In this document: piece after piece, positions 1 to 64,000 of the stretch | Layout: each line of letters begins with the position of its first letter | Position numbering within the stretch: the first letter of the stretch is position 1 | Origin: Prorocentrum cordatum | Lineage: Eukaryota; Sar; Dinophyceae; Prorocentrales; Prorocentraceae | Assembly (NCBI GenBank): GCA_963575745.1 | Contig: CAUYUJ010014598.1 | Location: forward strand, 312,842 to 376,841 | Direction of reading: 5' to 3' | Length of the DNA stretch: 64,000 nt | Notes under the pieces: model-generated | What the model saw: only the letters and a program-made list of their open reading frames with translations | What the model was told of the DNA's origin: nothing | Databases searched by the model: none | Made by a program: the position numbers and the translations under genes

Positions 1-1258
1 TTGGCAGGTCCCGCGATGCGTCCCCATGGCACGTCCCTTGGCACGTCGCTTGGCGCGTCCCTTGAGACGTTCTGCGTCGCGTCCTCCTGGCATGTTCCCC
101 TGTCCATTAGCTCTGGGGCAGCTACTATGTGTTCAGGCAGCTCGAGCTTAAGATCCAGATCAGTTCGGTCAGGACTCGGATGCAAAGGAGGACTCGATCC
201 ACGAGGCTATAGAGCACAATCGCGCCATGGCACATCGCAATTCAGCACGGCGCAGCACAGCACTGATTTCGGCACGGTACATCAAGGTCGATGCACTCAG
301 CATTGCAACTTGGCACGTTCCTTGGCACGTTCCGTGGGGCGTCCTTTGGCGAGTCCCCCTGGCACGTCGCGTCGCGCGTCCCCTGGCACATCCCGTGGCA
401 CATCCATTGGCACGTTCCGTAGCGCGTCCCCTTGGCACGTCCCGCGGTGCGACCCCATGGCACGTCCCCTGGCACGTCGCCTGGCGCATCCCTTGGGACG
501 TTTCGCGGCGCGTCCTCCTGGCATGTTCCCCTGTCCATTAGCTCTGGGGCAGCTACTATGTGTTCAGGCAGCTCGAGCTTAAGATCCAGATCAGTTCGGT
601 CAGGACTCGGATGCAAAGGAGGACTCGATCCACGAGGCTATAGAGCACAATCGCGCCATGGCACATCGCAATTCAGCACGGCGCAGCACAGCACTGATTT
701 CGGCACGGTACATCAAGGTCGATGCACTCAGCATTGCAACTTGGCACGTTCCTTGGCACGTTCCGTGGGGCGTCCTTTGGCGAGTCCCCCTGGCACGTCG
801 CGTGGCGCGTCCCCTGGCACATCCCGTGGCACATCCATTGGCACGTTCCGTAGCGCGTCCCCTTGGCACGTCCCGCGGTGCGACCCCATGGCACGTCCCC
901 TGGCACGTCGCCTGGCGCATCCCTTGGGACGTTTCGCGGCGCGTCCTCCTGGCATGTTCCCCTGTCCATTAGCTCTGGGGCAGCTACTATGTGTTCAGGC
1001 AGCTCGAGCTTAAGATCCAGATCAGTTCGGTCAGGACTCGGATGCAAAGGAGGACTCGATCCACGAGGCTATAGAGCACAGTCGCGCCATGGCACATCGC
1101 AATTCAGCACGGCGCAGCACAGCACAGCCCTCGGCAGGGTACATCAAGATCGATACCTTCAGTATTGCATTTGCCCGTCACCCAATCAGGTGTCTTTGAA
1201 AACGCTGCCATGTGTTACAGTTCTACATTCCTTTCCGGGTTCGTGGGTCGATCATGTT
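1..1258 (+). repeat. Element A copy with 431-bp internal tandem duplication
   Basis: A GC-rich dispersed repeat built from variants of TGGCACGTCCC followed by a less repetitive segment. A 431-bp block is duplicated head to tail (about 169-599 and 600-1030). It ends with the conserved terminus GGTCGATCATGTT at 1258, which also ends the other copies (7993, 9554, 12060, 15135 and counterparts near 28375-35462). The sequence matches 34636-35462 except for the extra 431-bp block. It is cut by the window start. Open frames here are by-products of a GC-rich repeat without stops. Confidence 0.85.
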
Positions 1259-1329
1259 CTGGCGTGACGGCCACGAAACTCATCGAGGACGGCGTCCGGT
1301 CCGAGCGAGTGAACGAGTCGGCAACAAAC

Positions 1330-1795
1330 GGATGTCGGGAGCGCGGGCATGGGGAACTCTTATCGATGACGAAGTCGAGAACCGGAAGCACCGTTTTTCT
1401 AAGTTGGAGCCTGAGAACGAGATCGCGCCCCGAGGTCTCCAGGACAAGAGCGCAGCAGGCTTGTTCACCGTGAAGCCGAGCCAGGTCCCAAAAGAATTCA
1501 AGACGGTCGTCGGTACCAGTAGGGTTGCACCATACCCATCGCTGGCTCCGCTGATGATGACTGCTCCTGTCGAGGACATCGCTCTCATTCGTTATTGTTT
1601 AGCTAATGGGCTAGCCGATCGGATACAGGATTGTTGGCTTTCATCTGTCGCGACGTCCAGCAAGCTCCTCTTGTCGAACACCGACTTCGCTGATGGGCAG
1701 TGGTTTGTGTCGTGCGGGACTTCCTCAGGATCGTGCTCGCTCGGCCTCCCACTGCAGAGGGTGGAGAAAGGGGAGTTCGTTTATCGCTGCAGGCA
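1330..1795 (+). CDS. Probable exon A of a dinoflagellate-expanded protein of unknown function
   Basis: A stretch of non-repetitive, protein-like sequence in the frame of base 1212. It has a mixed hydrophobic/charged composition unlike the surrounding repeats. Recognisable pieces are APYPSLAPLMMTAP, then an IRYCLANG segment and a DCWLSS segment, then GQWFVSCGTSSGS followed by LGLPLQ. From memory, this order (RYC..NG, then WLS, then W.VSCG, then a hydrophobic strand) recurs in large families of hypothetical dinoflagellate proteins. No enzymatic motif is visible. The boundaries are estimates: element A abuts upstream, and a possible donor lies near 1788-1795 (CAG followed by GC, a donor type dinoflagellates use). 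The continuation is probably exon B at 3827, in another frame. It could also be an unlinked gene fragment. Confidence 0.5.
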
Positions 1796-2357
1796 TCTGG
1801 CCCATGCCGTCGCGGTCGCGCGCGGGTCGCGGATCCGAGGCCTCTTGGATGCGCGTCGGCATCTCGCGCGGCGTTCCCCGAGGGCTTCTTGGAGACACTC
1901 TGGAAGTCTCTTGGGGATTGGTTTGGGAACCCCTGAGTTGTTCAGTGGCTTTGTAAATGCTTTCGGGGGTTTCTTCGGAGTTTCTTGGAGGGTCTCCCCG
2001 GTGTTTAACGGAACCTACCGGAGGCTTCTTGGAGGCGTTTTTGGGCGGAGGGCTCGCGTTGTCTATTCGCATCCCCCCCTTGGGCATCTCTTGAGTCACC
2101 TTGGGGGTCTCTTCGGCCGTCCTGACCGTCTCCTGAGCGGTTTGGCTCCTTCCTCAAACATTCTGGACGCTTTTTGAGAGTTCCTGGCCCCCCCCCCCCG
2201 TAGAGGCTTCTGGAGGATCGGGAAGTCCACCGATGCGTGTCTGGAGGTAACCATGCGTTCGCACGCGCTGCGGGGTTACGATAACTGGGGCCACGAGCAG
2301 GTCGATGACAAACTCATTCCGCCTGCGGTGGTTTCACACATGTATATGGCGCATGCG

Positions 2358-2680
2358 TTGCAACCGCCCTCGCGCTCACAAATCATCTGGCGCGCCCGCG
2401 ACGGCGAGGAACAATTTGCGTCTCAAATGCGACCAGCCCCGCGTTATCATAATATCTGCCGCGCCCGCAGCGATGAGGAATACATTGCGTCTCAAATGCA
2501 ACCCTTTCTGCGTTGACAAATCCTCTGGTGGGCCCCCGATGGCGAGGAAGAAAGTGCGCCTCAAATGCAAGCGGCCTTGCGCTATCACATTCCCTTGTGC
2601 GTCCGCAGTGGTGATGAGCCTATTGCGTTTCTACTGCAACCGCCCCTGCGTTAACAAATCCTCTGGCGTGGCATGCAGGG
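2358..2680 (+). repeat. 69-bp minisatellite, about 4.6 copies
   Basis: Successive copies start near 2361, 2430, 2499, 2568 and 2637. They share the pattern GCAACC..CC.TGCGTT.ACAAATC, then GCGAGGAA, then GCGTCTCAAAT. Copies differ at many positions, so the array is old. The period is a multiple of three, which keeps frames open by chance. Confidence 0.85.
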
Positions 2681-2859
2681 GGCGAAGGTGGCGACGACGA
2701 TGCGTGGATGTAGTTACGGCTTATACAAGCGAGCAGCGCGCGTTTCAGGGGAGCGCGTGCAGGCGCGGCCTCGCGCAGAGCTTCGGGGCGCCCATTGGCG
2801 TCCCAGGGCGCGGGTGGTGGCGGGCGAGTGCGATTTTTTACGCTAGCCATCGAAGCCCC

Positions 2860-3545
2860 TGGGAGGTTCGAGGCCCCTCCCCAGAAATTTCGCGATGGTT
2901 TGAGGGCCCCGTATACGGGGCCCTGGTGGATCCGATGATCCCCCAGGGGGGGCGCCGAGAGAGCTTCAGGGTGCCCCTGGCGAGCCATGAGGGGTCTGGG
3001 CGGCCCCAGGATGCCCTCAGGGGAGCTCGAGGGAGAAACTCTGCATCCGCCGGGAGGTCCTGGAAGGTTCGATGATCCCCGCGGGAGTTCCTGGAGGGGT
3101 GCAGGGTCCACCAGGAGAGTCCTGGGTGCTCTGGAGATTTCTGCAGGACTCAGGGGGCCATGGGGGGTATCTGGGAAGCCCTGCGGAAGCTCCATGGGGA
3201 GTTCTCGGAGAGTTCCTGGAGGCTCGTGCCCCCCAGCGGGGGTCCAGGAAGGTTCGGCGAGCCTCCCCTCGGAAGTTCCTGGAGGGTTCGAAGGACCTCG
3301 GGGGGCCCTGGGGGTTCGGGGGCGATTCGAGGAGCCCTGCGATGATTCCAGGAAGATCTGGGCGAGCTCCAGGGCCCCGCATTGTAGTTCGCGGGGGTTC
3401 ACCGCAGAGTCCCTAGAGAGTTCCAGCAGCGGGCGATTGCTGGAATATTCCAGGGTGCGCTCGCGGGTCATCAAAGAGCTTCAGGGGCCGCAGGTGAGTC
3501 GCTGGAGAGTTCCATGGGCCCCTGCAAGGTCACCAGAGGCCCCTG
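2860..3545 (+). repeat. Degenerate GC-rich tandem repeats (GTTCCTGGAGG type)
   Basis: Short irregular repeats built on GTTCCTGGAGGGT, GGGGCCC and CCTGGAGAG motifs, with no fixed period. Long open frames on both strands (for example about 2620-3474 on the minus strand) are Pro/Gly/Arg/Ser-rich and follow this bias. I do not call them genes. Confidence 0.7.
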
Positions 3546-3826
3546 GAGAGTCTTGGTTGTTTCTTTGATAGTGTATTTCAGAGCAGTTAGTTGATGACAA
3601 TTTGAATATGCCGAGGCAGAAGGTTAATAGCCGAGGTGTCGCGCCTCGTGGCGCGATGGCGGATTTTGAAATGGCCAGCGTGGCGGATTTCGTCAATTTG
3701 CCGTTGCTGCGCGCGAAGGATTAGCAGGCAGTAACCTTTGCGTGGTGTTCGCCACTTGGGTTCAGGCTCCGCGCTGGCAAGTGGCCAGACAGCAACGGCC
3801 TAGTTATGATACCCACATGTGAGCAG

Positions 3827-4526
3827 GGGAACTTGTTAGAGGTTGCGGCCAGGCACGCTTTTTGGAAGCTTCCCATGAATGCCCTGAAAAAGTTAGCGGC
3901 TCATTTCGGTTACGACGACATTGATTTCGAGCAGGAATTGCCGAATGTGATTGTGCATCTCGCGGAAAAGATCCTCGGCGAGCTTTCCGAGGAGGAGAAA
4001 TTGGAGATCTTGCGGCACCGCGTCAACCGGCGCAACGATCTGTTAGATTTTCTCATGGAGGGGTCCTCCAACGAGGTCTTCGCTGACAGCGAAAAGGACG
4101 AGGTTGACAAGATGGCCGAGGCAGCCGCTCAGGAGAAACCCGTCCAGGATGCATTCAAAGAGAGAGTTCGTCATTGGGCCAGGGAGGCGAAAAAAGCCAA
4201 AGGTAAACCGGAAGCAGGACTGGGTAAGGCGGGCAAGGGGGCGCACGAGGGCCCACCTGTCAAAAAGGCTCGGAAGTACCCCAAAAGTGTCGACGTGGTC
4301 CCAGGCATGACGGTCCAGGACCTTGCGGTGTTCTTTCCCGTGGGCGCCCGGTTCGGCATCGATCGGCTTGACAGGTCATGGGGGTTGTCAGCGTATGGGT
4401 CTCGTTACTCCAAGGCCTGGGGGCTCTACGGGGTCGAGGGCGCATCTATGCTTTTAATCAAGCTTGCTCGGGCACTTGCAACAGATTTAGGTTACGAGAC
4501 GGAGTGCCCATGGAAAGACTTCTCAG
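3827..4526 (+). CDS. Probable exon B: LLEVAARHAFWKLP-type domain, dinoflagellate-expanded family
   Basis: Coding-like sequence in the frame of base 3806. It opens with NLLEVAARHAFWKLPMNAL, then a helical acidic part (LSEEEKLEILRHRVN), a long Lys/Ala/Glu-rich linker with basic patches (REAKKAKGK, PVKKARKYP), then GMTVQDLAVFFP, a SKAWGLYG...A..LIKLARALA segment and a final ETECPWKDF. The first domain, charged linker and closing SW..YG..A......W......CP module match, from memory, hypothetical proteins that are very abundant in dinoflagellates. No catalytic residues or function are known to me. An AG acceptor at 3825-3826 and a GT donor at 4527-4528 (TCAG|GTTGC) frame the exon. The in-frame ATG at 3806 would be intronic on this reading. 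Confidence 0.6.
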
Positions 4527-5040
4527 GTTGCTTTCATTGTTTTTGCTGGCGATTGTACGCAGCCCCAGACAGGCAGGAGGGTTAGGGAAGGGGGAGCTAA
4601 GGCATGGCATCGTTGTTGCAATTCTGTCGTCTGGGGCTGGCCGCCAGGTGCCAACGCGCGATTGTTGCATTCCTGTGCTTCCGCCGTGCACCCCAAATGC
4701 GCGTCGCAGGTGCGTGCGCGTGCGCGTCATGCGACTAGGATGTGGAGGGCAGGGCACGACTGCCGCGACATTCGTGGGAATGCGCGGCGCAAGCTCTCCA
4801 TCTTCTTTTTGCCACCCCTGCAGCCAGCAGGGGGGCGCTCGACGCAGTGTTCGGTGCGTGGATATATCCTGGCATTCGTCGCTTGGGTTGCGGCATGTGG
4901 GGGCAGGTGAAAACGCTCTTACTTCGTGGCCTTCCAATCCATCATCGGTTTTTCTTCCCCTCTGCTCCTCCTACTTTTGAGCTTATCCACTCGCGCAGTT
5001 TCTCTTCTCCTCTCCTTTCGCGCCCTTTCGCCCCACGATT
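4527..5040. other. Unassigned sequence downstream of exon B
   Basis: No recognisable protein, RNA or repeat. Around 4700-4730 there is a short GCGTGC-rich patch, and 4950-5040 is pyrimidine-rich (CTCTTCTCCTCTCC). It could be intron or 3' flank of the gene above. Confidence 0.4.
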
Positions 5041-5640
5041 GCGCTTTTTTCCCGGAAAGGGCGCGGGCCCAGGGTTCTCTTTTAGCCGTTTACCCCCGGA
5101 TCTGACGGGTCAAGCGCCGGCGAAATTATTTGCGATAAATAACGAGGTAAAGTGCTGATTTTTTTAAAAAAAAAGTGCGTTTTGTGCGTGCCCGCTCGAG
5201 GAAAGTTCGCCCCCCATCTCGGATCCTCGATAAATAACGGGGTCCGCAGACCCCCGCTTTCCCTCGTAAAAAAGAGGGTGCGGAGCGTTTTTCGCAGAAT
5301 CCTAGAAAAATAACGGGGTCTGGAGCCCCGACCGCGACTCGGAAAAGCGCCCCGCGCGCAGGAATTCCGAGGATGTCTCGCGCGTGCCGCGTCCCGCGCG
5401 CAGGAATTTCGAGGATGTCTCGACTAATTCGCTTGTTTTGTCAGGATTTCTTAGAACTTTGGCAGGATGTCTCGAGCGAAACGCTTATTTTACATAGTTT
5501 GTGGAGGATGTCTCGAGCGAAACGCTGGTTTCCGCAAAATTTGGAGATGTCTCGAGCGGGGGGCCAGAATTCAGAGGATGTCTCAGGCGAAATGCTTGTT
5601 TTCGTGTCCCGCTCGCGGGAATTCCAAGGATGTTTGTTGC
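5041..5640 (+). repeat. Leader copy of element B plus satellite monomers
   Basis: Starts with TTCCCGGAAAGGGC, runs through the CGATAAATAACGAGGTAAAG segment and the CTCGGATCCTCGATAAATAAC and GGGGTCTGGAGCCCCG segments, and ends in satellite monomers with GGATGTCTCG. The same order recurs at 6181-6840, 9551-10330, 26682-27260 and 30040-30700. Confidence 0.85.
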
Positions 5641-6180
5641 CTTTGCCTCCTCCTTTGCCTCCTCCTCTGCCTCCTCCTCCCGCTGGGCCCGCCCCAGGGG
5701 CCGAGGCATCCTAAGGCCTCCGGCGGTTCGCCGGCGACCTCCGGAGGTCGTTTTCGTCGTCGTCGTTGCCGCCGTCGTCGCGGTCGCCTTCGACGGAAGT
5801 TGAAGGATCGAGGTTCGAGGCTCGAGATCGGAGGACCGAGGTTCGAGGATCCAGGTTTCGAAGTGTATCTGGTTGTCGCGGCCAGAAGGGCAGGTTCGGG
5901 AGCTGGAGCAGGGCGAGCGACGCTGGAAACTCATTGGGGCGAGGTGAGAGGACTTGCGCTGCCCTCTGGGTATGCTCTCGATTTGGTCTCGCTCTAACGG
6001 GTTTTCAGCGTTCTTATCGCTAGCCTTATTCGTGCTCCTTTGCTTGCTTTTCGTCCTGCTCGATTTCTTTTGTGCCCCCCTCCCTCTCCCCGTTTCCTCC
6101 CTCGTAGACCGCGGGCGGATGCAAAAACGGTGCAGACATGAAAGCAGAACTTGTGTGGTTAGAAGCAGGAAGCTATGGTT
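5641..6180. other. Unique insert between two leader copies
   Basis: Breaks the satellite with a TGCCTCCTCC run (5641-5690), a CGTCGTCGTTGCCGCCGTCGT run (5750-5790) and short GAGGTTCGAGG repeats (5810-5850). No gene is recognisable. It has no second copy in the window. Confidence 0.5.
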
Positions 6181-6537
6181 TTTTTCCCGGAAAGGGCTTG
6201 GGCCCAGGGTTTTCTTTTTCCCGGAAAGGGCTTGGGCCCAGGGTTCTCTTTTAGCTGTTTACCCCCCGGTCCTGACGGGTCAAGCGCCGGCGAAATTATT
6301 TGCGATAAATAACGAGGTAAAGTGCTGATTTTTTTTGAAAAAGTGCGTTTTGTGCGTGCCCGCTCGAGGAAAGTTCGCCCCCCATCTCGGATCCTCGATA
6401 AATAACGGGGTCCGCAGACCCCCGCTTTCCCTCGTAAAAAAGAGGGTGCGGAGCGTTTTTCGCAGAATCCTCGAAAAAATAACGGGGTCTGGAGCCCCGA
6501 CCGCGACTCGGAAAAGCGCCCCGCGCGCAGGAATTCC

Positions 6538-7140
6538 GAGGATGTCTCGCGCGTGCCGCGTCCCGCGCGCAGGAATTTCGAGGATGTCTCGACTAATTCG
6601 CTTGTTTTGTCAGGATTTCTTAGAAATTTGTCAGGATGTCTCGAGCGAAACGCTTATTTTACATAGTTTGGGGAGGATGTCTCGAGCGAAACGCTGGTTT
6701 CTGCAAACTTTGGGGATGTCTCGAGCGGGGGGCCAGAATTCAGAGGATGTCTCAGGCGAAATGCTTGTTTTCGTGTCCCGCTCGCGGGAATTCCAAGGAT
6801 GTCTCGCGCGGGCCGCGTCCCGCGCGCAGGAATTTCGAGGATGTCTCGACTAATTCGTTTGTTTTGTCAGGATTTCTTAGAATTTTGACCGGATGTCTCG
6901 AGCGAAACGCTTGTTTTTCATAATTTGTTGAGGATGTCTCGAGCGAAACGCTGGTTTCTGCAAACTTGGGGATGTCTCGAGCGGGGGCCTCGTGGGGGTC
7001 CAGAATTCAGAGGGTGTCTCAGGCGAAATGCTTGTTTTCACGTCCCGCTCGCATGAATTCGGAAGATGTCTCGCGCGTGCCGCGTCCCGCGCGCAGGAAT
7101 TCTGAGGATGTTGGCAGGATGTCTCGAGCGAAACGCTTGT
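6538..7140 (+). repeat. 37-41 bp satellite block
   Basis: Monomers contain GGATGTCTCGAGCGAAACGC. Two types alternate, one continuing CTTGTTTTTCA and the other CTGGTTTTGCA. Interspersed variants read GGATGTCTCGCGCGTGCCGC. The block runs directly into element A through the junction CGCTTGTCCCCAGCACG. Confidence 0.9.
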
Positions 7141-7145
7141 CCCCA

Positions 7146-7993
7146 GCACGTTCCGTAGCGCGTCCCCTTGGCACGTCCCGCGGTGCGTCCCCATGGCACG
7201 TCCCTTGGCACGTCGCTGGCGGGTCCCTTGAGACGTTCCGCGTCGCGTCCTCCTGGCATGCCCCCCTGTCCATTAGCTCTGGGGCAGCTACTATGTGTTC
7301 AGGCAGCTCGAGCTTAAGATCCAGATCAGTTCGGTCAGGACTCGGATGCAAAGGAGGACTCGATCCACGAGGCTATAGAGCACAATCGCGGCATGGCACA
7401 TCGCAATTCAGCACGGCGCAGCACAGCACAGATTTCGGCACGGTACATCAAGATCGATACACTCAGCATTGCAACTTGGCACGTTCCGTGGCACGTTCCG
7501 TGGCGCGTCCCTGGGCGAGTCTCCCTGGCATGTCGCGTGGCGCGTCCCCTGGCACATCCCGTGGCACATCCATTGGCACGTTCCGTAGCGCGTCCCTTTG
7601 GCACGTCCCGCGGTGCGACCCCATGGCATGTCCCCTGGCACGTCGCCTGGCGCATCCCTTGGGACGTTTCGCGGCGCGTCCTCCTGACATGCTCCCCTGT
7701 CCATCAGCTCTGGGGCAGCTACTATGTGTTCAGGCAGCTCGAGCTTAAGATCGAGATCAGTTCGGTCAGGACTCGGATGCAAAGGAGGACTCGATCCACG
7801 AGGCTATAGAGCACAATCGCGGCATGGCACATCGCAATTCAGCACGGTGCAGCACAGCACAGCCCTCGGCAGGGTACATCGAGATCGATACATTCAGCAT
7901 TGCATTTGCCCGTCACCCAATCAGGTGTCTTTGAAAACGCTGCCATGTGTTACAGTTCTATATTCCTTTCCGGGTTCGTGGGTCGATCATGTT
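7146..7993 (+). repeat. Element A, full-length copy
   Basis: About 848 bp, from AGCACGTTCCGTAGCGCG (just after a satellite monomer) to GGTCGATCATGTT. The first half is TGGCACGTCCC-type short repeats. The second half contains CTCGGCAGGGTACATC and CAGGTGTCTTTGAAAACGC. Confidence 0.85.
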
Positions 7994-8206
7994 GAAGTTT
8001 GCCCCCGGAATCGACGGGGAGAGGGCCGGCGAAATTATTCTGCGATAATTTACGTGCGGGAAGAGGGCCGGCGGAATTATTCCCGGAAAGGGCTCGAGCC
8101 CAGGGTTCTCTTTTAGTGGGTTTACCCCCCGGTTTCGATGGGAGGTGGGCCGGCGAAATTATTCTGCGATAAATTACGTGCGGGAAGAGGGCCGGCGAAA
8201 TTATTT
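7994..8206 (+). repeat. Element B fragment
   Basis: Carries GGGCCGGCGAAATTATTCTG, a TTCCCGGAAAGGGC block and CCAGGGTTCTCTTTTAG. The GGGCCGGCG(A/G)AATTATT phrase occurs four times within it. Confidence 0.75.
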
Positions 8207-8718
8207 TTGAGGATGTCTCGAGCGAAACGCTTGTTTTTCAGAATTTGTTGAGGATGTCTCGAGCGAGACGCTGGTTTTGCAGAGTTGGGGATGTCTCGAG
8301 CGAAACGCTTGGTTTCAGAATTTGTTGAGGATGTCTCGAGCGACACGCTGGTTTTGCAGAGCCGACCGCGACACGGAAAAGCGCCCCTCGCGCAGGAATT
8401 CTGAGGATGTCTCGCGCGTGCCGCGTCCCGCGCGCGGGTATTTGGATTTCTTGGGATTTTGATAGGATGTCTCGAGCGAAACGCTTGTTTTTCATAATTT
8501 GTTGAGGATGTCTCGAGCGAAACGCTGGTTTTGCAAAATTGGAGGATGTCTCGAGCGGTGGCCTTGTGGGGGGCCAGAATTCAAAGGATGTCTCAGGCGA
8601 AATGCTTGTTTTCACGTCCCGCTCGCAGGAATTCCGAGGATGTCTCGCGCGTGCAGCGTCCCGCGCGTAGGAATTCAAATGATTTTGACAGGATGTCTCG
8701 AGCGAAACGCTTGTCCCC
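8207..8718 (+). repeat. 37-41 bp satellite block
   Basis: GGATGTCTC cores at 8211, 8252, 8289 and 8329 give spacings of 41, 37 and 40 bp. Alternating CTTG and CTGG monomer types give a dimer of about 78 bp. Confidence 0.9.
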
Positions 8719-9554
8719 AGCACGTTCCGTAGCGCGTCCCCTTGGCACGTCCCGCGTTGCGTCCCCATGGCACGTCCCCTGGCACGTCGCTTGGCGCGTC
8801 CCTTGAGACGTTCTGCGTCGCGTCCTCCTGGCATGTTCCCTTTGTCAATTAGTTCTGGGGCAGCTACTATGTGTTCAGGCAGCTCGAGCTTAAGATCCAG
8901 ATCAGTTCGGTCAGGACTCGGATGCAAAGGAGGACTCGATCCACGACGCTATAGAGCACAATCGCGCCATGGCACATCGCAATTCAGCACGGTGCAGCAC
9001 AGCACATATTTCGGCACGGTACAACAAGATCGATACACTCAGCATTGCATTTTGGCACGTTCCTTGGCACGTTCCGTGGGGCGTCCCTTGGCGAGTCCCC
9101 CTGGCACGTCGCGTGGCGCGTCCCCTGGCACATCCCGTGGCACATCCATTGGCACGTTCCGTAACGCGTCCCCTTGGCACGTCCCGCGGTGCGACCCCGT
9201 GGCACGTCCCCTGGCACGCCGCCTGGCGCCATCCCTTGGGACGTTTCGCGGCGCGTGCTCCTGACATGCTCCCCTGTCCACTAGCTCTTGGGCAGCTACT
9301 ATGTGTTCAGGCAGCTCGAGCTTGAGATCCAGATCAGTTCGGTCAGGACTCGGATGCATCGAGGCTATAGAGCACAATCGCGGCATGGCACATCGCAATT
9401 CAGCACGGTGCAGCACAGCACAGCCCTCGGCAGGGTACATCAAGATCGATACACTCAGCATTGCATTTGCCCGTCACCCAATCATGTGTCTTTGAAAACG
9501 CTGCCATGTGGTACCGTGCTATATTCCTTTCCGGGTTCGTGGGTCGATCATGTT
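8719..9554 (+). repeat. Element A, full-length copy
   Basis: Same 5' junction and 3' terminus as the 7146 copy. A shortened second CTCGAGCTTGAGATCC block lacks the GGAGGACTCGATCCACG piece. Confidence 0.85.
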
Positions 9555-10558
9555 TTCCCGGAAAGGGCGCGGGCCCAGGGTTCTCTTTTAGCCGTTTAAC
9601 CCCGGATCTGACGGGTCAAGCGCCGGCGAAATTATTTGCGATAAATAACGAGGTAAAGTGCTGATTTTTCCCGGAAAGGGCTTGGGCCCAGGGTTCTCTT
9701 TTAGCCGTTTACCCCCGGATCTGACGGGTCAAGCGCCGGCGAAATTATTTGCGATAAATAACGAGGTAAAGTGCTGATTTTTTTAGAAAAAGTGCGTTTT
9801 GTGCGTGCCCGCTCGAGGAAAGTTCGCCCCCCATCTCGGATCCTCGATAAATAACGGGGTCCGCAGACCCCCGCTTTCCCTCGTAAAAAAGAGGGTGCGG
9901 AGCGTTTTTCGCAGAATCCTCGAAAAATAACGGGGTCTGGAGCCCCGACCGCGACTCGGAAAAGCGCCCCGCGCGCAGGAATTCCGAGGATGTCTCGCGC
10001 GTGCCGCGTCCCGCGCGCAGGAATTTCGAGGATGTCTCGACTAATTCGCTTGTTTTGTCAGGATTTCTTAGAACTTTGGCAGGATGTCTCGAGCGAAACG
10101 CTTATTTTACATAGTTTGTGGAGGATGTCTCGAGCGAAACGCTGGTTTCCGCAAAATTTGGAGATGTCTCGAGCGGGGGGCCAGAATTCAGAGGATGTCT
10201 CAGGCGAAATGCTTGTTTTCGTGTCCCGCTCGCGGGAATTCCAAGGATGTCTCGCGCGGGCCGCGTCCCGCGCGCAGGAATTTCGAGGATGTCTCGACTA
10301 ATTCGTTTGTTTTGTCAGGATTTCTTAGAATTTTGACCGGATGTCTCGAGCGAAACGCTTGTTTTTCATAATTTGTTGAGGATGTCTCGAGCGAAACGCT
10401 GGTTTCTGCAAACTTGGGGATGTCTCGAGCGGGGGCCTCGTGGGGGGCCAGAATTCAGAGGATGTCTCAGGCGAAATGCTTGTTTTCACGTCCCGCTCGC
10501 AGGAATTCGGAAGATGTCTCGCGCGTGCCACGTCCCGCGCGCAGGAATTTTGAGGATG
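9555..10558 (+). repeat. Two element B heads followed by satellite
   Basis: Two near-identical ~112-bp copies of the TTCCCGGAAAGGGC block sit in tandem (about 9553-9665 and 9666-9778). The GGTCCGCAGACCCCCGC segment and satellite monomers follow. Confidence 0.85.
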
Positions 10559-10560
10559 TC

Positions 10561-11413
10561 CCGTAGCGCGTCCCCTTGGCACGGCCTACGGTGCGACCCC
10601 ATGGCACGTCCCTTGGCACGTCGCCTGGCGCGTCCCTTGGGACGTTTCGCGGCGCGTCCTCCTGGCATGTTCCCCTGTCCATTAGCTCTGGGGCAGCTAC
10701 TATGTGTTCAGGCAGCTCGAGCTTAAGATCCAGATCAGTTCGGTCAGGACTCGGATGCAAAGGAGGACTCGATCCACGACGCTATAGAGCACAGTCGCGC
10801 CATGGCACATCGCAATTCAGCACGGCGCAGCACAGCACAGCCCTTGGCAGGGTACATCAAGATCGATACACTCAGCATTGCAACTTGGTCACGTTCCTTG
10901 GCACGTTCCGGGGGCGCCTTTGGCGAGTCCCCCTGGCCACGTCGCGGGGCGAGTCCCTGGCACATCCCGTGGCACCATCCATTGGCACGTTCCGTAGCGC
11001 GCCCCTTGGCACGACAATCCAATAACAGCCGAGGTGCGGACCCCATGGCCACGTTGGTCCGTTCGTCGCCTGGCGCATCCCTTGGGACGTTTCGCGGCGC
11101 GTCCTCCTGGCATGTTCCCCTGTCCATTAGCTCTGGGGCAGCTACTATGGGTTCAGGCAGCTCGAGCTTAAGATCCAGATCAGTTCGGTCAGGACTCGGA
11201 TGCAAAGGAGGACTCGATCCACGAGGCTATAGAGCACAGTCGCGCCATGGCACATCGCAATTCAGCACGGCGCAGCACAGCACAGCCCTCGGCAGGGTAC
11301 ATCAAGATCGACACACTCAGCATTGCATTTGCCCGTCACCCAATCAGGTGTCTTTGAAAACGCTGCCATGTGTTACAGTTCTATATTCCTTTCCGGGTTC
11401 GTGGGTCGATCAT
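10561..11413 (+). repeat. Element A copy with scrambled interior
   Basis: The counterpart in copy 2 (30939-31777) is clean. Here 10880-11090 has many single-base indels and an inserted ACAATCCAATAACAGCCG stretch. The 3' terminus is GGTCGATCATTTTTTTT. Confidence 0.8.
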
Positions 11414-11648
11414 TTTTTTTTGATAAATATCGAGGTCGAGGTGGGCCGGCGGATTAAAGTTTGAGGATGTCTCAGGCGAAACGCTTGTTTTTGAATTCCT
11501 GATCGATAAATCACAGGGTGCGGGCCACTCTTTCGTGTGTTGAGGATGTCTCGAGCGAAACGCTTGCTCCGCAGAGTTACCGAGGATGTCTCGAGCGAAT
11601 CGCTTGTTTTGTAGAACTTGAGGGATCTGGGCGTACCAGAGATTTGCC

Positions 11649-11812
11649 TTCTCCAGGTGCACGAACCCGTGTGTTTTTACGTATGTACCTGTAGATTTGC
11701 TTTCTCCAGGTGCACGAATCCGTATGCTTTTACGTCTGTGCGTATAGATTTGATTTCTCCAGGGACGCGAATCCGTGTGTTTTTACATCAGCGACGTATG
11801 TGCCTACAGATC
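11649..11812 (+). repeat. About 52-bp tandem repeat, 3 copies
   Basis: Three degenerate copies of TTCTCCAGGTGCACGAATCC, then GTGTTTTTACGT, then GTGCCTATAGATTTG. It is found only here and in the duplicate at 32013-32176. Confidence 0.8.
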
Positions 11813-11904
11813 TGCCTTATGGGGCGCGATGCACATATCGCACCGTGCGCCCACGTCACTCGGTCATGAATTGGCTAGATGCCCTCTCCTTTTGAAGCAG
11901 CGCG

Positions 11905-12060
11905 GGAAGCTGGTGCAGCACAGCACAGCCCTCGGCAGGGTACATCAAGATCGATACACTCAGCATTGGATTTGGCCCGTGACCCAATCAGGTGCCTTAG
12001 GAAACGCTGCCATGTGTTACAGTTCTATGTTCCTTTCCGGGTTCGTGGGTCGATCATGTT
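11905..12060 (+). repeat. Element A, 5'-truncated copy
   Basis: Only the last ~155 bp of element A is present (GCAGCACAGCACAGCC through GGTCGATCATGTT), placed next to otherwise unique sequence. This is the clearest case of a variable 5' end with a fixed 3' end. Confidence 0.8.
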
Positions 12061-14285
12061 TTAGAAAAAGTGCGTTTTGTGCGTGCCCGCTCGAGGAAAG
12101 TTCGCCCCCCATCTCGGATCCTCGATAAATAACGGGGTCCGCAGACCCCCGCTTTCCCTCGTAAAAAAGAGGGTGCGGAGCGTTTTTCGCAGAATCCTCG
12201 AAAAATTACGGGGTCTGGAGCCCCGACCGCGACTCGGAAAAGCGCCCCGCGCGCAGGAATTCCGAGGATGTCTCGCGCGTGCCGCGTCCCGCGCGCAGGA
12301 ATTTCGAGGATGTCTCGACTAATTCGCTTGTTTTGTCAGGATTTCTTAGAACTTTGGCAGGATGTCTCGAGCGAAACGCTATTTTACATAGTTTGTGGAG
12401 GATGTCTCGAGCGAAACGCTGGTTTCCGCAAAATTTGGAGATGTCTCGAGCGGGGGGGCAAGGGGGGGGGGGGGGGGGAATTTCATAGGATTTCAGGCGA
12501 AATGCTTGTTCGTGTCCCGCTCGCGAATTCAAGGATGTTTTCAGGAAGGTGTTGAGGATGTCTCGAGCGAAACGCTGGTTTTGCAGAGTTGGGGATGTCT
12601 CGAGCGAAACGCTTGGTTTCAGAATTTGTTGAGGATGTCTCGAGCGAAACGCTGGTTTTGCAGAGCCGACCGCGACACGGAAAAGCGCCCTTCGCGCAGG
12701 AATTCTGAGGATGTCTCGCGCGTGCCGCGTCCCGCGCGCAGGAATTTAGATTTCTTGGGATTTTGGCAGGATGTCTCGAGCGAAACGCTTGTTTTTCCCG
12801 GAAAGGGCTCGAGCCCAGGGTTCTCTTTTAGAGGTTTACCCCCGGATTCGACGGCTGTAGGGCCGGCGAAATTATTTTGCGATAAATTACGTGCGGGAGT
12901 AGGGCCGGCGGAATTATTTTTGAGGATGTCTCGAGCGAAACGCTTGTCTTTCAGAATTTGTTGAGGATGTCTCGAGCGAAACGCTGGTTTTGCAGAGTTG
13001 GGGATGTCTCGAGCGAAGCGCTTGTTTTCAGAATTTGTTGAGGATGTCTCGAGCGAAACGCTGGTTTTGCAGAGCCGACCGCGACACGGAAAAGCGCACC
13101 GCGTAGGAATTCCGAGGATGTCTCGCGCGTGCCGCGTCCCGCGCGCAGGAATTTCGAGGATGTCTCAACTAATTCGTTGGTTTTTCGAGGATCTCCGTGA
13201 TTTTTGAGGATGTCTCGAGCGAAACGGTTGTGTTTCAGAATTGGTTGAGGCTCTCTCGAGCGAAACGCTGGTTTTGCAGAGTTGGGGGATGTCTCGATCG
13301 AAACGCTTGTTGTTCACAATTTGTTGAGGATGTCTCGAGCGAAACGCTGGTTTTGCAGAGTTGGGGTATCTAACATGGCGTCGGGCCCAACGCCGAATTA
13401 CAAGGAAACGCACGCGGGGCCGAAAAGCGCTACCCGAACACATGTCCCAATACAGAAAAGTGATGGTTTCTTGCTCTGAACAGGGGGTTGCGTTGCGCTT
13501 TGGGGGCCTCTCCAGGGAAGACGTAGCGAGGATGTCTCGAGCGGGAGCGCGAATTCAGCGTATCCAGGTCACGCAGGGGGGTATCTAACATGGCTGTCCC
13601 GAGCTGGAACCACGTGTTTTTTCCCGGAAAGGGCCTGAGCCCAGGGTTCTCTTTTAGTTGGTTTCCCCCCGGTTTTGACGGCTGTAGGGCCGGCGAATTT
13701 CTTTTGCGATAAATAACGAGGTCGCGTAGGGCCGGCGAATTAAAATTTGAGGATGTCTCGAACGAAACGCTTGATTTTCAGAATTTGTTGAGGATTGTCC
13801 GAGCGAAACGTGGTTTGGCCAGAGAACTGGCATCTGATACGGAAAAGCTTGGTTTCGGAACACTTGAGGAGGTCTCGAGCGACACGCTGGTTTGCAGGAG
13901 CCGACCGGCGACGATGGAAAGAGGCCCCTCGCGCAGGAATCAAGGATGTCTCGCGCGTGCCGCGTCCCGCGCGGGGTATTAAGGATTTCTGGGATTTGAC
14001 AGAATAACCGAGCAGAAACGGTGTTTCATAATTGTGAGGATGTCTCGAGCAAAACGCTGGTTCACCCTTGGAAGATGTCTCGAGCAAAACGCTGGTTTTG
14101 CAAAATTGGAAGATGTCTCGAGCGGTGGCCTCGTGGGGGGCCAGAATTCAAAGGATGTCTCAGGCGAAATGCTTGTTTTCACGTCCCGCTCGCAGGAATT
14201 CCGAGGATGTCTCGCGCGTGCAGCGTCCCGCGCGTAGGAATTCAGATGATTTTGACAGGATGTCTCGAGCGAAACGCTTGTCCCC
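12061..14285 (+). repeat. Mixed satellite and element B field
   Basis: Satellite blocks are interrupted by element B heads at 12796 and 13621. A non-satellite insert at about 13370-13615 starts and ends with the same GGTATCTAACATGGC phrase (13366-13380 and 13580-13594). The stretches 12455-12560 (with a G16 run) and 13780-14070 look like degraded versions of the cleaner copy 2 sequence. Confidence 0.8.
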
Positions 14286-14287
14286 AG

Positions 14288-15135
14288 CACGTTCCGTAGC
14301 GCGTCCCCTTGGCACGTCCCGCGGTGCGTCCCCATGGCACGTCCCTTGGCACGTCGCTTAACGCATCCCTTGAGACGTTCTGCGTCGCGTCCTCCTGGCA
14401 TGTTCCCCTGTCCATTAGCTCTGGGGCAGCTACTATGTGTTCAGGCAGCTCGAGCTAAAGATCCAGATCAGTTCGGTCAGGACTCGGATGCAAAGGAGGA
14501 CTCGATCCACGAGGCTATAGAGCACAATCGCGCCATGGCACATCGCAATTCAGCACGGCGCAGCACAGCACTGATTTCGGCACGGTACATCAAGGTCGAT
14601 ACACTCAGCATTGCAACTTGGCACGTTCCTTGGCAAGTTCCGTGGGGCGTCCTTTGGCGAGTCCCCCTGGCACGTCTCGTGGCGCGTCCCCTGGCACATC
14701 CCGTGGCACATCCATTGGCACGTTCCGTAGCGCGTCCCCTTGGCACGTCCCGCGGTGCGACCCCATGGCACGTCCCCTGGCACGTCGCCTGGCGCATCCC
14801 TTGGGACGTTTCGCGGCGCGTCCTCCTGGCATGTTCCCCTGTCCATTAGCTCTGGGGCAGCTACTATGTGTTCAGGCAGCTCGAGCTTAAGATCCAGATC
14901 AGTTCGGTCAGGACTCGGATGCAAAGGAGGACTCGATCCACGAGGCTATAGAGCACAGTCGCGCCATGGCACATCGCAATTCAGCACGGCGCAGCACAGC
15001 ACAGCCCTCGGCAGGGTACATCAAGATCGATACCTTCAGTATTGCATTTGCCCGTCACCCAATCAGGTGTCTTTGAAAACGCTGCCATGTGTTACAGTTC
15101 TACATTCCTTTCCGGGTTCGTGGGTCGATCATGTT
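14288..15135 (+). repeat. Element A, full-length copy
   Basis: 848 bp, collinear with 34613-35462 and with most of 1-1258. Its 3' terminus GATCATGTT at 15135 is followed at once by unique sequence that continues unbroken to the relic retroelement. Confidence 0.85.
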
Positions 15136-15894
15136 TGGGTCAGGCGAATTACGGACGCTAGCCGAAGCATCGTTGAATGACGGATGCGCGACGCCTTGTT
15201 GTTGTAGGAAGTGCGGTTCGCATGCGCGAGTGGAGCACCATGTAAGCGTGCGTGTGTTCTCTCATGCTGGCGTTGGCTTCGATGATCCTTCTCGTATTCT
15301 TTATGCCGATTCGACTTAATGTCGTACTGTTGCTGCCGCAATTCGTCCTCCGCCAAGCTGTTGCTGCCCACTTACTCCTTCCCATCCCCTTCCTGGCCCT
15401 CATCGCCCTCATTCCTCCCTCATCCTTCCTCCTTGCTCTCTGTTCCCTGCTCTCTTCCCCCGCATTCCTCCTACCCCCCCCCCCCCCCCCGTCCCTGTGC
15501 CCCCCCAGTCCGTTCCATTTCCTTGTTCCCCATTCCCCCCCCCTTCGCCCCCCTCCCTATGCGCATCCTCCTTCACATTCACGTCCTTTCAGCATTCTCC
15601 CTCCTTCCGTCCCCCGTTCATCCCCCATACTCCCTACCCTCGCCTTACCAACGCAGTCCTGGTTCAAACCGCGTCGGAGTGTTGCGACGACAATGGTAGC
15701 GGAGCTTGGGACCTTGTCTCCGCCGATGGCGTTGCCACATCTTACCTTGCAGTTGCATCTCAGAGCACAGCCGTGCATCAACCCTGTTTCGGATCGCCGG
15801 GGGTTCAGTGGCGCGGGCGCTCGTGCAGTGCACCGTTGGTGGTGCCAAAACCCTTTGTGTGAAATTCATTTGTGTTTTTTTCTGGTTCCTAGAC
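15136..15894. other. C-rich spacer upstream of the retroelement relic
   Basis: Strongly pyrimidine-rich from 15350 to 15650 (CCTTCCTCC, a C-run at 15474-15490). It ends in TTTTTTCTGGTTCCTAG just before the ATG at 15895. That polypyrimidine-AG context would suit a splice or trans-splice acceptor. No protein domain is recognisable. Confidence 0.5.
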
Positions 15895-17545
15895 ATGGCG
15901 AGCAAATCGGCGCAATTCAGCACGGACATCAGCATGGCGAAAAGGGCCACCCACAGACTCAAGAAGCTCGGAGTCACGATAAGAGCTGCAACGGAGGGAA
16001 AAGACCCGGGACTCGACGGAGCTGGCAAAACACGCACGACGAGAGCAACGCACGGTGCGAGGAGGCAGAAGGGTTTCAAACTATTTGCGGCAATCGCCAA
16101 AAGGCTGAAGGGAGCAAAGACACGGAGGCAAGTCATCGAGCAAGATGGCATAGGTGGGACACGGGACGAAGGCATACGGACCCAGCCCCATCAGGAAGAG
16201 GTACGCGAAGGGAGTCAGAAAGGCGCGGCCAGGCAGGGGCCTCACCACGCTGCTCGACCTGGAAGGCGCGGACTCAGGAGTCACCATCCCGAAGGACCAG
16301 ATACAGGCGTGGTTCGACCTGTGAGCCAGCAGACCTGACTTGCGAAGTGGTGCAAGACGCGCCTGGCTTAGAATACGCGAACGACTCGCAGCAGCACCTA
16401 AGAGCACGAGATGGCAGCAACGAAGAGGAGTAATAGGCGCACCCGTCCTGCAGCTATGGGAGACCGGTTGGGACGCAAAGACAGCGGATTTCTGGAAGGA
16501 CATTGATGGAGGAGGTAGGCAGCGACAAACCGACGACGGCAACGACGACCCAAAGAACTGTTGGACGCGATCACCGGCGACCTCAAAAAGAAGGCTTGGA
16601 TACGCGCCAGTATGCGCCACAACGGAGCTGGGCTACATGGGGCAGATGCATACGACCTGCAGATGCAGCTGAGACGCCGAAGGAAGCACGGGAACTACCA
16701 GAAATTCGGGCCGGCACTCACGGCAGCTTGCGCGGGGGCGCGGTCGCCGCAGAGGAGGAAAGACACATTCAGCGAGGACGCATGCAACCTGCGCAAACGC
16801 AGGGAGGTCGCCGACGATTTCCACATCATCTGCAGCTGCAGAAGCAACCGCGGCATCTACAGGAGGACAGAACTCGATGCATCGAGCAGAACAGGGGCGA
16901 TAATAATATGCGGCATTCTGGCTGAGAGGAAGTGCACCCAGACCCTGGACAACGCCGCCAACGCGTGAGACATAATACCAGCCGAAGAGAACAGGCAAAG
17001 CGCGCGGCATCACCAATGAGCAGACGGGCCAGAAGTTCATCGCACCGAGCGGCCACGTGATCGCACGCGGAGATGGACGCTGAGGAGCACGCGGGGACGA
17101 CGCGACAGATAGGAGGTGCGGATGGAGCCGGGCCAGCATGAAGATGGTCAACGGTGGATGGAAGGCGACCGCCGAAGTCTCAGGGCCGCCCCCAGGCGCT
17201 CGACAACCCAGCCACAGGGCGGAGGTCACAGCGTTCGTGGACCGCCTGCAGTTGACGGAGGGCGACGTGATCTTCTACACCGACTCGGAGATCCTGTGCA
17301 AAGGATAAAACGCCAAATGGCACCTCCTCACGGGCTCCGAGAAGGCGCGCGGGGAAATCTGGAAGAATATCAAGCAGCGGCTGGCCACCGGGGGTGGCGC
17401 GGAGGTCCCAGTGCGACACGTCGAGTGCCCCGCGACGGAGCAGGCCAGGGAAATAAGGATACGGATGGAAGCACGGCACGGCAACCAAAGAGCTGACGCT
17501 CTAGCGGCGGGGGCGGCAGCCACCCACGAGATCTCAGGCGCGTAG
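15895..17545 (+). pseudogene. 5'-truncated retroelement relic: connector and RNase H region, copy 1
   Basis: Dinoflagellate-type retroelement remnant spread over two frames. Frame 1 from 15895 reads ISMAKRATHRLKKLGV, a post-reverse-transcriptase basic region. Frame 2 from about 16195 reads YAKGVRKARPGRGL, IPKDQIQAWFDL, then WLRIRERLAAAPKSTRWQ, RGVIGAPVLQLWETGW and FWKD. Frame 1 (about 16552-16965) gives LLDAITGDLKKKAW, MRHNGAGLHGAD and a Cys-rich IICSCRSN. Frame 2 again (17138-17545) gives an RNase H-like block: AEVTAFVDRL, then FYTDSEILC, then HGNQRADALAAGAA. Stops interrupt it at 16322 (TGA), 17306 (TAA) and 17543 (TAG). The reverse-transcriptase core is absent. Assignment rests on motif order recalled from dinoflagellate retroelements. 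It is non-functional. Confidence 0.7.
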
Positions 17546-17911
17546 ATGAGCTGTTACGATTGGGCAACGGCTGCAGCGCACATGGTAAGAACTCGGATGT
17601 GGCAGGCATACAAGGATCAGTTCGACACAGCGAAGCCGATGTCCGGGGAGGAGAAGGAGGAAGCCAGAAACAAAAGGAAGAAAGAAGAAGTGAAGAAGAC
17701 CTTCGAGGAGCTAAAGGAGTCATCACCACACATGCTGGCCAGCAATGGAAAAACGATGAAGCGCACGGCCTGCAACAAGGAGTCGATCGGTGCCAACCAA
17801 AGGTTGAAGCCGGCGAGATGGTGGTCGATGAGGCGCCACGCAGACGACGCAGGAGACAGAGCTGACAGAAGGGAACGCGCAGGCAGATGCCTGGTGTTCA
17901 AAGGCAAATGA
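17546..17911 (+). pseudogene. Possible C-terminal extension of the relic, copy 1
   Basis: The frame continues directly after the TAG at 17543 with MSCYDWATAAAHMVRTRMWQ, then a Lys/Glu-rich helix (GEEKEEARNKRKKEEVKKTF), then SSPHMLASNGKT. A helix followed by a short H.L...G segment is what I would expect downstream of RNase H in this element class. The match is weak. Confidence 0.35.
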
Positions 17912-18132
17912 TCGCTCGCATCGCAGGCCACATGCTGGCCAAGACACCACGCCAAGTACTTACGCTGGCAATGTGGAGCCACCGCGGAGAAGCACCTGAG
18001 AAGCAAGATGGCAAAGGCGTGCGAAGGATGACCCAGCGGGAAAGCATCACAGCACGCACTGAAAGCCCCGAGAAAGAAGAAGGACTGGACAGCCAAACCC
18101 AAGGCATTCAAGGTCGAGAAGTATGGCAGGGA

Positions 18133-18430
18133 AGCCTCGAGTTAGGACGCAGGGGAGGGCCCCCGGCCCGCCGCTGAGAGAAGGCTCAGCGCCGAACTTG
18201 GATGGTGGCGTCGTACGTTTTGCCGACAGGAAAGCTTCGAGTCAGGACGCAGGGGGGCCCTCCGCCCCGCCGCTGAGAGAGGGCTCAGCGGCTCAGTTGG
18301 AGGGTGGAGTCGTGCGTTTTGCTGACAGGTAGGCCTCGAGTCAGAACGCAGAGGGGGCCATCCGCCCCGCCGCCGAGGGCATCCTCAGCGGCTAACTTGG
18401 ATGGTAACGTCGTACGTTTTGCTGGAACTG
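18133..18430 (+). repeat. 98-bp minisatellite, 3 copies
   Basis: Three copies starting near 18136, 18234 and 18332. Each runs GCCTCGAGTCAGGACGCAG, GCCCCGCCGCTGAGAG, GGCTCAGCGGC, then TCGTACGTTTTGC. The copies are about 85-90 percent similar by eye. Confidence 0.85.
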
Positions 18431-18494
18431 CGACCGCCCAAAGAAAGAGGATCACAAGGAAGAGCGAGGAGCACCAGGTCAGGAACGCGCACAA

Positions 18495-18910
18495 ATGAGC
18501 TCAGAGTACAAGAAGGACACGCACCAGGTAAAGCACGCGAACGCGGAGTCGAACCGCGAGAAGGACGCGAGGAGCGCCGACAAGGCCAAGTTCACAGACG
18601 AGGAGAAGAAGATGGCGAACCGCGAGCAGGACGACAAGTACATCGGAGCCACGGAGGCGCATGCTGACCAGAAGCACTCCGTGGACCCCGACGACGCAGA
18701 GGCGGCGGCCCTGGGCGAAACTCCTGAATGCAGGGGCTGCAGCCAGGCCGGGCTAAGGACGAGGAGGAGAAGCTGACGGACTGCAAGCAGGACGTCAAGT
18801 ACATTGGGGCCATGGAGGTGCAGGCGGAGAAGAAGCACTCCGTGGACCCCGACGGCGCAGAGGCGGCGGCCCTGGGCGGAACCCCTGAACGCAGGGGCCG
18901 CCGCCAGTCC
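18495..18910 (+). pseudogene. Duplicated ~55-residue acidic/basic module, frame broken
   Basis: The first copy is in the frame of 18495 (EEKKMANREQDDKYIGATEA, then HSVDPDDAEAAALGETPE). The second is in the frame of 18728 (EEKLTDCKQDVKYIGAMEV, then HSVDPDGAEAAALGGTPE). The DNA repeat is about 160 bp, and a frame change falls between the copies near 18745. The product is highly charged with no known domain. Either a small gene that decayed after internal duplication, or non-coding repeat. Confidence 0.35.
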
Positions 18911-18978
18911 GACCGCCTACACAGTCGGAAGACTGTTATTATTTTGCGCGATAAAATTGCATTGCAGATGTTACGGAT

Positions 18979-19024
18979 GCATCGCCGATGCATCGCCTAT
19001 GCATCGGCGATGCATCGGCGATGC
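18979..19024. repeat. Perfect 19-bp-stem hairpin
   Basis: Left arm 18979-18997 (GCATCGCCGATGCATCGCC), an 8-nt loop (18998-19005), and right arm 19006-19024, the exact reverse complement. Each arm is itself built from repeated GCATCG/CGATGC units. The identical structure is at 39306-39351. Confidence 0.9.
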
Positions 19025-22000
19025 GGCGCGATCGTTGGACCCCATCGTCGCGGACCTCATTTGATCGAAGCAGAAAAACAGGCTCGACTGCGCCGACATT
19101 CGCGCGCAGGTCGCCTGCGCAGGGTCGCGCGGAAGCGCCCTCGTCGCAAGCGCAGCGCGGCTCGCGCAAGCCACCGCACAAGGTCGCCACGTCATCTTGC
19201 GTAAGACCCGCTTCTTCAAAAGAGCGCGTTCTGCGGTCGCTTGGAGGGGGGGTGGGGCTGGAACCAGACCTATAAGCGGCAAACACCTGAGCAGCACTTC
19301 CACAGCAAGGATGCTAATAATATGAGAAGAATAGAAAAATGTGCATGTGCATATATAATATAATAATACGTTTAGGCAATTTCCCCGGGGAAAAGGTAGG
19401 GCATGACTCTCCACAGCCTGGGCTCCCCCGGAGAACCTGCGGTTCACTCCTCCCCTCCTCCTCCGTTGCCCGGGGGATGTGGCGCCCGTGTTCCTGTTGC
19501 CCCTCCTTTCGTTGCTCGTGCTTTCGCCCCGCAGCCACTTGGGCTCCGTTGGCTGATGTGGGAGCCTTCGGACCCTGATTCTGCAGGCGAGGCCCGCCCG
19601 GGAAAGGGGGGGCACCGCAACAGGGAGGGGGGGAACGGCCAGGAAGTGAAAGATGTAGGGAAAGGGAGGCGAGGGGGGAAGGTATGGATAAGGAGGAAAG
19701 GGAAAGGAAGAGTGGCTTTGAGGGGAGGGATTACCCCAGCGCGACCCTACTTAGGAGTCGGACCCCCTACGAAAGCAGCATTAGTAGTAACAGTAAAGTT
19801 CACTGGTGGCCGCTGCCTGGTAGCCGGGTAGCCCTTGCGAGCGCAGGCGGTCGCTCGCCCTTGGTTTGGCCTGGCCTGGCCGCGGGCCCAGGCCGCCAGC
19901 CCGAAGCCCAAGGCCCAACGCCTTCGGCTTTTTGGTCATCTCACCAGAGGGCGGCGCGCTCCCGCTCCCGCGATCACCGCGGGCCGCGAGCACGAGCGAC
20001 GAGCGGCCCCCGACAGGTTGCCGCCGTCGTGGGGCCAGCGCTGCCACATTGCCAACGTGGCCACATTGCAGTTGCAGTGCCGCCGCCAGCAGCGCCACCA
20101 CAGCGCCCCGTCATTGCCGCCCCCCCTTCGGTCATTTATCTGGCGCGATCAGGGGGCCGCGCGCGGCATGCAGGCATGTTGCGCCTGGGCCTGCGTGCAG
20201 TTTGCACACCGGTGCAGCGCCTGAGTTTGTAATTGTTGTCAATATGTCTGCCCTCGTCTGGACATATGCGCCGCGCCGCGCCTTGGAGGGCCAGGGCCGA
20301 GACGGACGCGCTCTGTTTGTTTTGTGCAAGCCTTGGCATGGGATGGGCACTTGGCAATTGAATTGGCCATGGCGCCGCGACCGTGCCCGTCGGGCCGTCG
20401 GCCAGCGGTTCGTTGCAATCATCGGTTTCGGTTTCATTTGGCAGACCAGAGGCTGTAGTAATTGTAGTTAGTAAGTAAGTGCTAGGTAGCCCTTGCGCCT
20501 TGCGCCCTTGCGGCCTGGGGCCCAGCGCCCCAACGCATGTGACTTTAGCCGAACTTTAGCCTAACTTTAGCCCTCGGGCAGGGGCCGGGGCCGAGGCCAA
20601 TCTGCTTTTTTGATTATCCTTGTCGCGCCGCCCGTTGGCGTCGACGTCGCGCGCGCTGGGGGCGACGGGCCCGAGGCCCCCCACGGCGCCGGGCATCGGG
20701 CGGGCCCCGGGCCCGGCCAACAGGCGGGAGGCCAGAGCGCAGCCAACAGGCGCGGAGCCTCCAACTCGGGAGCCAGATCACGGCCAACAGGCGCGGGGCC
20801 TCCAGCCGAGGAGCCCGACGACCAGACGACGACGACGATGTCCCGCGCCAAGGCCGCCCAGGCAACGCCCGCAGAGGTTGCAGAGCCGCCCCCGGGAGGG
20901 GAGCCGGGGAGCAGATCGGGAAGCACGCGGCGAGGGTGCGCCCGGGGCGGGCGGGTATTTTTTCAGTTTCGGCGTTTTTGTATTTTTGCAAAAAATATAA
21001 AAAAACGAAACGCAAAAACTATTAAAATAGTAAAAAAATAGTTTTTTCCCACATGATTTTTCTATTTCTTTATAATTATATAAGAAAAATACATCTCCCC
21101 GGGAGAACACCTATTTTTCCAGTTAGAAAAATACATCTCCCCGGGAGAACACCTATTTTTCCAGTTCGCGCAAAGAGGGGGGCCGGAGGGATTACCTACT
21201 TTTCGGAGACCTGTCAGGATCTAGTTCCCCTTGTTCTCGGCCGTTCGGCTGGCGGCCCTCGGCGCTGAAGACGTCAGTGCTGGGGTGCCAGTTGGCTCGA
21301 CGGGCCCAGGCCGCGCACTGCGGCGACGTTCTGCGCGAGGCTGGAGGGCGCCGGCCCCGGCGCAGCCCCGGCGAACGCCAAGCCAAGCGCAGTCGGACTC
21401 GTCGACGTCGAGCGCGGTCATGTCTTGCACCCAGAGCTTCTGGGCGGGGCACGGGCAGGCCCGGGCGTTGGCCTGGGCCATCGCTGGCGCCATGCTGGTT
21501 TATTCCAAGTCCAAGTCGCGCTCGGGCCGATCGGGAGATCCAGCAAATTACGGCACGGCAGACTGCCATTGTGCCATTGTGGCCTGGTGCATGTTGAGTC
21601 AGGATGATCCAGGATGGCTTGCTACCCGCAGGGGCGGTGGGTTTACCGTTTACCAGTTCTACAAGTCGGGCAGGCGCCGGCGCCACTGGGGCCGAACTCT
21701 TGGCAAACATCCACGCGTGCGGCATGGCAGGGGCAACGAGCTCGAGCTGGAATCCTCTGATGTGCCTTGGCAGGGTCAATGCTGGCAGCTGCTGGCAATG
21801 CTCGCTGTCGGGCAGGCATTGGAGTCGAACTCGGCGTTGCGACATTTTTTGTTTCGTGATGCCCGGTGGGATCCAGCGTGGCAACGCTGATCTCTACTTC
21901 GCTTGGAGGCGCTGGAACCGAATTGAGGCAAACCTCATGACTCATGCAAGTCGGCCTGGCGGGAGCAACGAACGCTGCAAATCCTTTCAGGGGGGCCTAG

Positions 22001-22600
22001 TCACTCGTCACTAGTCCTAGTGACCTAGTGGCAGCGACGCTCGGGCAGGCGCTCGAGTCGCATGTCAGCGACCTGGTTGTGGCAGCTTTGTAGCAGCAGC
22101 TAGCAATGCTGATTTCTTCATGGAGTGGGAACAGTGCGACGTGCTCTGGGCGCCTGGTTCATGGGTTCGGGCAAACCACTGTTTGCGCGTTTTCCCAGCA
22201 TTGCTCCGACGTGCTTTCTGTCAAATAGGTCGCGCGCGTCGCGCGCAGTGCAGCGGCAGACGCGACGGCGAGCCCGGCGCACGGCGGCCGCGTCGATTGT
22301 TCTGCTCAGGCAGGGGCCAGAACAGGAGAGGGGGGGGATGAGAAGAGTCTTAGAAGGGGTGGGGGGGCCGGAAGGGAGGTGGGCGAGCAGAGGAGGAAGG
22401 CGACGGTAGGCAGGGGTGGGCGAGGACGAGGGGGCGGGGAGGAGGGACGACGGCAGGAAACGACAAAGGAAGGGAAGCAAACGAGGTGGAGGAAGAGAGG
22501 AAGCGCTGCACACGATCCGTTCCCTGTTGGTTATATCCACTGCTGCGCGGGATCAGCTGTTTTTGTTGTGAGCTTGTCTGGTTTGCATGCGGTTTTCATA
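19025..22600. other. Long spacer without a recognisable gene, copy 1
   Basis: Mixed GC-rich sequence with AT-rich islands at 19310-19375 and 20965-21100. Open frames such as 19684-20232, 21231-21890 and 22118-22540 show no domain I recognise. Between the copies, 19.4-20 kb differs by a 9-bp repeat slip (GAGCCTTCG) and a 3-bp slip (CTG). Scattered substitutions across 20-22.6 kb show no obvious protection of codons. Confidence 0.5.
21083..21166. repeat. 42-bp tandem duplication of a hairpin-forming unit
   Basis: Two identical 42-bp units. Each contains AAAAATA, CTCCC, then GGGAG and TATTTTT as nested complementary arms around CCCGGG. The counterpart is at 41421-41504. Confidence 0.85.
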
Positions 22601-22669
22601 TTATGTTGATATTATTTGTGTATTTTGAGCATTTTCGGCAATACGTTGTGAGCCTTTGGGCTGGGTTGT

Positions 22670-22830
22670 ATTAATACAGAAACAATACAGAAATAATACG
22701 AGCGATATAGGAATACCGCCTGTATTTTTATGATATTAATAGAGGGCGGTTTGTTTCTATGTTTTCGATAATAATAGGGGGCAACTTGTTTCTATTTTTT
22801 CGATAATAATAGGGGGTTTGCTCTTTTTGA
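22670..22830 (+). repeat. AT-rich short repeats
   Basis: Repeated ATACAGAAA near 22674-22700, then about 45-bp steps of GATAATAATAGGGGG and TTTGTTTCTATNTTTTC at 22735, 22778 and 22803. It is one of few AT-rich spots in the window. Confidence 0.7.
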
Positions 22831-22989
22831 GCTCCTCAGGAGCTTTGCCGGTTACAAAACCAGACCCCCCCCGTACCTCTCCTCTCTCCATCTTCTCGGC
22901 TGGCGGCGGCGGCGGGGGCGGCGATTTTTTTTCTGGGCCGGCGCCGGCGCCTGCGGCGGCGGGCGTCGGCGGTGGGGGGCGTCGACGAG

Positions 22990-23525
22990 GACAACGGTGG
23001 TGGTGCTGGTAATGGGTTGTGGTGGTGGTGGTGACGGTGATGGTGGTGGCGGTGGTGGTGGGTGGTGGTGGTTGTGGTGGTTGTGTGGTGGTGGTGTGGT
23101 GGTTGTTTGGGGTGGTGGTGGTGGTGGTGGGTGGTGGTGGTGGTTTTGTGGTGGCGTGGTGGTGGTTTGTGGTGGTGGTGGTGGGTTGTAGTGGTGGGAG
23201 TGGTTTATGGACGTGGTGCTGGTGGTGGTGGTGGCTGCGGTGGTGGTGGTGGTGGTGGTGATGATGAGTTGTGGTGGTGGTGGTGGGTCGTGCTGCTGGT
23301 AGTGGTGGTGGTGGTGGCGTGGTAGATTGTGGTGGTGGTGGTGGTGGTAGTGGTTGTGGGTTTTTGTGGTGGTGGTGGCGATGATGAGTTGTGGTGGTGG
23401 TGGTGGTTGTGGTGGTGGCGGCTGTGGTGGTGGTGGTTGTGTGGTGGTTTGGTGGTGGTGGTGGTGGTGGTGGTGGTGGTGGGTTGAGGCGGTGGAGGTG
23501 GTGGTGGTGGTGCTGCTGCTGGTAC
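22990..23525 (+). repeat. GTG/GGT microsatellite, copy 1
   Basis: About 530 bp dominated by GGTGGTG, with scattered TTGTGG and CGATGATGAG interruptions. The long minus-strand His/Thr/Pro-rich frame over it is a reading of CAC/ACC/CCA repeats, not a gene. Confidence 0.95.
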
Positions 23526-24180
23526 TGGCGATGGGTATGTTGCTGGTCCCGCCGTCGCCGGCGCCAGCGCCGGCGCTGCCGGCCGCCGCCAGCGCCGGCG
23601 CCGGCGCCAGGGGCGGGGGGCGGTTTGAACCCCCCCCCCCTTCGGCGCCCAAGGGGGAGGGGGTGTTGAACCCCCCCCCCCCAGGTGGGCTGCTTCTGGT
23701 GATCGTCGCTGCGCCCCGGCCGCCGGCGCCAAGGTATGAGTCCCCCCCCCTTCTTTTGGAGGAAGGGGGGGGATTCGGGAGGGGGGGGTTTGGGGGGAGG
23801 GGGAGTCTTGATCGACGGCGCCGAGTATGGGGGGGGGCCCACCCCCCGATTCGAAACGCGCCGCCGAAAGTTCCCAAGGCAAGCGCCTGCGAAACGCGTT
23901 TTCTCGTTTTTCTGTTCGTCGGTTCTTTGGGAAACCTCCTACAGGGGGGGGGCAGGCGGGGAGCGGGAGGAGGGCGGCGGAGGGGCCTCATTTGGGGCCC
24001 ACGAAACATGGAACAATGTGGACGGGGACCGGGGTCCTTTTGAGTCTGCCTTCGCACACAGGAGCGACATGTGTCACGGGGGGAAGAACACTGACACAAT
24101 GAATCGTCGATCCCCAGGAAAGCATAGGAAAAAAAGGGAAGTGGAGGGACGACGAAAACCCAGAAACTAGAAAACATGGG
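23526..24180. other. G- and C-run-rich spacer
   Basis: Alternating long homopolymers (C10 at 23630, C12 at 23671, G8-G9 runs to 23960) and GCGCCGGCGCC-type palindromes near 23550-23610. It ends in unremarkable sequence to 24180. No gene is recognisable. Confidence 0.6.
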
Positions 24181-24191
24181 GTATCCTGGGA

Positions 24192-25325
24192 TGTGTGTGT
24201 GTGTGTGCGTGCGTGTGTGTGTGCGTGTGCGTGTGCGTGTGCGTGTGCGTGTGCGTGTGCGTGTGCGTGTGCGTGTGCGTGTGCGTGTGCGTATTGTGCG
24301 TGTGCGTGTTGGGCGTGTGCGCCTTGTGGCGTGTCGCGCATGCGCACGTGCGCGTGCGCTTGGGTGCGCGTTGCGCGATGCACGCGCAGCGATTTCGTTT
24401 GCGCGTGCGCGTGCGCGTGTGCGTGTGCGTGTGCGTGTGCGTGTGCGTGTGCGTGTGCGTGTGCGTGTGCGTGTGCGTGTGCGTGTGCGTGTGCGTGTGC
24501 GTGTGCGTGTGCGTGTGCGTGTGCGTGTGAGTGTGCGTGTGAGTGTGCGTGTGCGTGTGAGTGTGCGTGTGCGTGTGCGTGTGCGTGTGCGTGTGCGTGT
24601 GCGTGTGCGTGTGCGTGTGCGTGTGCGTGTGCGTGTGCGTGTGCGTGTGCGTGTGCGTGTGCGTGTGCGTGTGCGTGTGCGTGTGCGTGTGCGTGTGCGT
24701 GTGCGCGTGCGCGTGCGCGTGCGCGTGCGAGTGCGTGTGCGTGTGCGTGTGCGTGTGCGTGTGCGTGTGCGTGTGCGTGTGCGTGTGCGTGTGCGTGTGC
24801 GTGTGCGTGTGCGTGTGCTTGTGCGTGTTCGTGTGCGTGTGCGTGTGCGTGTGCGTGTGCGCTTCTGTGTGTTTAGTGCGGTTGTTGAGTACGTGAGTAG
24901 TGCGTGTGAGTGGCTTGGTGCGTGTGAGTTTGTGCGCTGTGCCGTGTTGAGGTGCGTGGGAGGCGTGCGTCGTGCGTGTGAGTGTGCGCTGTGCGTAGTG
25001 CGTGTGGTCGTGAGTGTGAAGTGTGCGCGGTGCGTTCGTGCGTGGAGTGTGAGTGTGCGCTTGCTGCGTGTGCGAGTGCGCGGTGCCGCGTGCGCGTGCG
25101 GCGTGCGCGTGCGAGTGAGCGTGCGCGCGTGCGCGTTGCGCGTGCGCGTCGCGCGTGCGCGTGATGAGTGCTGTACTGTCCACGCGTACGCGCGTGTGCG
25201 TGCGCGTGTTGCGTTTGCGTGTGCATGTGCGTGTTGCCTGGCGTGTGCGTTGTGCGTGTAGCGCGTGAGTTGCAGTGCGTGCGTGCGTGTGTGTGTGTGT
25301 GTGTGTGTGCGTGTGCGTGTGTCCC
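24192..25325 (+). repeat. GTGTGC hexanucleotide array, copy 1
   Basis: Nearly pure GTGTGC from about 24192 to 24860, with a GCGC-rich break at 24290-24400. It then becomes degenerate GTGCG/GTGAG sequence to 25260 and a final GTGTGT tail. Open frames encode VRVRVR, CACACA or HTHTHT and are artefacts. Confidence 0.95.
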
Positions 25326-25799
25326 GTCATCCGTGTGCCCCTGGACCCTTTCGATGTGAGGGCTGAGGTCCCCGCGACTTGCCCTGTGCGGGTCGGCCTC
25401 TCCCTGGCTGAACACGGCGCCCGTCGCCCGCCTCTGGATGCACATCCCCGTCGTCGTCCTGAGCATCGTCGCCCCCCCAGGCGTCTTTCCGCCCTCCCCA
25501 GACGACCCCAAGAAGCGCCCAAGACGCCTCCAAGAGGCTCCCGAAGATGCCCGTACGAGGACTCAAGAGGATCCCCGAGGCACCCAAAGACGCCCTTGGG
25601 CCCACCAAGGGGCCCCCAAGACGCAAGAGAGGCTTTCTTGCCCCCCGAATATCATCGTGGTTTCCCCCTGGAAAGGCGGGGGGCAGCATGCCAGCATCGA
25701 TGCGGGGCCGAGCTCCTTCTCGAGGAGCTCCCAGTCCCTCTTGAGGTCCGGCGCGGCGCTCGCCTCTGCAGGAGGAAGGCGGCGGAGGGTTCGCAGACA
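25326..25799. other. Unique flank after the GTGTGC array
   Basis: Contains short AAGACGCC/CCCAAGA repeats at 25500-25630 reminiscent of 1880-2150. Nothing resembling a conserved gene is seen. Confidence 0.45.
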
Positions 25800-26204
25800 C
25801 GCTAACGGCGATGTGGGTAACGGCGATGTAGGTTTCGGTATTGTGGGAATTCGTGGCTCGTGCTTTCCTACAACTCGCGGTGTCGCTGTTGCTCGATACG
25901 TTTGTATGCTTGTCGGCGGCGGGCGCGGGGGGGAAATGAGAAGGGGCGGGACTTCCGAGGCTTCTGAGAAGTTTCTGGACTTCTGAGAGGGCTTCTGAGA
26001 AGTTCAGTCTGTACTCGAAATAGGCCAAGGAGACCTCTCAGAAGTCCCCCGGACTTCTAAGAAGTCCCGCGGCCTTCTGAGAAGGCCTTCTCCTTCTCAT
26101 TTCCCCCTGGGCTCGTCGCCTAGCTTGGGATGTAGGAAAGTGTGCTTCGTGATTTCCTACATCTGAATTCCCAACGCCACCGTTAAGCAACATCGCCGTT
26201 AGCG
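25800..26204. mobile_element. 405-bp foldback (MITE-like) element, copy 1
   Basis: The ends are inverted: CGCTAACGGCGATGT at 25800 matches the reverse complement of ACATCGCCGTTAGCG ending at 26204. Further nested arm pairs line up symmetrically: TAACGG, TGGGAATTC (25844 versus 26165), CTTTCCTACA (25863 versus 26131), GGGGGAAATGAGAAGG (about 25930 versus 26107) and GGACTTCTGAGAGG (25977 versus 26046). The centre near 26002 is the expected midpoint. There is no transposase inside. I see no convincing target-site duplication, so classification stays open. Confidence 0.75.
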
Positions 26205-26516
26205 CGGCCTCGGATTAGGTCAGGCATGTCTCCCTACAGGTGGATTTTGGACGAGAGATGTTAAACACCCCAACAATATGCGACAATAGCCAAAACTAGT
26301 TTTAAAACACATCGTGGACAACTTGTTAACTAGTTTTGAATATTCCTCCTGCAGAGAGACAGGGCCGACTTCGGTCTTGGAGGGAGGCCCTCCCACCCCC
26401 GCCCGGCGCGCCGCCCAGCGAGGATCCAGCCCACTGCCGCCGCGGGCCGCGAGCGGCCCGAGGTGCCCCGCGGCGCCGTCCGCAGGCACGCGCCCCTGCG
26501 GGGCAGGCAAGGGGAC
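26205..26516. other. Unique segment before the gap repeat
   Basis: Contains two ACTAGTTTT palindromes (about 26294-26305 and 26329-26340) in an inverted arrangement, then GC-rich sequence. No gene is seen. Confidence 0.4.
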
Positions 26517-26581
26517 GAGGAGGAGGAGGAGGAGGAGGAGGAGGAGGAGGACGGGGAGGACGGGGAGGACGGGGAGGACGG
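26517..26581 (+). repeat. GAG/GGACGG repeat running into the gap
   Basis: GAGGAG repeats followed by GACGGGGAG repeats, cut by the gap. The same repeat ends copy 2 at 46832. Confidence 0.9.
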
Positions 26582-26681
26582 NNNNNNNNNNNNNNNNNNN
26601 NNNNNNNNNNNNNNNNNNNNNNNNNNNNNNNNNNNNNNNNNNNNNNNNNNNNNNNNNNNNNNNNNNNNNNNNNNNNNNNNN
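26582..26681. other. Assembly gap (100 N)
   Basis: Exactly 100 N, a conventional placeholder for an unknown length. It separates the two tandem units. Confidence 0.99.
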
Positions 26682-27525
26682 TTGCGATAAATAACGAGGT
26701 AAAGTGCTGATTTTTTTTTTTAAAAAAGTGCGTTTTGCGCGTGCCCGCTCGAGGAAAGTTCGCCCCCCATCTCGGATCCTCGATAAATAACGGGGTCCGA
26801 AGACCCCCGCTTTCCCTCGTAAAAAAGAGGGTGCGGAGCGTTTTTCGCAGAATCCTCGAAAAATAACGGGGTCTGGAGCCCCGACCGCGACTCGGAAAAG
26901 CGCCCCGCGCGCAGGAATTCCGAGGATGTCTCGCGCGTGCCGCGGCCCGCGCGCAGGAATTTCGAGGATGTCTCGACTAATTCGCTTGTTTTGTCAGGAT
27001 TTCTTAGAACTTGGGCAGGATGTCTCGAGCGAAACGCTTATTTTACATAGTTTGGAGGATGTCTCGAGCGAAACGCTGGTTTCCGCAAAATTTGGAGATG
27101 TCTCGAGCGGGGGGCCAGAATTCAGAGGATGTCTCAGGCGAAATGCTTGTTTTCGTGTCCCGCTCGCGGGAATTCCAAGGATGTCTCGCGCTGGCCGCGT
27201 CCCGCGCGCAGGAATTTCGAGGATGTCTCGACTAATTCGTTTGTTTTGTCAGGATTTCTTAGAATTTTGACCGGATGTCTCGAGCGAAACGCTTGTTTTT
27301 CATAATTTGTTGAGGATGTCTCGAGCGAAACGCTGGTTTTGCAAAATTGGGGGATGTCTCGAGCGGGGGCCTGTGGGGGGCTAGAATTCAGAGGATGGCT
27401 CAGGCGAAATGCTTGTTTTCACGTCCCGCTCGCATGAATTCCAAGGATGTCTCGCGTGTGCCGCGTCCCGCGCGCAGGAATTCTGAGGATTTTGAAAGGA
27501 TGTCTCGAGCGAAACGCTTGTCCCC
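26682..27525 (+). repeat. Element B and satellite block, copy 2
   Basis: Counterpart of 6299-7140, with two small differences: a longer T/A run at 26711 and a satellite variant CGCGCTGGCCGCG at 27186. Confidence 0.85.
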
Positions 27526-27527
27526 AG

Positions 27528-28375
27528 CACGTTCCGTAGCGCGTCCCCTTGGCACGTCCCGCGGTGCGTCCCCATGGCACGTCCCTTGGCACGTCGCTTG
27601 GCGGGTCCCATGAGACGTTCCGCGTCGCGTCCTCCTGGCATGCCCCCCTGTCCATTAGCTCTGGGGCAGCTACTATGTGTTCAGGCAGCTCGAGCTTAAG
27701 ATCCAGATCAGTTCGGTCAGGACTCGGATGCAAAGGAGGACTCGATCCACGAGGCTATAGAGCACAATCGCGCCATAGCACATCGCAATCCAGCACGGCG
27801 CAGCACAGCACAGATACCGGCACGGTACATCAAGATCGATACCTTCAGCATTGCAACTTGGCACGTTCCTTGGCAAGTTCCGTGGGGCGTCCCTTGGCGA
27901 GTCCCCCTGGCACGTCGTGTGGCGCGTCCCCTGGCACATCCCGTGGCACATCCATTGGCACGTTCCGTAGCGCGTCCCTTTGGCACGTCCCGCGGTGCGA
28001 CCCCCTGGCATGTCCCCTGGCACGTCGCCTGGCGCATCCCTTGGGACGTTTCGCGGCGCGTCCTCCTGACATGCTCCCCTGTCCATCAGCTCTGGGGCAG
28101 CTACTATGTTTTCAGGCAGCTCGAGCTTAAGATCGAGATCAGTTCGGTCAGGACTCGGATGCAAAGGAGGACTCGATCCACGAGGCTATAGAGCACAATC
28201 GCGGCATGGCACATCGCAATTCAGCACGGAGCAGCACAGCACAGCCCTCGGCAGGGTACATCGAGATCGATACATTCAGCATTGCATTTGCCCGTCACCC
28301 AATCAGGTGTCTTTGAAAACGCTGCCATGTGTTACAGTTCTATATTCCTTTCCGGGTTCGTGGGTCGATCATGTT
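27528..28375 (+). repeat. Element A, full-length copy
   Basis: Counterpart of 7146-7993, with scattered substitutions such as GATACCGGCACGG for GATTTCGGCACGG. Confidence 0.85.
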
Positions 28376-29098
28376 GAAGTTTGCCCCCGGAATCGACGGG
28401 GAGAGGGCCGGCGAAATTATTCTGCGATAATTTACGTGCGGGAAGAGGGCCGGCGGAATTATTCCCGGAAAGGGCTCGAGCCCAGGGTTCTCTTTTAGTG
28501 GGTTTACCCCCCGGTTTCGATGGGAGGTGGGCCGGCGAAATTATTCTGCGATAAATTACGTGCGGGAAGAGGGCCGGCGAAATTATTTTTGAGGATGTCT
28601 CGAGCGAAACGCTTGTTTTTCAGAATTTGTTGAGGATGTCTCGAGCGAGACGCTGGTTTTGCAGAGTTGGGGATGTCTCGAGCGAAACGCTTGGTTTCAG
28701 AATTTGTTGAGGATGTCTCGAGCGACACGCTGGTTTTGCAGAGCCGACCGCGACACGGAAAAGCGCCCCTCGCGCAGGAATTCTGAGGATGTCTCGCGCG
28801 TGCCGCGTCCCGCGCGCGGGTATTTGATTTTCTTGGGATTTTGATAGGATGTCTCGAGCGAAACGCTTTTTTTTCATAATTTGTTGAGGATGTCTCGAGC
28901 GAAACGCTGGTTTTGCAAAATTGGAGGATGTCTCGAGCGGTTGCCTTGTGGGGGGCCAGAATTCAAAGGATGTCTCAGGCGAAATGCTTGTTTGCACGTC
29001 CCGCTCGCAGGAATTCCGAGGATGTCTCGCGCGTGCAGCGTCCCGCGCGTAGGAATTCAGATGATTTTGACAGGATGTCTCGAGCGAAACGCTTGTCC
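28376..29098 (+). repeat. Element B fragment and satellite block
   Basis: Counterpart of 7994-8718 in the same order, with regular 37-41 bp monomer spacing. Confidence 0.85.
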
Positions 29099-29100
29099 CC

Positions 29101-29933
29101 AGCACGTTCCGTAGCGCGTCCCCTTGGCACGTCCCGCGGTGCGACCCCATGGCACGTCCCCTGGCACGTCGCTTGGCGCGTCCTGAGACGTTCTGCGTCG
29201 CGTCCTCCTGGCATGTTCCCCTGTCCATTAGCTCTGGGGCAGCTACTATGTGTTCAGGCAGCTCGAGATTAAGATCCAGATCAGTTCGGTCAGGACTCGG
29301 ATGCAAAGGAGGACTCGATCCACGAGGCTATAGAGCACAATCGCGCCATGGCACATCGCAATTCAGCACGGCGCAGCACAGCACAGCCCTCGGCACGGTA
29401 CATCAAGATCGATACACTCAGCATTGCATTTTGGCACGTTCCTTGGCACGTTCCGTGGGGCGTCCCTTGGCGAGTCCCCCTGGCACGTCGCGTGGCGCGT
29501 CCCCTGGCACATCCCGTGGCACATCCATTGGCACGTTCCGTAACGCGTCCCCTTGGCACGTCCCGCGGTGCGACCCCGTGGCACGTCCCCTGGCACGCCG
29601 CCTGGCGCCATCCCTTGGGACGTTTCGCGGCGCGTGCTCCTGACATGCTCCCCTGTCCACTAGCTCTTGGGCAGCTACTATGTGTTCAGGCAGCTCGAGC
29701 TTGAGATCCAGATCAGTTCGGTCAGGACTCGGATGCATCGAGGCTATAGAGCACAATCGCGGCATGGCACATCGCAATTCAGCACGGTGCAGCACAGCAC
29801 AGCCCTCGGCAGGGTACATCAAGATCGATACACTCAGCATTGCATTTGCCCGTCACCCAATCATGTGTCTTTGAAAACGCTGCCATGTGGTACCGTGCTA
29901 TATTCCTTTCCGGGTTCGTGGGTCGATCATGTT
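29101..29933 (+). repeat. Element A, full-length copy
   Basis: Counterpart of 8719-9554. A 4-bp deletion (CGTCCTGAGACG) distinguishes its 5' part. Confidence 0.85.
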
Positions 29934-30938
29934 TCCCGGAAAGGGCGCGGGCCCAGGGTTCTCTTTTAGCCGTTTACCCCCGGATCTGACGGGTCAAGCG
30001 CCGGCGAAATTATTTGCGATAAATAACGAGGTAAAGTGCTGATTTTTCCCGGAAAGGGCGCGGGCCCAGGGTTCTCTTTTAGCCGTTTACCCCCGGATCT
30101 GACGGGTCAAGCGCCGGCGAAATTATTTGCGATAAATAACGAGGTAAAGTGCTGATTTTTTTAGAAAAAGTGCGTTTTGTGCGTGCCCGCTCGAGGAAAG
30201 TTCGCCCCCCATCTCGGATCCTCGATAAATAACGGGGTCCGCAGACCCCCGCTTTCCCTCGTTAAAAAGAGGGTGCGGAGCGTTTTTCGCAGAATCCTCG
30301 AAAAATAACGGGGTCTGGAGCCCCGACCGCGACTCGGAAAAGCGCCCCGCGCGCAGGAATTCCGAGGATGTCTCGCGCGTGCCGCGTCCCGCGCGCAGGA
30401 ATTTCGAGGATGTCTCGACTAATTCGCTTGTTTTGTCAGGATTTCTTAGAACTTTGGCAGGATGTCTCGAGCGAAACGCTTATTTTACATAGTTTGTGGA
30501 GGATGTCTCGAGCGAAACGCTGGTTTCCGCAAAATTTGGAGATGTCTCGAGCGGGGGGCCAGAATTCAGAGGATGTCTCAGGCGAAATGCTTGTTTTCGT
30601 GTCCCGCTCGCGGGAATTCCAAGGATGTCTCGCGCGGGCCGCGTCCCGCGCGCAGGAATTTCGAGGATGTCTCGACTAATTCGTTTGTTTTGTCAGGATT
30701 TCTTAGAATTTTGACCGGATGTCTCGAGCGAAACGCTTGTTTTTCATAATTTGTTGAGGATGTCTCGAGCGAAACGCTGGTTTCTGCAAACTTGGGGATG
30801 TCTCGAGCGGGGGCCTCGTGGGGGGCCAGAATTCAGAGGATGTCTCAGGCGAAATGCTTGTTTTCACGTCCCGCTCGCAGGAATTCGGAAGATGTCTCGC
30901 GCGTGCCACGTCCCGCGCGCAGGAATTTTGAGGATGTC
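29934..30938 (+). repeat. Two element B heads followed by satellite
   Basis: Counterpart of 9555-10558. The tandem pair of TTCCCGGAAAGGGC blocks is kept. Confidence 0.85.
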
Positions 30939-31777
30939 CCGTAGCGCGTCCCCTTGGCACGTCCCGCGGTGCGACCCCATGGCACGTCCCTTGGCACGTC
31001 GCCTGGCGCGTCCCTTGGGACGTTTCGCGGCGCGTCCTCCTGGCATGTTCCCCTGTCCATTAGCTCTGGGGCAGCTACTATGTGTTCAGGCAGCTCGAGC
31101 TTAAGATCCAGATCAGTTCGGTCAGGACTCGGATGCAAAGGAGGACTCGATCCACGAGGCTATAGAGCACAATCGCGCCATGGCACATCGCAATTCAGCA
31201 CGGCGCAGCACAGCACTGATTTCGGCACGGTACATCAAGGTCGATACACTCAGCATTGCAACTTGGCACGTTCCTTGGCACGTTCCGTGGGGCGTCCTTT
31301 GGCGAGTCCCCCTGGCACGTCGCGTGGCGCGTCCCCTGGCACATCCCGTGGCACATCCATTGGCACGTTCCGTAGCGCGTCCCCTTGGCACGTCCCGCGG
31401 TGCGACCCCATGGCACGTCCCCTGGCACGTCGCCTGGCGCATCCCTTGGGACGTTTCGCGGCGCGTCCTCCTGGCATGTTCCCTGTCCATTAGCTCTGGG
31501 GCAGCTACTATGTGTTCAGGCAGCTCGAGCTTAAGATCCAGATCAGTTCGGTCAGGACTCGGATGCAAAGGAGGACTCGACTCCACGAGGCTATAGAGCA
31601 CAGTCGCGCCATGGCACATCGCAATTCAGCACGGCGCAGCACAGCACAGCCCTCGGCAGGGTACATCAAGATCGACACACTCAGCATTGCATTTGCCCGT
31701 CACCCAATCAGGTGTCTTTGAAAACGCTGCCATGTGTTACAGTTCTATATTCCTTTCCGGGTTCGTGGGTCGATCAT
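30939..31777 (+). repeat. Element A, full-length copy with clean interior
   Basis: Shows the undisturbed form of the region scrambled in copy 1 (10880-11090). It ends GGTCGATCATTTTTTTT. Confidence 0.85.
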
Positions 31778-32012
31778 TTTTTTTTGATAAATATCGAGGT
31801 CGAGGTGGGCCGGCGGATTAAAGTTTGAGGATGTCTCAGGCGAAACGCTTGTTTTTGAATTCCTGATCGATAAATCACAGGGTGCGGGCCACTCTTTCGT
31901 GTGTTGAGGATGTCTCGAGCGAAACGCTTGCTCCGCAGAGTTACCGAGGATGTCTCGAGCGAATCGCTTGTTTTGTAGAACTTGAGGGATCTGGGCGTAC
32001 CAGAGATTTGCC

Positions 32013-32176
32013 TTCTCCAGGTGCACGAACCCGTGTGTTTTTACGTATGTACCTGTAGATTTGCTTTCTCCAGGTGCACGAATCCGTATGCTTTTACGTC
32101 TGTGCGTATAGATTTGATTTCTCCAGGGACGCGAATCCGTGTGTTTTTACATCAGCGACGTATGTGCCTACAGATC
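32013..32176 (+). repeat. About 52-bp tandem repeat, 3 copies
   Basis: Counterpart of 11649-11812, offset 20364. It looks identical. Confidence 0.8.
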
Positions 32177-32268
32177 TGCCTTATGGGGCGCGATGCACAT
32201 ATCGCACCGTGCGCCCACGTCACTCGGTCATGAATTGGCTAGATGCCCTCTCCTTTTGAAGCAGCGCG

Positions 32269-32424
32269 GGAAGCTGGTGCAGCACAGCACAGCCCTCGGC
32301 AGGGTACATCAAGATCGATACACTCAGCATTGGATTTGGCCCGTGACCCAATCAGGTGCCTTAGGAAACGCTGCCATGTGTTACAGTTCTATGTTCCTTT
32401 CCGGGTTCGTGGGTCGATCATGTT
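32269..32424 (+). repeat. Element A, 5'-truncated copy
   Basis: Counterpart of 11905-12060. Only the terminal ~155 bp of the element is present. Confidence 0.8.
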
Positions 32425-34612
32425 TTAGAAAAAGTGCGTTTTGTGCGTGCCCGCTCGAGGAAAGTTCGCCCCCCATCTCGGATCCTCGATAAATAACGGG
32501 GTCCGCAGACCCCCGCTTTCCCTCGTAAAAAAGAGGGTGCGGAGCGTTTTTCGCAGAATCCTCGAAAAATAACGGGGTCTGGAGCCCCGACCGCGACTCG
32601 GAAAAGCGCCCCGCGCGCAGGAATTCCGAGGATGTCTCGCGCGTGCCGCGTCCCGCGCGCAGGAATTTCGAGGATGTCTCGACTAATTCGCTTGTTTTGT
32701 CAGGATTTCTTAGAACTTTGGCAGGATGTCTCGAGCGAAACGCTTATTTTACATAGTTTGTGGAGGATGTCTCGAGCGAAACGCTGGTTTCCGCAAAATT
32801 TGGAGATGTCTCGAGCGGGGGGGCAGAATTCAGAGGATGTCTCAGGCGAAATGCTTGTTTTCGTGTCCCGCTCGCGGGAATTCCAAGGATGTTTTTCAGA
32901 ATGTGTTGAGGATGTCTCGAGCGAAACGCTGGTTTTGCAGAGTTGGGGATGTCTCGAGCGAAACGCTTGGTTTCAGAATTTGTTGAGGATGTCTCGAGCG
33001 AAACGCTGGTTTTGCAGAGCCGACCGCGACACGGAAAAGCGCCCCTCGCGCAGGAATTCTGAGGATGTCTCGCGCGTGCCGCGTCCCGCGCGCAGGAATT
33101 TAGATTTCTTGGGATTTTGGCAGGATGTCTCGAGCGAAACGCTTGTTTTTCCCGGAAAGGGCTCGAGCCCAGGGTTCTCTTTTAGAGGTTTACCCCCGGA
33201 TTCGACGGCTGTAGGGCCGGCGAAATTATTTTGCGATAAATTACGTGCGGGAGTAGGGCCGGCGGAATTATTTTTGAGGATGTCTCGAGCGAAACGCTTG
33301 TCTTTCAGAATTTGTTGAGGATGTCTCGAGCGAAACGCTGGTTTTGCAGAGTTGGGGATGTCTCGAGCGAAACGCTTGGTTTCAGAATTTGTTGAGGATG
33401 TCTCGAGCGAAACGCTGGTTTTGCAGAGCCGACCGCGACACGGAAAAGCGCACCGCGTAGGAATTCCGAGGATGTCTCGCGCGTGCCGCGTCCCGCGCGC
33501 AGGAATTTCGAGGATGTCTCAACTAATTCGTTGGTTTTTCGAGGATCTCCGTGATTTTTGAGGATGTCTCGAGCGAAACGGTTGTGTTTCAGAATTGGTT
33601 GAGGCTCTCTCGAGCGAAACGCTGGTTTTGCAGAGTTGGGGGATGTCTCGATCGAAACGCTTGTTGTTCACAATTTGTTGAGGATGTCTCGAGCGAAACG
33701 CTGGTTTTGCAGAGTTGGGGTATCTAACATGGCGTCGGGCCCAACGCCGAATTACAAGGAAACGCACGCGGGGCCGAAAAGCGCTACCCGAACACATGTC
33801 CCAATACAGAAAAGTGATGGTTTCTTGCTCTGAACAGGGGGTTGCGTTGCGCTTTGGGGGCCTCTCCAGGGAAGACGTAGCGAGGATGTCTCGAGCGGGA
33901 GCGCGAATTCAGCGTATCCAGGTCACGCAGGGGGGTATCTAACATGGCTGTCCCGAGCTGGAACCACGTGTTTTTTCCCGGAAAGGGCCTGAGCCCAGGG
34001 TTCTCTTTTAGTTGGTTTCCCCCCGGTTTTGACGGCTGTAGGGCCGGCGAATTTCTTTTGCGATAAATAACGAGGTCGCGTAGGGCCGGCGAATTAAAAT
34101 TTGAGGATGTCCCTAGCGAAACGCTTGTTTTTCAGAATTTGTTGAGGATGTCTCGAGCGAGACGCTGGTTTTGCAGAGTTGGGGATGTCTCGAGCGAAAC
34201 GCTTGGTTTCAGAATTTGTTGAGGATGTCTCGAGCGACACGCTGGTTTTGCAGAGCCGACCGCGACATGGAAAAGCGCCCCTCGCGCAGGAATTCCAAGG
34301 ATGTCTCGCGCGTGCCGCGTCCCGCGCGCGGGTATTTGGATTTCTTGGGATTTTGACAGGATGTCTCGAGCGAAACGCTTGTTTTTCATAATTTGTTGAG
34401 GATGTCTCGAGCAAAACGCTGGTTTTGCAAAATTGGAAGATGTCTCGAGCGGTGGCCTCGTGGGGGGCCAGAATTCAAAGGATGTCTCAGGCGAAATGCT
34501 TGTTTTCACGTCCCGCTCGCAGGAATTCCGAGGATGTCTCGCGCGTGCAGCGTCCCGCGCGTAGGAATTCAGATGATTTTGACAGGATGTCTCGAGCGAA
34601 ACGCTTGTCCCC
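32425..34612 (+). repeat. Mixed satellite and element B field
   Basis: Counterpart of 12061-14285 with regular satellite monomers throughout. It is therefore the better guide to the array's true structure. Confidence 0.85.
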
Positions 34613-35462
34613 AGCACGTTCCGTAGCGCGTCCCCTTGGCACGTCCCGCGATGCGTCCCCATGGCACGTCCCTTGGCACGTCGCTTGGCGCGTCCCTTGA
34701 GACGTTCTGCGTCGCGTCCTCCTGGCATGTTCCCCTGTCCATTAGCTCTGGGGCAGCTACTATGTGTTCAGGCAGCTCGAGCTTAAGATCCAGATCAGTT
34801 CGGTCAGGACTCGGATGCAAAGGAGGACTCGATCCACGAGGCTACAGAGCACAATCGCGCCATGGCACATCGCAATTCAGCACGGCGCAGCACAGCACTG
34901 ATTTCGGCACGGTACATCAAGGTCGATACACTCAGCATTGCAACTTGGCACATTCCTTGGCACGTTCCGTGGGGCGTCCTTTGGCGAGTCCCCCTGGCAC
35001 GTCTCGTGGCGCGTCCCCTGGCACATCCCGTGGCACATCCATTGGCACGTTCCGTAGCGCGTCCCCTTGGCACGTCCCGCGGTGCGACCCCATGGCACGT
35101 CCCCTGGCACGTCGCCTGGCGCATCCCTTGGGACGTTTCGCGGCGCGTCCTCCTGGCATGTTCCCCTGTCCATTAGCTCTGGGGCAGCTACTATGTGTTC
35201 AGGCAGCTCGAGCTTAAGATCCAGATCAGTTCGGTCAGGACTCGGATGCAAAGGAGGACTCGATCCACGAGGCTATAGAGCACAGTCGCGCCATGGCACA
35301 TCGCAATTCAGCACGGCGCAGCACAGCACAGCCCTCGGCAGGGTACATCAAGATCGATACCTTCAGTATTGCATTTGCCCGTCACCCAATCAGGTGTCTT
35401 TGAAAACGCTGCCATGTGTTACAGTTCTACATTCCTTTCCGGGTTCGTGGGTCGATCATGTT
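34613..35462 (+). repeat. Element A, full-length copy
   Basis: Counterpart of 14288-15135, and the closest match to 1-1258 apart from the extra 431-bp block there. Confidence 0.85.
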
Positions 35463-36221
35463 TGGGTCAGGCGAATTACGGACGCTAGCCGAAGCATCGT
35501 TGAATGACGGATGCGCGACGCCTTGTTGTTGTAGGAAGTGCGGTTCGCATGCGCGAGTGGAGCACCATGTAAGCGTGCGTGTGTTCTCTCATGCTGGCGT
35601 TGGCTTCGATGATCCTTCTCGTATTCTTTATGCCGATTCGACTTAATGTCGTACTGTTGCTGCCGCAATTCGTCCTCCGCCAAGCTGTTGCTGCCCACTT
35701 ACTCCTTCCCATCCCCTTCCTGGCCCTCATCGCCCTCATTCCTCCCTCATCCTTCCTCCTTGCTCTCTGTTCCCTGCTCTCTTCCCCCGCATTCCTCCTA
35801 CCCCCCCCCCCCCCCCCGTCCCTGTGCCCCCCCAGTCCGTTCCATTTCCTTGTTCCCCATTCCCCCCCCCTTCGCCCCCCTCCCTATGCGCATCCTCCTT
35901 CACATTCACGTCCTTTCAGCATTCTCCCTCCTTCCGTCCCCCGTTCATCCCCCATACTCCCTACCCTCGCCTTACCAACGCAGTCCTGGTTCAAACCGCG
36001 TCGGAGTGTTGCGACGACAATGGTAGCGGAGCTTGGGACCTTGTCTCCGCCGATGGCGTTGCCACATCTTACCTTGCAGTTGCATCTCAGAGCACAGCCG
36101 TGCATCAACCCTGTTTCGGATCGCCGGGGGTTCAGTGGCGCGGGCGCTCGTGCAGTGCACCGTTGGTGGTGCCAAAACCCTTTGTGTGAAATTCATTTGT
36201 GTTTTTTTCTGGTTCCTAGAC
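35463..36221. other. C-rich spacer, copy 2
   Basis: Counterpart of 15136-15894, ending in the same TTTTTTCTGGTTCCTAG acceptor-like stretch before the ATG at 36222. Confidence 0.5.
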
Positions 36222-37872
36222 ATGGCGAGCAAATCGGCGCAATTCAGCACGGACATCAGCATGGCGAAAAGGGCCACCCACAGACTCAAGAAGCTCGGAG
36301 TCACGATAAGAGCTGCAACGGAGGGAAAAGACCCGGGACTCGACGGAGCTGGCAAAACACGCACGACGAGAGCAACGCACGGTGCGAGGAGGCAGAAGGG
36401 TTTCAAACTATTTGCGGCAATCGCCAAAAGGCTGAAGGGAGCAAAGACACGGAGGCAAGTCATCGAGCAAGATGGCATAGGTGGGACACGGGACGAAGGC
36501 ATACGGACCCAGCCCCATCAGGAAGAGGTACGCGAAGGGAGTCAGAAAGGCGCGGCCAGGCAGGGGCCTCACCACGCTGCTCGACCTGGAAGGCGCGGAC
36601 TCAGGAGTCACCATCCCGAAGGACCAGATACAGGCGTGGTTCGACCTGTGAGCCAGCAGACCTGACTTGCGAAGTGGTGCAAGACGCGCCTGGCTTAGAA
36701 TACGCGAACGACTCGCAGCAGCACCTAAGAGCACGAGATGGCAGCAACGAAGAGGAGTAATAGGCGCACCCGTCCTGCAGCTATGGGAGACCGGTTGGGA
36801 CGCAAAGACAGCGGATTTCTGGAAGGACATTGATGGAGGAGGTAGGCAGCGACAAACCGACGACGGCAACGACGACCCAAAGAACTGTTGGACGCGATCA
36901 CCGGCGACCTCAAAAAGAAGGCTTGGATACGCGCCAGTATGCGCCACAACGGAGCTGGGCTACATGGGGCAGATGCATACGACCTGCAGATGCAGCTGAG
37001 ACGCCGAAGGAAGCACGGGAACTACCAGAAATTCGGGCCGGCACTCACGGCAGCTTGCGCGGGGGCGCGGTCGCCGCAGAGGAGGAAAGACACATTCAGC
37101 GAGGACGCATGCAACCTGCGCAAACGCAGGGAGGTCGCCGACGATTTCCACATCATCTGCAGCTGCAGAAGCAACCGCGGCATCTACAGGAGGACAGAAC
37201 TCGATGCATCGAGCAGAACAGGGGCGATAATAATATGCGGCATTCTGGCTGAGAGGAAGTGCACCCAGACCCTGGACAACGCCGCCAACGCGTGAGACAT
37301 AATACCAGCCGAAGAGAACAGGCAAAGCGCGCGGCATCACCAATGAGCAGACGGGCCAGAAGTTCATCGCACCGAGCGGCCACGTGATCGCACGCGGAGA
37401 TGGACGCTGAGGAGCACGCGGGGACGACGCGACAGATAGGAGGTGCGGATGGAGCCGGGCCAGCATGAAGATGGTCAACGGTGGATGGAAGGCGACCGCC
37501 GAAGTCTCAGGGCCGCCCCCAGGCGCTCGACAACCCAGCCACAGGGCGGAGGTCACAGCGTTCGTGGACCGCCTGCAGTTGACGGAGGGCGACGTGATCT
37601 TCTACACCGACTCGGAGATCCTGTGCAAAGGATAAAACGCCAAATGGCACCTCCTCACGGGCTCCGAGAAGGCGCGCGGGGAAATCTGGAAGAATATCAA
37701 GCAGCGGCTGGCCACCGGGGGTGGCGCGGAGGTCCCAGTGCGACACGTCGAGTGCCCCGCGACGGAGCAGGCCAGGGAAATAAGGATACGGATGGAAGCA
37801 CGGCACGGCAACCAAAGAGCTGACGCTCTAGCGGCGGGGGCGGCAGCCACCCACGAGATCTCAGGCGCGTAG
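36222..37872 (+). pseudogene. 5'-truncated retroelement relic: connector and RNase H region, copy 2
   Basis: Same frame pattern and the same three stops as copy 1, at 36649 (TGA), 37633 (TAA) and 37870 (TAG). The shared lesions show that the relic was already dead when the 20-kb unit was duplicated. The RNase H block (FYTDSEILC, HGNQRADALAAGAA) lies at 37465-37872. Confidence 0.7.
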
Positions 37873-38238
37873 ATGAGCTGTTACGATTGGGCAACGGCTG
37901 CAGCGCACATGGTAAGAACTCGGATGTGGCAGGCATACAAGGATCAGTTCGACACAGCGAAGCCGATGTCCGGGGAGGAGAAGGAGGAAGCCAGAAACAA
38001 AAGGAAGAAAGAAGAAGTGAAGAAGACCTTCGAGGAGCTAAAGGAGTCATCACCACACATGCTGGCCAGCAATGGAAAAACGATGAAGCGCACGGCCTGC
38101 AACAAGGAGTCGATCGGTGCCAACCAAAGGTTGAAGCCGGCGAGATGGTGGTCGATGAGGCGCCACGCAGACGACGCAGGAGACAGAGCTGACAGAAGGG
38201 AACGCGCAGGCAGATGCCTGGTGTTCAAAGGCAAATGA
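37873..38238 (+). pseudogene. Possible C-terminal extension of the relic, copy 2
   Basis: Identical in translation to 17546-17911: MSCYDWATAAAHMV, then a Lys/Glu-rich helix. Confidence 0.35.
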
Positions 38239-38459
38239 TCGCTCGCATCGCAGGCCACATGCTGGCCAAGACACCACGCCAAGTACTTACGCTGGCAATG
38301 TGGAGCCACCGCGGAGAAGCACCTGAGAAGCAAGATGGCAAAGGCGTGCGAAGGATGACCCAGCGGGAAAGCATCACAGCACGCACTGAAAGCCCCGAGA
38401 AAGAAGAAGGACTGGACAGCCAAACCCAAGGCATTCAAGGTCGAGAAGTATGGCAGGGA

Positions 38460-38757
38460 AGCCTCGAGTTAGGACGCAGGGGAGGGCCCCCGGCCCGCCG
38501 CTGAGAGAAGGCTCAGCGCCGAACTTGGATGGTGGCGTCGTACGTTTTGCCGACAGGAAAGCTTCGAGTCAGGACGCAGGGGGGCCCTCCGCCCCGCCGC
38601 TGAGAGAGGGCTCAGCGGCTCAGTTGGAGGGTGGAGTCGTGCGTTTTGCTGACAGGTAGGCCTCGAGTCAGAACGCAGAGGGGGCCATCCGCCCCGCCGC
38701 CGAGGGCATCCTCAGCGGCTAACTTGGATGGTAACGTCGTACGTTTTGCTGGAACTG
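38460..38757 (+). repeat. 98-bp minisatellite, 3 copies
   Basis: Counterpart of 18133-18430, with no difference seen. Confidence 0.85.
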
Positions 38758-38821
38758 CGACCGCCCAAAGAAAGAGGATCACAAGGAAGAGCGAGGAGCA
38801 CCAGGTCAGGAACGCGCACAA

Positions 38822-39237
38822 ATGAGCTCAGAGTACAAGAAGGACACGCACCAGGTAAAGCACGCGAACGCGGAGTCGAACCGCGAGAAGGACGCGAGGA
38901 GCGCCGACAAGGCCAAGTTCACAGACGAGGAGAAGAAGATGGCGAACCGCGAGCAGGACGACAAGTACATCGGAGCCACGGAGGCGCATGCTGACCAGAA
39001 GCACTCCGTGGACCCCGACGACGCAGAGGCGGCGGCCCTGGGCGAAACTCCTGAATGCAGGGGCTGCAGCCAGGCCGGGCTAAGGACGAGGAGGAGAAGC
39101 TGACGGACTGCAAGCAGGACGTCAAGTACATTGGGGCCATGGAGGTGCAGGCGGAGAAGAAGCACTCCGTGGACCCCGACGGCGCAGAGGCGGCGGCCCT
39201 GGGCGGAACCCCTGAACGCAGGGGCCGCCGCCAGTCC
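38822..39237 (+). pseudogene. Duplicated ~55-residue acidic/basic module, frame broken
   Basis: Counterpart of 18495-18910 with the same frame change between the two module copies. The break is therefore not a random read error unique to one copy. Confidence 0.35.
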
Positions 39238-39305
39238 GACCGCCTACACAGTCGGAAGACTGTTATTATTTTGCGCGATAAAATTGCATTGCAGATGTTA
39301 CGGAT

Positions 39306-39351
39306 GCATCGCCGATGCATCGCCTATGCATCGGCGATGCATCGGCGATGC
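39306..39351. repeat. Perfect 19-bp-stem hairpin
   Basis: Arms 39306-39324 and 39333-39351. Identical to 18979-19024. Confidence 0.9.
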
Positions 39352-42300
39352 GGCGCGATCGTTGGACCCCATCGTCGCGGACCTCATTTGATCGAAGCAG
39401 AAAAACAGGCTCGACTGCGCCGACATTCGCGCGCAGGTCGCCTGCGCAGGGTCGCGCGGAAGCGCCCTCGTCGCAAGCGCAGCGCGGCTCGCGCAAGCCA
39501 CCGCACAAGGTCGCCACGTCATCTTGCGTAAGACCCGCTTCTTCAAAAGAGCGCGTTCTGCGGTCGCTTGGAGGGGGGGTGGGGCTGGAACCAGACCTAT
39601 AAGCGGCAAACACCTGAGCAGCACTTCCACAGCAAGGATGCTAATAATATGAGAAGAATAGAAAAATGTGCATGTGCATATATAATATAATAATACGTTT
39701 AGGCAATTTCCCCGGGGAAAAGGTAGGGCATGACTCTCCACAGCCTGGGCTCCCCCGGAGAACCTGCGGTTCACTCCTCCCCTCCTCCTCCGTTGCCCGG
39801 GGGATGTGGCGCCCGTGTTCCTGTTGCCCCTCCTTTCGTTGCTCGTGCTTTCGCCCCGCAGCCACTTGGGCTCCGTTGGCTGATGTGGGAGCCTTCGGAG
39901 CCTTCGGACCCTGATTCTGCAGGCGAGGCCCGCCCGGGAAAGGGGGGGCACCGCAACAGGGAGGGGGGGAACGGCCAGGAAGTGAAAGATGTAGGGAAAG
40001 GGAGGCGAGGGGGGAAGGTATGGATAAGGAGGAAAGGGAAAGGAAGAGTGGCTTTGAGGGGAGGGATTACCCCAGCGCGACCCTACTTAGGAGTCGGACC
40101 CCCTACGAAAGCAGCATTAGTAGTAACAGTAAAGTTCACTGCTGGTGGCCGCTGCCTGGTAGCCGGGTAGCCCTTGCGAGCGCAGGCGGTCGCTCGCCCT
40201 TGGTTTGGCCTGGCCTGGCCGCGGGCCCAGGCCGCCAGCCCGAAGCCCAAGGCCCAACGCCTTCGGCTTTTTGGTCATCTCACCAGAGGGCGGCGCGCTC
40301 CCGCTCCCGCGATCACCGCGGGCCGCGAGCACGAGCGACGAGCGGCCCCCGACAGGTTGCCGCCGTCGTGGGGCCAGCGCTGCCACATTGCCAACGTGGT
40401 CACATTGCAGTTGCAGTGCCGCCGCCAGCAGCGCCACCACAGCGCCCCGTCATTGCCGCCCCCCCTTCGGTCATTTATCTGGCGCGATCAGGGGGCCGCG
40501 CGCGGCATGCAGGCATGTTGCGCCTGGGCCTGCGTGCAGTTTGCACACCGGTGCAGCGCCTGATTTTGTAATTGTTGTCAATATGTCTGCCCTCGTCTGG
40601 ACATATGCGCCGCGCCGCGCCTTGGAGGGCCAGGGCCGAGACGGACGCGCTCTGTTTGTTTTGTGCAAGCCTTGGCATGGGATGGGCACTTGGCAATTGA
40701 ATTGGCCATGGCGCCGCGACCGTGCCCGTCGGGCCGTCGGCCAGCGGTTCGTTGCAATCATCGGTTTCGGTTCCATTTGGCAGACCAGAGGCTGTAGTAA
40801 TTGTAGTTAGTAAGTAAGTGCTAGGTAGCCCTTGCGCCTTGCGCCCTTGCGGCCTGGGGCCCAGCGCCCCAACGCATGTGACTTTAGCCGAACTTTAGCC
40901 TAACTTTAGCCCTCGGGCAGGGGCCGGGGCCGAGGCCAATCTGCTTTTTTGATTATCCTTGTCGCGCCGCCCGTTGGCGTCGACGTCGCGCGCGCTGGGG
41001 GCGACGGGCCCGAGGCCCCCCACGGCGTCGGGCATCGGGCGGGCCCCGGGCCCGGCCAACAGGCGGGAGGCCAGAGCGCAGCCAACAGGCGCGGAGCCTC
41101 CAACTCGGGAGCCAGAGCACGGCCAACAGGCGCGGGGCCTCCAGCCGAGGAGCCCGACGACCAGACGACGACGACGATGTCCCGCGCCAAGGCCGCCCAG
41201 GCAACGCCCGCAGAGGTTGCAGAGCCGCCCCCGGGAGGGGAGCCGGGGAGCAGATCGGGAAGCACGCGGCGAGGGTGCGCCCGGGGCGGGCGGGTATTTT
41301 TTCTGTTTCGGCGTTTTTGTATTTTTGCAAAAAATATAAAAAAACGAAACGCAAAAACTATTAAAATAGTAAAAAAATAGTTTTTCCCACATGATTTTTC
41401 TATTTCTTTATAATTATATAAGAAAAATACATCTCCCCGGGAGAACACCTATTTTTCCAGTTAGAAAAATACATCTCCCCGGGAGAACACCTATTTTTCC
41501 AGTTCGCGCAAAGAGGGTGACCGGAGGGATTACCTACTTTTCGGAGACCTGTCAGGATCTAGTTCCCCTTGTTCTCGGCCGTTCGGCTGGCGGCCCTCGG
41601 CGCTGAAGACGTCAGTGCTGGGGTGCCAGTTGGCTTGACGGGCCCAGGCCGCGCACTGCGGCGACGTTCTGCGCGAGGCTGGAGGGCGCCGGCCCCGGCG
41701 CAGCCCCGGCGAACGCCAAGCCAAGCGCAGTCGGACTCGTCGACGTCGAGCGCGGTCATGTCTTGCACCCAGAGCTTCTGGGCGGGGCATGGGCAGGCCC
41801 GGGCGTTGGCCTGGGCCATCGCTGGCGCCATGCTGGTTCATTCCAAGTCCAAGTCGCGCTCGGGCCGATCGGGAGATCCAGCAAATTACGGCACGGCAGA
41901 CTGCCATTGTGCCATTGTGGCCTGGTGCATGTTGAGTCAGGATGATCCAGGATGGCTTGCTACCCGCAGGGGCGGTGGGTTTACCGTTTACCAGTTCTAC
42001 AAGTCGGGCAGGCGCTGGCGCCACTGGGGCCGAACTCTTGGCAAACATCCACGCGTGCGGCATGGCAGGGGCAACGAGCTCGAGCTGGAATCCTCTGATG
42101 TGCCTTGGCAGGGTCAATGCTGGCAGCTGCTGGCAATGCTCGCAGTCGGGCAGGCATTGGAGTCGAACTCGGCGTTGCGACATTTTTTGTTTCGTGATGC
42201 CCGGTGGGATCCAGCGTGGCAGCGCTGATCTCTACTTCGCTTGGAGGCGCTGGAACCGAATTGAGGCAAACCTCATGACTCATGCAAGTCGGCCTGGTGG

Positions 42301-42940
42301 GAGCAACGAACGCTGCAAATCCTTTCAGGGGGGCCTAGTCACTCGTCACTAGTCCTAGTGACCTAGTGGCAGCGACGCTCGGGCAGGCGCTCGAGTCGCA
42401 TGTCAGCGACCTGGTTGTGGCAGCTTTGTAGCAGCAGCTAGCAATGCTGATTTCTTCATGGAGTGGGAACAGTGCGACGTGCTCTGGGCGCCTGGTTCAT
42501 GGGTTCGGGCAAACCACTGTTTGCGCGTTTTCCCAGCATTGCTCCGACGTGCTTTCTGTCAAATAGGTCGCGCGCGTCGCGCGCAGTGCAGCGGCAGACG
42601 CGACGGCGAGCCCGGCGCACGGCGGCCGCGTCGATTGTTCTGCTCAGGCAGGGGCCAGAACAGGAGAGGGGGAGGATGAGAAGAGTCTTAGAAGGGGTGG
42701 GGGGGCCGGAAGGGAGGTGGACGAGCAGAGGAGGAAGGCGACGGTAGGCAGGGGTGGGCGAGGACGAGGGGGCGGGGAGGAGGGACGACGGCAGGAAACG
42801 ACAAAGGAAGGGAAGCAAACGAGGTGGAGGAAGAGAGGAAGCGCTGCACACGATCCGTTCCCTGTTGGTTATATCCACTGCTGCGCGGGATCAGCTGTTT
42901 TTGTTGTGAGCTTGTCTGGTTTGCATGCGGTTTTCATATT
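39352..42940. other. Long spacer without a recognisable gene, copy 2
   Basis: Counterpart of 19025-22600, including the 42-bp duplication at 41421-41504. It carries the longer forms of the GAGCCTTCG and CTG slips. Confidence 0.5.
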
Positions 42941-43007
42941 ATTTTGATATTATTTGTGTATTTTGAGCATTTTCGGCAATACGTTGTGAGCCTTTGGGCT
43001 GGGTTGT

Positions 43008-43168
43008 ATTAATACAGAAACAATACAGAAATAATACGAGCGATATAGGAATGCCGCCTGTATTTTTATGATATTAATAGAGGGCGGTTTGTTTCTATGT
43101 TTTCGATAATAATAGGGGGCAACTTGTTTCTATTTTTTCGATAATAATAGGGGGTTTGCTCTTTTTGA
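43008..43168 (+). repeat. AT-rich short repeats, copy 2
   Basis: Counterpart of 22670-22830. One substitution is seen (ATGCCGCC for ATACCGCC). Confidence 0.7.
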
Positions 43169-43327
43169 GCTCCTCAGGAGCTTTGCCGGTTACAAAACCA
43201 GACCCCCCCCGTACCTCTCCTCTCTCCATCTTCTCGGCTGGCGGCGGCGGCGGGGGCGGCGATTTTTTTTCTGGGCCGGCGCCGGCGCCTGCGGCGGCGG
43301 GCGTCGGCGGTGGGGGGCGTCGACGAG

Positions 43328-43865
43328 GACAACGGTGGTGGTGCTGGTAATGGGTTGTGGTGGTGGTGGTGACGGTGATGGTGGTGGCGGTGGTGGTGGG
43401 TGGTGGTGGTTGTGGTGGTTGTGTGGTGGTGGTGTGGTGGTTGTTTGGGGTGGTGGTGGTGGTGGTGGGTGGTGGTGGTGGTTTTGTGGTGGCGTGGTGG
43501 TGGTTTGTGGTGGTGGTGGTGGGTTGTAGTGGTGGGAGTGGTTTATGGACGTGGTGCTGGTGGTGGTGGTGGCTGCGGTGGTGGTGGTGGTGGTGGTGAT
43601 GATGAGTTGTGGTGGTGGTGGTGGGTCGTGCTGCTGGTAGTGGTGGTGGTGGTGGCGTGGTAGATGTGTGGTGGTGGTGGTGGTGGTAGTGGTTGTGGGT
43701 TTTTGTGGTGGTGGTGGCGATGATGAGTTGTGGTGGTGGTGGTGGTTGTGGTGGTGGCGGCTGTGGTGGTGGTGGTTGTGTGGTGGTTTGGTGGTGGTGG
43801 TGGTGGTGGTGGTGGTGGTGGGTTGAGGCGGTGGAGGTGGTGGTGGTGGTGCTGCTGCTGGTACT
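43328..43865 (+). repeat. GTG/GGT microsatellite, copy 2
   Basis: Counterpart of 22990-23525. A small difference at 43664 (TAGATGTGTGG for TAGATTGTGG) shifts frames, which is why the opposite-strand open frame differs between copies. Confidence 0.95.
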
Positions 43866-44533
43866 GGCGATGGTTATTGTTGCTGCGTCCCCGCCGTCGC
43901 CGGCGCCAGCGCCGGCGCTGCCGGCCGCCGCCAGCGCCGGCGCCGGCGCCAGGGGCGGGGGGCGGTTTGAACCCCCCCCCCCTTCGGCGCCCAAGGGGGA
44001 GGGGGTGTTGAACCCCCCCCCCCCAGGTGGGCTGCTTCTGGTGATCGTCGCTGCGCCCCGGCCGCCGGCGCCAAGGTATGAGTCCCCCCCCCTTCTTTTG
44101 GAGGAAGGGGGGGGATTCGGGAGGGGGGGGTTTGGGGGGAGGGGGAGTCTTGATCGACGGCGCCGAGTATGGGGGGGGGCCCACCCCCCGATTCGAAACG
44201 CGCCGCCGAAAGTTCCCAAGGCAAGCGCCTGCGAAACGCGTTTTCTCGTTTTTCTGTTCGTCGGTTCTTTGGGAAACCTCCTACAGGGGGGGGGCAGGCG
44301 GGGAGCGGGAGGAGGGCGGCGGAGGGGCCTCATTTGGGGCCCACGAAACATGGAACAATGTGGACGGGGACCGGGGTCCTTTTGAGTCTGCCTTCGCACA
44401 CAGGAGCGACATGTGTCACGGGGGGAAGAACACTGACACAATGAATCGTCGATCCCCAGGAAAGCATAGGAAAAAAAGGGAAGTGGAGGGACGACGAAAA
44501 CCCAGAAACTAGAAAACATGGGGTATCCTGGGA

Positions 44534-45578
44534 TGTGTGTGTGTGTGTGCGTGCGTGTGTGTGTGCGTGTGCGTGTGCGTGTGCGTGTGCGTGTGCGTGT
44601 GCGTGTGCGTGTGCGTGTGCGTGTGCGTGTGCGTGTGCGTGTGCGTTGTGCGTGTCGTGTGCGTGTGCGTGTGCGCGTGCGCGTGCGCCTGCGCGTGCGG
44701 CGTGCGCGCGCGCGTGCGCGTGCGCGTGCGCGTTGCGCGTGCGTCGTGCGCGTGCGCGTGCGCGTGCGCGGTGCGCTTCGCGCGTGCGCCTGCGCGTGCG
44801 CGTGCGCGTGCGCGTGCGCGTGTGCGTGTCGTGTGCGTTGCGCGTGCGTGGCGTGTGCGTGGTGCTGTTGCGGTGGCGTGTGCGTGTGCGTGTGCGTGTG
44901 CGTGTGCGTGTGCGTGTGCGTGTGCGCGTGCGTGTGCGTGTGCGTTTGCGTCGTGTGCGTGTGCGCGTGCGCGTGCGTGTGCGCGTGCGCTTGCGCGTGC
45001 GCGTGCGCGTGCGCGTGCGCGTGCGTGTGCATGTGCGTGTGCGTGTGCGTGTGCGGTGCGGTGCTGTGCGTGTGCGTGTGCGTGTGCGTGTGCGTGTGCG
45101 TGTGCGTGTGCGTGTGCGTGTGCGTGTGCGTGTGCCGTGTGCGTGGGGCGTTGTGCGTGTGCGTGTGCGTGTGCGTTGCGTGTGCGTGTGCGTGTGCGTG
45201 GTTGCGTGTGCGTGTGCGTGTGCGTGTGCGTGTGCTTGTGCGTGTGCGTGTGCGTGTGCGTGTGCGTGGTGCGTGTGCGCAGTGCGGTGCGTGTGCGTGT
45301 GCGTGTGCGTGTGCGTGTGCGCGTGCGCGTGCGCGTAGCGCGTGCGGTGGTCGTTGCCGCGTCGCGTGCGCGCGTGCGCTTGCGCGTGCGCGTGCGCGTG
45401 CGCGTGCGCGTGCGCGTGCGCGTGCGCGTGCGCGTGCTCGTGCGCGTGCGCGTGTGCGTGCGCGTGTGCGTGTGCGTGTGCATGTGCGTGTGCCTGTGCG
45501 TGTGCGTGTGCGTGTGCGTGTGCGCGTGCGTGCGTGCGTGTGTGTGTGTGTGTGTGTGTGTGCGTGTGCGTGTGTCCC
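44534..45578 (+). repeat. GTGTGC array, copy 2 (rearranged)
   Basis: Flanks are nearly identical to copy 1, but the array interior is reorganised. GTGTGC runs alternate with blocks of GCGCGT and odd steps such as GTGCGGTGCG and TGTTGCGGTGGCG. It is about 90 bp shorter overall. An 889-codon minus-strand frame spanning it is an artefact. Confidence 0.95.
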
Positions 45579-46052
45579 GTCATCCGTGTGCCCCTGGACC
45601 CTTTCGATGTGAGGGCTGAGGTCCCCGCGACTTGCCCTGTGCGGGTCGGCCTCTCCCTGGCTGAACACGGCGCCCGTCGCCCGCCTCTGGATGCACATCC
45701 CCGTCGTCGTCCTGAGCATCGTCGCCCCCCCAGGCGTCTTTCCGCCCTCCCCAGACGACCCCAAGAAGCGCCCAAGACGCCTCCAAGAGGCTCCCGAAGA
45801 TGCCCGTACGAGGACTCAAGAGGATCCCCGAGGCACCCAAAGACGCCCTTGGGCCCACCAAGGGGCCCCCAAGACGCAAGAGAGGCTTTCTTGCCCCCCG
45901 AATATCATCGTGGTTTCCCCCTGGAAAGGCGGGGGGCAGCATGCCAGCATCGATGCGGGGCCGAGCTCCTTCTCGAGGAGCTCCCAGTCCCTCTTGAGGT
46001 CCGGCGCGGCGCTCGCCTCTGCAGGAGGAAGGCGGCGGAGGGTTCGCAGACA

Positions 46053-46457
46053 CGCTAACGGCGATGTGGGTAACGGCGATGTAGGTTTCGGTATTGTGGG
46101 AATTCGTGGCTCGTGCTTTCCTACAACTCGCGGTGTCGCTGTTGCTCGATACGTTTGTATGCTTGTCGGCGGCGGGCGCGGGGGGGAAATGAGAAGGGGC
46201 GGGACTTCCGAGGCTTCTGAGAAGTTTCTGGACTTCTGAGAGGGCTTCTGAGAAGTTCAGTCTGTACTCGAAATAGGCCAAGGAGACCTCTCAGAAGTCC
46301 CCCGGACTTCTAAGAAGTCCCGCGGCCTTCTGAGAAGGCCTTCTCCTTCTCATTTCCCCCTGGGCTCGTCGCCTAGCTTGGGATGTAGGAAAGTGTGCTT
46401 CGTGATTTCCTACATCTGAATTCCCAACGCCACCGTTAAGCAACATCGCCGTTAGCG
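46053..46457. mobile_element. 405-bp foldback (MITE-like) element, copy 2
   Basis: Counterpart of 25800-26204 with the same nested inverted arms, for example CGCTAACGGCGATGT at 46053 against ACATCGCCGTTAGCG ending at 46457. Confidence 0.75.
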
Positions 46458-46769
46458 CGGCCTCGGATTAGGTCAGGCATGTCTCCCTACAGGTGGATTT
46501 TGGACGAGAGATGTTAAACACCCCAACAATATGCGACAATAGCCAAAACTAGTTTTAAAACACATCGTGGACAACTTGTTAACTAGTTTTGAATATTCCT
46601 CCTGCAGAGAGACAGGGCCGACTTCGGTCTTGGAGGGAGGCCCTCCCACCCCCGCCCGGCGCGCCGCCCAGCGAGGATCCAGCCCACTGCCGCCGCGGGC
46701 CGCGAGCGGCCCGAGGTGCCCCGCGGCGCCGTCCGCAGGCACGCGCCCCTGCGGGGCAGGCAAGGGGAC

Positions 46770-46832
46770 GAGGAGGAGGAGGAGGAGGAGGAGGAGGAGG
46801 AGGACGGGGAGGACGGGGAGGACGGGGAGGAC
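46770..46832 (+). repeat. GAG/GGACGG repeat running into the gap
   Basis: Same repeat as 26517-26581. Confidence 0.9.
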
Positions 46833-46932
46833 NNNNNNNNNNNNNNNNNNNNNNNNNNNNNNNNNNNNNNNNNNNNNNNNNNNNNNNNNNNNNNNNNNNN
46901 NNNNNNNNNNNNNNNNNNNNNNNNNNNNNNNN
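46833..46932. other. Assembly gap (100 N)
   Basis: Exactly 100 N. GGA repeat lies on the left and TCC repeat on the right. Confidence 0.99.
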
Positions 46933-47090
46933 TCCTCCTCCTCTTCCTCCTCCGCTCCTCCTCTTCCTCTCGCTTATCCTCCCCACCCACACACAGACGC
47001 AGACACATACACAGACACAGACACAGACACACTCACACGCACACAGGCACAGGCACAGACGCAGACGCACACACACACACACACAAAGCG
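46933..47090 (+). repeat. TCC and CA/CAGACA microsatellites
   Basis: TCCTCCTCTTCC (46933-46980), then CACAGACACAGACACACTC and (CA)n to 47090. Confidence 0.9.
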
Positions 47091-47101
47091 CACTTTCTCG
47101 A

Positions 47102-47545
47102 CACTGGAGAGCTGCGCAGAAGGCTGTCCCCATACCCGTTGCGGGCCCGCAAAGCATGGCAGGCGTGGCACCTCCTCTACACCAGAGAGACCGCGCAGGT
47201 GGGGGGGGTCCCCCTATCCGTTGCGGGTTTGCCAAGCTTGGCAGGCGTGGCACTTCCGCGACACCAGAGAGGCTGCGCAAGGGGTGGTATCTTTATCCGC
47301 TGCGGGCTCGCACAGCGTGGCAGGCATGGCGCTTCCCCGACACCAGAAAGGCTGCGCTGGGGGTGGTCCCGATATCCGTTGCGGGCTCGCGCAGCGTGGC
47401 AGGCGTGGCGCTCTCTCGACACCAGAGAGGCTGCGCAGGTTGCGGTCCCCCTATCGGTCGCGGGCCCGCAAAGCGTGGCAGGCATGGCACTTCTTCGCCA
47501 CCAGAAAGGCTGCGCAGGGGGCGGTCGCCCATGTCTCGTCCACAA
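47102..47545 (+). repeat. 80-bp minisatellite, about 5.5 copies
   Basis: Copies start near 47105, 47184, 47265, 47345, 47424 and 47503. Each carries AGAGAGGCTGCGCAGG, then ATCCGTTGCGGGC, then GCGTGGCAGGCGTGGC and CGACACC. Not found elsewhere in the window. Confidence 0.9.
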
Positions 47546-48511
47546 CGTAAAGTGTCCACCTCTACACCAGATGTAAGCTAAGTATGTGGGCTTCTCGGTG
47601 GCGTAACTTGAGTTCGAGGCCCAAGAAAACGGTTTCGTGCCGCAGTGCCCACAAATTCAGCAAACAAATTGGCAACGGCACGCTATCCACACGAATTAAT
47701 TATGGGGTCGATAGATTTGGGGTCCTACGCAGTGAAAGAACACGCGGCTGGAGGTCTAAAGCGGAACAGGATTTGGAGGCGGCGTTGGACGCGGAGTCGG
47801 AGGAGGAGGAGGAGGAGGAGGAAGTGATTGTAACATGTTGTAGGTGTCTTTGCATTCCGTGTTTGCCTGTGTCGCCAGAGGGTGGTGATGATGATGAGGA
47901 GGGGGGATCTGGAAGAGAGCGTAGAGGGGAGCGGGAGGAGGAGGAGGAGGAGAAAGTGGTGGAGGTTGACGAGGCAGACCAGGACCTGCTTCCCAGGAGG
48001 ACGTGGTGAAGGAGGAGGAGGAGGAGGAGAATTTGGAGGCGTTGGGGGGAAGGAGAGGGTTTTGTGAAGTGTTGCATGCGATTCCCAGGAGCCTTGGAGT
48101 TCCAGGGGGATGGGGGAGCAAAGGGGTGAGGAGGACGAGAAGGAAGCGCAGGAGGAGGAAAAAGAAGAGCAGGAGAAGGATGGTGAGGAGGATTTGGAGG
48201 CGGAGGAGGAGGTAAATGGGAAGGAGAAGTCGGTCACGCAGGGGGGAGGAAGAGGGCGACGGAGCAGGACGAGGGAGGAGAAGGAGGAGGAAAAGGTGGC
48301 GTTCAGGAACGAGGCGAGGAGAAGGAGGATCCGCAGGACCAGGATGAGTTGACAAGAGCCGATCCTCCGGCCAGGCGAGCCCGACATCGAGATTCAGAAC
48401 GCCCTTCTTGCGCTGCGCGCCGGAGGCGACGACCGAAGGGAGTGGTTGGTCCTCCTCCTCCTCCTCCTCTTTCTCCTCCTCCTCCTCCTCCTCCTTCTCC
48501 TCCTCTGCGAC
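47546..48511 (+). repeat. Short unique leader, then GGA-rich and TCC-rich tracts
   Basis: 47580-47780 is non-repetitive without a recognisable product. 47785-48340 is strongly purine-rich (GGAGGAGGA, GAGGAGAAG). 48450-48510 flips to TCCTCC. Acidic (Glu-rich) and Pro-rich frames come from this bias. The tract takes the place where the upstream half of a reverse transcriptase would be expected. Confidence 0.7.
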
Positions 48512-49008
48512 CTTTGGAAGATTGGAACCGTGAGCTTCTCATTACCAGCACGGACTCCTTTCACCTCCAGGACGGCTCCATCGTTCCGTTGATGGAGGCC
48601 GCCACCCTTATTTCCTGCCCGTGCTCGGGGCAGCAAGTGGATTTGTCTCTTCGTGATTACGCAGATGATGTTTCGCAGACGTTACCAGTGCCAGACAACA
48701 ACCCTTTTCGTGCCGCGGAGGTGGCCAAGCATTCCTCGGACCTCCTGGCGGCCAAGCTCAGAGCCCAAGGCGGCTTCACGCAGAATGCATCCAAGGAGCT
48801 CGTTCTGCCTGTCTTCGTGGGCCCTGGAGGGTACACGGCCACCCGTGCCGTCCTTTCGGGACTCGTCTCTTTCCCTGGGCAACCCAAGGCCCAGGCGGCC
48901 TACCTCGGAGGTCTGGAGGGGCGGAGGTTCGAGTCAGGATCGATGCTACAAGATCGGCTTGGTGCAAACTGGGTCGTTTCTGGAAGCAACACGTCTCGCT
49001 CAGGTTAA
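48512..49008 (+). pseudogene. Reverse transcriptase, C-terminal palm (YADD) segment
   Basis: In frame 1, LRDYADDVSQTLPVPD carries the catalytic YADD at 48658-48669. About 30 residues on, LAAKLRAQGGFTQNASKEL matches the region after YADD where a GG..N..K motif is usual. AAYLGG follows. The frame should change near 48945: the next frame reads WCKLGRFWKQHVSLRLKRM, as a thumb region would, while frame 1 soon stops at 49006. Motif A (first catalytic Asp) is not present upstream, so the enzyme cannot be active. Confidence 0.75.
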
Positions 49009-49438
49009 AAAGAATGGCCTTCTTGGGAGTTATGCAGAGTGCGGCCTACGCGGGCCTGGAGACCTACCTTCTGGCCAAACGGGACTACGCCAAATTGGAT
49101 GCCGTTCTCCTGGGTTTCGCGAAGGTCGTTCTTCGGGGAGTTGCCAGACGTACTGAGGTCGAGGGAGTAGAACAGATTCGGGTTCCACACGCCTGGCAGG
49201 TCCACAAGCGCCTGCGCATCGCCGACGCCCGCACCGAGCTCCTCGTACGCAGGTTGAGGTACTGGCAACAACTTGCCAAGTACCCAGAATCTTCTGTGCA
49301 AGCAGTCGCTGCGCTGCTGGGGAACTTTGAGGCGTTGCAGGAGGCGCCTGTTTTCACCGTGTCGGGCTGGATCGACAAAAATGCGAACCCGTGGGCCCTC
49401 CAAATGCAGAAAGACATCCTCACCCTCGGGCCCCCCCC
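48950..49438 (+). pseudogene. Retroelement thumb/connector segment
   Basis: Frame 0. FKxxx-type thumb, then GLETYLLAKRDYAKLDAVL, LRGVARRTE and RRLRYWQQLAKYPESS. In other dinoflagellate elements I recall the same order: a Y.L...D...L connector and a Leu-rich R.LRW...L segment. The frame is lost at a C8 run (49431-49438), a likely indel site. Confidence 0.65.
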
Positions 49439-50070
49439 AAGGGCAAGCTCTTCTTGGACCAGGGCCACTCGATCAGGGACATCTTTACTCAGTACAGGGT
49501 TGCTGCTTTCTTCGCTAGTCTGGACCCCGCTGGGCTCCGCAAGGTGCATTGGGACCAGGCCTCCTCTCGACCTCTGGTGCCTCCACAGGACCTCTCGGCC
49601 CCAGTGGCCCAGCCAGTTCCAGAACCACATCAAAAATACGTGTGTGAACTACCTCTTGAAAACGGGGAGCCTTGCAATTGTGCCTATGTCTCCAAGGCGG
49701 CCCTCAAGGCTCATCAACGTCATCATCCTGCTCATAAGTGCCGTGTACCAATCCATCAGTTGGTCGTTACTAACCAGTGTTTCTAATGTTCCTCGACCTT
49801 CTCCTCGGACGTACTGGCGAAGCGACACGTAGTGCAGTCGCTGAAAATGAAAAGGTGCATCGCCGACTGCAGCCCCTACTCCCCCGCCCTGAGAGTACCC
49901 GAGGTGTTGTTATGCCCAGTCTGCTTGGATCCCGAAGTCGTGCATCCAGTCCATCGTGCGAGGCTCCTCCGTACCGACGCCGCCAGGGCTCAAGGCGAGT
50001 TCCCGAGTTTAGACGCCCTCCAGCGCCACATCAGAGAGGTCCACGCACCCCCCGCTCCAGAGATCCACTT
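49439..50070 (+). pseudogene. Retroelement zinc-finger segment with in-frame TAA
   Basis: Frame 2. KGKLFLDQGHSIRDIFTQYR leads to a first finger (YVCELPLENGEPC then AHQRHHPAH). A second finger (NQCF, then CSSTFSSDVLAKRH) is cut by TAA at 49784-49786 between its two cysteines. A third motif follows (LCPVCLDPEV, then LQRHIREVH). Such fingers probably bind nucleic acid in the element's replication complex. The TAA is best read as a nonsense mutation, because homology-like sequence resumes directly behind it. Confidence 0.65.
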
Positions 50071-51197
50071 TGATGTCGAACCTCGCGGAGCGTGCGCTGA
50101 GCATTGGGACCGAAGAACGACAGCGAGGCGAGGGAGATCGTACCCGCAGCAACGAGCGAGGAGCGCCCCGCCGCTCACGCAGAGGAGGAGGCCAGGGGTC
50201 AGAGCCTTCGATGGCACCAGCAGCCGCCGCTGCAGCCGCGGCAGGGCCAGCCCCCATGGTCTGGGACACCACCGACACGCACTTCGGGCTGGCCCGCCAA
50301 GATGTCGCCAACTTGCAGCGCATGCCGATCGAGTGGGTCCAGGCAGCGATGCCCGTCCTGATGCGAATGTCTCTCAGGCACGAGCAGGGCCTGAACCAGC
50401 TCGAGGCCGCCAGCCACAGGCACGCGCAGTTGCCCACCAAGCACGACGTTGTCCAGTCGATGCAGCTGACGGCGAAGTACTACGGCACGGAGGCCGCCAG
50501 AATCAGGAAAGACAAGAGAGAACAGCTGGAGTCGGGCCAGACGGTCGACGAGCTAGTGGCCCTGGGCATCCCCCACCCGCACGCGTGGATGGCGCTGGTG
50601 GGCGCCCTCGTCGCACAGGGCGGGAAGATAGGTCAGCAGAACCTGGCGGCGCTTACGCAGTACCAGCAGAAGGTCAGGCAGGAGCGCCCGACCAACAGTA
50701 CCCTAGCGGACGACATTCGCCATTGTCGAATGCAAAGCACCCACAATGGAGAGATGACGAAGATCTGGATTGCGGTCGACCCTCCCACGCTCGAGAACAC
50801 AGTGGTCAGCTCCATGGTGCAGCTGTGGGGGGGTGCACAAGCACGGCACACCGCCGAGGAGTCACAATGCCCGCCTCCTCCAGTTGCACCTCGACGGGAT
50901 GTGATTGTTACTTCGGCGGGCAGGGATACTACCACCCCCTCGAGGCCGACGTGGGCTCAAAGGACCCAGCGGACGACGGCGAGTCTGCGACCCAGGGGAA
51001 CCCAGAGAGCACCTCCGTCCTCGATCCAGGCTACGACTCCGTCACTTTCCGCGCCCCCGACTCAGAGGAGGCCTGAGCCACCTGTGAGCCATGGGGAGCC
51101 CAGAGAATCTAGAGTAGGTCAGAATAACTTCACCCCTTCGCTTGAGTCCCCCCTCCCCCTTTCGACGATACTGAATCTCCTGGGCCTTCAGCGCTGA
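50071..51197 (+). pseudogene. Retroelement C-terminal conserved domain
   Basis: Frame 0 from about 50070. After an Arg-rich linker and an Ala tract comes MVWDTTDTHFGLARQDVANL, then MPVLMRMSLRHEQGLNQLEA, KYYGTEAARI and GIPHPHAWMALVGALVAQ, ending in a Pro/Ser/Thr-rich tail. Helical and without catalytic motifs. I recall similar segments at the C-termini of dinoflagellate retroelement-like proteins, but no function is established. The frame joins the finger segment near 50046-50100, where a C6 run offers an indel site. Confidence 0.5.
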
Positions 51198-51564
51198 GCC
51201 CCCCCGCGAAACTTTTTGGTGTCCCGTTTTTGTGGGGCGCGGGGCCTCGGCGCCCAGGTTCTTGTCGTTTTGGCGTCCTGGTTTTTTTCCCACGTGGCTC
51301 CAGAGAGCCTGCCCGCTCGGACGTCCTGGGGGCCTGGGTAGTGACTTGGCGTGTCTCTCCTTTTCCCGTTTACAGCCCCGCCCTTTCGGCCTGCCTGTCT
51401 TTAAAACGTGGCAACCCAGCCGTTTGGAGGGGGTGGGTGGAAGCTTGGTGCATTCGAGGCCACGCGCGGCCCATGATACGAGCCGCGGCGCACTCTAGAG
51501 AGGAGCCCAGCGGTGGCCAGTGATGCGAACTGCTGCTAGAGGCTGGCACCTCACTGAAGAGCTT
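51198..51564 (+). other. 3' untranslated region of the plus-strand retroelement
   Basis: No coding similarity. It lies between the last stop and the (CA)n tail. The assignment is by position only. Confidence 0.45.
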
Positions 51565-51577
51565 CACACACACACAC

Positions 51578-51718
51578 TCCTCCTCCTCCTCCTCCTCCTC
51601 CTCCTCCTCCTCCTCCTCCTCCTCCCCCTCCTCCTCCTCCTCCTCCCTCCTCCTCCTCCTCCTCCTCCTCCTCCTCCTCCTCCTCCTCCTCCTCCTCCTC
51701 CTCCTCCTCTCCCTCTTC
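51578..51718 (+). repeat. TCC microsatellite
   Basis: About 140 bp of CTCCTC, directly after the (CA)n tail. Confidence 0.97.
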
Positions 51719-52640
51719 CTTCAGGGGCAACGATAGGGGTGGATGGGCTCAGGTGGGAAAGCATCGACCCCCAATCGCCCATTGATCGCCGACTGGTGCC
51801 TGATAGCCCAACCTGCACAGGAACGGGCGGTTTCGCTATCGGGGGCCTCTCGCCGATCTATCGGCGATGTATCGCCGATTCCAGGTCGATGTTTGCCCCC
51901 CTGAGCCAGTCCCCCCTATCGTTTCCCAGCCTGTGACAGCCAGGCAGAGGTCGGATGCATAGTCTCTGCCTTTGCCGCGCTCGTCTTGGGCGACGCCCAG
52001 AGGGGGGGCCAGGGCCACGTGGGGGGCATCACCTTGCAGGCGATGCGCCGCAGCCGCGTGCAGTGGTGTGGCGACGACGGCGTGCATCAACGTGCACTGC
52101 GACGACGCAGCATCGATCTGGGAGCGAGCTCCTTGCAGAGCAGGGGGTCTGTTGGAGGGGGGCGTTTTGCAAGGGGGCCCTCCTGGAAAGGCCGCGCTCC
52201 TGGCCTTGCCCATCCTCTGCGCACCACCGGGCTCAGTCAGAGACAGACGACAGATGAGCTCCAGATTCAAGTGAGCAAAGGTATGGCGAAGTAGCCCGCG
52301 CGATGTTCAGACCTGTCACGCGTCGCATTCCCCCATCCGTGCTTTCATTGATGGCGGGAGTCGGCGTCCCAGCTGGTGGTGTGCTGTGGCAGTGCTTGTG
52401 GGGGTCGCCGCTGCGGCCTGAGCGGTACAGCGCTGCGCAGTACAGCATCGGCCCCCACCCCTCTCGGTTGGGGTTGCGGATCTGTGCTGCAATCGTTTTT
52501 CGTTTGGCTCGTGTTGCGAACGGTACGCGCGCGAGCCGACACACAAAATGGGCACACATATATCTGTACAGTTGTAGACAAGCCGTTGAAGACGGCAGGG
52601 AAGCTCCAGGAGGGAGGGTGGAGGGAGGATGAGAGAAGGG
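51719..52640. other. Unassigned unique region with nested short hairpins
   Basis: No gene is recognised. At 51851-51879, CGCCGAT, ATCGGCG and ATCGCCGAT form overlapping alternative hairpins (51851-51866 or 51860-51879). They resemble the CGCCGAT units of the 18979 hairpin. Confidence 0.5.
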
Positions 52641-52649
52641 GAGGATGTT

Positions 52650-52712
52650 TGAGGGAGGAGGAGGAGGAGGAGGAGGAGGAGGAGGAGGAGGAGGAGGAGG
52701 AGGAGGAGGGAA
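52650..52712 (+). repeat. GGA microsatellite
   Basis: (GGA)n of about 60 bp, near the 3' side of the LINE. Confidence 0.95.
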
Positions 52713-52947
52713 GGGGGTGAAGGATGGGGGAGGGAGGCGGTGAAGAACAGGCAGCTCAAACTGCGGCGGCCAGCCCTCCGCGTGGCCCGCGCCCTTGGCC
52801 CAATGGTCGCCCTTTTTGAGGAGGCAGTCCCCGGCGGTTGGCGGGGGCTCGTGTCGATGCTGGAGGGAGGGAGTGAGGATAGGGGTGAGGAGGGCAGGGA
52901 TGGCGAGGAGTCAGAGAGGAGAAAAGGGACGGAAAGAGAGAGAGAGA
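52713..52947. other. Spacer ending in a GA repeat at the LINE 3' boundary
   Basis: Purine-rich with no gene. AGAGAGAGAGAGA at 52935-52947 abuts the proposed LINE end. Confidence 0.5.
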
Positions 52948-53154
52948 TGTGTGTGTTTAACATGCACCGCTGGAGACGCCACAACCATCCTGCATTGAGT
53001 CAGGCCGAGGCGCAGAGGCTCCTGCACCAGAGTCGCAGAGCGAAAGCCTGGGGCAGAGAGCGGCGACACTGTCAGCGGCGAGGCCACACGGCTTCCGCAC
53101 GCGCAGGGGGGACCATCAGCCCAACGAGGGTTGGCCCAACCGTCCCCCCCGATG
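52948..53154 (-). other. LINE 3' UTR and CA tail
   Basis: About 200 nt after the ORF2 stop. It ends, in element orientation, in TTAAACACACACA followed by the flanking TC repeat. No poly(A) is visible. Confidence 0.55.
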
Positions 53155-55545
53155 TTACGGACAGAGCGCAGCCATCGTGCTTGACAAAATTGTCACCCGT
53201 GACCGCTTAGGATGAAGGCCACGAAGCATGCGAGCCCAGGAATCTGGTGTCCTGGGAGTGCCATCCTTATTGGCAGGAGGGCCATTACAGCGGCTCGCAA
53301 GTTTGGCGAGCCTTAAACCAGAAGTGTAGCACTTACACGTCTGGCAAAAACAGACAAAGGAGTCGTCGCTACAATCGACCGCCCAGCACCGATGGCCGAG
53401 CGAGGCCAACTGAGCGACTTGCACGCGCGAGTGATGGGAACAGACTCCTGGAGGCGGCACCGCCGCAGTGCGCCTCCCACGGAGGCACTGAGTACATTGC
53501 CAAAGGTCCCCGACCCGCACCCAGGAATGGCCCGAACGGGCCTCCACGGCAGGACGCGGCGGGACGATAAGCTGCACCCCCTTGAGGTCAAGGCGAGGCC
53601 AGAGCGGCAGAAGGTGAGCAGACAGCTTAGCTACCGCTTGGGCAACCGAAACACTACGACTCACAGCCTCTTGAAACTCGGGCGAAGCAGCAGGGTGCTG
53701 GAGAGCGCCTCTCTTGGCCGCCTGGTCGGCCCCGTGGTTGCCCAAGCGGCAAAAGGCCTCCAGCGGAGGCAAATCCAACTCGAAACTCTGGTGAGCCTTC
53801 ACCTTGGTGAGACTCGAAATCAACGAAGCGTGAGACAGAGCCTGCATCATCATACCGCTACAAACGAGTTTATAGCTGATCTGGTTATAATAACCTGGAG
53901 CATGGTATTGCTTGTGCACATTCAAGCAGTCCGTGTAGAAATGGCTGGGACCCCCAGCCAAAAACACGGAGCCCCCGAAGGCTGAGTACTCCCCTCCCTG
54001 ACTCGTCTGGGGCGTGGGGCTCCAGACGGGGGCCGAAACCGAACAGAGAGGGGCCGCGGAATCCGAATTGTCAAAAACACAGAGCCCCCACCCCGCTCTC
54101 GACAATTCACGCACCGGATGTTTAAAGCAAGAGCCGTCCATAAATACATGGCCCTCGAATCCGCCACCCAGCCGAGCTGGGTCGCCGTGCCATTGAATAT
54201 CTACTCCTGTGGACGAGAGCGGAGGTGGGTACAAGCCCCCTCGGTGCCTGAAAAGGCCTCGGGTGAAAAGAAGGAGGTCCACATTGGGGTCCTTAGAGGC
54301 TTCTAACACCCAGGGGCCCACAAGACTGGCACGGAGCTCGGAACATGTGCTACACTCCCAAGTCCTGTGGAATAAAGAATCGGGCTCCCCGCAGAGAACG
54401 CACTTCGGACAACACTGATATCCTAAGCGAACGGCCTTATCACGAGGCCAAGTAGCCCCACAGAGAACCGCTTTCACAGTGCCCCTCTGGATCTTATCGA
54501 GCTTAGTTGACCGAGTCGCCGTAACCATAACGTCGAAGCACAACCGATCAGAGGACCCCAAGGCAAGACTGGCCTGCCTCTCCAAAGAGCGAAGCATTCC
54601 TTCCATGAGGAGCTTCTTCAACAAGGCAGGTGATGTGACAGGTAGCGAGATCTCTTGCTGGTGGTCATTGGTCAGAGTGAAGGGGTCTTTCATCTGCCAG
54701 TCAATCCTGCACAAAGAGAGCTTCATCGCACCGACGGGTCCACCACACGAGCGCCATGCGATGTCCTTGGAGAAAGTGGCACTCCATGCCGAGCGAAGGG
54801 TAGCAAACGATAGCAAAAGAGACGTGATATTGCTCGCCGTGGTCCACACCTCCTTACCCCATCGAACCACAGGTGCTACCGAGGCGAGCCAACAGGGATC
54901 ATTCTCAGCAATCATAAGCACGGTGAGAGACCGACCCCCTGCTGACGGCTGCATCGTACGACCGAGCCCTCGACGAATCCGAAGAACCTCCCCGTCGCTA
55001 CACCCGTGGGCTTCGGCGCCATATAAAATGCCAGGCAGCGGCCCAGCGGTGAATATATGCTTGCATCGCTTGCCAAGGTCGGGCTTCAACTTGGCCAGCC
55101 TCTTGGCGCGACGGTTAAACATTGCGACTCGCTTCTTGGCAGTAGCACAACGGCCAGACGATCTTCGAGGCTTACCCTGAGTGTCGTCGATCCCGATATT
55201 AGCTACCCCTGTAGTGGCCAGCCCTGCTAGTCCCCCCAGGATGTCACGAAGACGACGAGCAACAGCAGGAGAGGACGAGATGAGACAAGCTTTGTCAGCA
55301 GTGACCCCCGTGGTACGATCGATCCAAAGCGAGCACTTACAATCAATCGTGAGGGCGCGGTGCAGAGCTCGCGATGCGGCAGCAAGGTCCCGAACCACTA
55401 GCTCGACGCCGCCAGTGCAATTCAGGGCGCAATCGTCGATATACGCATCTAGGGTGACAGAGCGCGGCAGCGTCAACCTATCTAGATCCAGGACGAGATA
55501 AATACGAACGAATGTAGTCGCGATCGAGCACCCAGCGATGACCCC
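53155..55545 (-). CDS. LINE ORF2, 3' part: reverse transcriptase palm, RNase H, zinc-binding tail
   Basis: The open frame reaches back to 55659, but coding similarity starts at the G4 run 55542-55545. Numbering from 55659: GVIAGCS at 39-45 and catalytic YIDD at 73-76 complete the palm. A connector with LPGILYGAEAHG (about 208-219) follows, then a Cys/His cluster (CPKCVLCG, HRTWEC; 417-436). RNase H spans about 502-660 with D508 (MDGS), E557 (GGEYS), D577 (YTDC), H623 (KAHQ) and D645 (HGADQAA), the expected D-E-D-H-D set. The tail (710-790) holds two further Cys pairs (QCTQC, CFCQTC). The stop is TAA at 53155. The protein copies element RNA at the target site, and RNase H removes the template. 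Confidence 0.88.
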   Translation of the reverse strand, partial: GVIAGCSIATTFVRIYLVLDLDRLTLPRSVTLDAYIDDCALNCTGGVELVVRDLAAASRALHRALTIDCKCSLWIDRTTGVTADKACLISSSPAVARRLRDILGGLAGLATTGVANIGIDDTQGKPRRSSGRCATAKKRVAMFNRRAKRLAKLKPDLGKRCKHIFTAGPLPGILYGAEAHGCSDGEVLRIRRGLGRTMQPSAGGRSLTVLMIAENDPCWLASVAPVVRWGKEVWTTASNITSLLLSFATLRSAWSATFSKDIAWRSCGGPVGAMKLSLCRIDWQMKDPFTLTNDHQQEISLPVTSPALLKKLLMEGMLRSLERQASLALGSSDRLCFDVMVTATRSTKLDKIQRGTVKAVLCGATWPRDKAVRLGYQCCPKCVLCGEPDSLFHRTWECSTCSELRASLVGPWVLEASKDPNVDLLLFTRGLFRHRGGLYPPPLSSTGVDIQWHGDPARLGGGFEGHVFMDGSCFKHPVRELSRAGWGLCVFDNSDSAAPLCSVSAPVWSPTPQTSQGGEYSAFGGSVFLAGGPSHFYTDCLNVHKQYHAPGYYNQISYKLVCSGMMMQALSHASLISSLTKVKAHQSFELDLPPLEAFCRLGNHGADQAAKRGALQHPAASPEFQEAVSRSVSVAQAVAKLSAHLLPLWPRLDLKGVQLIVPPRPAVEARSGHSWVRVGDLWQCTQCLRGRRTAAVPPPGVCSHHSRVQVAQLASLGHRCWAVDCSDDSFVCFCQTCKCYTSGLRLAKLASRCNGPPANKDGTPRTPDSWARMLRGLHPKRSRVTILSSTMAALCP

Positions 55546-56450
55546 TTGATGGCTAACCAAGGTCCGTTGACGCTGCCATTCATCAAGATAAACCGCGCAC
55601 ACTGGTAGGCGAACACGCACAAGCGGGCCACCTGCGGACAGAAACCGACGCGCCTGCATCGGTCTAGAAGCAGCTCCAGATCAAATAGTTCATAGAATTT
55701 ATACATGTCCCAAAGGACACTAGCGGACACATCGTTGTTGGGAACAGACTCTTCAGATCTAAGAGCTTGCCTCCAAACCACGCCCGAGGAAGACTTGAAT
55801 CGCCCGCAGGCGAAGAAAGGCCTCTGCCACGCGGCCCCCCACTCCTCAGCTAAGCGACGGCGAGCACGTCCCCAGAGTCTGTAAGTAGCCACGAAGAGGT
55901 CGATAGGCCTGAAGCCTCCAGAGGCCTTCGACAACATGGCCAGGAGAAACACCCTCAACTGAGTCGGAGAAGCCGAATGCATCTCCCAGGGCTGGAACAT
56001 CTCCCCCAGGGCCAGGAGGGCGTCGTCGCTAAGCTGCGCGAAGTGCCTCATGTGAAAGCCGTCGACCGAGACAGCCGTAATTTTGGAATAGCTGAGGCTG
56101 AGATCGCGAAGCACTGGGGGACTGAGAAACTCCAAGGGCTCCAGGATAGCCTCGCGCGCAAAACTGTCAGGCGGCCGAGCCCCCTGATAAGTTTTGCCCC
56201 AGAGGTCCGCGAACTTGAGGGCTTCCGCTTTCAGGAGGCTGAGTGGATCCGAAACCAGGGCACCATCGGAGCTCAGGGTAGTCGTTGGTTTCCAAGACTG
56301 GGGGCCCCTCGTGTACTGATGAGCCCTCTTGCCCCCTTTCTCGATGCCCCCCAAGATCCGCTGCCCCCAGGAAGCTCTGGATCCCTTCCGAGTAAAAGCG
56401 ACGGCCTCCGAAAGGGACCCCTCGAAGTCCTCCAACAACTGAGTCAGAGA
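55545..56450 (-). CDS. LINE ORF2, middle part: reverse transcriptase fingers and motif A
   Basis: Lies in a different frame from the flanking parts, open from 56480 to 55482. Numbering from the ATG at 56480: SRASWGQRILGGIEKGGKRA (34-53) is the conserved N-terminal RT region, SGGFRPIDLF (187-196) the fingers strand motif, and LWDMYKFYE (256-264) is motif A with catalytic D258. The 5' join is near 56440-56465 (one extra base). The 3' join is at the C4/G4 run 55542-55545 (one missing base). The two shifts cancel. A homopolymer indel in assembly could explain the second. No clear slippery site supports programmed frameshifting. Confidence 0.82.
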
Positions 56451-58083
56451 ACCTCCAATCGTCCAGGGAAAGCTCGTCACTACGTCCCAAGAATAAAACA
56501 GCCTGATCGTGAACCACAGACCACTGCCCCAGATGATCCAAGATACACTGAGGAGGTCGTCGCATCTGACCTACGATCGAGTGCACAGCCGGGTGCTCGA
56601 CGGGGTCGCCCGCGCCGAGGTGCCCGATCATAGCGCGCAGCTGCACAACAGAGAAATTGACCGACTGCTGCGCTGACGGCGGAGCGGCCTTGGTGTCGAT
56701 AGCGAGCGGATCGTACCACTCGCACCTAGGCCTGCGACCACGAGTGCCAAAAACTGGGATAGACGACTGCGTCGAGTTGACAAGTTCGACCTCGCTGAGA
56801 TTGGCCCGCACTTCGTAGGCCGATTCCAGCCCAGCAAAGGCCACCTGCAGCCTCCCAGAGACAGCGCTTCCCAGAGTAAAGTCCAGAAGCTCCAGGGTGT
56901 GGGACCAGTCGGGCGGCTGCGTCACGGGCCCAATGGCAGGGTCAACGGGGATCTTCGGAGGCTTGCGAAACCTGGGGGCCCGTAGAGTGCTAAGAGACTT
57001 GTGGAACTCCAGACGCACAGGCAAATGAGGATAAGTGGCAGCCTCCTCGACCAGAGAAACATCCTTAACACATTTACTCAGGCCTCCAGAGACCAGAAAG
57101 TAGTCGTAGTGCTTGGCACCACTGGGGCCCGTCAAAGACCCTCGATCCCCAGGCACCGACACCAGTGAGCCTCGCAGAAGCTCAGGTATTCCGTTGTCCA
57201 GAAGAACTTCGGGGACCACGTTGAAATCCCCGCCCAACACGAACGGCAAGCCCGAGTGAACCGGGAACGACATGGCATCAGAGAGGATAGAAACGTTGGC
57301 ATCGCTCATCTGCTCGCAATCGCGCAAGTAGATACTGGCGACTAAGAACTGCGGCTGTCCCAGCCGCTGAACGACACCTGCCACACACCTGTGAGGAGAG
57401 ACCTGAGTGACGTCGAGAAGTGGGTGGAATCCAAAAACTGCACGAACTGCTACCGCAACGCCTGCAGAAGCACCACCCTCCTCCCCAGAACATCCAGGCT
57501 CCCACAGAATCTTCCAACCGCGGCGGATCCCCCAAGCACTGGCCTGATTGATTTCTTCAAAACTGCGAAGCTTGTGCTCCTGGATAAACACGATGTGAGC
57601 GCGGGTTTGTTCCAGTCTCCTACGAGCAGTTCCCCATCCCGAACCATTGAAAGTCACCAGAATGAAATCGAACTCATTGCCAGGAAACTCAGAGACCGAG
57701 GGAAGAACGACACTGGGCTGGTTAGGCCAACTCACCGATGGATCAGGACGCTGTGAATGACCAGGTACAGCAGACGGCCCCGACCCCTCCGCTAAGAAGT
57801 CGCCCCCACCCTTTAACCCTGGGGGCCAACCAGCACGCGCTGGGAGGAGGGTGGGGACTGTGGCAGAGGGGCCTGTCGACAAGGTGCCTGGCGAGGACGC
57901 GGTGCACCCAGAAGACAAATTATGGGCCTCCAGCGGCCTGGTGGGAGGACACGAAGCCCCCTCCTGATAGGCTATGGTGATATTAGGTACGCAACCTGCT
58001 GGCAACGGACTCCACCATCTCCAACCTGCGCTTCTTCTCCTCAGCAGAGGCCGTAGGCCAGCACAAAAGGTTGTAGAGGTCAT
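56450..58083 (-). CDS. LINE ORF2, 5' part: apurinic-like endonuclease
   Basis: Exonuclease-endonuclease-phosphatase fold that nicks the target DNA. Numbered from the first ATG at 58083: N146 in VTFNGSGWG, E169 in IVFIQEHKL, D286 and N288 in LGGDFNVV, D327 in HYDYFLVS, and H353 in PHLPVRLEF. These match the N, E, D-x-N, D and H positions of the family. The ~135 residues before the domain are Pro/Ser/Gly-rich linker. The ATG at 58083 lies 101 nt inside ORF1, in another frame. The frame itself is open from 58143 through a GTG. Downstream of residue ~540 it leads into the shifted RT segment; the unshifted frame runs to 56167 without sense. Confidence 0.9.
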
Positions 58084-58924
58084 CGTCCGAGCGAATGTTA
58101 GGCCTGGCCGAAGGAGCAGAAGCCGATCTCGTCGACGACCCACGAGCCTTGACGGCCTCCTCGGACTTGGTGAGGTGCGCCCTGCCAGACTGCAAGGCGC
58201 TGCGCATGGCCTCCATCTTGGCCTTCAGATCCGCCAAGCTCTCCTTCTGGACAGCCTCAGCAGCCTGGCCCAGGAAGACGTCCATGGCCGAGAACGTGTC
58301 CTTGAACTTGGCGATGTCGACCTCCGCCGCAGGGTCTTCCTCAGGAGGAGCAACCTTGGCGGATAATTCACGATAGCGCACACGTAACTGCTCGATCTCC
58401 GTGCCGATATGAGTGGACTTCGTGCGCAGCTCCTCACCCCGCTTACGATGGTACTCAATAGATTCCGTAATCTGCAGCAGCTCCTTCTCCTTCGAGAGCA
58501 GCTGCTTCTGGACGGCAGAGGCTTGCACCCCTGCGCTCTGCTTATCCAGCTCTGCCTGTTTGACCGCCGTGGACGAGGCAGCCAGAGCCTGGAGGATGGC
58601 GTCAGCCCCAGGGAGGCCATCGCCGACGCCCCTGAAGTGCTTGGTGAGCGCCTCGAGGTACTCCTGCTGATTGCTGGACGGAGGGGGCGGCACGCCAGCA
58701 CGGCCATATCCCTTTCCAGCACCTTTGCCACCACCATCGGCGCCACGACGGCGCTTACCCCCATCAGACAGCTGACCATCCCCACCAGCACGAGGACGAC
58801 TTTGCGCCAGGGGCGATGGCAGAGGGTTGTGGCACGACTTGCACCACTTGTACCGCGGCATGTTCTTCTCGCAACCGCATACCCCGCAGGGAGCGACGAG
58901 CGAGGAGCCACCGCCACCCGCCAT
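57983..58924 (-). CDS. LINE ORF1: zinc-ribbon and coiled-coil RNA-binding protein (putative)
   Basis: 313 residues from the ATG at 58924, the first ATG downstream of the spliced leader. Near the N-terminus, CGVCGCEKNMPRYKWCKSC gives a C-x2-C...C-x2-C zinc ribbon. A Gly/Arg/Lys-rich linker (GGKRRRGADGGGKGAGKG) follows, then about 170 residues of heptad-like charged helix (QKQLLSKEKELLQITESIEY and on), then a Ser/Arg-rich tail. The layout fits a nucleic-acid-binding, multimerising ORF1 protein that packages element RNA. This is inferred from layout, not from a named domain. It overlaps ORF2, suggesting coupled or leaky translation. The frame is intact. Confidence 0.78.
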   Translation of the reverse strand: MAGGGGSSLVAPCGVCGCEKNMPRYKWCKSCHNPLPSPLAQSRPRAGGDGQLSDGGKRRRGADGGGKGAGKGYGRAGVPPPPSSNQQEYLEALTKHFRGVGDGLPGADAILQALAASSTAVKQAELDKQSAGVQASAVQKQLLSKEKELLQITESIEYHRKRGEELRTKSTHIGTEIEQLRVRYRELSAKVAPPEEDPAAEVDIAKFKDTFSAMDVFLGQAAEAVQKESLADLKAKMEAMRSALQSGRAHLTKSEEAVKARGSSTRSASAPSARPNIRSDDDLYNLLCWPTASAEEKKRRLEMVESVASRLRT

Positions 58925-58975
58925 GGCTGCAACAAGACCCACAGACAAAGGAAGTGCGGCCAAGGCCCGGCGCGA

Positions 58976-58997
58976 CTTGAGCCAAAATGGCTACGGA
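58976..58997 (-). other. Dinoflagellate spliced leader sequence (complete, 22 nt)
   Basis: On the minus strand, T then CCGTAGCCATTTTGGCTCAA then G: every position of the published DinoSL consensus (D-CCGUAGCCAUUUUGGCUCAAG). The 5' flank is a TC repeat, so the element starts exactly where the leader starts. Only 52 nt separate it from the ORF1 ATG. Confidence 0.95.
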
Positions 58998-59395
58998 GAG
59001 AGAGAGAGAGAGAGAGAGAGGTAGAAGGAGGAGGAGGAGGAGAAAGAAAAGGGTAACACAGGTGAAAGGAGGAGACAGGGAACGAGGGGGAGGAGGAGGA
59101 GGACGAGGAGGAGCAGGAAGAAAAAGAGGAAGAAGAAGACGAGGACGAGGACGTAGGAGGAGGAAGAGGCAGGAGGAGGAGGAGGAGGAGGAAGAGGAGG
59201 AGGAGGAGGAGGAGGAGGAGGGGGAGGAGGAGGAGGGGGAGGAGGAGGAGGAGGAAGACGACGACGATGGAGGAGGAGGAGGAGCAGGAGGAGGAGGAGA
59301 GGGAGAAGGAGGAATGAGGAGGAGGAGGAAAAGGAGGAGGAACGTGAGGAGGAGGAGGACGACGAGTGAGCAGGAGGACGGATGGAGGGAGGAGG
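58998..59395 (+). repeat. GA and GGA microsatellites at the LINE 5' boundary
   Basis: (GA)n to 59020, then about 370 bp of GGAGGA and GGAAGA with an A-rich patch at 59040-59060. Confidence 0.95.
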
Positions 59396-60035
59396 ACCAG
59401 TGTAAACCAAAGACCCGTCAACGATGTTTGAATAGGCCCCTACAAGGGTTCATTTCCACTGATGGAGCCGCCTCGTTTGGAGACAACCGTTTAGAAACCC
59501 TGAAGCGTGCCAAAAAAAAAATCCTCGAGACTCCACGCCACGGGCGAGCCTGATTGTTTCGTCTTGACGATCGTGATACGTGCCAGAAAACCAATCTTGA
59601 TACTTGCACACCGCGAATCATCGTAATGGTTGCACCCTCACAACCTAGAGCCTCTCCAAAATCCCATGTATGGTACGTTGACCATGGGAACCGATGACAT
59701 TCTTGCATGGGAACCGATGACATTCTTGCAATGTCGGAGATGAGGGGGTGAGATCGAAGTGGAACGGAGAGCCCCCCTACCGGGACATCGGTTTCGGTTT
59801 CGTGTTCGTGCGTGCCGTGCGTGCGGGCGAGGCGAAGCTGCGTGGGCGGGCGAAAGAAAGTCTCCTCTGGCTGAGGCGAGGCCAGACCAAATGATTCTTT
59901 TCCCGGGGCCAGTGGCCCGCGGTGTCCCGCCGGTGTCCCGCCTCCGGCTGAGGCGCGGCCGGACCAAATGATTCCGTTCTGGGGCCGGTGGCCCTCTGTG
60001 TCCTGCTGGTGTCCCGCCGGTGTCCCGCCGGTGTC
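59396..60035. other. Unique region with short direct repeats
   Basis: CATGGGAACCGATGACATTC occurs twice (about 59684 and 59708). A ~78-bp block with GAGGC(G)AGGCCAGACCAAATGA and GGTGTCCCGCC is duplicated at 59865-60010. A10 lies at 59511. No gene is recognised. Confidence 0.55.
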
Positions 60036-60037
60036 CC

Positions 60038-60086
<49 letters not shown>

Positions 60087-60373
60087 TCCCGATGATGTCC
60101 CGATGATGGTGATGATGATGATGTTGATGATGGTGATGGTGATGGTGATGGTGATTATGATGATGATGATGATGATGTCGATGATGTTTATGATGATGAT
60201 GATGATGGTGATGGTGATGGTGATGGTGATGGTGATGATGATGGTGTCCCGATGATGGTGATGATGATGTTGACGATGTTGATGATGATGATGATGATGA
60301 TGATGGTGATGGTGGTGATGATGATGGTGCTCGATGATGATGATGATGCTGCTGATGATGATGATGATGTTGC

Positions 60374-60404
<31 letters not shown>

Positions 60405-60810
60405 GGTGATGATCCTTATGAGGTTGATGATGATGAGATGATGAAAGGATGATGGTGTCCCGATGATGATGATGGTGTCCCGATGATGATGATGATGAGG
60501 TTGATGGTGATGCTCTCGATGATGATGGTGATGATGACGGTGTCCCGATGATGATGATGTTGTTGATGATGATGGCGACGGTGATGGTGTCCCGATGATG
60601 ATGTTGATGATGAGGATGATGATGAGGTGGTGATGATGATTTTGATGACGGCGGCCCCATGATGGTGATGATGAGGCTGACGTTGATGATGATGGTGTCC
60701 CGATGATGATGGTGATGATGATGATGGTGACGACGATGATGGTGTCCCGATGATGACGATGCTGATGATGATGTTGATGATGATGTTGCTGATGATGATG
60801 ATGGTGCCCC

Positions 60811-60844
<34 letters not shown>

Positions 60845-61135
60845 GTTTTGATGATGTTGTTCATGATGATGATGAGATGATGATGGCGGTGTTCCGATGA
60901 TGATGGTGTCCTGATGGTGCTGATGTTGGTGATGGTGATGAGATGATGATGATGGTGACGTTGATGTGTCCCGACGATGATGATGGTGATGGTGATGCTG
61001 TTGATGATGATGGTGATGAGGTGATGGTGATGACGGTGTTCCAATGATGATGATGCTGATGGTGTTGATGATGATGTTGATGATGATGATGCTGATGACG
61101 TTGATGACGATGATGTTGATGATGATGACGCTGAT
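60036..61135 (+). repeat. GAT/GATGGT microsatellite, 1.1 kb
   Basis: ATGATG repeats with regular GTCCCGATGATG interruptions, which suggest an original longer unit. Minus-strand His/Ser-rich and plus-strand Met/Asp-rich frames are artefacts. Confidence 0.97.
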
Positions 61136-61372
61136 TGTGAGTTCGATTGTGACATCGATAGTGAGATCGATAGGGAGACCGACTGTGAGATCGATTGTGT
61201 GATCGATAGTGAGATCGATATTGATATCGATTGTGAGATCGATAGTCAGATCGATTGTGAGATCGATCGAGTAGAATAGATCGAGTGATATCGATTGTGA
61301 GATCGATCGAGCGAGATCGATCGAGCGAGACCGATAGTGAGATCGATAGTGAGACCGATCGAGTGAGACGTT
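61136..61372 (+). repeat. GATCGATAGTGA 12-bp minisatellite
   Basis: About 20 degenerate copies of GAGATCGATAGT/GAGATCGATTGT. Unusually dense in GATC and ATCGAT. Confidence 0.95.
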
Positions 61373-61424
61373 GGTTCCCCCCGAACATCCTTCTCACCCG
61401 AAGGGTGGTCGTACAGGTTTTGAA

Positions 61425-61605
61425 GCAATTGTGCGCGGCGTTAAGGCGAGAGCCACATTTTGAAAAACACCTGCATTCAACCCGCAAAATTTCCCCGTGT
61501 GTTTCGGACGAGCGCGCGCGGCGTTAAGGCGAGAGCCACAGTTTGAAAACTTTCCGCCTTCAATCCGCGAAATTCTTGCAATGGTTTCCAACCATCCTCT
61601 GGTGT
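61425..61605 (+). repeat. About 80-bp satellite, left block (2 copies)
   Basis: GCGCGGCGTTAAGGCGAGAG at about 61431 and 61514, followed by CCACA(T/G)TTTGAAAA and TTCAATCCGCGAAA. Same family as 63430-63830. Confidence 0.9.
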
Positions 61606-61699
61606 TGGGTCCTCGTTTTGAAGAGAGTGCCCCGCGTCTCCTTCTCCTCCCTCAATTCTCACCCTCCTCCCCATCCGTGCGTTGACTCTCCGCATGTCT

Positions 61700-63370
61700 C
61701 TGTTCCAGCACACCCCTCACACGCTTCGTGACCTCATAGGGAGCGCCCCCGAAGGTCCCAGTGGCGCAGCTCGCATGGCGCCGCCGCCCCGTTCTGATAC
61801 ACCCCTCAGACGCTTCGTGGCCCCATAGGTAGCCCCACTTAAGGCAACAGTGGCGCAGCTCGCATGGCGCCGCCGCCACCTTGTGACACATCCCTCACAC
61901 GTTTCGTGGCCCCATACGGAGGTCCACCAAAGGCCCCAGTGGCACAGCTCGCATGGCGCAGCCGCCCCAGTTTGGCACACCCTTTACACGCTTCGCTGCC
62001 CCATGGGGAGCTCCTCCTAAGGCCCCATCAGTGGCGCAGCTCGCATGGCGCGGCCGCCCCATTCTGGCACACCCCTCTCACGCTCCGTGTCCCCATCGGG
62101 GGCTCCATCTAAAGTCCCACTGGCGCAGCTCGCATGGCGCGGCCGTCCACTGTACACCCCTCACACGTTTCGTGGCCCCATACGGAGTTCCACTTAAGGT
62201 CACAGTGGCGCAGCTCGCATGGCGGCGCCGCCCCATTTTGGCACACCCCTCACACGTTTCGTGGCCACATAGGGAGCCCCCCCCTAAGGTCACAGTGGCG
62301 CAGCTCGCATGGCGCTGCGCCCCATTTTGGCACACACACACACACCTCACAAGCTTCGCGGCCTCATGAGGAGCTCCGCCTAAGGCCTTTGTGGCGCAGT
62401 CCGCATGGCTGTGCCGCCTTATTTTGGCACACCCTCCACACGTTCTGTGGCCACATAGGACATTCCATTTCAGGTTCCAGCGGCGCAGTCCGCATGACGC
62501 CGCCGCCCCAGTTTGGCACACCTCTCACACCTTACGTGGCCCCATATGGGGCCCAACCGAGGGTCACAATGGCAGAACTCGCATGGCGGCGCCGCGCTAT
62601 TTCGGTGTATGTTTCACACGTGTCGTGGCCCCATAGGGAGTTTCACATAAGGCCCCAGTGGCGCAGCTCGCATGGCGCAGCCGCTTCATTATTTGGCACG
62701 CGCACACTACACACGGTTCTTGGCCCTATAGGGTATAGGGAGTTCCACCTAAGGTCCCAGTGGTGCAGTTCGCATGGCGCCGCCGCCCCATTGTGGCACA
62801 CCCCTCTCGCGTTTCGTGGCCCCATAAGGAGCTCCAACGAATGCCCCCAGTGGCAGGGTTCGCACAGCGGCACCGCTCCATTTTTGCACACCCCTAACAC
62901 GTTTCGTGTGCCCACAGGGAGTTCCACTTGGTGCCGCACAGTTCGCATCTGGGTGTCGCCCCCGTTTCGGCGCACCCCTCACACGCTCCGTGGCACAATA
63001 GCCCCACCCAAGGCCCCAGTGACACAGTTCGCAAGTGGGCGTCGCCCCCGTTTCGGCACACCCCTCGCACGTTTCGTGGCAGCTCCACTTGAAGGCTCCA
63101 GTCGTGCAGTTCGCATGTGTGCGTCACCCCCGTTTCGGTACACCCCTCACACGTTTCGTGGCCCCATAGGGAGCTCCACCACCGAAGTTGCCAATGGCAG
63201 TGCTCAGACGTGGGCGTCACCCCCGTTTCGGCACACCCTTGATGTGTTTCGTGGCCCCATAGGGGGCTCCACCTAAGGCCCCAGTGGCAGTGCTCACATT
63301 TGGACGTCACCCCCGTGTTGGCCCACCCCTCACACGTGCCGTGGCCCCATACGGAGCTCCACCGAATACG
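61700..63370 (+). repeat. 89-bp satellite array, about 19 copies
   Basis: Copies begin near 61711, 61800, 61889, 61979, 62071 and so on to about 63325. Each runs CACCCCTCACACG, TTTCGTGGCCCCATAGGGAG, CTCCACCTAAGG, CCCAGTGGCGCAGCTCGCA. Copies up to about 62900 end TGGCGCCGCCGCCCC; those after end GGGCGTCGCCCCCGTTTCGG. Copy length varies (84-98 bp), so the 380-codon open frame at 62134-63276 crosses copies in different frames and is not a repeat protein. Confidence 0.93.
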
Positions 63371-63424
63371 GTTCTCACAGCTGCGCTATTCACGCCTGCA
63401 TTTGGTTGGGCCCTTCGCCAGGAC

Positions 63425-63830
63425 AATGTGTGAACGAGTGCGCGCGGCGCGAAGGCGAGAGCCACATGCTGGAAGAGGCCCGCCCTCCATCTGCGAAAGG
63501 GTTGCAGTTATTTTGGGCGAGTGCGCGCGGCGCTACGGCGAGAGCCACAGTTTGAAAACCACCCGCCCTCAATCCGCGAAACTCTCTGCAAAATGTTTAA
63601 ATCGAATGAGCGCGACGCTACGGCGAGAGCTACTTTTTGGAAGCGGCCCGTCCTCCACCTGCGAAAGTGTTGCAATGTTTCAGACGACTGAGCGCGGCGC
63701 TAAGGCGAGAGCCGCATTTTGAAAGCCACCCGCTCTCAATCCGCGAAAATTTTGCAAGTGTTCAAGGCGAATGCGCGCGGCGCTAAGGCGAGAGCCACAT
63801 TTTGGAACCGGTCCGCCCTCTATGTGTCAA
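63425..63830 (+). repeat. About 80-bp satellite, right block (5 copies)
   Basis: GCGCGGCGCTAAGGCGAGAG-type starts near 63437, 63522, 63607, 63690 and 63772, with CCGCCCTCAATCCGCGAAA inside. Confidence 0.9.
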
Positions 63831-64000
63831 ATTGATGTCATTTGTTTAGCTCCAGGGTCATAAGTGGTGAGGAAGTCTCAGGCGAAACGCCCGGCCCGCC
63901 CTTTCGACCGGCCTCGGGCTGCGACAGGGAGGGATTACGTCTAAGGAACAGGAATCGAGGATGGAGGAGAAAGGATGAGCAGGAGGAAGAGTGGAAGAGC
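63831..64000. other. Window end with a stray satellite core
   Basis: GAAGTCTCAGGCGAAACGCC at about 63871-63890 matches the GTCTCAGGCGAAA variant of the 20-kb-unit satellite, over 18 kb from the nearest block. GAGGAGAAAGGA repeats close the window. Confidence 0.5.

Follow-up and report, generated by a model that had tools for sequence, protein, structure and literature searches.

The window analyzed here is a stretch of 64,000 nucleotides from Prorocentrum cordatum, and all positions without a locus name refer to it. Dinoflagellate cells add a 22-nt leader, DinoSL, to their own mRNAs by trans-splicing. The window carries a complete copy of that leader as DNA: DCCGTAGCCATTTTGGCTCAAG lies without a mismatch on the minus strand at 58976-58997, the only site in the window within three mismatches of DinoSL (there were none in 100 shuffled sequences). 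According to the initial annotation, the leader forms the very 5' end of an otherwise complete LINE, directly against a TC repeat and 52 nt before ORF1. The leader is indeed the 5' terminus of a LINE, and the repeat is there as described, directly upstream: a TC/GA microsatellite at 58998-59020 (called by TRF as (GA)12.5 at 58996-59020), which presumably was the target of the insertion. ORF1 is as near as claimed, but the distance from the end of the leader to the ATG at 58924 is 51 nt.

ORF1 (57983-58924, minus strand) encodes 313 amino acids, with an N-terminal cysteine finger (CGVCGCEKN..CKSC) followed by a coiled-coil-like region; its match to DUF7491 falls below the cut-off. A Cys4 finger of this type (C-x-x-C...C-x-x-C, often with CGxxKN) stands near the start of ORF1 in L033, L036, L041, L047, the window element, and ten of the loci L001-L030. 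ORF2 is spread over three segments of the same strand. The first (56167-58143) contains an APE-type endonuclease at about 57055-57624, where the match to PF03372 exceeds the curated cut-off (E 3.2e-8). The second (55482-56480) holds the start of the reverse transcriptase (RT) in a frame different from that of the other two, and the third (53155-55659) continues with the RT and its YIDD motif, an RNase H-like region, and the C-terminal part. The YIDD-type motif and the RNase H-like region were recognized by eye, on the strand of the leader. The change of frame in the middle segment implies at least two frameshifts in ORF2, so this copy looks dead. The element is therefore complete with respect to its ends but not with respect to its coding capacity, which is intact in a relative, L044, as one open frame of 2131 amino acids.

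The third segment of ORF2 has no match in Pfam, neither the window element nor L036 matches a Pfam RT, and the open frame of L044 stays below the cut-offs for both RNase_H (25.7 bits, cut-off 25.8) and RVT_1 (22.6, cut-off 29.6). PF03372 is above its cut-off in the window, L036, and L040, as is RVT_1 in L040 and L050; tblastn and custom profiles match the RT of the window and of the loci L033-L047. No relatives of the RT part of the window element were found in viral contigs or phages, nor was there a match in a search of PDB sequences. The element ends, on the minus strand, in ...TGTTAAACACACACA (52948-52967), +6050 from the leader, and then passes into a TC repeat matching the 5' flank (52935-52947), a putative target-site duplication (TSD) of 12-13 nt and of low complexity; no poly(A) was seen at this end. 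When the region 52301-59100 was compared with the window by blastn, it matched only itself. With an AP endonuclease and an RT and without long terminal repeats, the element is a LINE, a non-LTR retrotransposon. Elsewhere, the window contains a direct duplication in two parts, one of about 12.5 kb at 98% identity (14037-26579 and 34358-46832) and one of about 7.8 kb at 97% identity (6300-14085 and 26682-34450), with 100-base gaps of N at 26582-26681 and 46833-46932.

The first 398 nt of the element were used to search the genome (4.13 Gb in 21,875 contigs). The 27 matches comprise the window itself, two places that carry only the leader-and-exon part (about positions 13-67 of the query), and 23 sister loci, one of them in two pieces. 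None of the sister matches starts before base 65: 16 begin there, six at base 131, and one at base 151. Nucleotides 23-64 have no match in any of the 23 listed sister loci, and they constitute an exon of 42 nt not native to the family (TCGCGCC...GGGTCTTG, 58934-58975, minus strand), which stops where the alignment with the sisters starts. The leader is at the 5' end of the element, as had been claimed, but this exon comes between it and the family sequence. As judged by eye, the window joins at CTTGCAG|TTGCAGCC, but to this leader-bearing foreign exon. Sequence similar to the exon follows a genomic AG at two places, in contigs C3058 (L069) and C8086 (L070), but both have diverged and the origin of the exon itself was not found; the 1.0-1.2 kb fetched around each place contains no LINE. 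On the simplest reading, a chimeric transcript would have been trans-spliced, then cis-spliced into the LINE, and then inserted.

The 5' flanks of 18 of the 23 sisters (L051-L068) were collected, leaving out five that match from base 131. All but the truncated L067 begin with DinoSL, single or stacked (17 of 18), nine of them with an exact copy, and L052 has a stack of six units. Nine sisters join at the same base, going from the leader (with an extra unit in one) to TTCGAAACGCG or something close to it. The others join, by eye, inside the 5' UTR at points where the family has an AG, such as GCCGAG|GGGAGG in L055, CCAAAG|CACGC in L059, and TTCAG|CCCAGGG in L052. Non-leader sequence shared further upstream by full-length copies had been named beforehand as evidence against the idea. 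In this family, blastn, with the low-complexity filter on, finds no pairwise similarity among 15 upstream flanks (all except those of L052, L055, and L067). Within subfamily A, nine copies show a single mismatch in positions 2-22 of the leader; the 22-column windows of the body average 9.5, and only 3 of 182 of them have one mismatch or fewer.

A much younger family is represented by L044, which was among the 20 leader loci examined in depth. Besides its open frame, L044 has a poly(A) and a 16-nt TSD, CCCCATACCCGCTCGG, which abuts the leader and is not microsatellite sequence. Its body without the leader was used as query, and the 40 places scored, out of 209 candidates, all show 99-100% identity; 13, counting the place of the query itself, reach the top score. 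Apart from the query there are 39, of which L130 is N at its 5' end. Of the remaining 38, 36 start with the leader and 35 with an exact one. The exceptions are L082, whose leader has three mismatches, L072, which retains only the last 11 bases of the leader, and L118, truncated in the body. The 35 exact copies lie in 33 distinct flanks. In 29, leader and body meet at the main junction; three have a ladder longer by 15 nt (two of these share a flank), two have an extra G, and one is joined at the AG at position 7 of an inner relict leader that is fixed in the family. The 3' ends of 20 copies were also taken, giving 16 with both ends usable. In 12 of the 16, exact TSDs of 13-21 nt abut the first base of the leader and follow a short poly(A) of 5-9 at the other end (L073 and L087, both among the 12, are one duplicated locus, and the length of 21 nt includes As), while L077, L078, L084, and L088 have no exact TSD. 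By these marks in the DNA, the insertions can be identified as the products of target-primed reverse transcription of an RNA beginning with the leader. Because the leader supplies the first base of the inserted DNA, the template RNA would have begun with it, and the TSDs that end at the leader lend support to the leader-bearing template originally envisaged.

The third family, the L040 group, is more distant. Its endonuclease and RT are found by profiles separate from those of the window group, and the 40 places scored, out of 67 candidates, are L040 itself and 39 copies at 72-91% identity. All 39 were fetched, but L166 is N. Of the 38 assessable copies, 37 start with the leader, 23 of them exactly at positions 2-22, and in L164 the leader is decayed; a reversed leader fits at best with 9-12 mismatches. 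Above an older, fixed relict there are one, two, or three leader units in 18, 16, and 3 copies, respectively, and the inner units of these ladders are no more decayed than the outer, a point against the trans-splicing reading. L040 itself is joined, as seen by eye, at the AG of the old relict. Most insertions of the group lie in (TCC)n and have the same orientation: the 30 nt upstream are at least 80% pyrimidine in 35 of 37 copies, and TCCTCC or CTCCTC occurs upstream in 36 of 37. The 37 upstream stretches all differ, and blastn finds among them only short TCC-type matches and one real case. In that case, L132 (three units) and L140 (one unit) have about 33 nt of common flank beyond the TCC run, with four mismatches, and they represent either a single insertion that was duplicated and then changed by slippage, or two separate insertions at a site that is itself repeated. 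If the former, then the length of a ladder may also change by slippage, which weakens ladders as proof that leaders are added anew. Conservation of the leader alone was dropped as such a proof, since the mean identity in the L040 group is 95% for the leader and 94% for the roughly 50 nt next to it.

Taken over the three families, 94 of the copies fetched by a match to their bodies, with the leader outside the matched part, could be assessed, and the leader stands at the 5' end in 90 of them. Its absence from all sister copies had been named as evidence against the idea, but it is present in 17 of 18, 36 of 38, and 37 of 38 copies of the window, second, and third family, respectively. A leader-headed LINE was thus correctly recognized, but its scope is broader than the single element first described, as several LINE families show the leader.

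The genome as a whole contains 11,610 exact copies of the TCCG-leader (5,903 + 5,707) and none of the backward control. With A, G, or T as first base, 3,624 leaders have 12 pyrimidines directly upstream. In a sample of 50 leader loci, 25 have at least 10 pyrimidines in the 12 nt upstream, and eight have at most two, hence no pyrimidine tract to help a splice; the orientation bias is drawn from this 50-locus sample. A second relict leader follows the outer one at 16 of the 50 loci (empirical p < 0.01). From a list of 24 places, 20 stretches of about 7.8 kb each were read in the order listed; two places were passed over, and two fell inside other stretches. In 14 of the 20, endonuclease and RT profiles, which had been iterated on these very stretches, match in sense downstream of a leader; plain tblastn using the window proteins finds eight of the 20. 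If the fraction 14/20 held genome-wide, there would be about 8,000 LINE copies with a leader, an estimate from a small sample drawn from the first contigs.

The other six stretches (L031, L038, L039, L045, L048, and L049) have no counted LINE, and in L045 and L049 5,000 N mask most of the sequence. The RT profile matches L031 (E 1e-26), but this was considered unreliable, given that the profile was iterated on the same set, and it was left uncounted. Pfam searches of five non-LINE or unclear leader loci gave no match. The leader-headed insert in L031, 1,545 nt long and bounded by a TSD of 17 nt, matches nothing in Pfam and may be a retrocopy that was mobilized in trans. L035 has two leader-headed inserts in a row (301-1837): the first is a non-LINE insert of 1.5 kb, a CAGACA-type duplication follows, and the second leader is the one that heads the LINE. 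L048 and L049 (contig C39) appear to belong to one tandem array, in which a gene with PTPAPSASP-type repeats recurs, its leader and flank included. Downstream of the LINE in L042, at +5857 to +7515 from the leader, there is a Gag-like open frame with two CCHC knuckles recognized by eye.

As a control on TSDs, the end of the 5' flank of each of 19 loci was compared with the locus's own downstream sequence and with that of the 18 others. In L031, L032, L035, L044, L050, and the window, the locus's own match is longer than that to any other. Five of the 19 deep-read loci (L034, L037, L039, L042, and L047) have no match of 8 nt or more, and for the other eight, which have microsatellite flanks, foreign loci match equally well or better.

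The 5' end of these LINEs is very probably made by the spliced-leader trans-splicing of the host. The DNA itself displays the leader at the 5' end, TSDs, poly(A), variable junctions next to AG, ladders, and a foreign exon. From these we infer that the RNA of the LINE is trans-spliced, that transcription reads through from outside, and that the TCC target plays a role. RNA entering a copy from outside would be trans-spliced at an AG at or near the 5' end of the copy, giving a leader-capped, polyadenylated mRNA of the LINE. The element's endonuclease and RT would then copy this mRNA into a new site, with the leader as the first 22 bases of the insertion. In the next cycle, splicing to the AG at position 22 of the leader would replace the old leader without a scar, while splicing to the AG at position 7 would stack a new leader on the old one and add 15 nt. 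Alternatively, an AG further in or in the flank might be used. The exact joint can be placed only to within two letters, since AG ends the leader as well as the acceptor. The (TCC)n target of the L040 group would provide a pyrimidine tract just upstream of the AG, which ought to favor its use as a 3' splice site. The choice of different AG sites, even among near-identical copies, the 15-nt ladders, and the foreign exon all suggest that trans-splicing has probably re-added the leader, at least in many cases, to RNA that started outside the element. That RNA would have started in the flank, as ladders and the extra G fit an RNA begun upstream of the old leader. In this indirect way, the 15-nt ladders and the extra G at two junctions favor the earlier proposal of read-through transcription.

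There are other ways in which a leader might come to head a LINE. A chance match or an artefact of assembly can practically be dismissed, as nothing was found in its support, and 11,610 copies against none for the backward control, with distinct flanks and TSDs, speak plainly against it. The RT might have switched template, at the end of cDNA synthesis, from the RNA of the LINE to the SL RNA. Mammalian LINE-1 does form chimeras with small RNAs, according to one report (PMC13174262), but such a switch should often bring along the intron of the SL RNA. At the 50 loci and in the sister copies, as read by eye, the leader runs only to its splice site, beyond which comes either family-specific sequence or a second leader. 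An end at the splice site with a variable partner AG fits trans-splicing better, and template switching is highly improbable.

Perhaps instead each family acquired the leader a single time and has since passed it on in its DNA as the 5' end, possibly in the role of an internal promoter (a TTTT/TTTG box), so that no fresh trans-splicing is needed. This would account for the single junction in 29 of 35 copies of the young family and for the nearly equal conservation of leader and adjacent body in the L040 group. Slippage, as with L132 and L140, may alter the length of ladders, and a review proposes that retroposed DinoSL serves as a promoter (PMC6050394). It would not account for the different AG junctions, the extra G, and the shortened relict among near-identical young copies, nor for the differing internal joins in the window family and the foreign exon after the window leader. 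A ladder made by splicing, moreover, needs RNA begun upstream of the old leader. Exclusive inheritance thus seems improbable, though the leader may be inherited in some cycles, because leader and neighbor are conserved alike in the L040 group and one junction dominates the young family. Finally, the leader might be a passive by-product, as nearly all dinoflagellate mRNAs are trans-spliced, with the LINE's own start signal inside its body. The trans-splicing step is common to this explanation and to the preferred one, and the leader-headed non-LINE inserts with TSDs in the same sample (L031 and the first element of L035) speak for it. Against it, the L040 group lies mostly in (TCC)n in one orientation, which fits a role as splice site without proving one, and the window-family flanks have no upstream sequence in common, so any promoter that is copied along would have to be internal to the element. 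On balance, we consider a passive leader rather unlikely.

Slamovits and Keeling reportedly described, in 2008, recycled mRNAs tagged with DinoSL. Genomic relict leaders are known from host genes, and tandem relicts cut after base 7 at AG have been taken to reflect renewed trans-splicing after reverse transcription and reintegration (PMC3229502, PMC6050394). Relict leaders at 5' ends, with or without ladders, also head the LINEs described here, but those cases concern host genes. Here the leader heads LINEs that encode endonuclease and RT; several families show it, one of them very young, and TSDs end at the leader. The window insert, despite a genomic DinoSL at its 5' end, is not derived from a host gene, as its body is a LINE. 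For viral inserts in Symbiodiniaceae, LINEs have been named as likely facilitators of retroposition and relict DinoSL has been noted near inserts; there, however, 6 of 26 viral genes have a leader nearby, a LINE is about 17 kb from one of them, and the part of the paper available mentions no LINE that is itself headed by the leader (PMC10235124). The SymbioLINE-Dnmt elements of Symbiodinium are also dinoflagellate LINEs but have an ORF1 with a methyltransferase, and the terms "Spliced leader" and "dinoSL" are absent from the main text (PMC5890265). Trypanosomatid LINEs (L1Tc/ingi) likewise live in a host with leader trans-splicing, but they have a 5' Pr77 promoter and unspliced transcripts, whereas here the 5' end is the leader (PMC8190864, PMC4748587). 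Mammalian LINE-1/mRNA chimeras, attributed to trans-splicing or 5' transduction, resemble the 42-nt exon of the window in that a first exon is spliced to LINE RNA and inserted, but they are occasional (17 mRNAs; PMC13174262), whereas the leader heads nearly all the 5'-reaching copies fetched here. No report of LINEs with DinoSL 5' ends was found in the literature searched, which covered subscription journals only in small part.

A LINE copy normally carries a promoter in its own 5' end. Host splicing apparently sets the 5' end here, which would be another answer to the LINE promoter problem. The retroelement behind retroposition in dinoflagellates is given as unknown in a review that leans toward Ty1/copia (PMC6050394), and a 2025 survey leaves both LTR and non-LTR elements possible (PMC12014239). 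Leader-headed LINEs with TSDs are direct candidates for this machinery. Also, LINEs may inflate those estimates of retrogene number that depend on finding a relict leader nearby. One might go further and suppose that these are promoterless LINEs with host trans-splicing as a fixed step of the life cycle, the leader serving in every round as cap and 5' end and insertion into a pyrimidine microsatellite providing the next acceptor, that their enzymes are the long-sought mRNA-recycling machinery of dinoflagellates, and that most relict leaders in this genome are the ends of LINEs rather than of host retrogenes. We are nearly evenly divided over this larger picture and, if anything, a shade doubtful of it. 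DinoSL also turns up in a collection of viral sequences: a 7.2-kb contig (L071, IMGVR_UViG_3300045993_001077) contains two exact 21-mers of the leader within positions 2746-2913, one of them directly before an open segment of 267 amino acids, and the contig is perhaps from a dinoflagellate virus or perhaps a piece of host.
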